Assembly (NCBI RefSeq): GCF_001375555.1
Contig: NZ_CTDZ01000009.1
Coordinates: 2,845,758-2,909,757 of the forward strand
Length of the DNA: 64,000 bases
Direction of reading: 5' to 3'
From: Numidum massiliense
GTDB lineage: Bacteria > Bacillota > Bacilli > Thermoactinomycetales > Novibacillaceae
Shown: one piece after another, positions 1 through 64,000 of the stretch
How positions within the stretch are numbered: the stretch's first letter is position 1
Layout of the letters: each line of letters begins with the position of its first letter
Program-made: the position numbers and the translations under genes
The notes under the pieces: model-generated
Seen by the model: the letters and a program-made list of their open reading frames with translations, nothing else
Database searches by the model: none
What the model was told of the DNA's origin: nothing

Positions 1-151
1 CTTGCGACTACTTGCGCTGCTTGCGGCCGACTACTTTCGATTAACTGCTTGCGATCGACTGCTTTTTGGACGCTACAAACCGTATTGCGTTTCACGTGTA
101 CACGTGTACTGGTCATGGATAACAAATAACCGCTGCAACCCGCTCCTTTCC
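1..151. repeat. Degenerate CTTGCG/GACT-rich repeat and 14-bp palindrome
   Basis: The first 75 bases repeat variants of CTTGCG followed by a GACTA/AACTG/GACTG word about five times, with a period near 9-14 bases. Positions 93-106 are a perfect 14-bp palindrome (CACGTGTACACGTG). No coding frame with a plausible start and ribosome binding site is seen here. Function unknown. Confidence 0.45.
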
Positions 152-192
152 AAAAATTAAAAGCTCCCCTTCCCATATTGGAAAGAGGAGCG
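152..192 (-). terminator. Intrinsic terminator after the immunity gene
   Basis: Read on the minus strand, a stem of about 11 pairs (GCTCCTCTTTC against GAAGGGGAGC with two G-T pairs) is followed at once by TTTTAATTTTT. It lies about 370 bases downstream of the immunity-type gene that ends at 558 and would end the toxin/immunity transcript. Confidence 0.75.
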
Positions 193-557
193 CATTTGCG
201 TCGTTAGACACACTCTTATCTTCCAAAACGGGTCAACCATTTTGCGGGAATTAGCACCTTTCAGTTCGTAAACTGAGGTTGCCGGGTTTCATCGGGCCAG
301 TCCCTCCACCACTCTCGATAAGTACGTATGCAATTTTTTTAATGACTGTATTGGCAATGCTGCTTGAAAAATGTTTCATTTATCATAACCATAAGGTATT
401 ATCGATGTCAAGGGTTTTTTTGTGGCGATCAGTACGAACCGATGATATACGCGGTTCAATGCTGATCATATGATAAAATTCTCCGCCTTTATGTCATCGA
501 CAAATTCAATAAATGGTGGGTCAAAATACATCGAATGCCCATATTCCCCGGGCACCC
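193..557. other. Gap without recognisable gene
   Basis: Between the terminator and the immunity-type gene I see only short open frames without a credible ribosome binding site or family resemblance. It may be decayed sequence from the toxin locus. I see no RNA gene or repeat here. Confidence 0.4.
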
Positions 558-1013
558 CTATTCCATACACTCCTGAAGACTTCTTTCATTCGCTTCCTCA
601 AATGACAATTGTATATACTCCTTAGCCTCTTGACGATATTCATCTACATCGATCCATGTCGTTTGGTCAATACTTATCTTGGCGCAGCATCTTTCAGCAA
701 TGTGAATGACCGCCTTGTGAACCGCCCTGATGTCGACTAAACACGCGTCTTCATCAACCTCGACAAATACTAAATGCAAATCACTATTTAAAGATACAAC
801 TTCAAAATAGATGTTTTCTTTAGACTGTAAGTTTCCACTCCATCTTTTATCGTCAAGCCACTTATCCCATGATAATGTGAGACCAGTACTTTCCCTTAAA
901 CTTTCTTGCCACCCAACCCTCGATACGTTCACACCGTCTTTCCACATTTTCGCGACTAATTCATCTGCAGTGGGAAGACATGTTTTACCGTTTGTTTTCA
1001 GAAAAAATCTCAT
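558..1013 (-). CDS. Probable immunity protein of the adjacent toxin
   Basis: A 151-residue soluble, acidic protein with no signal peptide or membrane segment; I do not recognise its family. The start is supported by AGGAGG four bases upstream. That ribosome binding site overlaps the stop codon of the degraded toxin C-terminal frame (TAG at 1022-1024), an arrangement typical of translationally coupled toxin/immunity pairs. Position directly downstream of a polymorphic toxin, small size and acidity (ending QECME) all point to an antitoxin/immunity role, neutralising the toxin domain inside the producing cell. This is inference from context; no catalytic motif is visible. The gene is intact although its presumed toxin is frameshifted. 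Confidence 0.6.
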   Translation of the reverse strand: MRFFLKTNGKTCLPTADELVAKMWKDGVNVSRVGWQESLRESTGLTLSWDKWLDDKRWSGNLQSKENIYFEVVSLNSDLHLVFVEVDEDACLVDIRAVHKAVIHIAERCCAKISIDQTTWIDVDEYRQEAKEYIQLSFEEANERSLQECME

Positions 1014-1021
1014 TATTCCTC

Positions 1022-1604
1022 CTAATTATTCAGCCAGCGTACAGCTTTTTCTAAATTACTTAGTAGTTCCTTTTTCTTCCCTTTACTTAATTTTAGACTA
1101 TTCGGTATCTGTGGTTCTAACGGTAGCTTTGGATCAATTCTATAATCAATTATTGACCTTTTATCACCACCCGCTTGAATTTGTATTTTACTCCGTCTGG
1201 CTCAGCATCGACTCGTATCTTAATTTTTTTGCCCCGATAAATCACTTCAATTGGCTTACCAAATGTTTTACTTGTTATTTTAACATTTTTATAGCGAACG
1301 GGAGGGACATCAGGAACTCTATTTCTATCTCGCCAATCATTCCCCTTCTTAGACAGACGAAACGTATCCCCTGCATCATTGGGCACACCTACAGTCGCCG
1401 GACGACGTCCCTGAAGGTCTTGTGCCAGCCTTTCCGCATACTCCTTCAAACTTTCACTGCTCTGACGAAGTCAAGCTTCCCGTTGTTCTTTAGTCTATTC
1501 GCGTACTCCTTAATTCGAGCCACTGTCTCTTTTGTAGCCTTAAACCGTTTGGCCGCCCTTGTTCCCTTTATCGTCCCTTTAACACCGCGACCTACTTTAC
1601 CCAT
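1022..1604 (-). pseudogene. Frameshifted C-terminal toxin region
   Basis: Three overlapping frames read in series give a plausible toxin end. First, ATG at 1604 opens 52 codons (GKVGRGVKGTIKGTRAAKRF..., a basic Gly/Lys linker as seen before C-terminal toxin domains) that stop at 1446. Second, a 99-residue frame starting TTG at 1449 (KEYAERLAQDLQGRRP...) stops at 1150. Third, a frame that passes this stop continues GGDKRSIIDYRIDPKLPLEP and ends VRWLNN-stop at 1022. The third frame ends inside the ribosome binding site of the immunity gene. Shifts near 1450-1480 and 1160-1200 would join them. I cannot name the toxin activity. Sequencing error is an alternative to true decay. Confidence 0.55.
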
Positions 1605-1614
1605 TTTCGCATGC

Positions 1615-2178
1615 TTACTCAATCGTGAGGGGGGGAAATATCGTTAGAATCCCCCAAGCAACAGACTCCTCCCACTCCTCCTCCGATATTTCCTGCTCAA
1701 AAATGGGCTCCTCGCCGAAAATAGCACGATAAAAGTCGTTAATACCAGCAAATTCCCCCGCCTCATATAGCGCCTCTTTTGCAAGTTCCTCCGGAGTCAT
1801 CCCGTTAATGCCTTCCACTTCTACCGTCTGATCTGCCGCGTGAATTTTATCAATTTCCTTGATGAAGGGCGTAATCTCATGATCCGTCAAAAAGTGGTTG
1901 ATCGCAAGCAGGGCGTCTTGATACGGCTCTAGCGGACGGCCGGTGTAGTACATGTCGTGTATAAACGGCATCATGTCGTCCACATATTTTTTGCCGAGCT
2001 GCTCGACAGGTGCCAAGACATGCTCGATCGCTGAGAGGTCTTCCGCGGCAAGCGTGTCTCGCGCCTTGCGGTAAATGCTTAAATGCTCGCTAATGACCTC
2101 CTCCTGCTCGGAAAAATGACGGTGGACATCTTTAAAGTATGTAGCGATCTCGTATGTATTGACGACGAGTTTGCTCAC
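1615..2178 (-). CDS. LXG-like N-terminal domain fragment (T7SS substrate)
   Basis: 187 residues, mostly helical, acidic, without signal peptide. The start is taken as GTG at 2178 because GGAG lies eight bases upstream; an upstream TTG at 2199 lacks a good site. It begins SKLVVNTYEIATYFKDVHRH and ends in a short hydrophobic tail (VAWGILTIFPP). Position between small WXG-like proteins and a toxin C-terminus matches the N-terminal targeting domain of LXG polymorphic toxins, which guide export through the type VII (Ess/Yuk) system, but similarity is weak by eye. It stops ten bases before the linker frame at 1604, so either it is a truncated toxin N-terminus or a separate helical partner protein. 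Confidence 0.45.
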   Translation of the reverse strand: MSKLVVNTYEIATYFKDVHRHFSEQEEVISEHLSIYRKARDTLAAEDLSAIEHVLAPVEQLGKKYVDDMMPFIHDMYYTGRPLEPYQDALLAINHFLTDHEITPFIKEIDKIHAADQTVEVEGINGMTPEELAKEALYEAGEFAGINDFYRAIFGEEPIFEQEISEEEWEESVAWGILTIFPPLTIE

Positions 2179-2293
2179 TTTAATCACTCCTTTGACCAAC
2201 CCTGACCCAACTTTAATTCACCCATTCTTACCCATTCTATTGACAACATCTGTATCGGCCTATCAACATTTGACCGCTATGAATTAAATAGTT

Positions 2294-2584
2294 TCAACTT
2301 ATTTCCCTACTGATCCCTTCATCGACTTGCATGAAGTTTTCTACGATCCCCGTTGCATTTTCTCGGAGCGTTCCTTCAATGCGAATAAGCATTTCCAGAA
2401 GGCGAGTTAACGCTTCGGCATAATCGACGATCGGGGACAGACTACTATTTAAAAAACCTTGTGCCACTAAGGTCTTCTTGAACGCCTTTAATGTTTCCAG
2501 CATCGTCTCTGTTTGTGTCTTGACGGCATTCCCGAAGTTTTCCTCCATGAGGTGACGATCGATAATAATCGTTGATGTTGGCAT
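2294..2584 (-). CDS. Small helical T7SS-associated protein
   Basis: 96 residues from the ATG at 2584, chosen because AAGGAGG stands eleven bases upstream; the longer open frame to 2662 overlaps the previous gene. The protein is predicted all-helical with heptad-like spacing (MLETLKAFKKTL, EALTRLLEMLIRIEG) and no signal or membrane segment. By size, helicity and position directly before the LXG-like gene it resembles the small alpha-helical partners that pair with LXG domains before type VII export. Family assignment is inference from context only. Confidence 0.5.
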   Translation of the reverse strand: MPTSTIIIDRHLMEENFGNAVKTQTETMLETLKAFKKTLVAQGFLNSSLSPIVDYAEALTRLLEMLIRIEGTLRENATGIVENFMQVDEGISREIS

Positions 2585-2658
2585 TGCTATCGTAGCCTCC
2601 TTCTTAGTTAAAGATCTGACCGGTCGTGGTAACAGACAGCATGTTATCAGGAAAACTG

Positions 2659-2991
2659 TCATGCCCCTTCATCCAACATATTGGCACTCCGCTCATCGGC
2701 ACCCGTTATTTGCTCATTGACGATCGCCATTAGCTCGATAAACGTCGTCATGTGTTGCACAACGAGTTCGGCCGATTGCAAGTATTCCTCGAACGTCTCT
2801 TTGTACGCCTCGACGGCTTCGCCTGACATTTCACCGAGGGCCTGCTCCATTTGCGAACGGGTCTGGTCGTTCGCTTCGGCAAAAAGATCGAGATCGCTTT
2901 TTAATTTCGACATCCCGTGAGTTGTTTGTTCCGAATCGTAGGAAATTCGCGCCCCCGGGCCACCCCCGCCATCTGCGGTGTGAGTAAGCAT
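2659..2991 (-). CDS. WXG100/ESAT-6-like small protein
   Basis: 110 residues. After a Gly-rich start (GGGGPGARISYDSEQ) two long helices follow, separated near a Met-Ser-Gly turn (ALGEMSGEAVEAYKETFEEY), where WXG100 proteins have their W-x-G turn. The Trp is missing, as in some divergent members. WXG100-like proteins form helical hairpin dimers and serve as substrates or chaperones of type VII secretion. GGGGGTG lies about seven bases before the ATG. The neighbours (DUF4176 gene upstream, helical and LXG-like genes downstream) support this role. The call is family-level only. Confidence 0.55.
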   Translation of the reverse strand: MLTHTADGGGGPGARISYDSEQTTHGMSKLKSDLDLFAEANDQTRSQMEQALGEMSGEAVEAYKETFEEYLQSAELVVQHMTTFIELMAIVNEQITGADERSANMLDEGA

Positions 2992-3046
2992 TCGTCGACA
3001 CCCCCGTTAATCAACGGACTCCAACTTTAAAAATGTGCCCGTCTCG

Positions 3047-3412
3047 TTAAAATAAATGTTGTAGCAACTTTAGTACACTCGGATCCATCACCGCGTCCTC
3101 CATGTACGATGCCCGTTCTTCGCGAGTCTTTGGGAATAGAATAGAATAATAGTGCTTATATTCCTCTTGTTTTCGTGTATAGACCGTTTTTAACTGTTCT
3201 TCGACAGCACGGATTAGTTGCGAATGCTGTTTTGCGTAGCTCGCCAGATGCCGCTCCCTTTTTGCAACGATCGCCTCATTTGCTTTAAGCGATCGGCTAT
3301 TGTGCCACATCGCGTAATCGATCTCATTCGCAAAACCGCTACTGATCGATGAAGCATCTTTGAGTGCCTGTAAGACTTCGCCTAAATGCTTGATCCGCGT
3401 ATCATAATCCAT
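3047..3412 (-). CDS. Coiled-coil protein of the T7SS cassette
   Basis: 121 residues from ATG at 3412; the gene overlaps the end of the upstream DUF4176 gene by eleven bases, which suggests translational coupling. The sequence is rich in Lys, Glu, Gln and His and is almost entirely helical (RKQEEYKHYYSILFPK near the C-terminus). No signal peptide. Small helical proteins of this kind, often labelled DUF5082-like, recur in type VII toxin cassettes of Bacillales. I cannot confirm the exact family by eye. Confidence 0.5.
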   Translation of the reverse strand: MDYDTRIKHLGEVLQALKDASSISSGFANEIDYAMWHNSRSLKANEAIVAKRERHLASYAKQHSQLIRAVEEQLKTVYTRKQEEYKHYYSILFPKTREERASYMEDAVMDPSVLKLLQHLF

Positions 3413-3752
3413 CGGTATCACCCGATTCTGCGGATTTACCTTGCACGGGCGGCGCATTATTCTCGGCCATATTTCCTTTGGCAAGTGGAGTCAATTGCTC
3501 CCATTCCTCCATCATCCCGACAACTTCTTCCTCTTCTTTAGTCACATACCCGCGGAAAATGACATCTTTAATGTCTTCTTCGTTAAAAAACGTCACATCC
3601 TCGTCGGTGATGCCTTCCGGATAAAAACAACCCATATAGTCAAAGTAAACATCCTCGGTCATGCTGTCGTTACCGACGACAGTTTTCCGACCGACGATCA
3701 TTAACGGGACAGTTCCATCGTGAAGACATATGACAGACCCGATCGGCAGCAT
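3402..3752 (-). CDS. DUF4176 family protein, first gene of toxin cassette
   Basis: 116 residues. It opens MLPIGSVICLHDGTVPLMIV and contains FDYMGCFYPEGI, the hallmarks of DUF4176: a small beta-rich domain with a G-S-V start and a (D/E)Y-x-G-x-x-Y-P-E-G motif. DUF4176 proteins are encoded in LXG toxin loci of Firmicutes and some act as accessory factors for LXG export. The C-terminal 25 residues are a disordered tail. AAGGAGT lies just upstream of the ATG. It heads a minus-strand series of five genes that leads into the toxin and its immunity gene. Confidence 0.75.
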   Translation of the reverse strand: MLPIGSVICLHDGTVPLMIVGRKTVVGNDSMTEDVYFDYMGCFYPEGITDEDVTFFNEEDIKDVIFRGYVTKEEEEVVGMMEEWEQLTPLAKGNMAENNAPPVQGKSAESGDTDGL

Positions 3753-3788
3753 TCGTTTCCACTCCTTGCGACTGATTGCCCACTTAGA

Positions 3789-3819
3789 ATAATAGAGATA
3801 CCGCTTTTACTTTATGCAA
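3789..3819 (-). promoter_or_regulatory. Possible promoter of the toxin cassette
   Basis: On the minus strand TTGCAT (3819-3814) and TATTAT (3794-3789) are separated by 19 bases, about 40 bases before the DUF4176 start. The hexamers are fair but the spacing is long, so this is a weak call. Confidence 0.3.
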
Positions 3820-4223
3820 CAAAATAAAGTGACACCGATATGATACCGCTGCCAAACAAATAATTGCAGCCATACCGTTTCAGCTATTCCCGTTGACGAT
3901 AAACTTATGTACAAATGTAGCAGTTGCAAGTTCAATAAACAATGTGTTCAGTCCAGCGTGATACCTCAATACTATTACTTTACCCTGAATTCTCCAAATT
4001 GTGTGTTAGATGCATTTTACTACATACGCATAATAATAGCAATCATAATTTTTACTTCAGTTTGATACATTCCCCTGTCTTACTAGGAGATCAAGGTGAC
4101 AGACATCACTAACATTGAGCTAGCGAGCTGTACCGCGATCTCCCTTTTCCTTGAACTCTTCGTCTAGACCCACTTTTCGTCTAGACCTATATATTTATAT
4201 TTGTCGCTTATATTACCGCAAAA
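3820..4223. other. AT-rich gap with a short direct repeat
   Basis: No gene is seen. Near the ABC operon end the 12-mer TTCGTCTAGACC occurs twice, at 4159-4170 and 4176-4187, each holding the palindrome GTCTAGAC. Together these could fold into a hairpin downstream of the ATPase gene, but there is no T-run, so I do not call a terminator. Confidence 0.4.
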
Positions 4224-5516
4224 TTACCCCGATAGCACCATGCGCTCTTCTGTTTGTGCTCCGACTCGCCTTTGCGCCTCTCCACGCTTAAGTGGAAGTT
4301 CAATACGCGTCTCATCACCGTCTGCTTGGAAAAAATGGACATTCGCTAAGGGCAATTCAAGTAGCACCGGTTGATCGGGTTTACTGTTTTCTACGGCTCC
4401 ACTGAGCGCCCCTGTGCGCGTCGCCCGCAAGATCTGACTGCCGACGCGCACATGATACACATACTGGTGCCCCAAGTATTCGACACGGACGAGCCTGCCG
4501 TGGATGCGAATCGCCGACGCGCAACTGCCCGCGATGCAATCAGTCGTCGAAGTAGTAACGGCCTCCGGAGATGTAATAGTCGCCCGAGTGGAAACGATAC
4601 CCTTTGATACGATTCGCACATCTTCCGGACGCACACCGAGTTGAAGCCCATTGCCGCGTACGTGCTTTTCGAGTGCGAAACGCATGTGCTGCGGCAACGG
4701 CAGTACCTGCCCTTTCGACCGAATAGGTTTACCATCGGATGCCTCCGCAACAACAATACCTTCCCCTTCCAACCATACAGAGACGATGTTAATCGTCGGG
4801 CTGCCGACGAAGCGGGCGACGAACACATTCCCCGGTTGTTCGTAAATCTCCTGCGGCGTCCCAATCTGCTGCAATTGCCCGTCCTTTAACACGGCGATGC
4901 GCTGCCCGACCGTCATCGCTTCCACTTGGTCGTGAGTGACGTACACCATCGTCGTCCTTAACTTCTCGTGCAACTCGACTAACTCCTCCCGCGCACTGTG
5001 GCGCAGCTGCGCATCTAAGTTGGACAGCGGTTCGTCAAGCAAAAAGTACGGCGCTTCGCGCACGGCAGCCCGCGCCAACGCCACGCGCTGCCGCTGCCCA
5101 CCGGACAGTTCTCGCGGCTTACGCTGCAGTAAGTGTTCAATGTTCACCATGCGCGCCGCTACTCTAGCGCGCGCCTCCCGCTGCTGCCGCTTCACTTTGC
5201 GCAATTTCAACGAAAATGTCAAATTGTCCAATACCGACAAGTGCGGGTAGAGGGCGTAGTTTTGGAACACCATCGCCACGTGCCGTTCACTCGCGTCGAC
5301 ATCGTTCACGCATTGATCGCCAAAATAAATCTCCCCCGCCGACGGCTCCTCTAATCCGGCGATTAAGCGCATCACCGTCGTTTTGCCGCAACCAGATGGA
5401 CCGAGTAACACGAGCCGCTCACCACTCCGGACTGTAAGACGTAGCGGTGGAATGACCTGCACGTCGCCAAAACGCTTTTCTACATCGATAAAACGAATAT
5501 CACCTTTCGTCATCAT
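4224..5516 (-). CDS. Carbohydrate ABC transporter ATP-binding protein (UgpC/MsmX type)
   Basis: Energises import of a sugar or glycerol-phosphate-type solute through the two permeases encoded upstream. Walker A is GPSGCGKTT (residues 39-47), the signature LSGGQRQRVALARA near 140, Walker B YFLLDEPLSNLDAQ follows, then the switch His in VTHDQVEA; C-terminal OB/TOBE domain with GVRPEDVRIV. Family members are about 365 residues; this one has 430, the excess being an insertion after GVRPEDVRIVSKG (a Thr/Ser/Ala stretch with two Cys) and a charged tail. GGGAGG precedes the first of two ATGs by seven bases. Last gene of the operon, but separated from the permease by a 232-base repeat-rich gap, so it may be read separately and serve other importers, as MsmX does. 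Confidence 0.9.
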   Translation of the reverse strand: MMTKGDIRFIDVEKRFGDVQVIPPLRLTVRSGERLVLLGPSGCGKTTVMRLIAGLEEPSAGEIYFGDQCVNDVDASERHVAMVFQNYALYPHLSVLDNLTFSLKLRKVKRQQREARARVAARMVNIEHLLQRKPRELSGGQRQRVALARAAVREAPYFLLDEPLSNLDAQLRHSAREELVELHEKLRTTMVYVTHDQVEAMTVGQRIAVLKDGQLQQIGTPQEIYEQPGNVFVARFVGSPTINIVSVWLEGEGIVVAEASDGKPIRSKGQVLPLPQHMRFALEKHVRGNGLQLGVRPEDVRIVSKGIVSTRATITSPEAVTTSTTDCIAGSCASAIRIHGRLVRVEYLGHQYVYHVRVGSQILRATRTGALSGAVENSKPDQPVLLELPLANVHFFQADGDETRIELPLKRGEAQRRVGAQTEERMVLSG

Positions 5517-5546
5517 GCCTGCGCCTCCCTTAGCCGCGGTGTATAA

Positions 5547-5640
5547 TCCTCTTAAACCCTCTTAACCTTCTTATATCCTCCTAAACCCTCCTAAACCTAA
5601 ACCCTGTTAAATCTTCTTTAATGTCCTTAAACATCCTAAA
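5547..5640 (-). repeat. Degenerate ~10-bp repeat rich in Shine-Dalgarno-like motifs
   Basis: Read on the coding (minus) strand, about eight to nine imperfect copies of a GGTTTAGGAG-like decamer run head to tail in the leader before the ATPase gene. Many copies contain AGGAGG, AAGAGG or AAGG. They end 30 bases before the ATPase start. No hairpin-forming symmetry is obvious. Confidence 0.7.
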
Positions 5641-5748
5641 GATAGGTCGTAGCTTAGCCACCTTCGACCTTCATTAGCAGCCACGTCCTCCTATCCTACC
5701 TCACCAGCCACACGAGCAACCTGCCACCTCCCCTTCATACGCGAGCGA

Positions 5749-6567
5749 CTATCCTTTCACCCCCGTGTGGAGGAAACTACTCATAATGTGCTTCTTCACG
5801 AACAAAAAGGCGAGTAGCGGCGGTAACGAAGCGAGCGTCGCCACGGCCATCATCGGGCCCCACGACGAACCGCCTTCCGCGTTGATAAACAGTTGCAAGG
5901 CGAGCGGCACCGTCAACATCCCTTCATCGTTAATGACGAGAAGCGGCCAAAAGTATTCGTTCCACACGTTAATAAAAAACAAAATCCCGAGGGCGACGAC
6001 CGTCGGACGAACCGCAGGAAAAACGACGCCCCACAGGCGCTGCCAATCACTCGCACCGTCGACGCGCGCCGCTTCCAACAGCCCGGGCGGCACACTGCGA
6101 AACGCCTGCCGCAGCAAAAAAACGCCCATTCCGTTAGCCAATTGCGGCAAAATGAGCCCCGTATACGTGTTGAGCAACCCCATGTCGCTAATGAGCAAAT
6201 AGTTCGGCAGCATCGTCACTAACACCGGAATGAGCATGCTCGCGACGACTAAGTAGAACAAAAAGTTTCGTCCCCAAAAGCGGAATTGCGTAAACGCGTA
6301 CGCCGCTAGCACACTCGACACTAACTGAAAAGCAGTCACGACAATCGCGACGACGAACGAGTTAAAGAAGAAGCGTAGCAGCGGCACACCCGTGAGGACG
6401 TGGACATAGTTGTCCCAAGAAGGCGGCAGCGGCACGGGATTAGCGTAGTCGTCAAAAATTTGCTCCGGTTGTTTAAACGCCGTACTGACCATCCACAGGA
6501 GTGGAAATAAACTCATGGCGACACTGACTAACAACAGCACATGCCACGCATTCCACTTAATTTTCAT
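5749..6567 (-). CDS. Sugar ABC transporter permease (UgpE/LacG type)
   Basis: 272 residues with six predicted membrane helices, starting KIKWNAWHVLLLVSVAMSLF. The MalG-type EAA loop reads EAARVDGASDWQRLWGVVFP and contacts the ATPase. It overlaps the preceding permease gene by eleven bases, so translation is coupled. With its partner it forms the transmembrane channel for the solute delivered by the lipoprotein encoded first in the operon. Substrate not determinable from sequence. Confidence 0.9.
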   Translation of the reverse strand: MKIKWNAWHVLLLVSVAMSLFPLLWMVSTAFKQPEQIFDDYANPVPLPPSWDNYVHVLTGVPLLRFFFNSFVVAIVVTAFQLVSSVLAAYAFTQFRFWGRNFLFYLVVASMLIPVLVTMLPNYLLISDMGLLNTYTGLILPQLANGMGVFLLRQAFRSVPPGLLEAARVDGASDWQRLWGVVFPAVRPTVVALGILFFINVWNEYFWPLLVINDEGMLTVPLALQLFINAEGGSSWGPMMAVATLASLPPLLAFLFVKKHIMSSFLHTGVKG

Positions 6568-7474
6568 AGTAAATCCTCCGATCGATCACGAACGCCTGCA
6601 GCAAAATGAGCAAAAGGAACAGCAAAAACGTTACGACCGCTACAGCCGAGGCCAAACCGCTTTGGAAAAACTGGAATGCATATTGATACACTAAAAACAC
6701 GATGTGGCTCGTCGCCTGGTTCGGCCCGCCGTTCGTCAACATTTGGATCGGTACAAACGCGTGCTGAATCCCGAACACGACTGTAATGACAAACACGTAC
6801 AACAACGTACCGCCGCTAAGCGGCACATATATATTGCGCAACAAACCAGATGCGCGTTTTAATCCTTCAACCCTCGACATCTCAATGACATCTTGCGGTA
6901 CAGCGAGCAAACCGGCTAACAAGACGATAAAATGGTACCCAAACGTTTTCCACGCCGTAATGATCGCCACTGACCCTAACGCCCACTCCGGATCAGTCAA
7001 CCAATTGACTTTCGGGAGCCCGATCCATTCAAGTAGCTCGTTAACGATGCCGATCAACGGGTTAAACAACCACAAAAACGCAATCGAGGCAACGGCGAGC
7101 GACACGACGGTCGGAGTGAAAATCGCACCTTTGTAAAAAGCCTGCCACTGCCCTCTAACGCGCGTCACCGCAAAGGCGACGAAAAACGGTGCGACGAGTA
7201 TTAAAGCGAGTAAGAGCACGATGTAAAGCCCCGTATTTTGCACCGCCGTCCAAAACTCGTCACTCGACACTAACGTTTTGTAATTGTCCCACCCGACCCA
7301 CTGTTTGTTCGGACTCACCATGTTCCAATTGAAAAAGCTAATGGTCAACGAATGCAAGAGTGGGTAGTAAACGAATACGAGCAGTGGGATGACCGCAGGC
7401 GCGATGTACACGTACGGTTTTATTTTTTTTGCGACTTTCGCGACTTTCTGCGCATTCCACCGCTGCAACTTCAT
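6557..7474 (-). CDS. Sugar ABC transporter permease (UgpA/LacF type)
   Basis: 305 residues, six membrane helices; a basic N-terminus (KLQRWNAQKVAKVAKKIKPY) precedes the first helix. The EAA-type loop is EMSRVEGLKRASGLLRNIYVP. Its ATG overlaps the stop of the upstream isomerase gene by four bases (ATGA), and its own end overlaps the next permease. MalF/UgpA-family half of the channel. Confidence 0.9.
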   Translation of the reverse strand: MKLQRWNAQKVAKVAKKIKPYVYIAPAVIPLLVFVYYPLLHSLTISFFNWNMVSPNKQWVGWDNYKTLVSSDEFWTAVQNTGLYIVLLLALILVAPFFVAFAVTRVRGQWQAFYKGAIFTPTVVSLAVASIAFLWLFNPLIGIVNELLEWIGLPKVNWLTDPEWALGSVAIITAWKTFGYHFIVLLAGLLAVPQDVIEMSRVEGLKRASGLLRNIYVPLSGGTLLYVFVITVVFGIQHAFVPIQMLTNGGPNQATSHIVFLVYQYAFQFFQSGLASAVAVVTFLLFLLLILLQAFVIDRRIYYEN

Positions 7475-8316
7475 CGCGCGCCACTCCTTTGCTCGTGAAA
7501 GGTTTGCTGCGCCGAGAGCGTGACATGGCTTTCCTCCGCCAACCGCCGCGCGACTTCCTCACCGTGTGCAAGCAACGTATCTAACGGTGTGCCGATGCCG
7601 TATTCGAGTATGACCGTGCAGTCGTGCGTGTACTCGCCGAGCGCCGCCCACACCGGATCCCAATCAATCGTTCCCGTGCCGACCGGTAGGTGCAAATCGC
7701 GGACGCCGTCGTTGTCGTGCACGTGTACGGCGGCGACTCGTTCCCCTAACTGCCGCAACAAACTAGGCACGTCCCAACGGTTCATGTGGGCGTGACCGAT
7801 GTCGACTAGCGCGTCGATTTCAGGGATTTCAGCAAACAACTGCGTAAACTCGACTTGATTAAATAAGGCAGTCTCGGCCGCACCGACGTTTTCCACGACA
7901 ACTTTTACCCCGACATCGTGGGCGAGCCGCCCCAAGTTTCGCAAATACACTTTGGCCCACGCTTGTGCCTGCTCCCGCCTGAAAATGGGCGCAAGATGCA
8001 TGTTCGGATGGATGACGACGTGTGTCGCACCGATCGCCGCCGCCCACTCCACCGACTGTTTGTACACGGCAAACGAATATTCCCGGATGGTGCGGTAGCG
8101 CGAAGCTGCTAAGTTCACTTCAAAAATCGGCGCATGTACACTGAGTGGACCGCTGTAGGAGGAAAAACGGCCCCGCTCGCGCTGCCAATCGTACGGATGT
8201 TCCCTCCATTCCGGGCCGTCGGTAAGTATTTCAATGCCACCTTCCCACGTGTATAGAAGTTCTTGCGCCTCACTGATGCGGTTCATGTAAGGCAACAAGC
8301 TAATTGAAAGTGCCAT
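7471..8316 (-). CDS. Sugar phosphate isomerase/epimerase (xylose-isomerase-like TIM barrel)
   Basis: 281 residues from the ATG at 8316 (MALSISLLPYMNR), chosen over an upstream in-frame ATG at 8406 because the family begins here and GGGGAG lies upstream. AP-endonuclease-2/xylose-isomerase-like TIM-barrel fold with metal-binding positions: SVHAPIF, HVVIHPN, VVENVG (Glu), DIGHAHMN, VHVHDNDG and a late Glu (VILEYG). It probably isomerises or epimerises a sugar or sugar phosphate in the cytosol. Its place between the binding-protein and permease genes and the ATGA overlap with the permease suggest that it acts on the imported solute. Exact substrate unknown. Confidence 0.85.
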   Translation of the reverse strand: MALSISLLPYMNRISEAQELLYTWEGGIEILTDGPEWREHPYDWQRERGRFSSYSGPLSVHAPIFEVNLAASRYRTIREYSFAVYKQSVEWAAAIGATHVVIHPNMHLAPIFRREQAQAWAKVYLRNLGRLAHDVGVKVVVENVGAAETALFNQVEFTQLFAEIPEIDALVDIGHAHMNRWDVPSLLRQLGERVAAVHVHDNDGVRDLHLPVGTGTIDWDPVWAALGEYTHDCTVILEYGIGTPLDTLLAHGEEVARRLAEESHVTLSAQQTFHEQRSGAR

Positions 8317-8396
8317 TCCTCGGTCTCCCCTTTTTTCGCTATTTTGGAAAAGCATAGTGACCCTCTCCATGCAGAGCGATCGTTCCTTCTCATATC

Positions 8397-8458
8397 GGAT
8401 GTCCAATCAGGATGTCCTAACAGGATGTCCAATCAAGGTGACAAACAGGATATCCTAG
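8397..8458. repeat. 13-bp tandem repeat
   Basis: The unit GGATGTCCAATCA occurs at 8397-8409 and 8423-8435 exactly, with GGATGTCCTAACA between them at 8410-8422; a further partial copy (GGATATCCTAG) follows near 8448. It fills most of the space between the binding-protein gene and the isomerase gene. Confidence 0.8.
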
Positions 8459-8467
8459 CGAAGACCA

Positions 8468-9802
8468 TTAATTCAGCAGCTCGTTCACTTTCTCTGCCGC
8501 TCGTTTTAGGGCATCTTTCGCTGTACTTTTGCCGGTGAGCACGTCATCGCGCGCATCGATCAGCGCTTGCTCGGCTTGCAAACCGTTCGCACCCGGAAAG
8601 TTCACCCACGGAACGACGACGTCCATTTGCTCCAACGCCGGTTTCATTAACGGGTTAGAATCGAGGAACGGTTTAAGTGCCTTTGGATCTTCGTCCACCC
8701 CTTTGCGCGGTGGCAAATAGCCCGTTTCTTGCACCCAAATCGTCAGCGCCTCAGGTGACTGTAAGTACTTAATGAATTCCCACGCAGCCGCCTGTTTTTG
8801 CGCATCTGTCGCTAATACGAACAAGGCGTTACCGCCGGCAGGAATCGCACGCGGCTTATCGCCGAACGTCGGGAACAACGTCGTGCGTACATCGAACTTA
8901 CTCTGGCTTTCAATATGTTCCCGCTTGCCGATCGTCGTCAGCATCATCGCTACCTTGCCGTTCGAAAAAGCTTGAATCCCCTCTTCCCAATTCGCGTGGA
9001 GCGCGCGTTTGTCCTTCACCATTTCCCCCATCATGTCGTACACCTCAGTCACTTCCGGCGAGTCGAACGCTGCCTTTAACTTGCCACCCTCTTCTCGCAG
9101 CCAATCGCCGCCATTCGACTTCGCGAGACCATACTGAGCCCAATTATCCGGTGGCTCCTGAATGTAAAGCCCGTACTTGCCCGTTTTGTCCCGCACCCTT
9201 TCGCTAAGCTTTTGTACGTCTTCCCACGTGTGTGGCGGCTTATCTAGATCGGCACCCGCTTCCTTGAGTAGATCGGCGTTGTAATACAGCACCGGGTTAC
9301 TGACCGCGTAGGGCAATCCAGCCAACTTTTCACTGCCCGTGCGGCCAAGGTCCAAAATGTTCGGCAGGAAGTTGTCCTCGACAAAATTCGGCTCCTCCGC
9401 ATCTTTTGTAGCTAACTCCTCGATCGGCGTGTACGGGACGTTCTCATCGACGTACGTAATAAAGTTGTACCCGATTTGCGCGACATCTGGCGGGTTGCCA
9501 CCGCTAATCGCCGCCTGCGCCTTTTGTAGCAGACCGGGATAGTTACCGGGTTGATACTTTTCCTCGACACGAATATTTTCGTGTGTTTCGTTAAACTTTT
9601 TGACAATCTCTTTAACGCCGTCACCGCCCCAATCTTTGGAGTTCACGTGCCAATACTCAATCGTCACCGGATCGCCGCCGTTGCCGTCAGCTGCATCCCT
9701 ACTTGTCTTGCCACTCGACTGCGCCGTTTGACAACCGACGACTAATGCGAGCAACCCTAGCGCCAACGACGAACAAAGTGTCGCTTTCACCCATCGCTTC
9801 AA
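8468..9802 (-). CDS. Extracellular solute-binding lipoprotein (UgpB/family 1)
   Basis: 444 residues. A lipoprotein signal (LALGLLALVVGCQTAQSSG) ends in the lipobox VVGC; the mature protein is anchored to the outer face of the membrane. Family 1 solute-binding features: TIEYWHVNS, IVKKFNETH, PPDVAQIGYNFITYV, GLPYAVSNPVLYYNADLLKE and the C-terminal LQSPEALTIWVQE. It captures a carbohydrate-like solute for the two permeases. The start is TTG at 9802, supported by GGGGAGGGG nine bases upstream. First gene of the operon binding protein - isomerase - permease - permease - ATPase. Confidence 0.92.
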   Translation of the reverse strand: MKRWVKATLCSSLALGLLALVVGCQTAQSSGKTSRDAADGNGGDPVTIEYWHVNSKDWGGDGVKEIVKKFNETHENIRVEEKYQPGNYPGLLQKAQAAISGGNPPDVAQIGYNFITYVDENVPYTPIEELATKDAEEPNFVEDNFLPNILDLGRTGSEKLAGLPYAVSNPVLYYNADLLKEAGADLDKPPHTWEDVQKLSERVRDKTGKYGLYIQEPPDNWAQYGLAKSNGGDWLREEGGKLKAAFDSPEVTEVYDMMGEMVKDKRALHANWEEGIQAFSNGKVAMMLTTIGKREHIESQSKFDVRTTLFPTFGDKPRAIPAGGNALFVLATDAQKQAAAWEFIKYLQSPEALTIWVQETGYLPPRKGVDEDPKALKPFLDSNPLMKPALEQMDVVVPWVNFPGANGLQAEQALIDARDDVLTGKSTAKDALKRAAEKVNELLN

Positions 9803-9984
9803 GCTAGTCCCCTCCCCTTATAAAATGATGTGCGGGCTTTTGCAAATCACGCAAGCTACGTAGATGCGCATTACAATTAATAGCTTAAACGGTGAATATT
9901 AACTATGCGTCAAACAGCAGTTAACGGCGTGTAAACGTCTTGTGTGATCATTGTTAATGAATGTCATTGTAAATGTTAAATATC
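9803..9984. other. Regulatory gap before the ABC operon
   Basis: This stretch must hold the promoter of the binding-protein operon. I see no hexamer pair good enough to call. A partial match to a catabolite-repression site (TGTAAACGTC) lies near 9940 but misses key positions. Confidence 0.3.
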
Positions 9985-10020
9985 GCAGCAAAAGAAAAAG
10001 CCGAGTGGGGAACTCGGCTC
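9985..10020 (-). terminator. Intrinsic terminator after the AhpD-like gene
   Basis: AGCCGAGT (9999-10006) and ACTCGGCT (10012-10019) form a perfect 8-bp stem with a 5-base loop; on the minus strand TTTTCTTTTT follows. It lies 120 bases beyond the AhpD-like gene stop. Confidence 0.85.
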
Positions 10021-10140
10021 TTGCACCTTTTTCACTTAATTTTCTTCGTTCACTTTATTGCTCCCCGCTTGTGTGGAAAAACTGAGGCGGAGACGTTTTT
10101 TATCTCTTGTAAATAACGCGTAAAAAAGTAAGTAACGTAC

Positions 10141-10554
10141 TTAGTGCACGTTTCCTCGTGCGTTCCCGTCCTGTAGTTTCCCGTCGCGTTGCTGAATTTC
10201 TTGCACCGCATCCTGCACGAGCGTCACCCCTTGGGCGATGGCGGGACCACCGCCAAAAGCAGTAGCGACACCGACCGCCTCCAATATTTCTTCTTCCGTC
10301 GCTCCATGTTCAAGCGCCCCTTGCACGTGATATATCGTACAATACTCGCTGTTTGCGACGACGCTAATAGCTAACGCCATCAGTTGCTTTGTTTTCGCAT
10401 CTACCGCTCCCGCTTGAAAACACGTGTCGGTAAAATGGTTGAAGCTATCCACTAAGTGAGGGGATTGCTCCTGCAGGCGCCCCAACCCTACTTTGTAGTC
10501 TTGCAGCGCTAACCCTACCCAATTTTCTTTGATCATGCTGCTTTCTGCTTCCAT
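10141..10554 (-). CDS. Carboxymuconolactone decarboxylase/AhpD-family protein
   Basis: 137 residues, all-helical, cytosolic. The AhpD active-site region reads SEYCTIYH: the usual C-x-x-C-x-x-x-H is S-x-x-C-x-x-x-H, so the first Cys is replaced by Ser while the second Cys and the His remain. This argues against classical two-Cys peroxidase chemistry but fits many AhpD-like homologues. Conserved context AVDAKTKQLMALAISV before and GATEEEILEAVGVA after. GGAGGG precedes the ATG. Monocistronic, with its own terminator downstream. Confidence 0.85.
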   Translation of the reverse strand: MEAESSMIKENWVGLALQDYKVGLGRLQEQSPHLVDSFNHFTDTCFQAGAVDAKTKQLMALAISVVANSEYCTIYHVQGALEHGATEEEILEAVGVATAFGGGPAIAQGVTLVQDAVQEIQQRDGKLQDGNARGNVH

Positions 10555-10740
10555 ATGAATACCCTCCAGTCACCTTTGCTTTCCTCAACCTGTCTAACTG
10601 GCCATTGAACGACAAACAAACCGCGATCGCATATCTTCACCTGTCACTTCCTTAGCTTGTGTCTGGGAACATTTTTTATGTTAGGATCAAATGTATTCCG
10701 AGGAAAAATGCAAAACTGTACGTCTTCCGTGAATAAGTTA

Positions 10741-11766
10741 TTATTCCCTCACCTTCTCCCCCTTCACATACGCACTGCTGAAAAGAAACAAACGCATAAG
10801 GAAGACGAGCGACGGAATAAGCAACAACAACCCGGCGACAAAGGCAGCGACGAGCGCCGTCCCCATCGCGGTGCTCGTGACGCTGGAAATCGTTACGTGC
10901 GGGTACAAAATGTACGGCAAGTGGGAAGCGCCGTACCCGAAAAAGGCAAACAAAAACTGCAACATGACGAGCAGGAACGCCCAGCCGTACGCTCGTCGCC
11001 TAAAAATGAGCACGGTCGCAGCGACAAAACAGGCGAGAGACAGCAAAAACACCCAGGCGATGTCGACCATCGCTTGAAAATGTTGCGGATTGTGCAGGCG
11101 CAACGTGAAAAAGACGAGGCCACTGGCGACGATCGTCGGTCCGCTCCATCCGAGCGCGTACGTCCTGAGCACGTCCTCCGCCTCCCGATCTTCTGCCCGC
11201 CGCGCATAATACGTGAGGAAACTGCTGCTAATAAACAGGACACTGACGAGCGCGAGCAACACGACTGTCCACGAATACGGACTAAACAACAACTTTGTCG
11301 GCAAAAGCTGTACCTGACCGTCCACTTTTTTAATAAAGCCACCTTCAGAAATGGTCAACACTGTCGCCAGAGACGCCGGCAGGAACCAACTCGTCAGCGC
11401 GTAAAAAAACAAGTACACGTTACTTTCGCGAGCCCCGTAGTTGGCAAACGCGTAAAACGAGCCGCGGATCGCTAACAAAATGAGCGCCACGCTACCGGGA
11501 ATGAGTAACGCCGTGCCGAAGTAGTACGCCGTGTCCGGAAAAAAGCCGACGATCCCGACGAAGAAAAACACTAAAAAAACGTTCGTCACTTCCCATACCG
11601 GAAAGAGGTATCGGTCGATAATGTGGTTGATCGCGCGGTCTTGCTTCCGCAAACGACTGTAATACGAGAAAAACCCGGCGCCGAAATCGATCGACCCGAC
11701 GATCACGTACAAGTATAAAAACGTCCACAATACGGTAATTCCAATTTTCGCTAGCGTTATCTCCAC
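10741..11766 (-). CDS. cydB: Cytochrome bd ubiquinol oxidase subunit II
   Basis: 341 residues, about eight to nine membrane helices. It opens with the CydB signature around FLYLYVIVGSIDFGAGFF and carries WEVTNVFLVFFFVGIVGFFP, typical of the Bacillus short form. With CydA it forms the high-affinity terminal oxidase that reduces oxygen with quinol electrons in the membrane. GTG start at 11766 overlaps the cydA stop by ten bases, so the two are co-translated. No cydCD genes follow. Confidence 0.93.
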   Translation of the reverse strand: MEITLAKIGITVLWTFLYLYVIVGSIDFGAGFFSYYSRLRKQDRAINHIIDRYLFPVWEVTNVFLVFFFVGIVGFFPDTAYYFGTALLIPGSVALILLAIRGSFYAFANYGARESNVYLFFYALTSWFLPASLATVLTISEGGFIKKVDGQVQLLPTKLLFSPYSWTVVLLALVSVLFISSSFLTYYARRAEDREAEDVLRTYALGWSGPTIVASGLVFFTLRLHNPQHFQAMVDIAWVFLLSLACFVAATVLIFRRRAYGWAFLLVMLQFLFAFFGYGASHLPYILYPHVTISSVTSTAMGTALVAAFVAGLLLLIPSLVFLMRLFLFSSAYVKGEKVRE

Positions 11767-13232
11767 TGTTCTTCCTCCCGTATCTTGCCGCGCTCTGCCC
11801 GCTCTGAAAGCTCTTTTTCCGCAGGGTTGTTTTTAAACATGCGCCTGAGGATGACGACAGTGATGATGCCAAGTACGAGATAGAGTAACACAAAGGCGAG
11901 AAATACCGTACCGACGTTGTCCGCCGTCGTCGCTCCTTCCCCCGTTCTCATAATGCCGCGCAACACCCACGGCTGTCGTCCTACTTCGGCAAAAATCCAC
12001 CCTAATTCGATCGTCAGCATCGCGAGCGGACCGCCGACTGCGATTGCCCACAGCAACCACTTCGGAACAGCGGGCGCGCGCCGGATGTCCGCCTCGTCTA
12101 AAGATGCGTCACGGGCGCCTAAGTCTCGATCTGTCGCTTGATCGCGTCGAGTAACTTTGCGCCTCTTACGCACCTTCCGCAAATACCATCCAACGAACAC
12201 CCCGGAAACAACTATTAAATAAAAACCGTTGACGACCTTCGAGTCAAATAAGTAATGCACATACAACGGAGGCCACTCATCGCGCGGAAAGTCATTTAAG
12301 CCGACGACTTCCGTATTTGGATGCGTGCCGGCCAAAATGCTGAGCGCGTACGGAATCGTAATCGCGCCTTTCACTTCCTGCGTCTCTTTATCAAGGAAGC
12401 CACCAAACACTAACGGTGCCTGCCGTCTCGTCTCGAAGTGCCATTCAGCAGCAGCAAGCTTTTCCGGTTGATGCTTAGCGAGGAATTTTCCGGACAAATC
12501 GCCGTTAACGATTGTGAAGAGCGCAAAGACGAAAGCACAAACCATCGTCAGTTTTAACGCTTTACGGTAATAGATGTGCACACGTCCGCGCAACATTGCT
12601 AGCGCAGCAATCGCAGCGAGAATAAATGCCGTCGTCACATAAATGGCGAATAAAAAGTGGGAAACTTTGGACGGAGTCGCCGGATTGAACATCGCAGCGA
12701 GCGGCCTTACATTGACGATTTGTCCGTCTACGAGATCAAAGCCAGTAGGGGTGTTCATAAACGCGTTAACCGACGTAATGAAGACAGCGGACGCAAGCGA
12801 TCCGAAGACGACTGGCAGCGACAACAACCAATGGTAAAGTGGCCGTTTGAAGCGATCCCACGTGTATAAGTAAATGCCGAGAAAGATCGCCTCAATAAAA
12901 AAGGCGAACGTCTCCATAAACAGTGGTAAAGCGATCGCCTGGCCGGCGACGCGCATAAAGCTCGGCCACAGCAAACTAAGCTGTAACCCGATCGCCGTAC
13001 CTGTTACGACTCCGACCGCGACCGTAATCGTAAACCCACGCGACCAACGCCGCGCCATGAGCACATAGTGCGGGTCATTGCGCCTAATGCCGATCCACTC
13101 CGCCAGCGAGACGAAGAGCGGCACCCCGACCCCAAGTACGGCGAAAATAATGTGAAAGGCGAGTGTCGTCTCCGTAAGCGCCCGCGCTAGCGTCACATTG
13201 TCGAAGGTGCCACTACTAAATAAACTGAACAT
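11757..13232 (-). CDS. cydA: Cytochrome bd ubiquinol oxidase subunit I
   Basis: 491 residues, nine membrane helices. Heme ligand candidates: His27 in TTLAFHIIFAVLGVGVPL and the later His in the AEWHFETRR/FLFAIYVT region; the quinol region contains GDLSGKFLAKHQPEK, and the motif GRQPWVLRGIMRT is present. The Q-loop is short, as in Firmicutes. A C-terminal basic tail (KIREEEQWR) overlaps the cydB start. It catalyses quinol oxidation and oxygen reduction under low oxygen. Confidence 0.95.
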   Translation of the reverse strand: MFSLFSSGTFDNVTLARALTETTLAFHIIFAVLGVGVPLFVSLAEWIGIRRNDPHYVLMARRWSRGFTITVAVGVVTGTAIGLQLSLLWPSFMRVAGQAIALPLFMETFAFFIEAIFLGIYLYTWDRFKRPLYHWLLSLPVVFGSLASAVFITSVNAFMNTPTGFDLVDGQIVNVRPLAAMFNPATPSKVSHFLFAIYVTTAFILAAIAALAMLRGRVHIYYRKALKLTMVCAFVFALFTIVNGDLSGKFLAKHQPEKLAAAEWHFETRRQAPLVFGGFLDKETQEVKGAITIPYALSILAGTHPNTEVVGLNDFPRDEWPPLYVHYLFDSKVVNGFYLIVVSGVFVGWYLRKVRKRRKVTRRDQATDRDLGARDASLDEADIRRAPAVPKWLLWAIAVGGPLAMLTIELGWIFAEVGRQPWVLRGIMRTGEGATTADNVGTVFLAFVLLYLVLGIITVVILRRMFKNNPAEKELSERAERGKIREEEQWR

Positions 13233-13322
13233 GCCTTAAGTCACTCCTGCCTATCCTTCCACTCACGATCATCTTGCGATGCTAAGGGATATGTTTTTCC
13301 GTGCCCTTACGATGTGATAGTC

Positions 13323-13349
13323 GGTAACTACTCATCGTTAGTAGTTACC
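13323..13349. promoter_or_regulatory. Perfect 10-bp dyad between cydA and the aldolase gene
   Basis: GGTAACTACT (13323-13332), seven-base spacer, AGTAGTTACC (13340-13349). Both flanking genes are on the minus strand, so it lies downstream of the fru operon and about 90 bases upstream of cydA. The T-run (CTTTTTG) follows only on the plus strand, so it is not a normal minus-strand terminator; it may be an operator for cydAB or an end hairpin for the fru transcript. Confidence 0.55.
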
Positions 13350-13431
13350 AACTTTTTGCAGGATATGAGTACAGGAGTTATTTTTTCGTGAGACTGTCAC
13401 TTGTTGTACCTGTGTTGTGTACGTACTAGTA

Positions 13432-14813
<1,382 letters not shown>

Positions 14814-14871
14814 GGCAATACACTCCCTTTAAACGCTAAATCAAATGCGGTGCGTTGCTTTACATAACCTG

Positions 14872-16281
14872 TTAAGCTGCCGTCGCTTTTTTCTTTCGGT
14901 ACAAGCCGTACAGTACAGCGCCGACGAGCGACCCAACTAAAATCGCCAATACCCACTGGAACGCCCCAGTGACGACTGGAAGGACTAAGAAGCCGCCATG
15001 CGGTGCCGGTACTTGCACTCCGAACAAATACGTGAGTACCGCCGAAATGGACGAGCCGACCATTAAAATCGGGATGACGACGAGCGGGTTTTTGGCCGCG
15101 AACGGAATGGCGCCTTCCGTAATGTGCGTCGATCCCAAAATAAAGTTGACTAAACCGGCGTTGCGCTCCGACGCATCGAAATACTTTCTAAAGAAAACGG
15201 TCGCAAATGCGATGACGAGTGGCGGCGTAATACACGCAGCGGAAACGCCGGCCATAAAATAGTGATTCCCTTCCGCCAATAACGCTGTCCCTGTCACATA
15301 AGCCGCCTTGTTCACGGGACCACCCATATCAAACGCACTCATGCAGCCGACAATAATCCCGAGCAATACCGGGTTAGCCCCTTGGAAGTCAGACAGAAAC
15401 GCTTTCATTGCTTCGTTAATGCCTGTCATCGGCTCAACAAGCACGACCATGATAGCGCCGATTAAGAAAATCCCAATGACTGGATACAGGAAAATAGCTT
15501 TTAAACCGTCGAGCGATTGCGGTAGCTTACTAAACACCTTTGACAGCAAAACGACGATGTATCCGGCGAGAAAACCAGCGACGATCCCGCCGAGAAAACC
15601 GGCGCCACCAGTGTGGGCAATCATCCCACCGATAAAACCGACGACTAAACCCGGCCGTTTCGCAATCGATTCAGCGATAAACGCGGCCAAAACGGGGACC
15701 ATCAGTTCAAAGGCAATTCCGCCGGTACTCTTTAAAAACTCTGCGATCGGATGATACGTTTCGTGTTTCGGATCGAACGCGTGAATGCCGAATAAGAAGG
15801 AGACGGCAATGAGCACACCGCCACCGACGACGAACGGCAACATGTGGGAAACGCCGTTCATTAAATGCTTGTAAATCGCCCGACCGACTTTATTCCCTTG
15901 CATCTGTTCCGTATCGTTTTGTCTCCCATTGCGCGATGGTGCGTCGCCGTTAGTTGCACGGTACGGTTTCGCTTTCCCGTCTACGATGAGCTGGATCAGC
16001 TGTTCCGCATCTTTGATTGCCCGCGCCACCGGGACATCGACGGCCGGCTTTCCGGCGAACCGTTCCGCTTGCACGTCTTTGTCCGCCGCAATAATGACTC
16101 CGTCCGCCGCATCGATGTCGGCTTGAGTCAACTCGTTTTCTACCCCAACTTGTCCGTGCGTCTCTACTTTAATCTCGACGCCGAGCTTTACTGCCGCTTT
16201 TTTTAAAGCTTCTTCGGCCATAAACGTATGCGCGATCCCCGTCGGACAACCAGTAGCAGCCACAATTTTAAGCTTACTCAT
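14872..16281 (-). CDS. fruA: PTS fructose-type EIIBC component
   Basis: 469 residues from ATG at 16281 (AAAGGCGG upstream). The EIIB domain has the phospho-Cys in ATGCPTGIAHT (residue 12); a polar linker near residue 105-125 leads to an EIIC domain of eight to ten helices (PFVVGGGVLIAVSF, GGPVNKAAY, GSTHITEGAIPFA). It imports and phosphorylates a ketohexose, most likely fructose to fructose 1-phosphate, in line with the 1-phosphofructokinase gene directly upstream. EIIA is separate. Confidence 0.92.
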   Translation of the reverse strand: MSKLKIVAATGCPTGIAHTFMAEEALKKAAVKLGVEIKVETHGQVGVENELTQADIDAADGVIIAADKDVQAERFAGKPAVDVPVARAIKDAEQLIQLIVDGKAKPYRATNGDAPSRNGRQNDTEQMQGNKVGRAIYKHLMNGVSHMLPFVVGGGVLIAVSFLFGIHAFDPKHETYHPIAEFLKSTGGIAFELMVPVLAAFIAESIAKRPGLVVGFIGGMIAHTGGAGFLGGIVAGFLAGYIVVLLSKVFSKLPQSLDGLKAIFLYPVIGIFLIGAIMVVLVEPMTGINEAMKAFLSDFQGANPVLLGIIVGCMSAFDMGGPVNKAAYVTGTALLAEGNHYFMAGVSAACITPPLVIAFATVFFRKYFDASERNAGLVNFILGSTHITEGAIPFAAKNPLVVIPILMVGSSISAVLTYLFGVQVPAPHGGFLVLPVVTGAFQWVLAILVGSLVGAVLYGLYRKKKATAA

Positions 16282-16298
16282 CTGTATCGACACCGCCT

Positions 16299-17225
16299 TT
16301 AATATGATAAATGTTTGACTCTCACTTGCTGCGCCAATGTCTCGAGATTTGTCAAGTCACTTACCCCTTTGGAAAAAGCTGTCGACGCACCTGCTGCCGA
16401 AGCGTATACCATCGCTGTTTCGACCGTCTGCCCAGCCGATCGCTTGGCGAGAAACGTAGCGAGCAACGTATCGCCGGCACAGGCCGAATTGACGGCTTCT
16501 CCTGGCACAGACGACACGTACAACACGCAATCGGGGGAGAAATACATGGAGCCGCGTGCGCCTAACGAAACGATCACTTGCCTCGCCCCCCTTTGCAGCA
16601 ACTCTTTTCCATACCTTACAATTTGTTCATCGCTTAGCATGTCGCGTGAGTCGCAATCAAAGAAATGCGCCAGTTCTTCTTCGTTCGGTTTAATTACATA
16701 CGGATGAAACGGTAAACAATCCAACACTTTTTTTGAACTCGTATCGAGGACGAACTTTAACTGATGCCGTGCGGCAATTTGCGCCATCTCGACAAAAATG
16801 TGTGCATCTACCCCCGGAGGAAGACTGCCCGAGACGACGAGTGTACTTCCACCTGGAAGTGCCTTTATTTTTTCTAGCACGGCTTGCACGTTGTCTTCGG
16901 AAATGCGGGGCCCTCTGTTAACAATTTTGTATTCTTCGTCGGCACGTACAAAAATGTTCACTCGCGTAATGCCAGCAACGTCGACAAAGTCGGTCGCGAT
17001 CCCTTGTCGTCGTAACTCGTCCTTAATGTAGGCGCCGGTGAAACCGCCCACAAAACCGAGCGCCACACTGTCAACGCCTAAATGTTTTAACGCTACGGAC
17101 ACATTAATCCCTTTGCCGTTCGCTTGATAGTCTTCTTCATAGGTGCGATTGACAATGTCTGGTTTAAGGGCTTCCATGGCAACAAATAAATCGATCGCTG
17201 CGTTTAGCGTACAGGTGTAAATCAT
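16299..17225 (-). CDS. fruK: 1-Phosphofructokinase (PfkB family)
   Basis: 308 residues; ATG at 17225 has GGAGGGGG about eight bases upstream. PfkB/ribokinase-fold kinase: N-terminal YTCTLNAAIDLFV, GKGINVS, FVGGFTGAYI, VSGSLPPGV, and the C-terminal catalytic motif SACAGDTLLATF with the Asp base. It phosphorylates fructose 1-phosphate to the 1,6-bisphosphate, linking the PTS product to the aldolase encoded at the end of the operon. A tagatose-6-phosphate kinase (LacC) role is a less likely alternative. Confidence 0.9.
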   Translation of the reverse strand: MIYTCTLNAAIDLFVAMEALKPDIVNRTYEEDYQANGKGINVSVALKHLGVDSVALGFVGGFTGAYIKDELRRQGIATDFVDVAGITRVNIFVRADEEYKIVNRGPRISEDNVQAVLEKIKALPGGSTLVVSGSLPPGVDAHIFVEMAQIAARHQLKFVLDTSSKKVLDCLPFHPYVIKPNEEELAHFFDCDSRDMLSDEQIVRYGKELLQRGARQVIVSLGARGSMYFSPDCVLYVSSVPGEAVNSACAGDTLLATFLAKRSAGQTVETAMVYASAAGASTAFSKGVSDLTNLETLAQQVRVKHLSY

Positions 17226-17276
17226 TGTTACCACCCCCTCCCTAACCTCATTATGTCATACGAATGGGTGCACGTG

Positions 17277-17293
17277 TTTACAGCCTGTGTAAA
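17277..17293. promoter_or_regulatory. Candidate fru operon operator
   Basis: TTTACA-GCCTG-TGTAAA, a perfect 6-5-6 dyad, lies 52 bases before the fruK start and downstream of the regulator's terminator, where an operator for the RpiR-type regulator would be expected. A CATAAT candidate -10 lies between the dyad and the gene. Confidence 0.5.
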
Positions 17294-17333
17294 GGTTTTC
17301 GTGCATCGTGCCATAAGAGCAGGAATAATGCCA

Positions 17334-17373
17334 TAAAAAAATGCCCCTCCGAAATACAAGTGTCGTCGGGGCG
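17334..17373 (-). terminator. Terminator between the regulator and fruK
   Basis: On the minus strand a GCCCCGACGA / TCGGAGGGGC-type stem (outer arms 17368-17372 and 17343-17347) is followed by ATTTTTTTATGG. It separates the regulator gene from the fru operon, so fruK must have its own promoter. Confidence 0.75.
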
Positions 17374-17472
17374 TGAATAAAAAAACAGCGCGGCTTATAT
17401 GGTAAAAGACGGTACAGGTGCTACATTGACCTTCGATAGTACATGCAGTTACTGCCTGTTGAATTGTCGTTC

Positions 17473-18249
17473 TCACAACATACGAATGACGTACGCATCC
17501 AACAAAATGCGCGACAGGACGTGCAAAGGTAAGCGTGAGCGCACTTCGTAGTCGGGGAAAAAAGAGTGCGCACTTTTATAACCAACCAACACCATTTCCG
17601 ATAACTTCGCTAAAGTAGAATCGACCTTCGTCGTCAACGTGAGCGTGCTAATATTTTTGATCTTAAAGTTTTTACAGGCTTCCACTAATTCAATCGTTTC
17701 GCCGTTTAACGACACGAAAATGACGACATCTTTGACGTGCAGTTTACGCGATTTGACGCGAATAATGTTCGGATCGGTATGCATCTCGCAATTTTTACCA
17801 ATCAGCTGTAGTTTTACCGTTATTTCATTACCAATCATTTCCGAGAAGCCACGAGCAAAAACGTAAACTTTTTCTGCATCGTATATTTTTTGAATCGCAT
17901 CTTCGATATTACCGATGTTGAGCATTTGAATCGTCTTTAACACTTCGCGCTCATTTTTCTCGATTGCACCCTTGATTTGACTATCGATGTCTTCCATCGT
18001 ATTTTTCTCGCTTGACGCTTTTATTTTGTCGCGAATGCTGTATTTGAAGGACGTGTAGCCTTGGAAGCCAATTTTCTTCATCAATCTAACGATCGTCGCC
18101 GTGGAAACATTCGCTTCTTCGCTCAAGGAAACGATCGACATGTCTGCGATTCCCTCGATATGGTCGTAAATGTATTGGAGCAAGTGTCGTTCGGAGTCAC
18201 TTAATAGCTTAAGCTTTTCATAAGGGATGTCGAAAATGATGTTATCCAT
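17473..18249 (-). CDS. RpiR/MurR-family transcriptional regulator
   Basis: 258 residues from ATG at 18249, with GAGGAAGG upstream; the longer frame upstream has no support. N-terminal helix-turn-helix (LSDSERHLLQYI ... SLSEEANVSTATIVRLMKKIGFQG) and C-terminal SIS sugar-phosphate-binding domain (KVYVFARGFSEMIG, DVVIFVSLNGETIE). RpiR proteins sense phosphosugars. Located just upstream of the fru genes in the same direction and therefore their likely regulator, with the dyad at 17277-17293 as candidate site. Confidence 0.88.
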   Translation of the reverse strand: MDNIIFDIPYEKLKLLSDSERHLLQYIYDHIEGIADMSIVSLSEEANVSTATIVRLMKKIGFQGYTSFKYSIRDKIKASSEKNTMEDIDSQIKGAIEKNEREVLKTIQMLNIGNIEDAIQKIYDAEKVYVFARGFSEMIGNEITVKLQLIGKNCEMHTDPNIIRVKSRKLHVKDVVIFVSLNGETIELVEACKNFKIKNISTLTLTTKVDSTLAKLSEMVLVGYKSAHSFFPDYEVRSRLPLHVLSRILLDAYVIRML

Positions 18250-18354
18250 GTAAGTGCCTTCCTCATCCGCTGAATAGTTGATCTTGAAACAACTTTTTAA
18301 TGTCGACACGTTGTAGATGACACATTGTGGACCGCTACGATGCGGGCAAAAACC

Positions 18355-18572
18355 GTGTGACACGATCGATTACGACGAATAACAAATGAGCCGCCAGCCG
18401 CACTGTTAGCGCGTCCCGATCCAAGCGCAGGATAAACTTTCGCTATGTCAAAACTTGACACGTTTCCACTAGTGACGATTTCCTCGATTAAATGTTTGGC
18501 AGTATTCGGATCCAACCCGAACGGCGTCGGTGCACTTACGCCGGGCGCACAACCATCTGCTAAACGATACAT
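18355..18572 (-). pseudogene. Remnant of hutG (formimidoylglutamase) C-terminus
   Basis: A minus-strand frame reads APGVSAPTPFGLDPNTAKHL and VSSFDIAKVYPAL, which is the C-terminal part of arginase/formimidoylglutamase proteins (normally F-D-x-x-E-V-N-P-A-L). The catalytic metal-binding half is absent and the end is degenerate. No other hut genes are nearby. It is a decayed relic, not a functional gene. Confidence 0.65.
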
Positions 18573-18761
18573 TTGGATCACCTACTAGCCTCGTTTTATC
18601 CTGCGGATGATACCGATTTTTTTGTGATATCCCTCGTATGATGCCCATTTTTAGTATAGCGGATGGGAGCGACGTCGTTCAAGCAAGTTATTTGCATTTT
18701 ATTACATAATTCAACATTGTACAATCGATACTTTCAGTTTATTACACCGCAATAAATCCAG

Positions 18762-18790
18762 TTGAAAAAAGCGCTTCCACATACCATAAT
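18762..18790 (+). promoter_or_regulatory. Promoter of the diheme cytochrome gene
   Basis: TTGAAA (18762-18767) and CATAAT (18785-18790) are 17 bases apart, 64 bases before the chosen start. A TATAAT (in GATATAATAC) stands a little further downstream as an alternative -10. The spacer holds AAGCGCTT, a short palindrome. Confidence 0.6.
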
Positions 18791-18854
18791 ATGAGATATA
18801 ATACAATATACAGAGGTGAACATTGTTTGACATTAAGTGAAGAGGGGGATTTAC

Positions 18855-19700
18855 GTGTTCAAGAAGCTGTCCTTTAACAAAGTGTTAGTTGTCATCGTTA
18901 CAATCGGCCTCGTCGTCATCGGATCGATATTTATTTATGAGATGAGTGGAACCGTAAAAGCTGACTCCGCAATGCCGCAGCCTCCGAGTATTGACGATGT
19001 CCCGCACGATGCAACAGGTGAATCTATTATGTATGGATACCGTATTTTAAAAGAGACGCAAAGTGCTTTGCCGCCAGAGTACATCGGTAATGCACTCTCT
19101 TGTTCTAGTTGCCACGCGATCGAGGGACGTAAAGAAACGGCGATCCCGCTCGTCGGGGTTACAGTGGCATACCCGCAATACCGCTCCCGCGAAGATCGAG
19201 TCATGTCTGTCGAAGACCGCGTGAACGGCTGTATGATTCGTAGCATGAACGGCCAAGAACTCCCCGAAGATTCGAAAGAAATGCGCGCACTCGTCGACTA
19301 TATCACTTACATTTCGTCTAACGTCCCCCAAGACAGCAACACGCCGTGGCTCGGTCGAAACGCGCTAAAAAACGCGCCAGAGCCAAATATCGCCCGTGGC
19401 GAAGAGTTGTACAATAAGTCGTGCATTGCGTGTCACGCCTCCGATGGCTCGGGCATCGGGCCGACAATTGGGCCAGCCTTATGGGGCGAAGGGTCGTTCA
19501 ACGACGGCGCCGGGCTAGCGCGCTTTTCGAACCTCGTCGGGTTCATTAAGCGCAACATGCCGCTCGGAAGGGGAGGCACATTAACTGAACAACAAGCGGC
19601 CGATTTAGCCGGATTTATTCTCTCGCACGACCGCCCGGAATTTAAATGGAAAGAAGGAGACTGGCCCAAAGGGGGTAAACCGTCCGATTCTCCGTATTAA
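18855..19700 (+). CDS. tsdA: Diheme cytochrome c, thiosulfate dehydrogenase (TsdA) family
   Basis: 281 residues. GTG at 18855 is preferred (AGAGGGGG six bases upstream) over GTG at 18837. One N-terminal membrane helix (VLVVIVTIGLVVIGSIFIY) anchors it outside the cell. Two heme c sites: CSSCH and CIACH. TsdA-type features between them: EDRVNGCMIRSMNGQELP and DSKEMRALVDYITYIS; the Cys in NGCM is at the place of the unusual axial heme ligand of TsdA. The enzyme couples two thiosulfates to tetrathionate (or the reverse) and passes electrons to the respiratory chain. It stands alone on the plus strand; no sox genes are near. A related SoxA-like or generic c-type cytochrome role cannot be excluded. 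Confidence 0.82.
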   Translation: MFKKLSFNKVLVVIVTIGLVVIGSIFIYEMSGTVKADSAMPQPPSIDDVPHDATGESIMYGYRILKETQSALPPEYIGNALSCSSCHAIEGRKETAIPLVGVTVAYPQYRSREDRVMSVEDRVNGCMIRSMNGQELPEDSKEMRALVDYITYISSNVPQDSNTPWLGRNALKNAPEPNIARGEELYNKSCIACHASDGSGIGPTIGPALWGEGSFNDGAGLARFSNLVGFIKRNMPLGRGGTLTEQQAADLAGFILSHDRPEFKWKEGDWPKGGKPSDSPY

Positions 19701-19713
19701 GAAAAATGAGTAC

Positions 19714-19749
19714 AGACCCGTCTGGTCTCGCGTTCAACCCGGCGGGTCT
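19714..19749. terminator. Weak hairpin between tsdA and yitT
   Basis: AGACCCG (19714-19720) pairs with CGGGTCT (19743-19749) across a 22-base loop, between two convergent genes. The T-runs are poor on both sides. Just beyond, TAACGCGATAAACAGCTG-like words are repeated twice (19766-19800). Confidence 0.4.
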
Positions 19750-19807
19750 TATCGATTCAGCTGCTTAACGCGATAAACAGCTGTCTAACGCAATAAATTG
19801 TTGCAGA

Positions 19808-20686
19808 CTAATGAATATCCCGTTTCTTGAACTGGCCGCCTTTAACGTCGTGAATGTCGCCGATCGCTAGAAACGCCTGACTGTCGAACTCGTCGACGAT
19901 CGCTTTCAACTTCGCTTCTTCCAGCCTGGTGACGACGCAAAAAATCATCTTTTTCTCGTCCCCGGTATAGCCACCTTCCCCATTGAGGTAAGTAACCCCC
20001 CGCCCTAATCGGTGGAGAAGCGCCTCGCCGATCTCTTGGTGACGGTCGCTAATAATCCATACCGACTTGGTCGAATCGAAACCTTCAATGACGATGTCCA
20101 TCATTTTATAGGCGATAAAATAAGCGATCAAGGAGTACATCGCATGATTCCAACCGAAAACAAACCCGGCACTCCCCAAAATAAAAATGTTAAAAAACAT
20201 AATGACTTCGCCCACAGAAAAAGGAAGCTTCTTATTGAACAAAATCGCCATGATTTCCGTCCCGTCGAGTGAGCCGCCGTTTTTAATGACGAGCCCGACT
20301 CCGATGCCTAACGTAATACCTCCGAACACGGCTGCTAGCAGCGGGTCGTCCGTCAACGGCTTAATGTCGTGCAACTGGACCGTTCCGATCGACATAATGA
20401 CGACACCGAACACAGCCGAAATAGTAAACGTTTTGCCAATCTGCTTGTATCCTAAAAAGAAAAATGGAAAGTTAAGGACGAACAGGAGCAAACCTAACTT
20501 GATTTGCAAAATGTGAGACAGGATGATCGCAATCCCCGTAATCCCACCGTCGATGACTCGATTTGGAACGAGGAAAATCTCTAACGCAACGGCCATTAGC
20601 ATAGCACCGAAGACAATACATACGGCACGCCTGAGCACGTTCACCTTCGTTAACGTCTTGTGTAAATTTTTTGTCGTTGTCGCCAA
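19808..20686 (-). CDS. YitT-family membrane protein (DUF161/DUF2179)
   Basis: 292 residues. Five to six membrane helices with the YitT motifs FLVPNRVIDGGITGIAIIL and GGSLDGTEIMAILFNKK, then a cytosolic DUF2179 domain (TYLNGEGGYTGDEKKMIFCV). The paralogue family is common in Bacillales with no settled function; the C-terminal domain resembles small regulatory domains. Minus strand, alone. Confidence 0.85.
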   Translation of the reverse strand: MATTTKNLHKTLTKVNVLRRAVCIVFGAMLMAVALEIFLVPNRVIDGGITGIAIILSHILQIKLGLLLFVLNFPFFFLGYKQIGKTFTISAVFGVVIMSIGTVQLHDIKPLTDDPLLAAVFGGITLGIGVGLVIKNGGSLDGTEIMAILFNKKLPFSVGEVIMFFNIFILGSAGFVFGWNHAMYSLIAYFIAYKMMDIVIEGFDSTKSVWIISDRHQEIGEALLHRLGRGVTYLNGEGGYTGDEKKMIFCVVTRLEEAKLKAIVDEFDSQAFLAIGDIHDVKGGQFKKRDIH

Positions 20687-20808
20687 ACGTCCACCTCGCC
20701 TTTAATGTTTTTTTTACTGTATTATTATACCACAAAAAGGCGTGTAAACTGAATAAAAAGCCTGTTACGAACCATAACACCATTTGTGTTATGTAAACCC
20801 GATGAGTA

Positions 20809-20845
20809 ATTACCCCCTGCCTTCGGTACAAAGACAGGGGGTAAT
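20809..20845 (-). terminator. Hairpin terminator after mgtE
   Basis: Perfect 11-bp stem ATTACCCCCTG (20809-20819) / CAGGGGGTAAT (20835-20845) directly behind the mgtE stop. The following minus-strand sequence is only weakly T-rich. Confidence 0.65.
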
Positions 20846-20850
20846 ATGTC

Positions 20851-21846
20851 CTAAATATTTAAATACCATGTAGCGATCGAGAAGTAAATGAGTACGCCGG
20901 TCATGTCGCACAAGGACGTAATGAGCGGTGCGCTCGCCGTGGCCGGGTCTAACTTAAGTTTGCTAAAAATAAACGGTAAGGACATGCCGATCACGGAACC
21001 GACGATCACAATACAAAGCATCGTTAAGGAAACGACAACTGCTATTTCCACCCCGCCCCGGAAAACGCCGATGAGCGACACAGCGACCCCCATCGCAACA
21101 CCTAGTAACCCCGCTACGACAAACTCTTTTCGAAACAGCTTTAGCCAATCTTGTACGCGCACATCGCCGACTGCTAACGCGCGGATCATGAGCGTCGCCG
21201 ACTGTGAGCCAGCGTTACCGCCACTGTCGACGAGTAACGGTAAGAAGAACACGAGGGAAATATAGGCCTCAATCGTATCTTCAAAATGTGCGATGCCAGC
21301 ACCGGAAAAAATGTTCATAAACACGAGTATGATGAGCCACGACACCCGTTTGCGAAACAACATAAACACACTGGCTTCTTTAACGTTTACATCTAGCCCA
21401 GAAACAGGTGCCATCTTGTGAAAGTCTTCCGTCGCCTCGTCATCGATGACGTCGATGATATCTTCAACGTGGATGATGCCCACGATGACGTCGTCTTTGT
21501 CCACGACTGGGATCGAGACGAAATCGTGCGTCCTCACTATTTTTGCAACTTCTTCTTGATCCATATCGACGGGGACAGCAATCACATCGGTCGCCATCAC
21601 CTCTACAATTTTACGCTCCGTCGGCGCGGTAAGCAATTCGCGCAAGCTAAGGACCCCAACTAAACGCCGTGCGCGATCAACCACGTGAATGTAATGCATG
21701 CCGGACATATCTTCGCCGGTCTTACGCAACTCGCGGATGACGTCGTCTGTCGTGCGCTCGCCCTCCACGACTAAAAATTGCCCGCTCATAATCGCCCCAG
21801 CCGTCTCCGCCTGGTATTGTTTTGACGTTACTGGAAATGTCACCAT
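20851..21846 (-). CDS. mgtE: Magnesium transporter MgtE, short form
   Basis: 331 residues from ATG at 21846, chosen because GAGGAGGAAG lies seven bases upstream; an ATG 27 bases further up lacks such a site. Two CBS domains (about residues 20-145) followed by five membrane helices with the MgtE pore signature PLLVDSGGNAGSQSATLMIRAL and the late DPATASAPLITSL. Usual MgtE has about 450 residues; the N-terminal superhelical MgtE_N domain is missing, as in a subgroup of the family. Imports magnesium. An M-box riboswitch with a terminator precedes the gene, so it should be expressed when magnesium is low. Confidence 0.92.
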   Translation of the reverse strand: MVTFPVTSKQYQAETAGAIMSGQFLVVEGERTTDDVIRELRKTGEDMSGMHYIHVVDRARRLVGVLSLRELLTAPTERKIVEVMATDVIAVPVDMDQEEVAKIVRTHDFVSIPVVDKDDVIVGIIHVEDIIDVIDDEATEDFHKMAPVSGLDVNVKEASVFMLFRKRVSWLIILVFMNIFSGAGIAHFEDTIEAYISLVFFLPLLVDSGGNAGSQSATLMIRALAVGDVRVQDWLKLFRKEFVVAGLLGVAMGVAVSLIGVFRGGVEIAVVVSLTMLCIVIVGSVIGMSLPFIFSKLKLDPATASAPLITSLCDMTGVLIYFSIATWYLNI

Positions 21847-22023
21847 GTCTACTTCCTCCTCTGGTGCCTCCATTTCCTACAGGAGTGGTGGAAATGGAAG
21901 CACGCATTACTTTCTACTCTGAATAATTGCTTAAACTGCCTAAAATAATTGATTGAGTAACACCTACTTGAATATGAATCACTATCCATTTGATCCATTT
22001 CACACCACCCCCTCAATAAACGA

Positions 22024-22077
22024 GAAAAAAATAAAAAAATGCATGCTCAACGAAAGAAGACGTGCGCATGCATGGCG
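22024..22077 (-). terminator. Terminator of the M-box riboswitch
   Basis: On the minus strand ATGCATGC and GCATGCAT enclose a roughly 20-base loop and are followed by TTTTTTTATTTTTTTC. It lies directly behind the M-box and about 180 bases before mgtE, as expected of an off-switch expression platform. Confidence 0.85.
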
Positions 22078-22079
22078 TG

Positions 22080-22240
22080 TTTCCCCTAGTCGTTGAGTTT
22101 TAGCACTGTACGGCATAGGATTATATCCAGCTACGTTAGAAACCACCTTAACTCGATAGTTCCTGTTGACCCATTGGCGTCTTTGGACATTTTTGGGCAG
22201 CAGCTTATCTCCGTACAGGAGCCTCACCTAACGAGGTTTA
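22080..22240 (-). ncRNA. M-box (ykoK leader) magnesium riboswitch
   Basis: The minus strand carries the conserved M-box blocks in order: CGTTAGGTGAGGCTCCTGTA, CGGAGATAAGCTGCTGCCCA, CCAAAGACGCCAATGGGTCA, GTAGCTGGATATAATCCTAT, GCCGTACAGTGCTAAAACTC and AACGACTAGGGGAAAC. This is a near-consensus magnesium-sensing RNA. High magnesium should favour the downstream terminator and stop mgtE expression. Confidence 0.96.
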
Positions 22241-22330
22241 TGAACTTTTTCCAGCCACATAAGACCTTATTACACTCTCGCTATCTTGTCAAGACGGATG
22301 ATCTCCTGCATCCGCAACCTCCCGTTAGTG

Positions 22331-22876
22331 TCACTTTAACGGTTGGGGGAAACGATCCGTGTCCCGTCCGAACAGTTTCATCACCACTTTATACGCGACG
22401 ACTGCGGCAATTGCACCGACGACAATCCCGCCGAGCACATCTGTTGGGTAATGATGACCGACGTAAATGCGCGAGAAGCCTAACAGTAAAGCGAGTAATA
22501 TGCCCACACTACCGATTTTACGGTTGTACGCCCACAGCGCTCCTGCGATTGCAAACGCCGCCGCGGTGTGGTTACTCGGAAAAGAAGGAGACGTGCTGTG
22601 CTCCAGTAATAAATTGACTTGATGTTCGCTAAAGGGCCGCGCGCGAAAGTAAACGAGACCGATGACATAGTTAACGGCTACAGCAAGAAAGGCTGCCCCG
22701 AAACCGGTGAGTGCCGCCTTCCGGTGTCCCCTAAAGGCGAGTAAGATCACGAGTGCCCCCGCAAACACGTAAGGCCCATACGTCGTCGTCAATTTCATTA
22801 ACGTGTCGCACACGTCATTTTGCCCTGCTAAACCGTTAATTGCTTCAAACAGTTGGTAATCCATAGCTGCCTCCAT
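22331..22876 (-). CDS. PAP2-family phosphatase, BcrC-like undecaprenyl-diphosphatase
   Basis: 181 residues, five to six membrane helices. The three PAP2 motifs are present: YFRARPF, SPSFPSNHTAAAFA and GFSRIYVGHHYPTDVLGG. BcrC-type enzymes dephosphorylate undecaprenyl diphosphate outside the membrane, recycling the lipid carrier for cell-wall synthesis and giving some bacitracin tolerance. The M-box begins about 90 bases behind its stop. Confidence 0.85.
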   Translation of the reverse strand: MEAAMDYQLFEAINGLAGQNDVCDTLMKLTTTYGPYVFAGALVILLAFRGHRKAALTGFGAAFLAVAVNYVIGLVYFRARPFSEHQVNLLLEHSTSPSFPSNHTAAAFAIAGALWAYNRKIGSVGILLALLLGFSRIYVGHHYPTDVLGGIVVGAIAAVVAYKVVMKLFGRDTDRFPQPLK

Positions 22877-23012
22877 CGTAAGCAGATTGTAAATAACACC
22901 CTTTTAAGTATAACTCTTTTATTATACAGTTTGTTTCAATTTGTGCAATATGCCAAGTGATCGAGGCGGCCATTTTGCAACTCGTCCATAAAAAAAGTCG
23001 ACAAAGTGTCAC

Positions 23013-23567
23013 TTATTCATTCATACTTTTTTTCCGTATTTTGTCTCGTCCTCTTACTAACAGAAAGAACAGCAACGGCACGATCAAACATAAACTAAGG
23101 ATGCTCCAAACAAGATTCGCGACACTTATCGTTTGTCCTGACCATAAACGGTAAACTGTATAAAGCGCGTACGGGAAGACGATCAACACGGAAGTAACGA
23201 CTCCCGGCGTATAGCGACGTAAATAGAGCGCTTGACCGAGGTGCGTGAAAGCGTGCAGGCCAAAGAACACGACAAACGGCAAAAAAAGGTAATATGCAGA
23301 AAAAACAGCGGCTAACACGGTCGCTAATGTGACACCACAAAAAACCCAAAACACGTCTGTCGCAAATTGCAATGTCGTCATTTGAAAACTACTAGACAAA
23401 AATTTTCTCATTCTCGGTGATATTTTTTCTAAGACGTAAGTCTGGTTTCGTTTCGTCCATTTCTCTGCGGTTAATATTTCTTCGAAGTCGTGAAACATGA
23501 AGACGACTGGAAAAAGCCACACGACACTTAACAAATCAAGGTGTGCATTCAACCAATTTAGTAGCAT
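23013..23567 (-). CDS. HXXEE-domain membrane protein
   Basis: 184 residues from ATG at 23567, with AAGGAG eight bases upstream. Begins LLNWLNAHLDLLSVVWLFPV; the H-x-x-E-E motif HDFEE near residue 26 defines the family. About five membrane helices and a basic tail (RGRDKIRKKSMNE). Function of the family is not established. It follows the tetR-type gene with only a short gap, so that regulator may control it. Confidence 0.8.
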   Translation of the reverse strand: MLLNWLNAHLDLLSVVWLFPVVFMFHDFEEILTAEKWTKRNQTYVLEKISPRMRKFLSSSFQMTTLQFATDVFWVFCGVTLATVLAAVFSAYYLFLPFVVFFGLHAFTHLGQALYLRRYTPGVVTSVLIVFPYALYTVYRLWSGQTISVANLVWSILSLCLIVPLLFFLLVRGRDKIRKKSMNE

Positions 23568-23595
23568 ATGCCCCCACTCCTTACCCTCGCAATTT

Positions 23596-24348
23596 TTAAC
23601 GTTTCTCCTCTGCCACGATGCCGTACAGAAACATCTCGGCCATCTGTTTCCCAAGTTCTACCGCGCCGATCTCTTTCGAAAACACATTATTCTCTTTTGA
23701 CAAACTATACGATCCGCTTGTAGGCCTATTTTCCTCACTTGCTAACAAGTTCATTGCGCCCAACGATGCATCTCCCGCTCTTGCATACTCATCTCCCCCT
23801 TTCGATAACTCGCTCTCCTCGTCTGACCACTCACCCGCCTCTTTCGCTAACACGTACCGCTCTGCCAATCTTTCAGATGCGGCAACGACGGATTCGGCGA
23901 TCACTGCAACGTCTAAATCGCTTTTGACTAACCCTAACCTTTGGTTTTGTGACATATTACATGCGATTTGCCCGACGATTTTTTCCCGCATCTGTTCGCG
24001 ATCCAGCGCATGGTGCAGTGCGATCTTTGATAGGTTATAATTTTCACTAAACAAGTTAAATAACGTGGCAAACGTATTGCCAATGTAAGATGGCAATTCT
24101 TGCGGCAATAGATCTGTTGCGCGTTTACCCGCATCACTAATTTGCATGAGCCGCTCGTCAAAATCGCTCAACAACTGTTCAAAGACCTCTTCTTTGCTCC
24201 TAAAGTACAAATAAAAGGCCGCCTGCGTTAATCCAGCTCTGGCAACGATGTCACTCACTTTCGTCCCTTTGTACCCTTTTTCCGCAAAAAGCGCTTCGGC
24301 TGCCGCGAGCAGCCTTTTCTTACTTTCCGCCCCAGACGTTCGTGCCAT
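23596..24348 (-). CDS. TetR-family regulator A with C-terminal insertion
   Basis: 250 residues. N-terminal TetR helix-turn-helix: SKKRLLAAAEALFAEKGYKG, AGLTQAAFYLYFRSKEEV. Residues about 172-228 form a polar low-complexity stretch (Ser, Glu, Gly, Asn) between LAERYVLAKEAG and IGAVELGKQMAEMF, where usual family members continue helix to helix; this accounts for the length over the common 190-200 residues. A perfect 20-bp palindrome stands about 100 bases upstream, probably its own operator. The HXXEE gene downstream is a likely target. Confidence 0.88.
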   Translation of the reverse strand: MARTSGAESKKRLLAAAEALFAEKGYKGTKVSDIVARAGLTQAAFYLYFRSKEEVFEQLLSDFDERLMQISDAGKRATDLLPQELPSYIGNTFATLFNLFSENYNLSKIALHHALDREQMREKIVGQIACNMSQNQRLGLVKSDLDVAVIAESVVAASERLAERYVLAKEAGEWSDEESELSKGGDEYARAGDASLGAMNLLASEENRPTSGSYSLSKENNVFSKEIGAVELGKQMAEMFLYGIVAEEKR

Positions 24349-24446
24349 CGATCATTCCCCTTTCCAGATGTTCGTACTACCGACGTTCTCCTTTGTCACG
24401 ACGTGCATTTGCCGTGTATTTACGTATATTAGCGAATGTTTCGTTG

Positions 24447-24466
24447 ATAACTAACTAGTTAGTTAT
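24447..24466. promoter_or_regulatory. Perfect 20-bp palindrome, operator candidate for TetR A
   Basis: ATAACTAACTAGTTAGTTAT is a perfect inverted repeat upstream of the minus-strand tetR gene. A minus-strand TTGACT (24478-24473) abuts it, so bound repressor would cover the promoter. Confidence 0.75.
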
Positions 24467-24555
24467 AGTTTAAGTCAATTCGTACAACAGTGCAAGGGGA
24501 AAATGCCGCCCTTTTTTCACATTTAAATGCCTTCGTCTAAAAATAAAAAAAGTGG

Positions 24556-24584
24556 TTGACACAACACTAATCGACGGTTATTAT
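24556..24584 (+). promoter_or_regulatory. Promoter of TetR B / MBL hydrolase operon
   Basis: Consensus TTGACA (24556-24561), exactly 17 bases, TATTAT (24579-24584). It lies 136 bases before the tetR start and overlaps the operator repeats. Confidence 0.85.
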
Positions 24585-24585
24585 A

Positions 24586-24612
24586 TAACCATCGGTTACT
24601 AACCATTGGTTA
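24586..24612 (+). promoter_or_regulatory. Twin 13-bp dyads, operator candidate for TetR B
   Basis: TAACCATCGGTTA (24586-24598) and TAACCATTGGTTA (24600-24612) are two tandem near-identical dyads of the form TAACC-ATY-GGTTA, 14 bases apart, starting right behind the -10 box. They would block RNA polymerase when bound, which suggests autorepression. Confidence 0.75.
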
Positions 24613-24720
24613 TCAAATGGCGTTATTGATAGAGGAGATTAAATATCGCTATTAAACGCAGTGATTAAATAGATGTCGTCCTTTAGTCGGGAGAAAAAGA
24701 ATGCGATAGGAGTTGTTACA

Positions 24721-25380
24721 ATGGCGAAAAACAGAAACGACACGCGTGCAGTAGAAACGAAACAAAGCATCCTCGATTCCGCAGCGACATTGTTTGCCTC
24801 ACGCGGCTTTGACACGGTTACCATTCGCGAAATTGCTCGCGCCGCTGGCTGCTCGCACACGACGATTTACTTGTATTACAAAGACAAACTCGACCTGCTT
24901 CAACAACTGTCGATCCCGCCACTTATCGAATTGGAGCAGCAAATGCAGACGATTTTGGACGATGGAGAGGTTACTCCGACGGAAGCGTTGCACCGCCTCA
25001 GTTATGCGTTTCTCCACTTCGCCCTGTCCAATCGCAGCATGTACCGCCTTTTCTTAACGGTGCGCGCGGGCCGGGTAGACGAAGAGCACGTGGAAATGCC
25101 CCTTAATCAACTGCGTAATCAGTTGTTCGCACATTTAAGGGAAGCCTTGCGGCGATGTTTTCCCCATGCGGGGACCGAGGCTAACCTGCTGTACACGCGT
25201 ATTTATTTTTACATGTTGCACGGCGTCATTGAAACGTATTTAGAAAGTACGGAACCGCTAGACGAACTAATAAAACGCGTTGCACCGCTACTCGACGAGG
25301 CGCTCGACGTCGTCCTGATGGGAATCCAACAGAAAGCAGCCAACGATGAGGGGTCGACAACAGAAGGAGGTAAACAATGA
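24721..25380 (+). CDS. TetR-family regulator B
   Basis: 219 residues from ATG at 24721 (AGGAG eight bases upstream). Helix-turn-helix domain: TKQSILDSAATLFASRGFDT, IARAAGCSHTTIYLYYKDKL. The C-terminal ligand domain is of the usual length. Its stop overlaps the start of the hydrolase gene. It probably represses its own operon through the twin dyads at 24586-24612. Confidence 0.9.
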   Translation: MAKNRNDTRAVETKQSILDSAATLFASRGFDTVTIREIARAAGCSHTTIYLYYKDKLDLLQQLSIPPLIELEQQMQTILDDGEVTPTEALHRLSYAFLHFALSNRSMYRLFLTVRAGRVDEEHVEMPLNQLRNQLFAHLREALRRCFPHAGTEANLLYTRIYFYMLHGVIETYLESTEPLDELIKRVAPLLDEALDVVLMGIQQKAANDEGSTTEGGKQ

Positions 25381-26114
25381 TGATGAAAAAGGTACAACTC
25401 TCGTCACACGTTTGGCGGTTAAGCAGCTGGCTGGTCGTACCGATCAACGTGTGGGTCGTCGTAGAAAAGCAAGGGGTAACACTGATCGATGCCGGCATCC
25501 CTTCGATGGCGAAAGGGATCGTCCAATTCATTGAGCAGCTAGGAGCTGGCCCACTTACAAAAGTGCTATTGACGCACGGGCACGTCGACCACGTCGGCGC
25601 ACTCGCGCACATTCGCCGCACGTACGACGTTCCCGTCTACGTCCACCGGAAGGAAATTCAGTATATGGAAGGGCAGCTCCCTTATCCGCGTCGCAAAAAG
25701 GCAGCCGCCACAGTTCCGCCCGCCCTCGTCCAACCCCTAGAGATGGACGAAAGTAGACAATTGTTACCGGTTGGCGACTTAACACCCTACTTTTCCCCTG
25801 GCCACGCGCCTGGACACGTCGTCTATTATCACAAGGAAGACGATGTGCTGCTCGCTGGCGACCTCTGTACGACGTTTGGCGGGAAACTGCGCCGCCCAAT
25901 GCCGATGTTTACGAGCAACATGGCACAAGCAATAGCCAGTTGCTCACTCATCGACACGTTGCAACCGCACCTGCTCAGCATTTGCCATGGGAAAGAAATT
26001 TATCATCCTCACGAAAAGTATGGCGCCTTCCATAAGCGTTGGCATCGTCGTACAGCAGCAACTGTGCAGCAGCGTACGGGTTCAAGCTTTGGACACACCG
26101 AAGGTGACGCTTAA
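25377..26114 (+). CDS. Metallo-beta-lactamase-fold hydrolase
   Basis: 245 residues, cytosolic. Metal site THGHVDHVG (H-x-H-x-D-H), then SPGHAPGHVVYY and LLAGDLCTTFGG with the bridging Asp, and a late His in LSICHGKEI. It belongs to the broad MBL/YflN-like group hydrolysing lactones, thioesters or similar bonds. GGAGG stands seven bases before the ATG; the start overlaps the tetR stop by four bases, so both are co-translated and the regulator probably senses a substrate of this enzyme. Substrate unknown. Confidence 0.88.
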   Translation: MMMKKVQLSSHVWRLSSWLVVPINVWVVVEKQGVTLIDAGIPSMAKGIVQFIEQLGAGPLTKVLLTHGHVDHVGALAHIRRTYDVPVYVHRKEIQYMEGQLPYPRRKKAAATVPPALVQPLEMDESRQLLPVGDLTPYFSPGHAPGHVVYYHKEDDVLLAGDLCTTFGGKLRRPMPMFTSNMAQAIASCSLIDTLQPHLLSICHGKEIYHPHEKYGAFHKRWHRRTAATVQQRTGSSFGHTEGDA

Positions 26115-26186
26115 GCCTCAAGGACTTATGACGTTCCCGCGTTTATGTCCTCGTACGTAAGCATTAGAAAGAAATTGCGCGAACTC

Positions 26187-28454
<2,268 letters not shown>

Positions 28455-28513
28455 TTAGTAATTTTTTGCTACAATGAATTTTAAGGTCATGCAGCTATTT
28501 TTAGGTTGTACAG

Positions 28514-30904
28514 TTAAAGTTTTTTCAACGGTGCAAAGCGTGCTAGTAACCGTTTCACGCCGTTCGGAGCGGGAAAAGCGACATTCAATTCGACGTCGTC
28601 GCCTGAACCGGTCACTTTGACGACAGTACCTTGGCCAAACTTGCGGTGTTCAACTTTGTCGCCAACTTTCCACGCGTCCGGAGACACATTCGGTTCGGCG
28701 ATGCGGTGCGATTTTAACAACGGTTTTTGGGCCGAGCTGCCCGCGCGCCCGCCCCCATCTCGCGAGCTGCGACTGCCGCGTTCACTGGAACTTCCCCACT
28801 CGCGGTTACCGCCTCGACTGCCCTTGCCCCAGTTATCTCGATCGCCCCGCTTGCCGAATCTGGAACCATAACTGGCGCCATTTGCTCGGCCAAACGCCTG
28901 CCGACCGCCTCCGGCCATACCGCCTTCGGAAACTTCTCCAGCCAGACCGACGTCTTCAACGAGTTCAGCCGGTATTTCCGCCAAAAAGCGCGACGGCATG
29001 TTATTCGCTGTCCGCCCGTACAACGTACGCGACTGTGCTCGGGTTAAGTATAGCCGCTGCATCGCCCGCGTGATCCCGACGTAAGCGAGGCGCCGCTCTT
29101 CTTCCAGCTCTTCCTCTTCCATCAGCGCGCGCATGTGTGGAAAGACTCCCTCTTCCATCCCGATGAGGAAGACGTGCGGAAACTCCAGCCCTTTTGCGCT
29201 GTGCAGCGTCATGAGCACGACGGCGTCTTTGCCTGCACCTTCTGTTTCATCTTCGTCCATCGTATCGATATCGGCGATGAGGGCGAGTTCGGTCAAAAAC
29301 GCCACGAGTGACTTGTCGTCGTTTTTTTGTTCAAAGTCTTGCGTGACGGAAATAAATTCGTCCACGTTCTCCAGCCGCGTCGCTGCCTCGATCGTCCCTT
29401 CGCGCTGCAGTTCTAGGCGGTATTCCGTCCGCTTTAACACTTCTTCGGTCAACTCCGTCACGGAGACGTACTCGATCATCGCATGTAGTTCGCCGACCAT
29501 TTGCCGGAAGTCGCGTAAACTGTTGACGAACCGTTTTTGCAAGCCGATGTGTTCCACTTCGGCCACCGCTTCGTAGAGGGAAAGGCCGTTTTCCGCGGCA
29601 TAGGCGGAGAGCCTGTCGACGGTCGTCTGCCCGATGCCTCGTTTCGGCACGTTCACGATGCGCGTAAAACTCAAGTCGTCGTCCGGGTTCGCCACTAAGC
29701 GCAAATAAGCGAGTAAATCTTTAATTTCTTTTCGTTCGTAGAAGCGGATCCCGCCGACGATTTGGTACGGAATGTTCGACTTGATGAGAACTTCTTCCAT
29801 GACGCGCGATTGGGCGTTCGTGCGGTACAAGATGGCAAAATCGCGGTACGCACAGCCGTCGCGCTTGCCGCTGACGATTTTGTCGACGACGTAGTACGCT
29901 TCGTCGTGTTCGCTGTACCCTTCAAAACTTTCGATCGCTGCACCTTGTTCGCCTTCGGTCCACAGTTTTTTTTCTTTGCGCTGCGCGTTGTGCGCAATGA
30001 CCTCGTTCGCCGCGTTCAGGATCGTCTGGGTGGAGCGGTAGTTTTGTTCGAGTTTAACCACTTTCGCTTGGGGGTAGTCGTGTTCAAAATTTAAGATGTT
30101 ACTAATGTCTGCTCCGCGCCATTTGTAAATTGACTGGTCGCTATCGCCGACGACACAAATGTTTTTGTGCTGTTCTGCCAGCATTTTTACTAACATATAC
30201 TGGGCGTGGTTCGTATCTTGGTACTCGTCGACGTGAATGTATTGAAACTTTTTCTGGTAAAACTGTAACACATCGGGCACTTGCCGGAACAACTCGATCG
30301 TCACCATAATTAAGTCGTCGAAATCGAGGGAGCTGTTGGCACGCAACTTATTTTGATAGGCATCGTACACATCGGCGACGACTTGTTGGAAGAGATCGCC
30401 CGCCTTTGCACGATAGGCACCAGCGTTGATCAGTTGGTTTTTCGCCTGACTAATGTGCGCGAGAATCGCCCGCGGCTCGAATTTTTTCGGGTCGAGGTTT
30501 TGCTCTTTTACAATTTGCTTTACGACGGTCAGTTGGTCGCTGCCGTCCAAAATGGTAAAGTTGCGCGAATAGCCGATGCGGTCGATGTCGCGTCGCAATA
30601 TGCGCACGCACATGGCGTGGAAAGTAGAAATCCAAATGTCTTCCGCTTCCGGTCCGACCATGCGGCTAATGCGTTCTTTCATTTCCCGCGCGGCCTTATT
30701 TGTAAACGTAATCGCCAAAATATTCCATGGGGTAACGTGCCGCTGATGCAACAAGTAGGCGACGCGGTGCGTCAATACGCGCGTCTTACCGCTGCCAGCA
30801 CCGGCGACGATGAGCAGCGGCCCTTCCGTCGCCGTTACTGCCGCACGCTGTGCGCTGTTTAAACCGCGCAACAAGTCCTCCCCTTCCGGTGTTCCAAAGT
30901 TCAT
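28514..30904 (-). CDS. pcrA: ATP-dependent DNA helicase PcrA
   Basis: 796 residues from ATG at 30904 (TTAGGAG eight bases upstream). Superfamily 1A helicase: Q motif LNSAQRAAV, Walker [58 protein letters not shown] and [12 protein letters not shown]. Unwinds DNA 3' to 5' in repair and plasmid replication and removes RecA. A Gly/Ser/Arg-rich linker (about residues 655-740) joins the core to a C-terminal Tudor-like domain ([17 protein letters not shown]) that binds RNA polymerase. pcrB-pcrA-ligA order as in B. subtilis. Confidence 0.97.
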
Positions 30905-31014
30905 GAACGTCAACTCCTAAACCGAACATATGCTCTATATCGACAATCATACCATACGCTAGCCGCTCGTTCTATACTCTTATTTTTATCACTAGCAGCC
31001 ACTCATGTTTCACG

Positions 31015-31710
31015 CTATTTTTTTACTGCGGCGACGGTGCGCAGCGCCTCGTTTAAATTGTCGTACAACCCGTTGCCGACGACGATCGTATCGGCAATGG
31101 CCGCCATTTCCCGCGCCTCAGCCACTGTGCGAATGCCGCCGCCGTAAATGAGTTGCGTGTCACTTAGGCCGCGTGTTGCGGCGCGCACCACTTCCGGATC
31201 GCCGTAAACGCCGCTGTATTCGAGATAAAAAAGGGGCAACCGTAAGAGATGCTCCGCCAGTTCCGCGTAGGCAGTCACATCTTCTGCACGCAAGTCGGTG
31301 CGGCTTCCGGTCATACGAGCGACCTTCGATTCCCCGTTGAGTACGACGTATCCTTCTGCCAGCACGTCGGTCCACGGAATCATGCTGCCGAATTGCTTCA
31401 CCGCTTGTTGTTGAATCCCGACGAGCCAGTGCACGTCAGTCGTATTTAAAATCATCGGAATGAAATAACCGTCAAAACCGGGCACGACTGCGTCGCGGCT
31501 CGACACTTCCTGCACACAGGGCAGTTCATAGCGGCGAATGCGCGCCAACAAATCGACGGAGTTGTCGAAAGTGACGCCGTCCGTCCCGCCGACGATGAGC
31601 GCGTCGGTTCCGGAATGGCAGATGCGTTCTAAGTCGGAATCTGTCAGTTGTTTTTGCGGATCTAGTTTAAATACGTGCCGCCAGTCGGCGACTGTCTTGG
31701 CTAACGTCAT
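31015..31710 (-). CDS. pcrB: Heptaprenylglyceryl phosphate synthase
   Basis: 231 residues, TIM barrel. Contains FKLDPQKQLTDSDLERICHS near the start, DALIVGGTDGVTF, and the phosphate-binding end IYGGGIRTVAEAREMA and DTIVVGNGLYD. It transfers a heptaprenyl chain to sn-glycerol 1-phosphate, giving an archaeal-type ether lipid precursor known from Bacillales. Located directly upstream of pcrA. Confidence 0.95.
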   Translation of the reverse strand: MTLAKTVADWRHVFKLDPQKQLTDSDLERICHSGTDALIVGGTDGVTFDNSVDLLARIRRYELPCVQEVSSRDAVVPGFDGYFIPMILNTTDVHWLVGIQQQAVKQFGSMIPWTDVLAEGYVVLNGESKVARMTGSRTDLRAEDVTAYAELAEHLLRLPLFYLEYSGVYGDPEVVRAATRGLSDTQLIYGGGIRTVAEAREMAAIADTIVVGNGLYDNLNEALRTVAAVKK

Positions 31711-31817
31711 TGTCTCGCCTCATTTTTTACTGAACTTTTCTTTCCCTATTATAGCGAAACGGCTGCTCTGTTTCATGGTATAACTACTGTAAAACTATGC
31801 GCGCCGTTGCAAGTGTC

Positions 31818-31853
31818 GTGAACGTCGTTGTGAACGTCGTTGCGAACGTCGTA
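31818..31853. repeat. 12-bp tandem repeat, three copies
   Basis: GTGAACGTCGTT at 31818-31829 and 31830-31841, then GCGAACGTCGTA at 31842-31853. It lies between pcrB and the proS terminator. Confidence 0.85.
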
Positions 31854-31924
31854 AATAAAGAACCCCTTACTCCTTTTCATAGGAATAAAGGGCTACCCGT
31901 CGCCTCTCACCCGCAAGAGGCGAC
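31852..31924 (-). terminator. Terminator region after proS
   Basis: Two hairpins. The one nearer proS is a perfect 9-bp stem GTCGCCTCT (31899-31907) / AGAGGCGAC (31916-31924). The second pairs about CCCTTTATTCC with GGAGTAAGGG (minus strand, 31892-31882 and 31872-31863) and runs into TTCTTTATTT, so it is the likely terminator. Confidence 0.65.
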
Positions 31925-32027
31925 TGACTGTATATGATGGTGCGATCGTCGAGTGCAATGATGCATGAGACTGCTGTAAGGTTAAGGTAACGGCATCGAA
32001 TCGCGCCACCGCAGAACGACCGTCTCG

Positions 32028-33479
32028 TTAATACGCCCGTGCAAACCAAACAGTGTGCTCAGCCGACTTGCCGCAAGCGACACACGTGTCCATTTTCTCT
32101 GGCGGGCCGAACGGAATGTTGCGACTCGTCGCACCAGACTGCTCTTTTACCGCCTTTTCACACGCATCGTCGCCGCACCAGCCAGCGAGGGCAAAACCTC
32201 TTTTCTCACGGACGATGTCAATCATGTCGTCCATGTTGTGGGCGACGTGCTCGTTGTCGTCGCGGAATTGTTTCGCCTTCGCGTACATGTTTTGTTGGAT
32301 GTCGTCTAACAGGCTAGACATCCGCTCCAGCAATTCGCTCTCCGGCACGAACAGTTTCTCCCCGGTGTCGCGGCGGACGAGCACGACTTGGCCGTTGTCC
32401 ATATCGCGCGGTCCAATTTCCAAACGTACCGGTACGCCGCGCATTTCGTACTCGTTAAACTTCCACCCCGGACTGACGTCGTCTCGCTCGTCCATTGTGA
32501 CGCGCACTCCAGCTCCAACTAACCGCTTGCGCAGCTCTTCCGCGTGGACGTTCACGCGTTCGCGCGCTTTTTTCGGGCCGATCGGGATGACGACAACTTG
32601 CGTCGGTGCAATGAGTGGCGGCAGTGCCAAGCCGCGGTCGTCGCCGTGTACCATAATAATCGCACCGAGAATGCGCGTGCTCACGCCCCAGGAAGTCGTA
32701 TACACGTGCTTCAGCGCGTTGTCCTTGTCCAAAAATTGAATGTCGAACCCTTTGGCAAAGTTTTGCCCGAGGTAGTGCGACGTACCCGCTTGCAACGCTT
32801 TGCCGTCTTTCATCATCGCTTCGATCGAATAGGTATGTACGGCGCCGGCGAATTTTTCCGAAGGCGTCTTCTGTCCGCGGTAAACCGGGATCGCCAGCAC
32901 TTCTTCGACAAATTCGGTATACACATCGAGCATTTGCTTCGTTTCCGCCTCCGCCTCTTCTGCCGTCGCGTGAGCGGTATGGCCTTCTTGCCACAAAAAT
33001 TCACTCGTGCGCAAAAACGGCAAGGTACGCTTTTCCCAGCGCACGACGTTAGCCCACTGGTTAATTTTGAGCGGCAAATCGCGGTACGACTGAATCCAGC
33101 GCGCGTACATGTGACCGATCACTGTTTCTGAGGTCGGCCTAACGGCGAGGCGCTCTTCTAGTTTTTCGCCGCCCGCTTCCGTGACCCACGGCAGCTCGGG
33201 GTTAAACCCTTCGACGTGCTCTTTTTCTTTTTGAAAAAAGCTCTCCGGAATAAAGAGCGGAAAGTAGGCGTTGCGGTGCCCTGTCTCTTTAAAGCGGCGA
33301 TCGAGTTCGCGCTGGCACGCTTCCCACAGCTCGTACCCGTCCGGCTTAAACACAATACAGCCTCGTACCGGTGCGTAATCCATTAAGTCAGCTTTTTGAA
33401 TCACGTCGAGATACCAACGTGAAAAATCTTCTTTTTGCGGTGTGATGTCTTTAACAAATTGTTTGTCTTCTTTTCCCAT
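32028..33479 (-). CDS. proS: Prolyl-tRNA synthetase, archaeal/eukaryotic-like short type
   Basis: 483 residues from ATG at 33479 (AAGGG upstream). Class II synthetase: FSRWYLDVIQKADLMDYAPV, motif 2 RWEKRTLPFLRTSEFLWQEG, motif 3 HGDDRGLALPP, an anticodon-binding domain (PIGPKKARERVNV) and the archaeal-type zinc end C-x4-C ... CVACG. It charges tRNA-Pro. This ProS-type 3 form lacks the editing insertion of the long bacterial enzyme. No T-box leader is seen upstream. Its presence in the pcrB-yerC interval departs from the B. subtilis order. Confidence 0.96.
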   Translation of the reverse strand: MGKEDKQFVKDITPQKEDFSRWYLDVIQKADLMDYAPVRGCIVFKPDGYELWEACQRELDRRFKETGHRNAYFPLFIPESFFQKEKEHVEGFNPELPWVTEAGGEKLEERLAVRPTSETVIGHMYARWIQSYRDLPLKINQWANVVRWEKRTLPFLRTSEFLWQEGHTAHATAEEAEAETKQMLDVYTEFVEEVLAIPVYRGQKTPSEKFAGAVHTYSIEAMMKDGKALQAGTSHYLGQNFAKGFDIQFLDKDNALKHVYTTSWGVSTRILGAIIMVHGDDRGLALPPLIAPTQVVVIPIGPKKARERVNVHAEELRKRLVGAGVRVTMDERDDVSPGWKFNEYEMRGVPVRLEIGPRDMDNGQVVLVRRDTGEKLFVPESELLERMSSLLDDIQQNMYAKAKQFRDDNEHVAHNMDDMIDIVREKRGFALAGWCGDDACEKAVKEQSGATSRNIPFGPPEKMDTCVACGKSAEHTVWFARAY

Positions 33480-33703
33480 ATTCAGCATCCCTTACTCGAT
33501 TCTCAAAACCGTTCGCCCGTTTCATCACAGCTGACGACTCGTGCAGAGGTTTGTTATGCTTTCATTATAGCGGAATTGTCGCCCTGTTTCATGCGCAAAG
33601 CGCTTTACCGTCCCTGTCCCACGACTCTGGCGTCGCCTTTCGCACCATTCCCGCGTCGCTTTTTCTAACCATGTTGCGATTGTTCGCGACTCCCTCACTT
33701 TCA

Positions 33704-34015
33704 CTACTCGTCATCGCGATTTTCCGCTGCCCCTAACCGTTCGAGGGCAAGCTTGTAGCCGTCCGTGCCGTAGTTGAGACAGCGTTTCACGCGCGAGATC
33801 GTCGCCGTGCTCGCACCTGTCTCGGATTCAATTTTGCTATATGTGTGGCCCAATTCGAGCATGCGGGCGACTTCGAGCCGCTGTGCGAGCGACTTTATTT
33901 CATTCGCCGTGCAAAGGTCGTCGAAAAATTTGTAGCAGTCATCCAACGTTTTCAATTCGAGTACAGCCTCAAACAGTTGGTCGATTTCACGATCCTTCCA
34001 CTTTTCTAAGGACAT
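33704..34015 (-). CDS. yerC: TrpR-like regulator YerC/YecD
   Basis: 103 residues, cytosolic, TrpR/YerC-YecD fold. WKDREIDQLFEAVLELKTLDDCYKFFDDL at the start, helix-turn-helix VARMLELGHTYSKIESETGASTATISRVKRCL (split here as the recognition helices). The family binds DNA, but its targets are not well defined. Neighbours yerB and the pcrB block match B. subtilis synteny. Confidence 0.93.
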   Translation of the reverse strand: MSLEKWKDREIDQLFEAVLELKTLDDCYKFFDDLCTANEIKSLAQRLEVARMLELGHTYSKIESETGASTATISRVKRCLNYGTDGYKLALERLGAAENRDDE

Positions 34016-34035
34016 CTATAATTCCTCCCGCCGCT

Positions 34036-34077
34036 TTATAATTGTCGTCTTATAATTGTCGTCATGTAATTGTCGTC
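34036..34077. repeat. 14-bp tandem repeat, three copies
   Basis: TTATAATTGTCGTC (34036-34049), the same unit again (34050-34063) and ATGTAATTGTCGTC (34064-34077). Sits between the yerB stop and the yerC start. A GATCGTCGAC / GACGACGATC inverted pair follows. Confidence 0.85.
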
Positions 34078-34182
34078 AAAAGGATGCGCAGCTAATGATC
34101 GTCGACAACAATCTGACGACGATCAACCATTCTTTAACCCATTATCACTTTAACCCTTCGACGTTGTAAAGGAATTTTCCTG

Positions 34183-35220
34183 CTATTCCTCGTAAGTAAC
34201 TGTGGCATCTTCTGGAATGACGTTCACCCACGTTTTTCCGGGAACGAGCGGCAACTCTTGTCCGTCAGCAAAAGGGCGCGGGAAACCGTCCGCGTACTTC
34301 CACTCGATGTCGCGGACTCCTCCTCCTTGGAACAACCACCCTTGGCCAGAGCCGGTTAATTCTACCGCCCGTCGCCCCTTATTGTCAAGTACGCGGTGCT
34401 TCGCTTTAATCACTAACACGTTTTGCATCGCCAGCACCTCGCCACTCTCCCGATCGACTTGCTTTTCCCCCATCGTATCGCGGGTGTATCGTTTGGCATC
34501 TGCATCGTACGAGTAGCCCAATTCGTACAGGCTGCTGTAAACGACGCGAATGTGATGCGCCTTCTCGCTCACCTTCCCCCCGGCAGCTGTCTCCACCGCC
34601 TCTGCAGCAAAAGACAGCTGGGGTAGTGTACGTCGGTCAGTGAAGCCGTTCGCGGCAATTCCTTGCGCGACTTCCTCTAAACTCGTATACAAGTTGTGCG
34701 GTGCCTCGCGGTCGTCGGCACGCCAAAAATACTTCCCGTTACGGCTAATCTCGTTTAAACTCGGATACCCCGGTTGCGTAAACCGCGCTTCTGCTTCCGG
34801 ACTGCCTCCGGCGTGCACGACGACACTATCGAGCCCTTCGGCTAAATCCAAAAAATAAGGACGTACGCTACGAATTGGACCGATTGTCCCCTTCTGTTCC
34901 ACATGATAAAACGCAGCAAAGCGCGTAATTTCTCCTTCCGCCAACACTTCAAACACGATGTCGGCACGTCCTAATCCGGACTGTGGCCGCGCCGCGGGAT
35001 GGTTGTTGATCATCGCCATGACGGCGGGACGATCTGTCGCTGTTTTCATTTTTTCACCAGTTAACGGGGCGATGCCCGTCTTGCCTGTCGTTCCGCCGCT
35101 CTTGGGATCCTTCGTCCCGTCCGTCTGAGCGGGCGTGCCAGTTGGGGCACTCGTACACCCAGCGAAAACGACACTGAAAACGACAAGGATGAGGCAACAA
35201 AGTTTTGGTACCTTTTTCAT
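34183..35220 (-). CDS. yerB: DUF3048-family lipoprotein YerB
   Basis: 345 residues from ATG at 35220. Lipoprotein signal LCCLILVVFSVVFAGC with lipobox VFAGC; a Thr/Gly/Pro linker follows, then the DUF3048 domains (RPAVMAMINNHPAARPQSGLG begins the conserved part, GPIRSVRPYFLDLAEGLDSV is diagnostic). Extracellular, membrane-anchored; in B. subtilis YerB is placed next to yerC. The open frame extends 103 codons upstream through a direct repeat, but no ribosome binding site supports that start. Confidence 0.92.
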   Translation of the reverse strand: MKKVPKLCCLILVVFSVVFAGCTSAPTGTPAQTDGTKDPKSGGTTGKTGIAPLTGEKMKTATDRPAVMAMINNHPAARPQSGLGRADIVFEVLAEGEITRFAAFYHVEQKGTIGPIRSVRPYFLDLAEGLDSVVVHAGGSPEAEARFTQPGYPSLNEISRNGKYFWRADDREAPHNLYTSLEEVAQGIAANGFTDRRTLPQLSFAAEAVETAAGGKVSEKAHHIRVVYSSLYELGYSYDADAKRYTRDTMGEKQVDRESGEVLAMQNVLVIKAKHRVLDNKGRRAVELTGSGQGWLFQGGGVRDIEWKYADGFPRPFADGQELPLVPGKTWVNVIPEDATVTYEE

Positions 35221-35450
35221 AAACAATAATCCTACCTTTTTTATAAAAGTTATTGGTCTGTCTCGTAAACAAAGGTCGGTCAGCTCTAGTATAGACCAAC
35301 TGATAGGATTTAAGAACAACGCGCCTTGGGTGAACTGAGTAGTTTTGCAAGCATGCCATTGCGAGCAGCACCACTTTGAAAGCGTTTTTATTTGTAGTAG
35401 AAACAATATACCACAGCCGCCAACAGCTGTGCAAACCGCTACTGTCTCAT

Positions 35451-35498
35451 CGCTAGTTATACCGCTCGTTCGACCGCTTGTTATACCGCTCGTTCGAC
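35451..35498. repeat. 24-bp direct repeat, two copies
   Basis: CGCTAGTTATACCGCTCG plus TTCGAC (35451-35474) is repeated at 35475-35498 with one base changed. It lies in the yerB upstream region. Two copies only, no spacer, so not a CRISPR. Confidence 0.85.
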
Positions 35499-35651
35499 CA
35501 TTTACAGATCGGTGAAACCCGCCAGCCACGAACCGTTTACTGAACGGACTACAAGTAAACGATCCTTAATCAGTAAAAAATCCCATCCCGTATAGTTTCG
35601 TTTCCCCGAGACAAGCTATGCACAACATTCGTGCGGGAGGTGTAAGAAGCA

Positions 35652-35912
35652 GTGCAAAAAAATGTCGGTACGTTGGACGCCACGTTACGCATCACGTGCG
35701 GTTTAACGGGGCTCGCTTGGGCGACGGCGCGCCTCGTTCAGCACCCAGATCGAACGACGCCAAAAATGATTGCTTGGTTAAGCGCGATGAAAGTCGCAGA
35801 AGGCATCACCCGATATTGTCCGATGCTCAAATTGTTATGCATCGACACATTAGAAGGAAAAACAGCGAAAGATTTGTTTACGAACAGCGGTTCCAACACT
35901 ATTCGCGCATAA
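35652..35912 (+). CDS. YgaP-type membrane domain protein (DUF2892)
   Basis: 86 residues, GTG start with GGGAGGTG upstream. Conserved opening QKNVGTLDATLRITCGLTGL and the motif EGITRYCPMLKLLCIDT mark the small DUF2892/YgaP membrane domain, with two short helices. Fused elsewhere to rhodanese domains; here it stands alone. Function unknown. Plus strand, opposite to its neighbours. Confidence 0.85.
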   Translation: MQKNVGTLDATLRITCGLTGLAWATARLVQHPDRTTPKMIAWLSAMKVAEGITRYCPMLKLLCIDTLEGKTAKDLFTNSGSNTIRA

Positions 35913-36059
35913 TGACCCGTTAAAATGGGTGTATAAACGAAGGCACGGGGTAGTTAGGGAAAAGCTTGTAGCCTTGTAGCCGCACAAATGCAGGGGAGAA
36001 CGTTTTATATATATGTCACGGGCGTTTTATCTCGATTCCTTAAGTAGAAAACTCCCCCG

Positions 36060-36947
36060 CTACGTGCGGTAAGCACTTATATTCAACAACTGGGGGATCG
36101 TTTTAAACGCGTAGCCTTCACCTCGGAGCGAGTTAATGATCCGCGGCAACGCCTCCACCGTATTGCTCAAGTCTTCCCCCGGTCCTCCAGCCGAGTGCAT
36201 GAGGACGATCGATCCGAGGCTAGCGTGCGCTAGAACGTTCGTCGTCACTTGGGCGGTCGGAATTCCCGTCCAGTCCAAACTGTCGACATTCCATAATATG
36301 ATCTTGTACTGTAATTCGCGCGCAACGCTGATAACCTCTTCATTCAACGCCCCGTACGGCGGGCGGAACAACAGCGGCCGCACTCCGCCGACTCGCTGCA
36401 TTTCATCGCTCGTCCGCGTTAATTCGCTACGAATCGTTTCTCTATTTTCCCGTGCCAAATTCAAATGGTTCCACGTATGGTTGCCGACGACATGTCCTTC
36501 CCTTAACATCCGCTGAAACACACTCGGCTGCTCTTGAATACGCGTCCCGATAACCATAAATGTCGCTTTCACACCGTAGTTGCTCAGCACGGTTAATATG
36601 CGCGGCGTGTATTCGCCATCGGGACCATCGTCGAACGTTAGCGCGACTTCTTTTTTCTCTGGTCCTTTTAAAATGACGTCTTGCGGATAGCGCGCATGCC
36701 AATCAATGATGCGTGGATAAGGTGGACGCCCGCCACTTCGCTCCGTGCCCCCTTGCATCGGCGGAACTTGTTGCAGCCAACTCCGGTACCGCTGTAGCCA
36801 CTGATCGCGTCGGTAGAACCAACTGTTGTGCGGGTAGAAAGTTTGGTTAAAGGCTTGTCGTGGAAACACTAAGCGCGAATCGAGAGTCGCAAAAGGCGTT
36901 GGAGGTGTCGATAAATACCAGTTGTGCGGGTTGATGTAACGGTTCAC
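36060..36947 (-). CDS. Polysaccharide deacetylase (NodB domain)
   Basis: 295 residues. NodB motifs in order: ALTFDDGPDGEY (catalytic and metal Asp), HTWNHLNL (metal His pair), FRPPYGALNEE, ILWNVDSLDW and IVLMHSAGG. The first 90 residues are a Trp/Tyr/Pro-rich region (NRYINPHNWYLSTPPTPFAT) without a signal peptide, so the protein may stay in the cell or be spore-associated, as for several Bacillales paralogues. It would remove N-acetyl groups from peptidoglycan or another N-acetylated glycan. Confidence 0.88.
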   Translation of the reverse strand: MNRYINPHNWYLSTPPTPFATLDSRLVFPRQAFNQTFYPHNSWFYRRDQWLQRYRSWLQQVPPMQGGTERSGGRPPYPRIIDWHARYPQDVILKGPEKKEVALTFDDGPDGEYTPRILTVLSNYGVKATFMVIGTRIQEQPSVFQRMLREGHVVGNHTWNHLNLARENRETIRSELTRTSDEMQRVGGVRPLLFRPPYGALNEEVISVARELQYKIILWNVDSLDWTGIPTAQVTTNVLAHASLGSIVLMHSAGGPGEDLSNTVEALPRIINSLRGEGYAFKTIPQLLNISAYRT

Positions 36948-37066
36948 GCGTTGCCCCCCTTTGGTACCATCTTACGCCGAAACATGGGCAGACGTTCTAT
37001 TGTCGTGTCAACATATGTTAGTGGGTATTTAGGCGCTAACCAGTAAACGGCTCTAATTATTTTCCT

Positions 37067-37546
37067 TTAACACTTCATCCCCTTTAACACTTCATCCACG
37101 GCATCACTAAATATATCGGGATCCTCCTTCTTTATTTCAACCAAAAAACCCTTTATTACATCTGCCGTTAATGGATCAACATTTGTTAACACTTTCCTAT
37201 AGACAGATCTTACTCGAGCGTGGTTAAGAATTCTATAGTGCAATATTTCCATCCATTCTTTGGAGTAACTTATGCTCGAGGGAACAGATTTAGCAACTAA
37301 CGCTAGCCCCCTTTCTATATCATTCTTGTATAAATCCTCAATCGAATGGATTAACCCAAACATAACCTCGGAGCATTCTGTATCATCATCCAAAACTTTG
37401 CACAAGCTCGGAATGATAGATACATCTTCGTTGGCAATAATCATCGCTAGAGTCTCTTCAAATTCCCGTATCTCATCTTCATTCTTCATTAATCGCTTAT
37501 CATAAAGTTCTTTTAACATTTGATCACTGTTCATCCTGCAAATCAC
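37067..37546 (-). CDS. Imm30-like immunity protein
   Basis: 159 residues (a start at the second Met, 37534, is also possible), acidic, helical repeats, no signal. IIPSLCKVLDDDTECSEVMF and LIHSIEDLYKNDIERGL resemble the Imm30 family of polymorphic-toxin immunity proteins, HEAT-like in pattern. No toxin gene is intact next to it. The codon use is more AT-rich than the housekeeping genes around, which fits horizontal acquisition. Confidence 0.6.
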   Translation of the reverse strand: MICRMNSDQMLKELYDKRLMKNEDEIREFEETLAMIIANEDVSIIPSLCKVLDDDTECSEVMFGLIHSIEDLYKNDIERGLALVAKSVPSSISYSKEWMEILHYRILNHARVRSVYRKVLTNVDPLTADVIKGFLVEIKKEDPDIFSDAVDEVLKGMKC

Positions 37547-37547
37547 C

Positions 37548-37754
37548 CCTCTCCCTCGCCATCAACCATTTTCACCTCCAAACCATCTTCGCCGCATTCG
37601 CCGACACCTTCCGACGCTCTCGTCCGATTGATCGGATGGATCTTGTTAATTTCGGTGATGAATGTCGGGGTTGATGGTCGTAGACGAACTGCTGGATACG
37701 GGTCACGGCTTCTTCGTAAGGTTCGATACCGTTAATCTAAGAAACGATCTACCC
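37548..37754 (-). pseudogene. Decayed reading frame upstream of the SUKH gene's end
   Basis: The minus strand reads GIEPYEEAVTRIQQFVYDHQ in one frame and then, one base shifted, PTFITEINKIHPINRTRASE followed by a Gly/Glu-rich tail that stops just before the Imm30-like gene. It may be the frameshifted end of a toxin gene. Only sense-like composition supports this; I cannot name a family. Confidence 0.3.
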
Positions 37755-38159
37755 CTATGTTTTCAACAAAAAGGCATGTAGGTTCGGGGCAATCATTACA
37801 GCATCATCAACATCTAAATTACCAAAATCCGTTATATAGAGGCCGAATCCTCTTGATCCATTTAGATACATCAATACGCCTCCGCCTTCATCATCGCCGA
37901 TCGCTAAAGATTCCGGAATGAATTCTTGGATATTGTACGCCTTATTCATTTCAATACATCCTAACGGTCCCCAGATACGTATATACTTTTTATTATCAAC
38001 ATTAATTTCCACCTCTGTAGCTTGACGAACAATATCAAAATAGTCCGTAGGGACAACTATTGAGGAAAATTTCTTCAAGTCCGCAATTTCCTTCCCCGTA
38101 CAAGGAGGTTGTTTAGCATCAACACTAAATTTGCTGCTTAAGTCTGTGAATAAATTCAT
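37755..38159 (-). CDS. SUKH (SMI1/KNR4)-family immunity protein
   Basis: 134 residues. The SUKH pattern is visible: an N-terminal helix pair, PTDYFDIVRQATEVEI, RIWGPLGCIEMNKAYNIQEF and the strand-turn IGDDEGGGVLMYLNGSRGFG, then DLDDA-like VDDAVMIAP near the end. SUKH proteins neutralise many nuclease-type polymorphic toxins. Orphan in this island. Confidence 0.75.
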   Translation of the reverse strand: MNLFTDLSSKFSVDAKQPPCTGKEIADLKKFSSIVVPTDYFDIVRQATEVEINVDNKKYIRIWGPLGCIEMNKAYNIQEFIPESLAIGDDEGGGVLMYLNGSRGFGLYITDFGNLDVDDAVMIAPNLHAFLLKT

Positions 38160-38207
38160 TAAAAATCCAGCCTTTCATATTTTACTGCTAGTTTATCGGT
38201 CATTATA

Positions 38208-38624
38208 TTAATTTTGACCTAGTTTCTTTATAAATTTCTCCAACAGATCTGTGTACTCTTTCGCGTCCTCTTCACCAATCCACCCGAGATCATCTAAATT
38301 ATCCATAATACTAGTTGTTAACTCTGTCAACGTTTCCACTTTATCCGCATACACCGAGCGATCTAGCTCGTATAATAACTCCAAAAATTGCCCGTCATAA
38401 AGTTCCCCCGCTAAAGGATCTTCTTTGAGAAACTGTATGGCTTTTTCTACCCCCAAGTCAATTAACACGTTTTGGCCTATCATCCTATAGACGTCATTAA
38501 CATCGATGTCATCAACTGTTTTTTCTATAAAGGTACTGTACCACTTTTCCAGGGCGTACTTTGGATTTTTTGCTGCGGGAGGCATACTATAAATCTCCTT
38601 AATCTTTCTTCCGTCGGACATCAT
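38208..38624 (-). CDS. CdiI-like immunity protein
   Basis: 138 residues, helical and acidic, cytosolic. The pattern (YALEKWYSTFIEKTVDDIDV, MIGQNVLIDLGVEKAIQFLK, GELYDGQFLELLYEL) resembles CdiI_3-type contact-dependent inhibition immunity proteins. It precedes the SUKH gene by 48 bases in the same direction, so both are probably co-transcribed. The call rests on pattern resemblance only. Confidence 0.55.
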   Translation of the reverse strand: MMSDGRKIKEIYSMPPAAKNPKYALEKWYSTFIEKTVDDIDVNDVYRMIGQNVLIDLGVEKAIQFLKEDPLAGELYDGQFLELLYELDRSVYADKVETLTELTTSIMDNLDDLGWIGEEDAKEYTDLLEKFIKKLGQN

Positions 38625-38735
38625 TTTATCCTTCCGTAAGGATCGAATAATTTATCGAACACCTTTAGTTCCGGATGGATGGTAACTATTAGTCACGCAA
38701 ATTCACGGGAATTGGCGATGAGCCGAAAATACTAG

Positions 38736-38940
38736 CTAAATGTATCTAATGACAATAATACTTTCACCACCTTTTCTATCAAATACCGATACAATGCGAC
38801 CCCATTGATAATCATATGGCGGGAGGCCTAACATTGATTCAAGCCATTCGTCATGTTTTTTTTCTTTTTCATTTCATTATCCAGAGACCAGTCAATCCAT
38901 GATTCACCTGGTGTGTCTTCCGAAAGATGTATACTGTTAA
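38736..38940 (-). pseudogene. Gene 3' remnant cut by the ISL3 element
   Basis: Minus-strand frames read SIHLSEDTPGESWIDWSLDN then, after a shift at an A-rich run, HDEWLESMLGLPPYDYQWGR and IIVIRYI-stop at 38736. Its 5' part is missing and the insertion sequence begins about 20 bases upstream. Probably another small immunity-type gene. No family recognised. Confidence 0.5.
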
Positions 38941-39037
38941 GGAACCCGCTTAAAAAATAAAGGCTTCCTCGCTAAAGCTGATGGGTATTGCTGATTCCAA
39001 AGTTGTCCATACTGCTAAAAAAGATAGAAAAGGCGGT

Positions 39038-40291
39038 ATGGTTACTATGTGGATCACATCAGAGAATACCACGTTAATTAAGCTATTGCAGTCGGCGCTC
39101 TTAATCGAAAAACCTTGGGAATTAACAGTCATGGCGTACGACGAAGAACAGGAACAATGGAACCTGTATCTCGATTTCCCTCGTGGTGCCGAATTTCCAT
39201 GTCCAACGTGTGGAACCCCCTCCAAAGCATACGATGTTTCTTCAAAATCATGGCGGCACTTAGATTTTTGGGAGTGGAAAACGTATGTCCATGCCCGTGT
39301 CCCTCGTGTAACCTGTCGTCAATGTCATAAGGTCATCACTGTACACGTCAGCTGGTCTCGACCCTCATCCCATTTTACCTGGCATTTCGAATCCTACGCG
39401 ATGCGCCTAATGTCGGAAATGCCAGTGAAGGCTGCCTCTCGTGAACTACGTGAACATGACACGCGGTTATGGCGCATTTTTCGCCATTACGTGGAAAGAG
39501 CCATGGAGGAACTTGACCTGTCTAATGTAAAGCGTGTCGCGATAGACGAAACGTCCTCTCGTAAAGGTCACCAGTACATCACCTTGTTTGTGGATGCGGA
39601 TCGTAAACTGGTTCTATTTGCTGTCGAAGGAAAGGGCTCGGAGACGATCCATCGCTTTCGAGAGCACTTATCCAGCAACGGGGTAGATGCAGATCAAATC
39701 GCTGAAATGTGCTGTGACATGTCCCCCGCTTTTATTAGGGGGATTCAGGACGCCTTTCCGCACGCCCAGATCACATTCGACAAGTTTCATGTGATGAAAA
39801 TGGTTAACGAGGCAGTCGACGACGTCCGAAAGGAAGAGCAAAAACAGACGCCGGAGTTACATAAAACCAAATATATTTGGCTTAAGAACGAAGATATGTT
39901 AACCAACGATCAAAAGAAAACACTCGAGCGATTAAAAGATGGTAACCTTAAAACGGGGCGGGCGTATCGAATGAAACTGGCTTTACAGGATTTATGGCAG
40001 GTTAACCAACTCTTTGCCGACATTTTCTTAGATGAATGGTTAGGCTGGGCAACACGCTCGCAATTACCCCCATTTATACGTGTCTCAAAGACGATAAAGA
40101 AACATAAGGAGGGTATTTTGCGCTGGTTTACAACACGTATGACTAACGGTCTTTTAGAAGGTCTCAATAGCCTTATACAGGCGGCAAAGCGAAGGGCACG
40201 TGGTTACCGTAATCCCCAAAATCTCATTCATATGGTGTACATGACTGCAAACAAGTTGTACATTCGGGCTTGCGCGTCGAGGCAAGCATAA
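39038..40291 (+). CDS. ISL3-family transposase
   Basis: 417 residues from ATG at 39038 (AAGG upstream; ATG at 39047 also possible). N-terminal zinc finger C-x2-C ... CRQC, helix-turn-helix, and the DDE domain: VAIDETSSRKGHQYITLF (first Asp), CCDMSPAFIRGI and ITFDKFHVMKMVNEAVD (second Asp region), and the C-terminal GLLEGLNSLIQAAKRRARGY with the Glu. It is full-length without frameshifts and likely active. Confidence 0.93.
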   Translation: MVTMWITSENTTLIKLLQSALLIEKPWELTVMAYDEEQEQWNLYLDFPRGAEFPCPTCGTPSKAYDVSSKSWRHLDFWEWKTYVHARVPRVTCRQCHKVITVHVSWSRPSSHFTWHFESYAMRLMSEMPVKAASRELREHDTRLWRIFRHYVERAMEELDLSNVKRVAIDETSSRKGHQYITLFVDADRKLVLFAVEGKGSETIHRFREHLSSNGVDADQIAEMCCDMSPAFIRGIQDAFPHAQITFDKFHVMKMVNEAVDDVRKEEQKQTPELHKTKYIWLKNEDMLTNDQKKTLERLKDGNLKTGRAYRMKLALQDLWQVNQLFADIFLDEWLGWATRSQLPPFIRVSKTIKKHKEGILRWFTTRMTNGLLEGLNSLIQAAKRRARGYRNPQNLIHMVYMTANKLYIRACASRQA

Positions 40292-40317
40292 CTAGCCTTT
40301 CCGCTTAGCTGCCCCAT

Positions 40318-40374
40318 CTCATAGACGAAAGCAGGAGTCAAGCGCTTTTCTTGACGGCTGCTTTCGTCTATGAG
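40318..40374. other. Long perfect hairpin inside the IS 3' end
   Basis: A 17-bp perfect stem (CTCATAGACGAAAGCAG at 40318-40334 with its complement at 40358-40374) encloses a second small stem (TCAAG/CTTGA). It follows the transposase stop by 27 bases and is followed by AACCTTTTAAG. It may be the transposase terminator or a structure that keeps outside transcription out. Confidence 0.75.
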
Positions 40375-40574
40375 AACCTTTTAAGCGCGAAAAGGCTCCC
40401 ATGGTTTACCCATGAGAAAGAGCGAAGAGCCATTTTTTATAAGGTCATCGACCTCGGGAACAAATATTTGCGGTAGTTTCTCTGTGACTAGTTGTGGCTT
40501 AAAGAGACTGGAATTCAGAATCCTCTTGCGGTGGGCGTTTACATATTAATGGTTTAATAATTCAAGGAGTCGTA

Positions 40575-41030
40575 TTAAATAAGTCGTGATTTTAGTGCAT
40601 CTTCGAGCATAGCGTCAAAGTCTTCGTATGTACTCATGGGTGTTCCTGAAGGCTTATCAAGTTCCAAATAAACCCCCTTTATTCTATCCAAACAATACCA
40701 CGCAACATCAGAGTCCCCAAAGAAAAGGAACCTTTTTTGCCACTCATTGTCATACTATATCTTATTTGTATCTACAAACCCGCAAATTTGATCATTAATT
40801 ATTTCACCGATTAAGAATTTATCAACCTCATAAATAACTAGCCCGTTGAAATCCAATCCATTAGTAACCTTAAGAAATTCCAGGTATCCAGCGGGCAGTT
40901 TAGAACAATCTAATTCCTCTCTAACCTTATGCACCATTTGCCTAATGGCATTCGCGTCTGCTGGGCTCTGAATTCCATTTCCGTACTTGGCCTCAATTTC
41001 TTGTATTTTTAGCGGTAAGTCCTTCCACAT
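40575..41030 (-). pseudogene. SMI1/KNR4 (YrhA-type) gene with in-frame TAG
   Basis: The first 91 codons (from ATG at 41030) give a SUKH/YrhA-type start ending GFVDTNKI. A TAG stop at 40757-40755 is followed in the same frame by 59 more codons that continue the family exactly (YDNEWQKRFLFFGDSDVAWY, LELDKPSGTPMSTYEDFDAM, LEDALKSRLI-stop). A single base change would restore a 151-residue protein. It is thus a recent nonsense pseudogene or, less likely, a read-through gene. Confidence 0.85.
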
Positions 41031-41451
41031 ATATTATCCTTCCTAAAAAAACCCTTCGGATACATGATCCCTTTCGGCATCGGCGGAGAATCTATTTCGA
41101 TTCCGGGGATGAATCTCACACACGATCACTTTTTGGCGGCTCATCTGGTGATTTCCCAAGGGCTTCTGAGGTCATTTGCTCTGGTGCAAACTAGTTGCAA
41201 CAGATCACAGGCAGGAAGCGCGACGTACGGCGAGTCTTCGGCAATAAATTGCTCGAGCGCGTGCAAAGAAGAGAAAATCGGAAGCATATTAATTGATAAA
41301 TTGACCATTATTCACGTACGATTCTAATTTACACTATTGTCCTATTACTGGCAATACCTTTGTTTTATTTCTAACAAAAAAGTGTCACAAAAAGGGCTAC
41401 TGCTGAACAAAGTCACCTCTCGAATAGCTGTATGTACATGAATCTCCCGTT
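41031..41451. other. Decayed stretch between immunity gene and IS256 remnant
   Basis: No intact gene. On the minus strand LHALEQFIAEDSPYVALPAC and a short continuation to a stop (about 41280-41140) look protein-like but match no family I know. The remainder is AT-rich and featureless. Confidence 0.35.
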
Positions 41452-41717
41452 TTTCCGGAAAAATACTGCAAGCGGCTGCGTACAACTAACAGCGTCGAAA
41501 GGCTCCACGAGGAAATTCGTCGTGAACGGGTCATTAGTACTTTACCGAATCGTCAATCGATCGTACGCTTAATCGGCGCGTTGTTCATGGAAAAAGATAA
41601 GCAGTGGGAGAGCGGTAGGGGGTATCTTGGACCGCGTACTTTGAGTGGCGAAGGACAAAAGAGTTCGCCACCAAAGTCACTCACATCGTGCAGGCTTTAC
41701 ATGGCGGGGCGGGCATG
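41452..41717 (+). pseudogene. IS256-family transposase C-terminal remnant
   Basis: The plus strand encodes FPEKYCKRLRTTNSVERLHE, IRRERVISTLPNRQSIVRLI and GALFMEKDKQWESGR in one frame, the conserved C-terminus of IS256/Mutator transposases. The catalytic N-terminal part is absent. No clear inverted repeat remains. Confidence 0.8.
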
Positions 41718-41894
41718 ATCGGCTGGTTCGCCGTGCGGTATGTCATTTCACATCCGCCCAAGCGCAAGAAATCATGCCCGTAGAAGCTCCATGTCAAGCC
41801 GTCATCGGCGCTCATTCTAGCTGAGGTTATTTTTACACATAAATTAGGGTTTGATCTTGCTTGGGTCAATTAAATCATAATGTTTTATAAATAA

Positions 41895-43346
41895 TCAATC
41901 ATTGTAAATAAAAGCCACTGCTTTCATCGCTTTCTCCCCAATATCCTGGCGGTAGTGTCGGTCCGTAAAATGAATGCCCTGCACGGCATCGTATGCACGC
42001 TGCTGGGCGTCTTGTAAGGAAACGCCCAAAGCCGTTACACCTAACACGCGCCCGCCGTTCGTGACGAGCTGTCCCGCTTCGTCGATTTTCGTGCCCGCAT
42101 GAAACGCGTACACATCAGGCACTGCCTCGTCCCTGTCGCGCGGCACACAATCGTCGTGCAGGTCATCGTTACGCGCGGCTCTATCGTCGTACATGCCGTC
42201 ATTGCACTGCACGCTATCGTCGTGTGGCTCATCGTCGTGTGGACCACCATTGCGCGTAGCATTATCGTCGTGTGGCACATCGCCTAACGACGGCAGGCCG
42301 TCGATCGGATGCCCTTTTTCGAAGTCGCCGGGATAACCGCCGGAAGTGAGGACGACACAAAGCGCAGCCCGCGAATCCCACTCCAACGCGACCTGATCGA
42401 GTGTCCCGTTACTCGTCGCTCGTAACACAGGCAATAAATCGCCGTTCAGCCGCGGCAACACGACTTGTGTCTCCGGATCGCCGAAGCGCACGTTGAATTC
42501 GATCACTTTCAGCCCTTCGGCTGTGTGCATGAGACCTGCGTACAGCACACCGCGAAAGTCGAGCCCTTCCGCTTCCATCGCCTCGGCCATCGGTTGCAAC
42601 ACTTGTGTGACCGCCTGCTGTATAAGCTCCGCATCGAAGTGGGGCACAGGTGAATAAGCGCCCATGCCACCCGTATTTGGCCCGGTATCACCGTCGTATA
42701 CCGCTTTATGATCTTGCGCTTCGACCATCGGCACAACGGTGCGGCCAGCAACGAATGCCATCAGGGACAACTCTTCCCCGCGCAAACATTGCTCCACGAC
42801 GACTTCGTCTCCCGCCGTACCAAACACGCGGTCACACATGATGCGCTCAAGTGCCTGCTCTGCTTCATCTAACGTCTCGGCGACGGTCACGCCTTTGCCC
42901 GCGGCTAAACCGTCCGCCTTAATGACGATCGGTGCGCCGACGCGCCGCACGTAACGGCGCGCTTCTTCGTAATCGGAGAACGTGCGGTAATCCGCTGTCG
43001 GCACGCCGTATGTCGCCATTAACTGTTTGGCGTACGCTTTACTGCCTTCGATTTTGGCTGCACGCCGGTTCGGTCCGAAAATCGGCAAACCCCGTTCGGT
43101 AAAATAGTCGACAATCCCGTCAAACAGCGGTTGCTCTGGCCCGACGACAGTATAGTCGATACGTTCGGCGACGGCGAACGCCGCCAATCGGGCAAAATCG
43201 TTTGCCTGAATATCGACACACGTCGCCACCGCGGCGATCCCTCCGTTTCCCGGGGCACAAAAAACAGTCTCTACGCCTTTACTTTGCTGCAACTTCCAAC
43301 AGAGGGCGTGTTCCCGCCCACCACTGCCGACAACGAGTACGCGCAT
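41895..43346 (-). CDS. purD: Phosphoribosylamine-glycine ligase with repeat insertion
   Basis: 483 residues against about 420 usual. ATP-grasp enzyme: VVGSGGREHALCWKL, FGPNRRAAKIEGSKAYAKQL, IKADGLAAGKGV, YDGDTGPNTGGMGAYSPV, IEFNVRFGDPETQ. It joins glycine to 5-phosphoribosylamine, step two of purine synthesis. Residues about 354-408 are an extra Asp/His/Asn/Arg repeat (HDD recurs six times) placed between LPSLG and VYAFHAGT, in a surface loop of the last domain; the catalytic core is intact. Last gene of the pur operon; GGAGAGAGG precedes the ATG. Confidence 0.95.
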   Translation of the reverse strand: MRVLVVGSGGREHALCWKLQQSKGVETVFCAPGNGGIAAVATCVDIQANDFARLAAFAVAERIDYTVVGPEQPLFDGIVDYFTERGLPIFGPNRRAAKIEGSKAYAKQLMATYGVPTADYRTFSDYEEARRYVRRVGAPIVIKADGLAAGKGVTVAETLDEAEQALERIMCDRVFGTAGDEVVVEQCLRGEELSLMAFVAGRTVVPMVEAQDHKAVYDGDTGPNTGGMGAYSPVPHFDAELIQQAVTQVLQPMAEAMEAEGLDFRGVLYAGLMHTAEGLKVIEFNVRFGDPETQVVLPRLNGDLLPVLRATSNGTLDQVALEWDSRAALCVVLTSGGYPGDFEKGHPIDGLPSLGDVPHDDNATRNGGPHDDEPHDDSVQCNDGMYDDRAARNDDLHDDCVPRDRDEAVPDVYAFHAGTKIDEAGQLVTNGGRVLGVTALGVSLQDAQQRAYDAVQGIHFTDRHYRQDIGEKAMKAVAFIYND

Positions 43347-43374
43347 CGTTTTTGCCTCTCTCCTTTGGAAAAAA

Positions 43375-45015
43375 TTAATGTTTGAAGTGACGGACTCCCG
43401 TCATGACCATCGTCATCCCGTGTGCGTCGCACACGTCGATCGAATCTTGATCCCGCTTCGAGCCGCCCGGTTGAATGACGGCCGTAATGCCTGCCGCAGC
43501 AGCGGCTTCCATCGTGTCTGGCATCGGAAAGAACGCATCGGAGGCGAGTACAGCGCCGCGCGCTTTTTCCCCCGCCTGTTCGAGAGCAATCTTTGCCGCG
43601 CCGACGCGGTTCATCTGTCCCGCTCCGACGCCGATCGTCTGATTGTCCTTCGCAAGCACAATCGCGTTCGACTTCACGTGTTTGACGACGCGCCAAGCGA
43701 AGAGCAATTGTTCCCATTCCGCAGCCGACGGTTCGCGTTTCGTGGCGATGCGGCACGCGTCTTGATCCAACTTGTGCACGTCGGCTTGCTGCACAAGTAA
43801 ACCGCCTTGCACCGATTGCATCTTATACGTCGCTCTGGCTACTCCCGCCGTGTGCATTCGCAGGAGGCGCAAGTTTTTCTTCGTTTGTAAAATAGCGAGT
43901 GCCTCCGAGGTAAAGTCGGGAGCAAGGACGATTTCGAGAAAAATGTCGTGCATGCGCCGCGCGGTCGCTTCGTCGACGGGGCGGTTCGTCGCGACGATTC
44001 CCCCGAAGATCGACGTCGGATCAGCTGCATACGCCTTCTCATACGCCTCGCGAACCGTTGCGCCGAGGCCGACGCCACACGGATTCATATGTTTCACCGC
44101 GACGACGGCTGGTGCGGAAAACTCGCTGACCATTTCCCACGCCGCGTTGGCGTCGTTAATGTTGTTGTACGACAGTTCTTTTCCGTTCAACTGCTCACTG
44201 GCGGGCAAACCGATAATGGTGTTCGGTTCGCGGTAAAAAGCGGCCGATTGGTGCGGGTTTTCCCCGTAACGCAGCGTCTGCACGCGTTCAAAGGGGAGCG
44301 TCAACCGTTCCGGATAGGTACCATCAGAAGCAGTAGCTGCTGTGATCGCTTTTTTCGCTGTTGTAGACACTTCCTTTGTTACTGCTGCTTTCTCTGCCAC
44401 AGCCGCTTCGGAAGTTGTATCTGGGGCCGATTCGGTTTCCTGCGTAAAGTAGGCAGCGATCACACTGTCGTAAAAAGCGGTGTGGCGGAACACTTTAGCC
44501 GCGAGCCGCCGCCGCCAAGTGGGGGACGTCTCACCGTGTGCCCGCAATTGCCCCACGAGTGCTGCATAGTCGGCCGGATCGACGACGACGGTGACGGCCG
44601 CACAGTTTTTTGCCGCTGCACGCAACATGCTCGGTCCGCCGATGTCGATGTTTTCAATCGCCTCATCCCACGCGACACCTTCTTTGGCCACCGTCTCTTG
44701 AAACGGATATAAGTTGACGACGACGAGGTCGATCGGTGTGATGTTCAGCTCGGCCAACTGATCGCTGTGCTGCGTAAGGTCCCGCCGCGCTAAAATGCCA
44801 CTATGGATGTGCGGGTGTAACGTTTTGACGCGGCCGTCCAATATTTCCGGGAAGCCGGTCACGTCGGAAATACCGACGACCGGGAGACCGGCTTCTTCAA
44901 GTGTGCGGTACGTTCCTCCCGTCGAGACGACCTCCCAGCCTAACGCCGTCAGCTCGCGCACGAGTTCGACGATTCCCGTTTTGTCTGACACGCTAACAAG
45001 CGCCCGTTTTTTCAT
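43375..45015 (-). CDS. purH: Bifunctional AICAR transformylase/IMP cyclohydrolase
   Basis: 546 residues from ATG at 45015 (AAAGAGG eight bases upstream); usual length about 512. N-terminal cyclohydrolase (ALVSVSDKTGIVELVRELT, VSTGGTYRTLEEAGL), then transformylase (LRYGENPHQSAAFYRE, AVKHMNPCGVG, SDAFFPMPD). Catalyses the last two steps to IMP. Extra residues sit in an Ala/Thr/Glu-rich stretch (ESAPDTTSEAAVAEKAAVTK and on) between the two domains, about residues 190-228. The domain junction tolerates this. Confidence 0.96.
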   Translation of the reverse strand: MKKRALVSVSDKTGIVELVRELTALGWEVVSTGGTYRTLEEAGLPVVGISDVTGFPEILDGRVKTLHPHIHSGILARRDLTQHSDQLAELNITPIDLVVVNLYPFQETVAKEGVAWDEAIENIDIGGPSMLRAAAKNCAAVTVVVDPADYAALVGQLRAHGETSPTWRRRLAAKVFRHTAFYDSVIAAYFTQETESAPDTTSEAAVAEKAAVTKEVSTTAKKAITAATASDGTYPERLTLPFERVQTLRYGENPHQSAAFYREPNTIIGLPASEQLNGKELSYNNINDANAAWEMVSEFSAPAVVAVKHMNPCGVGLGATVREAYEKAYAADPTSIFGGIVATNRPVDEATARRMHDIFLEIVLAPDFTSEALAILQTKKNLRLLRMHTAGVARATYKMQSVQGGLLVQQADVHKLDQDACRIATKREPSAAEWEQLLFAWRVVKHVKSNAIVLAKDNQTIGVGAGQMNRVGAAKIALEQAGEKARGAVLASDAFFPMPDTMEAAAAAGITAVIQPGGSKRDQDSIDVCDAHGMTMVMTGVRHFKH

Positions 45016-45127
45016 CAGTTTACGCCTCTTTCCTTCGCTATTGGATAACACTATCGATTCATTCGCTTCGTTTTTGCGACAGCTGTCGCTGATTACTACC
45101 GCTTACTGACGCTTTTTTAGTTACACG

Positions 45128-45697
45128 CTACTGTGTTTCCTCAATTAAGCGGCGTATGACTTCCGGATACAATTCGTGTTCGACCGCCTGAATTTTTGCC
45201 GTTAGTGTCTCACGGCTGTCCGTTTCCGCCACTGACACTGCCCGCTGGGCGATGATCGGGCCGGTGTCCATCCCCGCGTCGACGTAGTGCACCGTCACGC
45301 CCGTCACTTTCACCCCGTGCTGCAGCGCTTGTCCGATTGCGTCTTTTCCCGGAAAAGAAGGTAGCAGCGAGGGGTGGATGTTGACAATCCGCCCGGCGAA
45401 TTTATCTAGCAATGTCGGTCCGATTAGGCGCATGTAGCCGGCGAGCACGAGCCACGAAACGTCGTAACGTCGAAGGACGTCTCGCACGGCCGCCTCATAC
45501 GCCGCTTTGTCGGAAAACGTGCGCGGGGCAAACGCATGCTGGGGTACGCCGAGTCGCTCTGCCCGTTCGAGCACTGTCGCGCCAGGACGGTCACAAATGA
45601 GGACCGATACGGGGACGCGCCACCCTTCCTGCTGGCTCACTTCAACGAGTCGCGCAAAATTAGAACCGCTCCCCGAGGCGAATACTGCGATGGTCAC
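45128..45697 (-). CDS. purN: Phosphoribosylglycinamide formyltransferase
   Basis: 189 residues from GTG at 45697, which has AAGGGGG seven bases upstream and overlaps the purM stop by four bases (GTGA). Begins [18 protein letters not shown]; folate-site motifs [12 protein letters not shown]-like [23 protein letters not shown] (catalytic His/Asn) and [13 protein letters not shown]. Transfers a formyl group from 10-formyl-THF to GAR. Confidence 0.95.
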
Positions 45698-46968
45698 GAC
45701 CAATCCCCCTTAAGCGTTACGCGTGTGGGATTGGCTGTATCGCCTACTTCGACAGTAGCGTCTCCACTTGTTGCACCGTCTGCACCGACAGTAACGTCTA
45801 CACCGACAGTTACATCTCCTGCAGCCTTTTCCTCTCCACCGGCTTTGTTCCCTCCGTCTTTCTCCGATAACTCTTGAGGTACGACCGCACCGATGCGGTA
45901 AGCCTGTTCCCCTAAGGCATTAGCCCTTTCGATGACGGCGTCGGCCTCCTGCTCCGGAACGGCCAGCACGAAGCCGATGCCACAGTTGAACGTTTGCGCC
46001 ATCTCCTCCGGCGATAATTTGCCCGCGCGGCGCACGACGTCAAAAATTGTCGGTACGGGCCACGTGCCCCATGTGATCTCGGCCGCTAACCCGTCGGGTA
46101 GCATGCGGGGCACATTTTCAAAAAAGCCGCCACCGGTAATGTGGCTCATACCGTTTAGCGTGTGTTCCCGCAAAAGGGTCAGTACTGTGCGCACGTAAAT
46201 GCGTGTCGGGGTGAGCAATTCTTCTCCGAGCGTTTTCCCGTCAGCTGCCGGCGACATCTTTTCATGCGGCGCGATCCCACCGATTGCGGCGACAACATCC
46301 GCCACAGGCCTCTTCAGCAGCGTTGAGTCAGGGTCGACGAGCAGCCGCCGCACGAGAGAAAACCCGTTGCTATGCAGCCCCGAAGAGGCGAGTCCGATCA
46401 AAGCGTCCCCAGCCTGGATGCGCACCCCGGTGACGAGGTGTTCCCGCTCGGCAATGCCGACGCAAAATCCGGCCACATCGTACTCGCCGCGCGCGTACAT
46501 TCCCGGCATTTCGGCGGTCTCCCCGCCGATCAAGGCACACCCGGCCTGTGCACAGCCGTCGGCGATCCCTTTGACGACTGCCTCTGCCTGTTCCGGCTGA
46601 AGCTCTCCCGTCGCCAAATAGTCGAGGAAAAACAGCGGTTCCGCACCTTGCACGGCGACGTCGTTCACGCACATCGCCACACAGTCGACCCCAATCGTGT
46701 CATGTCGATCGAGGGCAAAGGCAAGCTTCAATTTTGTCCCTACCCCGTCTGTCCCGGCGACGAGTACCGGTTCGCGGTAACCGGCGGGAAGGGCGAATAA
46801 ACCGCCGAACGCCCCTAAACCGCTCAGCACTTCCGGCCGCGCCGTGCGCGCCACGTGCTGCTTAATCCGCGCGACTGTTTCGTACCCCGCTTCGAGATTG
46901 ACGCCCGCGCAGGCATACGCTTTGTTAACACTGTTCTGACCGGCTCCGCTATTTTCCGTTGCACTCAC
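45694..46968 (-). CDS. purM: AIR synthase with repeat-bearing C-terminal extension
   Basis: 424 residues from GTG at 46968 (GGGGAG upstream); usual length about 346. Core motifs: [39 protein letters not shown] and [15 protein letters not shown]. Closes the imidazole ring, FGAM to AIR. After the end of the domain (IGAVVPQ) about 65 extra residues follow, rich in Gly, Val, Ala and Asp, with VTVGVD and VTVGAD repeated. These are absent from normal PurM and run up to the purN start. Probably disordered. Confidence 0.94.
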
Positions 46969-47108
46969 TATGCCGTCTCTCCCCACAAAATTTTTCTTGA
47001 ATCTCGGCGTCCGCTTTTCCCTCCGCTATCTCCTATCTGTACATGACGGGATTGCTATTTATCGCTCCCCAATATAAAGGAGGAAACCTCTTAATGGACT
47101 GAGCGTCT

Positions 47109-48512
47109 TTACGACGAAAGATCTTCGTATATTTCTGTCGGATACACCCCGTCGAAACACGCGAGACAGTGCCCGCGGTTCACCTCATCCGCCGGTCGTC
47201 CGACTGCCTCCAGCAACCCGTTCAGCGAGAGGAACGCCAAGCTGTCTGCACCGATCAATTGGCGGATGTTTTGCGGCGAGTGGTTCGCCGCAATTAATCC
47301 GTTGCGGTCTGCCGTGTCGATGCCGTAAAAACACGGGTTTTTTACCGGCGGCGAACTGATGCGGACGTGTACTTCCGTTGCGCCAACTTGCCTGAGTAGC
47401 TTGACGATGCGCTTAATCGTCGTCCCGCGGACGATCGAGTCGTCAATTAAGACGACCCGTTGTCCTTCCACGACGCGGCGCACCGCACTGAGCTTCATTT
47501 TTACGCCTTGCTCGCGCAACTGTTGGCTCGGCTGAATGAATGTCCGCGCGATGTAGCGGTTTTTAATTAACCCTAATTCATAAGGGTATCCAGCGGCTTC
47601 CGCATAACCGATCGCAGCGGATATGCTCGAATCGGGGACTCCAGAAACGACGTCCGCTTCGACTGGCGCTTCCACGAACAACTGTTTGCCGAGCCGCTTG
47701 CGCACGCTGTGCACGTTTTGCCCATCGATGTCGCTGTCAGGACGCGCAAAGTAAATGTACTCAAACGTGCAAACAGCGCGCCGCGTCTGTCCGGTGAGAC
47801 GGTCGACGTGCATGCCGTCGCCGTCTAAGACGAGCAGTTCCCCTGGCGCCACTTCCCGCACGTACTCGGCCCCGATGGCATCAAACGCACACGTCTCGGA
47901 GGCGAACACGTAACTGTCGCCTAACTTGCCGATCGACAGCGGACGAATGCCGTGCGGGTCGAGAGCGGCGATGAGGCAATCTTTCGTCATGATCAAAAAG
48001 GCGTACGCCCCTTTTACCATGCGCAGCGATTCCTTCACCACTTGCTTCAGCTCGCTGTAGCCGGAACGAGCAATCAAGTGGGCAATCACTTCGGTGTCAC
48101 TCGTCGTCTGAAAAATTGAACCCATCCGCTCCAACTGATGTTTAATTTGCGACGCATTGACGAGGCTGCCGTTCATTGCAAGCGCCAACTCACCGTCATG
48201 GTAGTTAAACAACAGTGGCTGCACGTTCGCCGGCGACCGTTCGTCGCGCGTCGAATAGCGCACGTGCCCAATCGCCATGTGACCTGATAGCTTTTGCAGG
48301 GCTTCGGCGTCAAACACTTCCGTCACTAACCCCGTGTCGCGATGAGCCGTAAAGCGATGCCCGTCTGAACTGACGATCCCACAACTTTCTTGGCCGCGGT
48401 GCTGCAGCGCGTGTAAGCCATAGTATGTCAGCTGCACCGCGTCTTCGTGCCCGAACACGCCAAACACACCGCACTCTTCGTTTAGTTCGTCGATGATCGG
48501 CTCAACTGACAT
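47109..48512 (-). CDS. purF: Amidophosphoribosyltransferase
   Basis: 467 residues from ATG at 48512 (GGGAGGG nine bases upstream), overlapping the purL end by 31 bases. An 11-13 residue leader precedes the nucleophile Cys in EECGVFGVFGHEDA; it is probably cleaved as in B. subtilis. Glutaminase domain HALQHRGQES, MAIGHVRYST; transferase domain with PRPP loop VLIDDSIVRGTT. C-x-C cluster residues near the end (HCLACFDGVYPTE) fit the iron-sulfur-type Bacillus enzyme. First committed step of purine synthesis. Confidence 0.96.
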   Translation of the reverse strand: MSVEPIIDELNEECGVFGVFGHEDAVQLTYYGLHALQHRGQESCGIVSSDGHRFTAHRDTGLVTEVFDAEALQKLSGHMAIGHVRYSTRDERSPANVQPLLFNYHDGELALAMNGSLVNASQIKHQLERMGSIFQTTSDTEVIAHLIARSGYSELKQVVKESLRMVKGAYAFLIMTKDCLIAALDPHGIRPLSIGKLGDSYVFASETCAFDAIGAEYVREVAPGELLVLDGDGMHVDRLTGQTRRAVCTFEYIYFARPDSDIDGQNVHSVRKRLGKQLFVEAPVEADVVSGVPDSSISAAIGYAEAAGYPYELGLIKNRYIARTFIQPSQQLREQGVKMKLSAVRRVVEGQRVVLIDDSIVRGTTIKRIVKLLRQVGATEVHVRISSPPVKNPCFYGIDTADRNGLIAANHSPQNIRQLIGADSLAFLSLNGLLEAVGRPADEVNRGHCLACFDGVYPTEIYEDLSS

Positions 48513-50839
48513 GCTAGCGTTCCCTCCCACACATGTTTCAACTCGCTGACGTCTTCACGTACGACGACGTTGTCGTTAACGGCTATTTGTAGCGGAGTCC
48601 CCGCCACTGTCACCTTACCGATCACCGCACACGACGCACCGTGCACCTTCGCGATCTTCTGCACGTCGTCTAACTGTGCCTCGTTCACCGCGAGCAACAC
48701 GCGCGACTGACTTTCACTGAACAGGACGTCCGTCGCCGACAGTTCCGTTTGCAATATGACGTCGGCACCGTAACCACCCGCGAAACACGCCTCGCAGAGG
48801 GCAACGGCGAGTCCGCCTTCCGATAAATCGTGCGCCGCTTGCACGTGTCCAGCGCGAATCATCGCTAAGGTAGCCTGCTGCACAGCTCGCTCCCGCGCCA
48901 AGTCGAGCCTAGGCGGTCGCCCAGACGGCTCTCCTTCCCGCACGTGTTGCCACACACTGCCGCCGAGCTCCGCGTACGTTTCGCCGAGCAAGACGAGCAC
49001 GTCTCCCGCTTGCTTAAAGGCGTGTGTCGTCGTATGTGCCACGTCGTCGATCAACCCGACCATGCCGATGACTGGCGTGGGGTAAATCGCTTTGCCGCCC
49101 GTCTCGTTGTATAGGCTGACGTTGCCGCTGACGACAGGCGTTTCTAAGCTGCGACACGCGTCACTAATGCCGCGGACACTTTGCTCAAGTTGCCAATAAA
49201 TGTCTGGTTTCTCCGGATTGCCGTAGTTCAAGTTGTCGGTTACGGCGAGTGGTTCCGCCCCGGAACAGACGACGTTGCGCGCCGCCTCGGCGACGGCAAT
49301 CGCTCCCCCTGTGTACGGATCGAGGTACACGTAGCGCCCGTTGCCATCCGTCGTCATCGCCAGCGCTTTTTTCGTGCCAGTAATCTGTACAACGCCCGCA
49401 TTCGCACCTGGTCCGACAACGACATCAGCATGTACGCTGTCGGTTGGTGCTTGATCGCAGACTTCAGCGCCGTTGCCTCTGTACGCGACATCCGTATCCG
49501 CACATCCACAGCTGTTTTCCACTGGTGAAGCCCCTGCTACTGACGCTACAAATTGCTCGTACACCACGCGCTTACTCGCTGCGTTCGGCGACTGTAGTAC
49601 CTGCCGCAACGCCGCACCAACGTCGTCCGTCTGCAACGTCGCACCCGCTTCGCGTACACCGTTTTGCGCATAGTCATCCGGTTCGCGCGCCGCACGGGTA
49701 TACTCCGGCGCCTCGTCAACTAACGCCCGTACCGGGACGTCACACACTTCTTTTCCGCGGTGACGTAAGCGCAGACACTCGTCATCCGTCACGCGGCCGA
49801 CGACGGCCATCGGTACGCCCCACTTGTCGGCGACGGCGCGAACGTCGTCTTCCCGGCCTGCCGCCACAACGATGAGCATCCGCTCTTGCGACTCGGACAA
49901 CATCAGTTCATACGCGCTCATGTCATTTTCCCGCTGCGGTACTTGGTCGAGGTCCAACTCAATGCCGTTCCCTGCCTTTGCCGCCATTTCCGCACTCGAA
50001 CTCGTCAATCCAGCTGCACCCATGTCTTGAATGCCCTCGACGATGCCTTGGGCGATCAGTTCCAAACACGCTTCCATGACCCGCTTCTCCATGAACGGGT
50101 CACCTTTCGGCACGACCGGCTGTTCCGCATCTGTATCGTCCGCCAGCTCTTCTGAAGCAAACGTCGCCCCGTGAATGCCGTCGCGCCCGGTACTTGGCCC
50201 TAAATAAATGACCGGGTTGCCGACGCCAGCAGCGACACCTTGCTGGATGTGCTTATGCTCGAGCACACCGACGCACATCGCGTTGACGAGCGGATTCCCG
50301 CGGTATGCCTCGTCAAATAGGACTTCGCCGCCGACTGTCGACACGTCGATGCCCCTGCCGTATGCGGCCATCCCCTTAATCGCCTCGGTTAACAACTCCC
50401 GAACCCGTTCGTCAGACAGCGGTCCGAAGCGTAGCGAGTTCAACAGGGCGACCGGCCGTGCCCCCATGGAAAACACGTCGCGCACAATACCGCCGACACC
50501 CGTCGCCGCGCCGTCGAACGGCGCCACAGCGGACGGGTGATTGTGACTTTCAATTTTGAAGACGACGGCCTGTCCGTCGCCGATGTCGACGATGCCAGCC
50601 CCTTCTCCCGGCCCTTGCAACACGCGTGCTCCCGTTGTAGGAAAAAGCCGTAACACCCGCTTGGAATTTTTGTAACTGCAATGTTCCGACCACATGACAC
50701 TGAAAATGCCCGTTTCGACATAATTCGGCTCGCGGCCTAACGCGTGGCAAACTTTCGCGTACTCTTCTTCGGAAAGCCCCATCGTTTCATACAATTTGCC
50801 CTCAGCAATTTCGCGCGCTGTCGGTTCTCCCTTGTGCAC
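48482..50839 (-). CDS. purL: FGAM synthase large subunit, small-type PurL
   Basis: 785 residues, the PurS/PurQ-dependent form, with no C-terminal glutaminase. Motifs: GIFSVMWSEHCSYKNSKRVL, VFKIESHNHPSAVAPFDGAA, GDPFMEKRVMEACLEL, GAAGLTSSSAEMA, DLSEGGLAVALCEACF. It converts FGAR to FGAM. About 33 extra residues (Cys, Asp, Ala-rich, from GASPVENSCGCADTDVAYRG) interrupt the usual junction between YEQFVASVA and VVVGPGANAGVV. purS and purQ, which normally lie directly before it, are absent. Confidence 0.95.
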   Translation of the reverse strand: MHKGEPTAREIAEGKLYETMGLSEEEYAKVCHALGREPNYVETGIFSVMWSEHCSYKNSKRVLRLFPTTGARVLQGPGEGAGIVDIGDGQAVVFKIESHNHPSAVAPFDGAATGVGGIVRDVFSMGARPVALLNSLRFGPLSDERVRELLTEAIKGMAAYGRGIDVSTVGGEVLFDEAYRGNPLVNAMCVGVLEHKHIQQGVAAGVGNPVIYLGPSTGRDGIHGATFASEELADDTDAEQPVVPKGDPFMEKRVMEACLELIAQGIVEGIQDMGAAGLTSSSAEMAAKAGNGIELDLDQVPQRENDMSAYELMLSESQERMLIVVAAGREDDVRAVADKWGVPMAVVGRVTDDECLRLRHRGKEVCDVPVRALVDEAPEYTRAAREPDDYAQNGVREAGATLQTDDVGAALRQVLQSPNAASKRVVYEQFVASVAGASPVENSCGCADTDVAYRGNGAEVCDQAPTDSVHADVVVGPGANAGVVQITGTKKALAMTTDGNGRYVYLDPYTGGAIAVAEAARNVVCSGAEPLAVTDNLNYGNPEKPDIYWQLEQSVRGISDACRSLETPVVSGNVSLYNETGGKAIYPTPVIGMVGLIDDVAHTTTHAFKQAGDVLVLLGETYAELGGSVWQHVREGEPSGRPPRLDLARERAVQQATLAMIRAGHVQAAHDLSEGGLAVALCEACFAGGYGADVILQTELSATDVLFSESQSRVLLAVNEAQLDDVQKIAKVHGASCAVIGKVTVAGTPLQIAVNDNVVVREDVSELKHVWEGTLACQLSRSSTN

Positions 50840-50906
50840 TGACGTTCCCCTCCTGTGATCGGTCCATAAATGATTTGTTAATTGTTAACTGCTTATTCTC
50901 GATTTT

Positions 50907-51632
50907 TTACTCGGCGGCTACTTCTCCGCCGCCGAGACGCTTGTAAATCTCCTCATACGCCTCGCGCACATTGCCTAGGTCGCGGCGGAAGCGGTCCTTA
51001 TCCAACTTTTTTTTCGTCTCCGCATCCCAAAAACGGCACGTATCCGGCGAAATCTCGTCGGCCAACAGCAACGTTCCGTCCGCCGTCAATCCAAACTCGA
51101 GTTTAAAGTCGACGAGGATCACTTGCCGTTCGCGCAAGTAGCTTATGAGCAAATCGTTCACTTTAAGCGCCATTTGCTTCATTTGTTCTACGTGTTCCGC
51201 CTCGGCTAGCTTAAGCACGGAAATGTGGGAATCGTTAATGAGCGGATCGCCGAGGTCATCGTCTTTGTAGTACGTTTCGACGACGGCGTGGGCGAGTTCC
51301 GTCCCTTCCGCTAACCCGAGTCTTTTCGCCAGCGAACCGGCCGCAATGTTGCGCACGACGACTTCGATCGGCACAATCTTCACGCGCTTTACTAACTGTT
51401 CCGTCGGCGACAATTGGCGCACATAGTGCGTCGGAACACCGTTCTCCGCTAAATAACGAAAAAAAATGTCGCTAATCAGGTTGTTCAATTCCCCTTTGCC
51501 GCTAATTTGGCCGTGTTTTTTCCCGTCAAAAGCGGTCGCATCGTCTTTATACTTAACCCACACGACATCGTCTTCAGCTGTCGCAAAAATTTGCTTCGCT
51601 TTCCCTTCGTACAACAACTCGCCTTTTTCCAT
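50907..51632 (-). CDS. purC: SAICAR synthetase
   Basis: 241 residues from ATG at 51632 (GGAGGGAAACCG before it); the longer frame has no site. KGELLYEGKAKQIFATAED, TAFDGKKHGQISGKGELNN, VVRNIAAGSLAKRLG and DEISPDTCRFWD are diagnostic. Joins aspartate to CAIR. Directly followed, 67 bases on, by purL. Confidence 0.96.
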   Translation of the reverse strand: MEKGELLYEGKAKQIFATAEDDVVWVKYKDDATAFDGKKHGQISGKGELNNLISDIFFRYLAENGVPTHYVRQLSPTEQLVKRVKIVPIEVVVRNIAAGSLAKRLGLAEGTELAHAVVETYYKDDDLGDPLINDSHISVLKLAEAEHVEQMKQMALKVNDLLISYLRERQVILVDFKLEFGLTADGTLLLADEISPDTCRFWDAETKKKLDKDRFRRDLGNVREAYEEIYKRLGGGEVAAE

Positions 51633-51762
51633 CGGTTTCCCTCCGACTCCAAATTTTTTAAACGTCACGCGAGATGGTTGACTACACAAACCGACTATTA
51701 AACGTTTCGCAATGCAACTGCACGGCAACTTTGCGTTTCATAAGAACCGCTCTATAACCGCT

Positions 51763-53058
51763 CTACTCCAACCCTAGCCGTTTAAAAATCGTGTCCACGT
51801 GCTTCAAGTGATAGTTGTAATCAAAACAGTCCGCGATCGCCTCGTCACTGAGTACAGCAGTAATACGGGCGTCGCCTGCGATAAAGTCGCGAAATGGCTG
51901 CTGCTCTTCCCACGCGCGCATCGCGTGGCCTTGGACTAAGTCATACGCTTCTTCGCGCGTCATGCCTGCGTCGATGAGCGCGAGTAAGACGCGTTGCGAG
52001 TAAATGAGCCCGTACGTCCGCTGCATGTTGGCACGCATGTTCTCCGGCAGAACGCGCAAGTTCTCCACGATACCGGCAAAGCGTCGCAACATATAATTGA
52101 GCAAAATCGTCGCATCCGGCAAAATGACCCGCTCGACTGAGGAGTGGGAAATGTCCCGTTCGTGCCACAGCGGCACGTTTTCGTACGCCGATACCATGTG
52201 GCCGCGCAGCAAGCGCGACAGGCCAGTAATGTTTTCTGAGCCGACGGGGTTGCGCTTGTGCGGCATCGCCGACGACCCTTTTTGTCCTTTGGCGAACGCC
52301 TCTTCTACTTCGCGCAGTTCCGTCTTTTGCAACCCGCGTATTTCGACGGCGAACTTCTCTAACGACGTGGCGATGAGCGCCAGTGTCGCCATATACTCCG
52401 CATGGCGGTCGCGCTGCAGCGTCTGTGTCGAAATGGGTGCCGGTTTGAGCCCCAACTTGTCACAGACGTACTGTTCCACCGACGGCGGCGTGTTGGCATA
52501 CGTCCCGACGGCGCCGGAAATTTTCCCGTAACGCACCGTTTCCGCCGCGCGCTGAAACCGCTCGATGTTACGCTGCATCTCCGCATACCAGAGCGCCATC
52601 TTCAGCCCGAACGTCGTCGGTTCAGCGTGTACCCCGTGCGTCCGCCCCATCATCACCGTGTCTTTATGTTCGATCGCCTTCACTTTTAACACTTGTAAAA
52701 AATGCTCTAAGTCGCACTGTAAAATGTCGTTCGCTTGCTTCAACAAAAACGATTGCGCTGTGTCGACGACGTCAGTCGACGTCAACCCGTAGTGCACCCA
52801 TTTAGATTCCGGTCCGAGTGTCTCGGATACAGCGCGCGTAAAAGCGACGACATCGTGGCGCGTCTCCTGTTCGATCGCGTGGATGCGGTCGACGTCAATG
52901 CGCGCCTTTTCCCGAATGAGAGCGACGTCTTCGGCAGGAATTTCCCCGAGTTCGGCCCACGCCTCACAAGCGATAATTTCGACTTCCAACCAAGCGCGGT
53001 AACGGTTTTCTTCCGTCCAAATCGCGCCCATTTCCGGACGCGTATAGCGGTCAATCAT
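51763..53058 (-). CDS. purB: Adenylosuccinate lyase
   Basis: 431 residues from ATG at 53058, overlapping the purE end by eight bases; GAGGG upstream. Fumarase/aspartase fold: [51 protein letters not shown] (catalytic His), and the mobile signature loop [17 protein letters not shown]. Acts twice in purine synthesis, on SAICAR and adenylosuccinate. purK, usually before it, is missing. Confidence 0.96.
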
Positions 53059-53560
53059 GTGTGTATCCCTCGATTCCGTCTGCTTGTAACTTCGCGTCTT
53101 TTTGCGCCGCTCGTTCCGCCATTTGCTCGCGGACGCGGGCGAATTGTTGCCGCACGTCGGCATCGTGACTCGCGACGATTTGCGCTGCGAGCAACCCGGC
53201 GTTGTACGCCCCGTTCACCGCAACCGTCGCCACGGGAACGCCTTTCGGCATTTGCACGATCGCGTACAGCGCGTCCGTTCCCCCTAATGCGCTGCCGGCC
53301 AGCGGAACTCCGATGACAGGTAAGTTTGTGAACGCCGCAATGACCCCAGGCAAGTGCGCCGCCATACCTGCCCCGGCAATAATTGCACTAAACCCGCGCG
53401 CTTCCGCTTCCCGCGATAGGTTTGCCGTCTTGTCCGGCGTACGGTGTGCCGAAGAAATGTGCACCTCACTGTCGACACCGCATGCAGTGAGCGCGTCGAC
53501 GGCCTGCTTCATTACTTCTAAATCCGAATCGCTGCCCATGACCACGAGTACTTTCGCCAT
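53051..53560 (-). CDS. purE: N5-carboxyaminoimidazole ribonucleotide mutase
   Basis: 169 residues from ATG at 53560 (AGGGG upstream). [51 protein letters not shown] and [21 protein letters not shown] mark a class I PurE. It converts N5-CAIR to CAIR, a reaction that needs PurK to supply N5-CAIR. First gene of the pur operon behind a guanine riboswitch. The C-terminal tail of about ten residues overlaps purB. Confidence 0.95.
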
Positions 53561-53596
53561 GAAGATTGCCCCTTTTTCATAAAAATATAATAACGG

Positions 53597-53656
53597 CAAA
53601 AAAATAACCGAACGAGAGATTTTCGACAACGAGAAAAATCTACCGTCCGGTTATAG
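53597..53656 (-). terminator. Riboswitch-linked terminator before purE
   Basis: On the minus strand ATAACCG, ACG and AGATTTT pair in turn with AAAATCT, CGT and CGGTTAT, followed by TTTTTTTGCC. It lies 37 bases before purE and about 180 bases behind the guanine aptamer. Confidence 0.9.
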
Positions 53657-53696
53657 GACTCGGCACGTATCGACAGTGTGATGCTGCCTTAAGCCA

Positions 53697-53723
53697 CTAG
53701 CCTAGCCTAGCCGCTAGCCGCTC
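53697..53723. repeat. CTAGCC repeat in the pur leader
   Basis: CTAGCC/GCTAGCC words recur about five times between the aptamer and the terminator of the pur riboswitch, in the region that should form the alternative pairing. Confidence 0.6.
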
Positions 53724-53837
53724 GCTTAACGCCGCTTTGCACAGCTAAAACATAAAACCACTTCGCGCAAACCGCTTTCTGCAGCTTAGAAACCTGTCGA
53801 CTTTCGCACCGGGCATCCGACCTAGCCGTAACACTTT

Positions 53838-53910
53838 TTCCCGTAGTCCAGGAATTTACGGTTCCCGGGTAGAGACTCTCGAGCCAATTCTCGAGTATAT
53901 ACGAGAGACT
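53838..53910 (-). ncRNA. Guanine riboswitch controlling the pur operon
   Basis: The minus strand shows the purine aptamer: P1 CTCGTA/TACGGG, then TATA, P2 CTCGAGA/CTCGAG-type arms, J2/3 GTCTCTACC, the L3 ACCGTAAAT, and J3/1 GGACTACGGG. The key residue is C (GACTAC), which means guanine, not adenine. Guanine or hypoxanthine should favour termination. Confidence 0.95.
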
Positions 53911-53932
53911 ATGCGTTTTTCAGTTCACTTAC

Positions 53933-53962
53933 AGTCTAACAAATGCGCGATCCCTTTGTCAA
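53933..53962 (-). promoter_or_regulatory. Promoter of the pur operon
   Basis: Minus-strand TTGACA (53962-53957), 18 bases, TAGACT (53938-53933); the start point would lie just ahead of the aptamer. Confidence 0.7.
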
Positions 53963-54103
53963 CGTAGAAACGAACAATTTATAGTTTTTCCTTTATATAG
54001 TTCGTGTCTAGCGAATTAAGAGGGCAAATGAGCGCCCATCTTCCCTTGACTGCCTCGCTGATTGTACACGTTTGTCCCTATAATTTGCGTGAGACGTTCG
54101 CCA

Positions 54104-55354
54104 TTAACGGCGCCTAATGTAAAAATTATCCCGCAGTAAGCGCCAGTTGTTCGGAAACGACTCGCTTATTTCCCAATAACTAACTCCGCGAAGGCCGTAT
54201 TTTTTCACTAAATTAAATTTCTCCTGCATGCTTTTGTCATTTTCAAACCACACGATGTGCTTTTTCCCCCTCCCGTCCGTATAGCGGAAAAACGGCGCCT
54301 GCGCATCCCGGTCGTAATTTACCGTCGCCCCGTATTTCTCCGCGAGTGCCGCTGCTTTTTGCGGTCCGATTCGTTTCGCTGGCGGGCCGCCTTTTTTGTA
54401 GGGCAGTACCCAATCGTAACCGTACAGCGGTGCTCCCATCACAATCTTCTCCCGTGGGATGACTGAGACGGCGTAGTCGAGGACATTTTTTACTTGGCTG
54501 ATCGGCGCTACCGCCATCGGCGGTCCCCCGGTCCATCCCCATTCGTAAGTCATGAGGATGACGAAGTCGACGATGCGCGCGTGAGCACCGTAATCGTGGG
54601 CGCTATACCACGGCCCGGCCTGCTTGCCACTAATTTTTGGCGCAAGCGCCGTCGACACGGGAAAGCCGGCCGCTTTCACTTTAGGGGTAATTGTTTTCAG
54701 AAATTCGGTGTAACGGTCGCGGTCAGAGGCGAAAATGTGTTCAAAATCGATGTTGAGCGCGGCGTACTTTTTACTCTTCATCACTCCGAGGACGTTGTCG
54801 ATCAACCGATTCATCGCCTCCTTATCCGTGAGGATCGCATGGGCCACTTCTTGTGAAAACGTCCCGTCCGCAAAGTTCGTAATGACGAGCATCGGCTTCG
54901 CCTTACTCTGCCGGGTAGCGGCTAAGGCCGTATCATCTTTCAGTGGAATGAGTGACCCGTCTTTTTGCACCCGGTAGCTGAACATCGCGACGTACGTTAA
55001 GTTGTCAGCGACTCCCTTCACGAGCTGCGGCGCTTTCGTCGGACTAGTCGGTTCCAAGTAGCCGATACTGTCGATCGTCGGCTTGTCGCTAGCGATCCGC
55101 GCGCCCTTACCGCCGCGAACCGTTCCTTTACCGACGCGGTTCGTCCCTTTACCGACGCGGTTCGTTCCTTCATCGCCCAGCATTTTCGCCGGTTTTTGTC
55201 CATTACTTTTCACCCGACTTTGACCGCTCGTTTTCGTTTGCCCTGGAGGTGTGGCAGATTGATCGCGTCGCGTCGCCTGTCCCCCCATCCTGCAAGCACC
55301 TAAAAGCATACAAATTAACGCTAACAAAAGCAGTGTTTGCTTCGATCGTTTCAT
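54104..55354 (-). CDS. Glycoside hydrolase family 18 lipoprotein
   Basis: 416 residues. Lipoprotein signal LLLLALICMLLGAC; then a Lys/Gly/Arg-rich linker in which GTNRVGK stands twice and GTVRGGK once (21-bp units, about 55108-55168). GH18 barrel: YAALNIDFEHIFASD holds the catalytic D-x-E end, FVILMTYEWGWTGGPPMAVA and VSYWEISESFPNNW follow. Similar to spore cortex or cell-wall glucosaminidases (YdhD/YaaH type) but without LysM domains. Acts outside the membrane on peptidoglycan-like glycans. Confidence 0.87.
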   Translation of the reverse strand: MKRSKQTLLLLALICMLLGACRMGGQATRRDQSATPPGQTKTSGQSRVKSNGQKPAKMLGDEGTNRVGKGTNRVGKGTVRGGKGARIASDKPTIDSIGYLEPTSPTKAPQLVKGVADNLTYVAMFSYRVQKDGSLIPLKDDTALAATRQSKAKPMLVITNFADGTFSQEVAHAILTDKEAMNRLIDNVLGVMKSKKYAALNIDFEHIFASDRDRYTEFLKTITPKVKAAGFPVSTALAPKISGKQAGPWYSAHDYGAHARIVDFVILMTYEWGWTGGPPMAVAPISQVKNVLDYAVSVIPREKIVMGAPLYGYDWVLPYKKGGPPAKRIGPQKAAALAEKYGATVNYDRDAQAPFFRYTDGRGKKHIVWFENDKSMQEKFNLVKKYGLRGVSYWEISESFPNNWRLLRDNFYIRRR

Positions 55355-55531
55355 GGTGAACCTCCTTTGTCATGTTCAAAATCATTGAATGGTAGGTGTT
55401 TTTAATATGTATCGCGGAAAAAGTTCTATACAGAAAGAACGCTGCAAAGGTCTAGGAGAGGGGAACGTCTTCAAAGGCAGGGGAAAAATTGCTCCTCGGC
55501 AATCACCTGTATAACTTGCGTTTCCATTCGT

Positions 55532-56803
55532 ATGCATTATGATAAAAAAAGGAATATACACACGGATGAAGAGCGAGAATGGAGAGCGAAAACGGTGGAA
55601 AACAATCAATGGAAAAACCGTGAAAACAAAGCAGAGGACGACGAACACCGCACGTCTTTGCCATCAACGACGCCGGGGCCGGAACGAGAGCCGGATCGCA
55701 ATCGCAATGCTGGGCGCCAAAAAGGGTTTTGGAAATGGCTCGGGGGGATCGGCGCGATTATCGTTACCTTTATCACAAAACTAAAATCGCTACTACCACT
55801 ACTGAAACTGGGGAAATTCGGCGGCACGATATGGAGTATGGCACTGATGATCGGCGCTTATGCCACCTTTGCGCCGTGGACGATGGCCATCGGCATAGCG
55901 GTCATGATCTTTATTCACGAAATGGGGCACGTCCTGGCGGCAAGGCGGCTAAATATTCCCGTCTCCGCCCCGACGTTCATCCCCTTTCTCGGCGCATTAA
56001 TCAGTATGAAAAAACAACCGCAAAATGCGCGCGGCGAAGCGTACCTCGCGATGGGCGGTCCCTTACTCGGCACAGTCGGGGCACTCGTCTGTTACGGATT
56101 GGCAGAAGTGACAGGCTACACGCCACTTTACGGCGTGGCCCTGATCGGTTTTTTTCTCAACTTAATTAACTTGTTGCCGATTCACCCGCTGGACGGCGGC
56201 CGCATCGTTACCGCTATCTCGCGCTGGCTGTGGCTCGTCGGACTCATCGGCGGCTTAGCCGTCATCATTTACTTGCGCTCGGTGCTGTTTTTTATCATTT
56301 GGGCCTTGTTCGCCTGGGAACTCGTCAGCACGTTCCTTTTAAAAAGAAAAAGGAACGATTACGTCGATCGCTACCGCAAAACTTTTCCCGATGTGGAAGT
56401 ACAGCGGTTTACGGAAGTGGGGGTCCCCGTGCCAGCAGAACAGCACGTACGCCAGCTCCCTTACACCCAATACTGTGACGTCGCCACGAAACAACAGTTG
56501 CTCGCCGTCGCTTATCCCGGCATCGGGGTGATCGGCCGTTTTCCGTTTGACGAAGCGCAAATTGAAAAAGTGGAGTTAGTAGAGACGAAACAAGCTTCTC
56601 CGACCGACGTACAAATGACAGTGACGATCTACTGCCCGCACAACCCGGACAAATACCCTTCACTCGGTAAAGACGCTTATTACGATGTCCCGTTAAAATC
56701 GCGCATCTTGTTCGGCATCGGCTATTTCGGCCTAGCCGCCTTGCTCGTACTCCTGTTATACGCTGTCAATGTGAGTGCCCAGGCAGGGAACGTCCTGCCT
56801 TAA
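55532..56803 (+). CDS. Site-2 protease-type membrane metalloprotease (M50)
   Basis: 423 residues. A basic, polar N-terminal region of about 60 residues precedes the membrane domain. Zinc motif HEMGHVLAARRL and the second motif NLLPIHPLDGGRI are intact. Six to seven helices, then a cytosolic or external domain with SLGKDAYYDVPLKSR, and a final helix. Site-2 proteases cut within the membrane; the target is unknown. The start codon is uncertain. Confidence 0.85.
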   Translation: MHYDKKRNIHTDEEREWRAKTVENNQWKNRENKAEDDEHRTSLPSTTPGPEREPDRNRNAGRQKGFWKWLGGIGAIIVTFITKLKSLLPLLKLGKFGGTIWSMALMIGAYATFAPWTMAIGIAVMIFIHEMGHVLAARRLNIPVSAPTFIPFLGALISMKKQPQNARGEAYLAMGGPLLGTVGALVCYGLAEVTGYTPLYGVALIGFFLNLINLLPIHPLDGGRIVTAISRWLWLVGLIGGLAVIIYLRSVLFFIIWALFAWELVSTFLLKRKRNDYVDRYRKTFPDVEVQRFTEVGVPVPAEQHVRQLPYTQYCDVATKQQLLAVAYPGIGVIGRFPFDEAQIEKVELVETKQASPTDVQMTVTIYCPHNPDKYPSLGKDAYYDVPLKSRILFGIGYFGLAALLVLLLYAVNVSAQAGNVLP

Positions 56804-56930
56804 AAAGTCCTTTGTCGAACTCGGCTGCGGGACTAGCAGGGTGACGATCCCGCTCGCCGCCAATGACCACGCGCTCGTCGGGGTCGACTAGCGCAACCTC
56901 ACGTGATCACGACGCAAAACGCATGCCCAT

Positions 56931-57605
56931 TCAATCATAGACCCGTCGCAACCGCGCCAGTAACTCATTGAGCGGCAGCTCAGCCAAGGAGTCGAGCTGT
57001 ACATCGACCCCAACGTGGTCAAACGACAGATGCTCCGTCATCGCATTCGGTACGACGACGCAATACAGTCCCGCCCGCTTCGCAGCTAAAGCGCCGTTCG
57101 GGGAATCTTCGATCGCGACTGCCTCCGCACCGTTCAATCCGAAGTCGTCAAGCACTGCTTCGTACAAATCCGGCGCCGGCTTCACCCGCGTCACATCGTC
57201 CGCGCACCTCATCGCACCAATGTTCGGCAGCAAGTGCAATCGCTCTAAATGGCCGCCGACCCAGTCCCGCGGTGAACCGGACGCTACCCCCACCTTCAGC
57301 TGCAAGCGTCGCGCCTCTTTCATATATTGTGCGACCCCAGGCCGGATCTCTTGCCCCTCCAACAGCTGCATCAGGCGCGCCCTGCGCTCCCGCCGCACGC
57401 ACGCCCGGTCGATGTTAGCGCCGAGTTGCTGTTCCAAGTAGGTGATCGGATTAAACATATCATTAGCAGTGCCAATCACTTGTGCCCACATAGAAAAGGG
57501 CAGCTCGCAGCCGTACGCCTGGTACGTGTCTTCCCACGCTTTAAACTCGGCACTTTCCGTATCGAGAATCGTCCCGTCGAAGTCAAATATAATCGCTTTT
57601 ATCAT
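56931..57605 (-). CDS. HAD-superfamily phosphatase (PgmB-like)
   Basis: 224 residues. DFDGTILDTES (nucleophile Asp), VGVASGSPRDWV (motif II), KPAPDLYEAVLDDF (motif III Lys) and AVAIEDSPNGALAAKRAG (motif IV). The helical cap domain is of type C1, as in beta-phosphoglucomutase and small sugar-phosphate phosphatases. Substrate unknown. Alone on the minus strand between two plus-strand genes. Confidence 0.88.
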   Translation of the reverse strand: MIKAIIFDFDGTILDTESAEFKAWEDTYQAYGCELPFSMWAQVIGTANDMFNPITYLEQQLGANIDRACVRRERRARLMQLLEGQEIRPGVAQYMKEARRLQLKVGVASGSPRDWVGGHLERLHLLPNIGAMRCADDVTRVKPAPDLYEAVLDDFGLNGAEAVAIEDSPNGALAAKRAGLYCVVVPNAMTEHLSFDHVGVDVQLDSLAELPLNELLARLRRVYD

Positions 57606-57929
57606 TTGATCCCTTCCTCCATCGCCACATCATTCCCAGATTGGTAGGTGGTCATCTACGCGAAAAGATAACCCTTTCGGCAGCATACAAGTCCTACCTA
57701 TCTCGCAACCGACTCCGTCAACTAGAATTATAGCGTATATCGCCATTTATTTTCCGCCATACAATGTCTGTTTGCTGACGTGTTTTCTGACAAAATCCAT
57801 CCTAAACCGCAGCAAAAAACCGCCCGCATTCCACAAAAAAATGCCACAAAAAAACGATTGCATTTCCCATAATTTCGTTGTATCGTTTATCCTGTTCGCT
57901 TATTTTGACAGGCAAAGGGGGCTACCTTA
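57606..57929. other. Intergenic region before the permease
   Basis: Should hold divergent promoters for the HAD and permease genes. An A-rich stretch with two ATTCCACAAAAAA/ATGCCACAAAAAA-like words stands at 57820-57860. No structured RNA recognised. Confidence 0.35.
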
Positions 57930-59264
57930 TTGGCAGCACAATCTACTAAACAAACGAAATTAAAACGGACACTCACACTCGCACCGGTCGTCCTGATCGG
58001 GCTCGCCTACATGGATCCGCTCGTCGTGTTCGACTCGTACGGCATCGTCGCACAAAAGACGCAAGGCCACGTCGCTGCAGCGTATATTGCCATTTTGATT
58101 GCCCTATTGTTCACAGCGTACAACTACGGGCAAATGGTCAAAGCGTATCCAGTCGCGGGTTCGACATATACTTACGCCCAAAAAAGTATCCACCCGAAGG
58201 TCGGGTTTCTCGTCGGCTGGGCGGTCATGCTCGATTACTTGTTTTTGCCGATGGTCAACTTCGCAATCGGCAGCGCCTACTTGACGGCGGTGTTTCCGCA
58301 AATCCCAAGTGCCGTGTGGGTGCTCTCCTTGACCGCCCTAATTACGACGATCAACGTGTTTGGCATCAAACTAACCGCCAACGTAAACACTGTATTCGTA
58401 TTATTCCAAACAATTGTACTCACCGTGTTTGTCGCCTTTATCATTTACGGTTTATCACACGGCATGGGCGAAGGGACTCTGCTTTCAACTGAACCGTTTT
58501 ATTCGCCGACGGTTGAGTTGCCGCTTATTTTAACGGGTGCGTCTATTTTGTGCTTTTCCTTTTTAGGTTTTGACGCGGTGACGACACTGTCGGAAGAGAC
58601 GCTGAATCCACAAAAAACGATTCCGCGCGCCATTTTTCTCATTGCACTGATCGGCGGGGTCATGTTTATCGGCACATCGTATTTTTTGCAACTCGTCTTT
58701 CCGAACTTTATGGACTTTAAAAACCCAGATGCGGCGTCGTTACAGATCGCTTCGTACGTCGGTGGAGCGTTCTTGCATTCCTTTTTTCTGGCGGGTACGA
58801 TGGTCGCTGTCATTTCATCCTCGCTCACGTCGCACACGAGTGCATCGCGCCTGTTATATGCGATGGGGCGCGACGGCTCCTTCCCGAAAATATTTGCCTA
58901 CGTCCATCCGAAATATAAAACGCCGGTGTTTAACATTTTGTTAATCGGCGCGATTTCGCTCACCGCTATTTTCGGAGAGCTCGAAGTCATTTACTCGTTC
59001 ATTAGCTTTGGGGCGCTACTCGGGTTTTTGTTCGTCAATCTATCCGTCGTTGCCCACTATTTCGTCCGACAAAAGAGACGCAACGCCCGGGACGTCGTAC
59101 GCTATTTGCTCGCTCCGCTCATTGGTGCCGCCCTTACGCTGTGGTTGTTCTCGAGCTTACAACCGTCGGCTTTGCTGCTCGGCACCGGCTGGATCGTCAT
59201 CGGCATCGTGTACTCTGCCTTCGTCGCCAAACAGCGCCCAGCACTCGAGTTTAACCAAATTTGA
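57930..59264 (+). CDS. APC-family amino acid permease
   Basis: 444 residues, twelve membrane helices. TTG start with AAAGGGGG upstream. LAPVVLIGLAYMDPLVVFDS at the first helix, NYGQMVKAYPVAGSTYTYAQ and FSFLGFDAVTTLSEETLNPQ are typical of the APC superfamily (YhdG/PotE-like). Probably takes up an amino acid or related amine. Substrate not readable from sequence. Confidence 0.88.
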   Translation: MAAQSTKQTKLKRTLTLAPVVLIGLAYMDPLVVFDSYGIVAQKTQGHVAAAYIAILIALLFTAYNYGQMVKAYPVAGSTYTYAQKSIHPKVGFLVGWAVMLDYLFLPMVNFAIGSAYLTAVFPQIPSAVWVLSLTALITTINVFGIKLTANVNTVFVLFQTIVLTVFVAFIIYGLSHGMGEGTLLSTEPFYSPTVELPLILTGASILCFSFLGFDAVTTLSEETLNPQKTIPRAIFLIALIGGVMFIGTSYFLQLVFPNFMDFKNPDAASLQIASYVGGAFLHSFFLAGTMVAVISSSLTSHTSASRLLYAMGRDGSFPKIFAYVHPKYKTPVFNILLIGAISLTAIFGELEVIYSFISFGALLGFLFVNLSVVAHYFVRQKRRNARDVVRYLLAPLIGAALTLWLFSSLQPSALLLGTGWIVIGIVYSAFVAKQRPALEFNQI

Positions 59265-59276
59265 CCGTATGACGAG

Positions 59277-60599
59277 TTACTCCTGTGCTCGGCGATACCA
59301 ATCGGCGACAAAAGACTGAAAGGAATGTTTCGTCACCTGCTCAAACGCCGCACGCGTACGCGCGTTCAGTTCGCTGCGCTTATCGACACTCGCCGCATCG
59401 ATTTCCGGATACATTTTTAACGCCGCACACCACGCGTTTAATTTTTGCTCACCGAACGTTTGTATGTAATAACGCAATAGATCGTAGCAGTGCGCATAAT
59501 ACGCTGCCGCCTCCCGTGCTGACAATTGCTCTAAATTGAGCCGCTCCATTTCCGCAAACGTCCAGCGCGGCTTTTTTAACGACATATTTTCTCGCGTACG
59601 CAGGCCCGGTAACAAGTGGTGTTGATAGTACTCGGCCAATCCTTCCTGCATCCAGTAAGCCGCATTGTCTCGCGTCTCTTCACTCAGTAACTGGTGTGTC
59701 AATTCGTGGACGATTCCGGATGCGAACGTCTCGTTCGGCGCGACGGCTCCGATAAACTTGATCGCCTGCCCGCTTTCGTTCCAGCCAGCCACCCAATGCG
59801 GGAGTGACAGCTTGACCGATTGGCGGAACGCCTCCCGTTGGTGGTAAAGTTTAATTTGCACATGCTGCTCGATTTGCCATTCTAATCGTTCTTGAAAAGC
59901 CATAAGCGCCTTTTCAGCTACGTTAAGCGCCACAGTCGCTTGTTCCACTAGCGATTTATCCGTATATTTAACAGTCGCGCGTTCACCGGACTTCGTATAA
60001 AACTGCACGTCCGCGTCTTTCCAGCCGTCTTTCGTCTGTACGTACATCACCGGTTGCTCCAGTACGTGTGCTACCCCGTTTCTTTTATAAGTCTGACGTA
60101 GGCGAACTTGCAAAATGTCTGGTTTGTACGGCGCGATCGATTCGACCGTCAGGGCAAATGTTCCAGAGTCGATTGTCGCGACAGCGTCGGCAAACCAGCG
60201 CCGCCTCTCTTGCACGTACATGTCGTCTTCCGCCAACAAATGTGCGGCGAACTTTTCCCAATCGCCCCGATTAACTGCCTTGCTTTGTGCGTGTACGACT
60301 TTTTTAATTTGCCTTTCCACTTCAGGGATACGCCCTTTGTTGTGGTTCTGTCCCACCGGGTCGATGAGTGTCGCCTCGTCAATCAGTCCTACTTCGTCAA
60401 CCGCTCCCATCTTGTCGACCCGCCCCGCTTCATCGACCTGCCCTGCTTCGTCGCCTCGCGCTGCCCTCTCGATCCACCCAATCAGTCTAGCTTCGTCGCT
60501 CTTCCGTGTCTCAGCCGCATACAGCGGCGCCGCTCCCCAAGCGCTCGCTACGGCACACACGATGCACAAATATATGAAAAACGTACGCAATCCGCCCAC
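59277..60599 (-). CDS. Secreted peptidase-MA-like protein
   Basis: 440 residues with a signal peptide ending near SAWGAAPLYAAE. Zinc-protease motif IVHELTHQLLSE (H-E-x-x-H) followed 18 residues later by MQEGLAEYYQHH with the third ligand Glu, as in gluzincins of the peptidase MA group. A preceding middle domain is NTF2-like. Residues about 50-85 form an 18-bp-unit repeat, E-A-G-x-V-D type, five copies. Exported; target unknown. Confidence 0.75.
   Translation of the reverse strand: MGGLRTFFIYLCIVCAVASAWGAAPLYAAETRKSDEARLIGWIERAARGDEAGQVDEAGRVDKMGAVDEVGLIDEATLIDPVGQNHNKGRIPEVERQIKKVVHAQSKAVNRGDWEKFAAHLLAEDDMYVQERRRWFADAVATIDSGTFALTVESIAPYKPDILQVRLRQTYKRNGVAHVLEQPVMYVQTKDGWKDADVQFYTKSGERATVKYTDKSLVEQATVALNVAEKALMAFQERLEWQIEQHVQIKLYHQREAFRQSVKLSLPHWVAGWNESGQAIKFIGAVAPNETFASGIVHELTHQLLSEETRDNAAYWMQEGLAEYYQHHLLPGLRTRENMSLKKPRWTFAEMERLNLEQLSAREAAAYYAHCYDLLRYYIQTFGEQKLNAWCAALKMYPEIDAASVDKRSELNARTRAAFEQVTKHSFQSFVADWYRRAQE
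60361..60465 (-). repeat. 18-bp in-frame tandem repeat in the peptidase-like gene
   Basis: About five degenerate 18-base units encode the series DEAGQV-DEAGRV-DKMGAV-DEVGLI-DEATLI. Base changes differ from copy to copy but length is kept, so the frame holds. Confidence 0.8.
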
Positions 60600-60713
60600 A
60601 CCTCCTCCCCTTTAGTGTAAACCTGCCATGTCTTATCTTATTCATTCGGCGAGGGCGCGAACAACCTCTCGTACGAAAACCGTTCCGCCGGGCAAGGCCG
60701 CGCGACAAACAAA

Positions 60714-60756
60714 AGAAAGACCTGCCGCACGCACCCGCGTACGGAGGTCTTTCTTC
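60714..60756 (-). terminator. Terminator after pbuG
   Basis: Perfect 11-bp stem AAGAAAGACCT (60714-60724) / AGGTCTTTCTT (60746-60756); the minus strand then reads TTTGTTTG. It could work in both directions between pbuG and the peptidase-like gene. Confidence 0.8.
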
Positions 60757-60819
60757 CGCAATTATCCGTAACAATCCGTAATAGTCGTCACAGTCGAAAA
60801 CCGTCCACGCCGTTAATGA

Positions 60820-62136
60820 CTAAATACTACCTAAGTAAATGAAGCGAAAAATGAACACGATGCCGAGAACGTACACGATCGGATGCACCTCGCGCCACTT
60901 TCCTTTAAACACTTTCGCTAACGGATATACGATGAATCCCATCGCAATGCCGGTGGCGATGCTAAAAGCGAGCGGCATGAAAATGACGGTCAAAAACGCC
61001 GGCACCGCTTCGTCGATCGCATCCCACTCAATTTCGCGCAAGCTCTTCGACATGAGCACGCCGACGATAATGAGTGCGGGTGACGTAATTGCTGGCACGG
61101 ACGCTAAGCTTTCCACGACCGGGAAGAAAAAGAGCGACAACAAGAAAAACCCAGCTGTCACGACCGACGTCATTCCCGTCCGCCCCCCAGCAGCGACACC
61201 GGCCGTCGATTCGACGTACGACGTGACCGTCGACGTCCCGAGCATCGACCCGCCGATCGTCGCGAAGGAGTCAGCTAACAATGCACGGTTGGCTCGCGGC
61301 AATTTATTGTCTTTCATCAGCCCTGCCTGCGTCGCGACCCCGACGAGTGTACCAGCCGTATCGAACAAGTCGACGAAGAAGAAGGCGAAAATAATCGTCA
61401 GAAACCCAGCTTCCAACGCACCGAGAATGTCCATTTGCATGAACGTCGGCGCAATGCTCGGTGGCGCCTGCACGATCCCTTGCGGCACGCTGACGACGCC
61501 AGTGAGCATACCGACGACCGCAGTAATGAGCATGCCGTAGAAAATCGCCCCTTTGACATGGCGCACCATGAACAACACCGTCACTAATAATCCAAACAAC
61601 GTCAATAAAATGCCAGGTTGGGTCAATTCGGTGTTGAGCGATAAATACGTCGCCTCATTCGGGACGATAACTTCCGCGTTTTTCAAACCGATAAAAGCGA
61701 TAAACAAGCCGATCCCCGCCGAGACGGCGTGTTTTAGTCCTTTCGGGATGGCGTTAATAATCATTTCGCGCAGCTTCGTCAGCGATAAGAGGACGAACAC
61801 GACTCCGGAAATAAACACCGCACCGAGCGCCGTTTGCCACGAAATGCCCATCCCTAACACGACCGTGTACGTGAAGTAGGCGTTCAATCCCATACCCGGC
61901 GCGAGTGCGATCGGATAGTTGGCAAGCACACCCATTAGTAGTGAACCGAGTGCAGCTGCCAGAGCCGTCGCCACAAACACGGCGCCGAAGTCCATCCCCC
62001 CGTCTTTCCCTAAAATGGCTGGGTTCACGAGCAAGACGTACGCCATCGTCAAAAACGTCGTCGTCCCCGCCAATAGCTCGGTGCGCATGCTCGTGTTGTG
62101 TTTTTCAAATTGAAAAAAGCGCGATACGGACAACAT
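60820..62136 (-). CDS. pbuG: Guanine/hypoxanthine permease (AzgA family)
   Basis: 438 residues, about 12-14 membrane helices. Family motifs: RTELLAGTTTFLTMAYVLLV, ALAPGMGLNAYFTYTVV and FVDLFDTAGTLVGVATQAGL, GTSTVTSYVESTAGVAAGGR. Takes up guanine and hypoxanthine. It follows a guanine riboswitch with a terminator and is next to guaA, as in B. subtilis. Confidence 0.93.
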   Translation of the reverse strand: MLSVSRFFQFEKHNTSMRTELLAGTTTFLTMAYVLLVNPAILGKDGGMDFGAVFVATALAAALGSLLMGVLANYPIALAPGMGLNAYFTYTVVLGMGISWQTALGAVFISGVVFVLLSLTKLREMIINAIPKGLKHAVSAGIGLFIAFIGLKNAEVIVPNEATYLSLNTELTQPGILLTLFGLLVTVLFMVRHVKGAIFYGMLITAVVGMLTGVVSVPQGIVQAPPSIAPTFMQMDILGALEAGFLTIIFAFFFVDLFDTAGTLVGVATQAGLMKDNKLPRANRALLADSFATIGGSMLGTSTVTSYVESTAGVAAGGRTGMTSVVTAGFFLLSLFFFPVVESLASVPAITSPALIIVGVLMSKSLREIEWDAIDEAVPAFLTVIFMPLAFSIATGIAMGFIVYPLAKVFKGKWREVHPIVYVLGIVFIFRFIYLGSI

Positions 62137-62154
62137 CCATTCCTCCCTTGTTTT

Positions 62155-62187
62155 GAATAAAAAAAGAGCCTAGTTCTCCGGGCTCTG
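62155..62187 (-). terminator. Riboswitch-linked terminator before pbuG
   Basis: Minus-strand AGAGCC / GGCTCT stem (62186-62181 and 62170-62165) followed by TTTTTTTATTC, just ahead of the pbuG ribosome binding site. Confidence 0.85.
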
Positions 62188-62322
62188 TGAGGCGATTTGT
62201 CCTACAAAAAAACCAACGCTACCTTTTCTTTAAAATAACCATTGCTCATTGCTAAAATAACCATTCCGAAGTTATGGATAAAAATGGTACATAGCCATTC
62301 ACAAAATGACGCGGTAACGTGG

Positions 62323-62399
62323 TGTTTTCGTAGTCAAGCAATTTACGGTTGCCTGGTAGAGACCGTTGGACCGTATTACCAACGATATACGAAAAGACG
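62323..62399 (-). ncRNA. Guanine riboswitch controlling pbuG
   Basis: Purine aptamer on the minus strand: P1 TTTTCGTA/TACGAAAA, then TATCGTTGG, the GGTCTCTACC joint, L3 ACCGTAAAT and TTGACTACG with the guanine-specific C. A terminator lies about 140 bases downstream. Confidence 0.95.
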
Positions 62400-62572
62400 T
62401 ATATAGTTTTCGTTCGTGTATTTCACATCGCGTACACTGCTTGTACAAGTGACACTGACAGGTAGGAAGCCTATGTGCACCTCCCATGCAATCCAAAAGA
62501 TGCTGACAACTTTCCGAACCTATGCAGCGAGGACACCCTATAGAGGCGACTTTCACGTCCCGATGTATACAA

Positions 62573-62602
62573 AGTGTACGCGATATGCGTCGTTCTTGTC
62601 AA
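62573..62602 (-). promoter_or_regulatory. Possible pbuG promoter
   Basis: Minus-strand TTGACA (62602-62597), 18 bases, TACACT (62578-62573). It lies about 175 bases before the aptamer, so a nearer promoter remains possible. Confidence 0.4.
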
Positions 62603-62649
62603 TAGAATCGAACATTTTCCAAAAACATATACATATTATTCGTGTTTAG

Positions 62650-64000
62650 TTACTCCCACTCGATCGTAGCTGGCGGTTTGGACGTTATGTCGTACACGAC
62701 GCGGTTCACGCCAGGTACTTCCTTCGTCATACGGCTGGACACGCGCTGTAGCACGTCGTACGGAATACGCGCCCAGTCAGCCGTCATCCCTTCGACCGAG
62801 TGGACTGCGCGAATGCCGATTGTGTAATCGTACGTACGCGAGTCGTCCGTCACCCCGACGCTGCGCAAATCGGTGAGTACGGCGAAGTATTGCCAAATGT
62901 CGCGGTCGAGCCCAGCGTCACTAATTTCGGCGCGCAAAATCGCATCCGCTTCGCGCACGATGTGCAACCTCTCTTCCGTCACCTCTCCGATGACGCGAAT
63001 GCCGAGACCCGGGCCAGGGAACGGTTGCCGCCAGACGATTTCTTGCGGTAAGCCGAGCGCTTCGCCGACTTGGCGCACCTCGTCTTTGAACAATTTTCTT
63101 AACGGCTCGACGAGTTGAAAAGACATGTCTTCCGGTAAGCCACCGACGTTGTGATGCGATTTAATCGTCGCCGACGTGTCCGTCCCGCTCTCGATCACGT
63201 CCGAGTACACCGTGCCTTGAGCTAAAAACTCGTGATCGCCGAATTTCTTCACTTCTTCTTCAAACACGCGGATAAACTCGTTCCCGATAATTTTTCGCTT
63301 TTGCTCGGGATCGGTGACGCCGCGTAGCTTGTCTAAAAAGCGTGCGCTCGCGTCGACTTTGACGACGTGCATGTCAAACTTACCCGCGAACGTCTCCATC
63401 ACACTGTCCGCTTCCCCTTTGCGCAACAGTCCGTGATCGACAAACATACACGTTAATTGATCGCCGATCGCCTTGTGCACGAGTGCCGCAGCGACCGATG
63501 AGTCAACGCCGCCGCTCAATGCGCAGAGCACTTTGCGCTCCCCGATGCGCGCTTTGAGCTTAGCGACCGTATCGTCGACGAATGACTCTGTGCGCCAATC
63601 GCCCGTGCACTGACAAATCTCATACATAAAGTTTTTTAAGATTTTATCCCCGTACACTGTATGCCTTACTTCCGGATGGAATTGAACGGCATACACGCCC
63701 GAACGGGCGTCGCTCATCGCTGCTACCGGCACATCCGCCGTACGCGCGTCCACGCTGAAACCTTGCGGCACTTTCGTGACGACGTCACGGCAATTCATCC
63801 AGACGTCGTGCGTGTCTGCCACCCCCTTGAGCAGCACACTGTCGCCGACGTTTTCCACTTCCACTTTACCGTTCGCACTGACCGCGCCCCGTTCGACGGT
63901 TGCCTCGAAGTGAGTCGCGATCAGATGCATGCCGTAACAAATGCCGAGAATCGGCACCCCTAACTCGAAAATCGCCGGGTCACACTTGCGAGAGTCTTTG
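62650..64000 (-). CDS. guaA: GMP synthase (glutamine-hydrolysing), 5' end outside window
   Basis: The frame is open to the right edge; 449 codons are visible, lacking about 65 N-terminal residues of the usual 513. Glutaminase Cys in GICYGMHL, His and Glu in [14 protein letters not shown] pyrophosphatase P-loop [13 protein letters not shown]; dimer domain [15 protein letters not shown]; end KPPATIEWE. Aminates XMP to GMP. The CYGMHL differs from the common CYGMQL by one residue. Confidence 0.97.

Follow-up and report, generated by a model that had tools for sequence, protein, structure and literature searches.

Two conserved TetR-linked modules with candidate operator arrays lie head to head in Numidum massiliense

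Two genes for TetR-family regulators diverge from a short intergenic region in the genome of Numidum massiliense, and the DNA between them carries two kinds of palindrome. The locus raises the question of whether the two regulators form a single circuit or two separate switches, and of what each would control. We analyzed it within a stretch of 64,000 nucleotides (the window, to which all positions refer). One-component repressors of the TetR/AcrR type, among them TetR, QacR and FadR of Bacillus, have autoregulated operons, and the locus resembles them in its TetR_N helix-turn-helix (HTH) domains, its helical ligand domain, its palindromes at the regulator's own promoter and its adjacent target gene. 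With a probability of about three in four, as judged from sequence, the locus comprises two independent, divergent, autorepressed sensor-hydrolase operons, TetR1-HXXEE and TetR2-MBL, each released by a ligand. The genes concerned are the following.

22331-22876, minus strand: PAP2-family gene
23013-23567, minus strand: HXXEE membrane-protein gene (PF13787, E 3.1e-24; HDFEE motif)
23596-24348, minus strand: TetR1 regulator gene, 250 aa (PF00440, E 9e-18)
24721-25380, plus strand: TetR2 regulator gene, 219 aa, with a TetR_C_33 ligand domain (PF00440 and PF13305)
25377-26114, plus strand: MBL-fold metallo-hydrolase gene, 245 aa (PF00753, E 3.3e-30)

The first-pass annotation had described two divergent TetR genes, and these indeed flank an intergenic gap of 372 bp (24349-24720). 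On the left, the ATG of the HXXEE gene lies 28 nt past the TetR1 stop, and TetR1 is thus not a lone gene. The HXXEE protein (Pfam query 23016-23573) is the sole HXXEE match of its own genome in a genome-wide search. Since the PAP2-family gene follows on the same strand after 136 nt, the left transcript may be longer. On the right, the TetR2 stop and the MBL start codon overlap in an ATGA at 25377-25380. The next gene, which by eye we take to be ligA, runs the opposite way, so the right operon consists of two genes.

Both regulators contain the TetR_N HTH domain, scoring 64.2 bits (TetR1) and 54.8 bits (TetR2) against a PF00440 cut-off of 24. TetR2 also matched PF13305 at 29.0 bits (cut-off 26.8), and its structural model has nine helices (pLDDT 92.2) with an all-helical ligand domain. 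The folds matched by this model (DarR, FadR, PfmR and BkaR; best E 2.1e-6) name no ligand. The locus departs from the familiar TetR/AcrR repressors in that no NCBIfam model reaches its cut-off and the outputs are predicted hydrolases rather than efflux pumps. Ahead of its last helix (23665-23838), TetR1 has about 55 residues, many of them Ser, Glu and Gly, that by eye are missing from its nearest homologues, L162 and L163 (196 and 206 aa).

HXXEE and MBL-fold proteins form large families with many members that have no assigned substrate. The HXXEE protein belongs to its family by score (PF13787, 86.3 bits against a cut-off of 25) and by its HDFEE motif. One member, MucF, has been reported to be a reutericyclin-cleaving acylase, encoded in the S. 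mutans reutericyclin cluster beside the TetR genes mucG and mucH (PMC9112991). The likeness to MucF consists of HXXEE family membership and a TetR neighbourhood; as far as that description of the mucF locus goes, the two loci differ in that the HXXEE neighbours examined in the window are the PAP2-family gene and a TetR gene.

The MBL protein scored 105.9 bits against Lactamase_B (PF00753, cut-off 22.7), and its model has a pLDDT of 90.5. In an alignment of 27 relatives and the window's own protein (L121, L038 and L042 left out), H67, H69, D71, H72, H143, D162 and H204 are invariant in 28/28; by family pattern these seven residues are the metal ligands, and the set is complete. Naming the hydrolase by its fold was rejected: most of the Foldseek and VIA matches were beta-lactamases of the NDM and VIM types (VIA Z 23.1-23.9, 14-20% identity), and beta-lactamases are heavily represented in the PDB, so these matches were taken as evidence of fold only. 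That a family is missing from the list does not count against it. No curated NCBIfam enzyme-family model reached its cut-off for this protein. Among class B beta-lactamase models it scored 63.3 bits for bla_class_B_core (cut-off 100), 55.6 for B3 (240) and 38.2 for B1 (200).

Two proposals for its substrate can be weighed against these scores. In the first, TetR2-MBL would handle reactive thioesters or antibiotics in the manner of BLEG-1, as a substrate-induced glyoxalase II or beta-lactamase-type activity. The best solved-structure matches found by phmmer favour it: YcbL (2xf4, 4e-17), BLEG-1 (7ev5, 2.5e-16) and TTHA1623 (2zwr, 1.2e-15); the MBL protein shares with YcbL and BLEG-1 the fold and the HxHxDH...H...D...H ligands. 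It is nevertheless only 22% identical to BLEG-1 in the fold search, and it falls far short of the cut-offs for glyoxalase II (the GloB hydroxyacylglutathione hydrolase equivalog, 49.5 vs 200.8 bits) and for the B3 lactamases. A patchy distribution and TetR control are also not what one expects of housekeeping glyoxalase II genes, and they weaken the glyoxalase II reading. We therefore regard this proposal as possible but unlikely. BLEG-1 itself is described as having both glyoxalase II and beta-lactamase activities (PMC8431146, PMC10482274).

The second proposal is quorum quenching: TetR2 would sense acyl-homoserine lactones or other lactone signals, and the hydrolase would be a lactonase that opens them. 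An MBL fold with complete dinuclear ligands would suit such an enzyme, and the NCBIfam AiiA model does match at E 3e-8; however, the scores fall short of the cut-offs for AHL lactonases (AiiA 33.2 vs 375 bits, AttM 31.4 vs 390), the closest solved sequences are the three named above, and fold matches dominated by beta-lactamases have little bearing on substrate. Quorum quenching is thus quite improbable.

The intergenic region holds the following candidate operators and promoter-like sequence.

24447-24466, no strand: proposed TetR1 operator, perfect 20-bp palindrome ATAACTAACTAGTTAGTTAT (palindrome scan; dyads of relatives)
24556-24584, plus strand: promoter-like sequence of tetR2-mbl, TTGACA-17-TATTAT (11/12 matches)
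24568-24580, no strand: O1 dyad TAATCGACGGTTA, one mismatch, at an offset conserved in relatives
24586-24598, no strand: O2, exact 13-bp dyad TAACCATCGGTTA, just 3' of the -10
24600-24612, no strand: O3, exact 13-bp dyad TAACCATTGGTTA, 14 bp beyond O2

The perfect 20-bp palindrome reported earlier was confirmed, and no other perfect palindrome in the window reaches 16 bp. Within the genome it occurs once, even allowing 3 mismatches, and its perfect 18-mer was found in no genome but its own among the 398 searched. It can be read as two overlapping 14-bp TAACT-N4-AGTTA dyads (24448-24461 and 24452-24465) shifted by 4 bp, and the same dyad stands upstream of TetR1 homologues; the comparison indicates that the useful search unit for the putative TetR1 operator is the 14-bp dyad. 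The promoter scan listed no minus-strand promoter-like site for TetR1.

On the tetR2-mbl side, the 17-base spacing of the promoter had been given correctly, and the consensus was overstated by one base, the -10 being TATTAT. The two 13-bp dyads (O2 and O3) are exact TAACC-N3-GGTTA, as had been claimed, but both lie downstream of the -10 and do not straddle the promoter. O1, which occupies the spacer and the first two bases of the -10, completes an array that encloses the -10 between O1 and O2, and O2 likely covers the predicted start point. Three short tandem dyads around a -10, offset by 18 and 14 bp, are a further difference from the familiar TetR/AcrR repressors. On the minus strand, the promoter scan also listed a hairpin that covers O1-O2 and resembles a terminator.

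The first-pass annotation had suggested a search for both motifs elsewhere as a way to define regulons. Exact 13-mer dyads occur in the genome at this locus alone, and three further places have the 13-mer with one mismatch, where the controls gave 3 and 6 matches. A regulon beyond the locus was accordingly rejected, given a unique 20-mer and one-mismatch 13-mers no commoner than controls. What goes beyond the first-pass annotation is the TetR1-HXXEE operon, the third dyad O1 and the finding, described below, that the adjacency of the modules is not conserved.

In order to follow TetR2 independently of its sites, we scanned genome contigs with the protein; 279 relatives were confirmed, and the best 80 of the 279 were kept. 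Thirteen of these (L031-L043) are near full-length homologues with 39-50% identity, from Paenibacillus, Fictibacillus, Psychrobacillus and Longirhabdus. The other 67 matches are weaker and mostly N-terminal, and were excluded from operator counts; the flanks of all 67 are free of MBL and HXXEE matches (E <= 1e-5). Although the full-length homologues were found by protein alone, two or more exact TAACCN3GGTTA dyads lie upstream of 12/13. An MBL match lies next to 12/13 and is intact in 10/13: L035 has none, and in L038 and L042 the gene is broken. The dyads, too, are missing from L042.

The complementary search, with the O2-O3 pattern, found it in 20 of the 398 genomes of the class (6 of 146 genera, own genome included), at one place in each; the reversed pattern gave 0 matches in the 398 genomes. 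Every one of these arrays lies 5' of a TetR2 homologue (20/20, or 19/19 without the own genome), and the MBL gene comes next in 19/20 (18/19 without), in line with the co-translated TetR2-MBL operon proposed earlier. The exception is a single locus (L127/L161). There, as in L035, a YdjM-like membrane gene replaces MBL downstream of TetR2, and the TetR2-MBL link is therefore not absolute. In these two loci (L035:3742-4347 and L161:2946-3566) a TetR2 homologue with the same dyad type precedes the YdjM-like protein; the two YdjM-like proteins are 61% identical over 166 aa and score 22.6 and 26.4 bits for PF04307, under its cut-off of 29. In all 28 relatives with an intact pair, the MBL start lies between -23 and +27 nt from the TetR2 stop, and it overlaps the stop in 14/28, with start codons chosen by script. 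By these comparisons, the TetR2-MBL module and its candidate operator array are both conserved.

Array geometry was compared across 33 loci (the window and 32 relatives, L022/L129 counted once; TetR2 was aligned across 33 sequences, again with the window included). Since 19 of the 33 were found via the O2-O3 pattern, O2 and O3 are given there and only O1 is informative. An exact dyad stands at the O1 offset in 22/33. All three dyads are exact in 19/33, and 22/33, the window among them, have at most one mismatch per dyad; TTGAC lies shortly 5' of O1 in 28/33, window included. From start to start, O1 and O2 are 18 bp apart and O2 and O3 14 bp. The total of 32 bp comes close to three turns of a helix with 10.5 bp per turn, which would place O1 and O3 on one face of the DNA. 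Departures comprise O2-O3 without a good O1 (L038, L040, L041, L111, L126, L127 and L130), O1-O2 alone (L039), and two outer sites (L036, 32 bp apart with two mismatches in O2; L035, 34 bp). L111 is poorly fitted by the geometry script and has two exact dyads 14 bp apart.

TetR1 homologues (E <= 1e-22) were found in 41/398 genomes; not counting the window's own, there are 44 matches, and 29 of them were compared as loci (L132-L160). An HXXEE match lies beside 20/29. These HXXEE-linked homologues have an upstream TAACT-N4-AGTTA dyad with at most one mismatch in 20/20, exact in 19. Among the 9/29 with no HXXEE match nearby, L147 and L154 have an exact dyad, L157 a one-mismatch dyad and L156 TTACT-type dyads, and the search for TAACT dyads found none at L134, L137 and L158-L160; about 7-8 of the 29 homologues, L135 among them, are without an exact TAACT dyad. 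Over about 165-170 aa, TetR1 is 55% and 48% identical to its nearest relatives, whose dyads are TATAACTAACTGATTAGTTAGTTATA and ATAACTAACTGATTAGTTAT.

A tandem form of the site, TAACTN4AGTTA-NN-TAACTN4AGTTA, occurs in 17/398 genomes, the window's not among them, with 0 control matches. A TetR1 homologue adjoins 16/17 of these arrays and an HXXEE gene likewise 16/17. Taken together, these associations indicate that TetR1-HXXEE is a second conserved module. Comparative evidence thus supports the earlier assignment of each TetR to its own operator, TAACC arrays preceding TetR2 in 20/20 and TAACT arrays lying beside TetR1 in 16/17. In L165 (1501-1995) an HXXEE gene lies directly 3' of a tandem TAACT array with no TetR1 match adjoining; the TetR1 homologue of that genome is on another contig, which suggests control in trans. 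At many loci, L138-L144 for example, the TetR1 homologues share a conserved upstream stretch reminiscent of the final part of a divergent T-box leader.

The recognition helix was compared in 31 TetR1 homologues (the 29 with L025 and L026). LTQA is present in 25/31, and in 23 of these the TAACT dyad is either exact or one mismatch away. The other 6/31 have TQP; the search found TTACT-type dyads in three (L025, L026 and L156), and by eye the remaining three (L158-L160) have TACT-N4-AGTA. The residue after TQ, Ala or Pro, would thus track the half-site, TAACT versus TTACT or TACT. We offer this as a lead only, the related sequences not being independent.

Do the two switches act on each other? 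If TetR1 and TetR2 recognized each other's related half-sites, the two genes could form one cross-regulating unit whose divergent layout combines two signals. TAACT and TAACC are one base apart, contrary to the earlier description of the sites as unlike each other, and about 100 bp separates the palindrome from O1 within the same intergenic region. The inner gaps differ, however (4 bp in the TAACT dyad, 3 bp in the TAACC dyad). Moreover, outside the window we found no TAACC array flanked by an HXXEE match and no TAACT array flanked by an MBL match. Eight genomes carry both arrays (G184, G238, G270, G293, G317, G325, G356 and G388), and in all eight each array stays with its own operon. Since neither array turned up ahead of the other's operon outside the window, these eight genomes included, the two switches are likely insulated despite their similar half-sites. 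Cross-talk was thus rightly called unlikely, for a reason other than the one first given.

The arrangement itself also argues against a cross-regulating unit, which we consider very improbable. Fourteen other genomes carry a TAACC array and a TetR1 homologue (E <= 1e-22), and the two are adjacent in none: in 7 they are on the same contig, the nearest about 124 kb apart, and in 7 on different contigs. A conserved divergent pair was accordingly ruled out, the relatives carrying the TetR1 and TetR2 modules apart, and because adjacency is absent in these 14 genomes, the head-to-head arrangement is probably an accident of this lineage. At the thresholds used, G001, the only other genome of the family compared, has no close relative of either module; in a synteny comparison over 7 kb of that genome, nothing beyond ligA matched the window proteins of 11000-30000 (E <= 1e-8).

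That the palindromes are chance or terminator-like sequence with no regulatory role is almost certainly wrong: AT-rich intergenic DNA often contains short palindromes and a terminator-like hairpin overlies O1-O2, but dinucleotide shuffles of the intergenic region reached the 20-bp palindrome length in only 16/20000 and two same-arm 13-bp dyads within 40 bp in only 30/20000, and sites and genes are conserved jointly with 0 control matches.

Two independent operons would be expected to work as follows. TetR2 dimers would bind O1-O3, hide the -10 and the start point, and shut off tetR2-mbl until a small-molecule ligand releases TetR2 from the array. The co-translated MBL-fold hydrolase would then degrade the ligand or a close relative of it, and repression would return. 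The role given to this pair in the first-pass annotation, detoxification or signal degradation, is a putative one. TetR1 would act likewise on TetR1-HXXEE at its own 14-bp dyad; the membrane protein of that operon is probably a detoxifying enzyme of the MucF kind, such as a deacylase. Activation in place of repression may also be compatible with the sequence. A bolder version combines a natural orthogonal TetR1/TetR2 pair, told apart at the operators by a single half-site base and a single spacer base; a TetR2 platform with an interchangeable hydrolase, usually MBL but a YdjM-like membrane protein in two genomes; inducible detoxification of reutericyclin-like acylated natural-product antibiotics by both modules; and a sharp switch made by three cooperative dimers around the -10. 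As a whole we judge it decidedly unlikely.

In kind the locus is ordinary, two well-conserved TetR-controlled hydrolase operons by prediction. Its interest lies in the strength of that conservation, the three-dyad array and the near-identical half-sites. Two compact modules with defined candidate operators would allow ligands to be sought by simple reporter screens, and near-identical half-sites, with a helix change that tracks the half-site, offer a small natural system for TetR specificity. Among the matches listed in a search of the open-access literature, we found no paper on either operator or on a TetR-MBL pair.

Elsewhere in the window we observed an M-box magnesium riboswitch (22077-22242, minus strand) upstream of the gene at 20851-21873, which by eye resembles MgtE, and a SAM riboswitch and two purine riboswitches at 213-324, 53824-53924 and 62311-62412, respectively, all on the minus strand.
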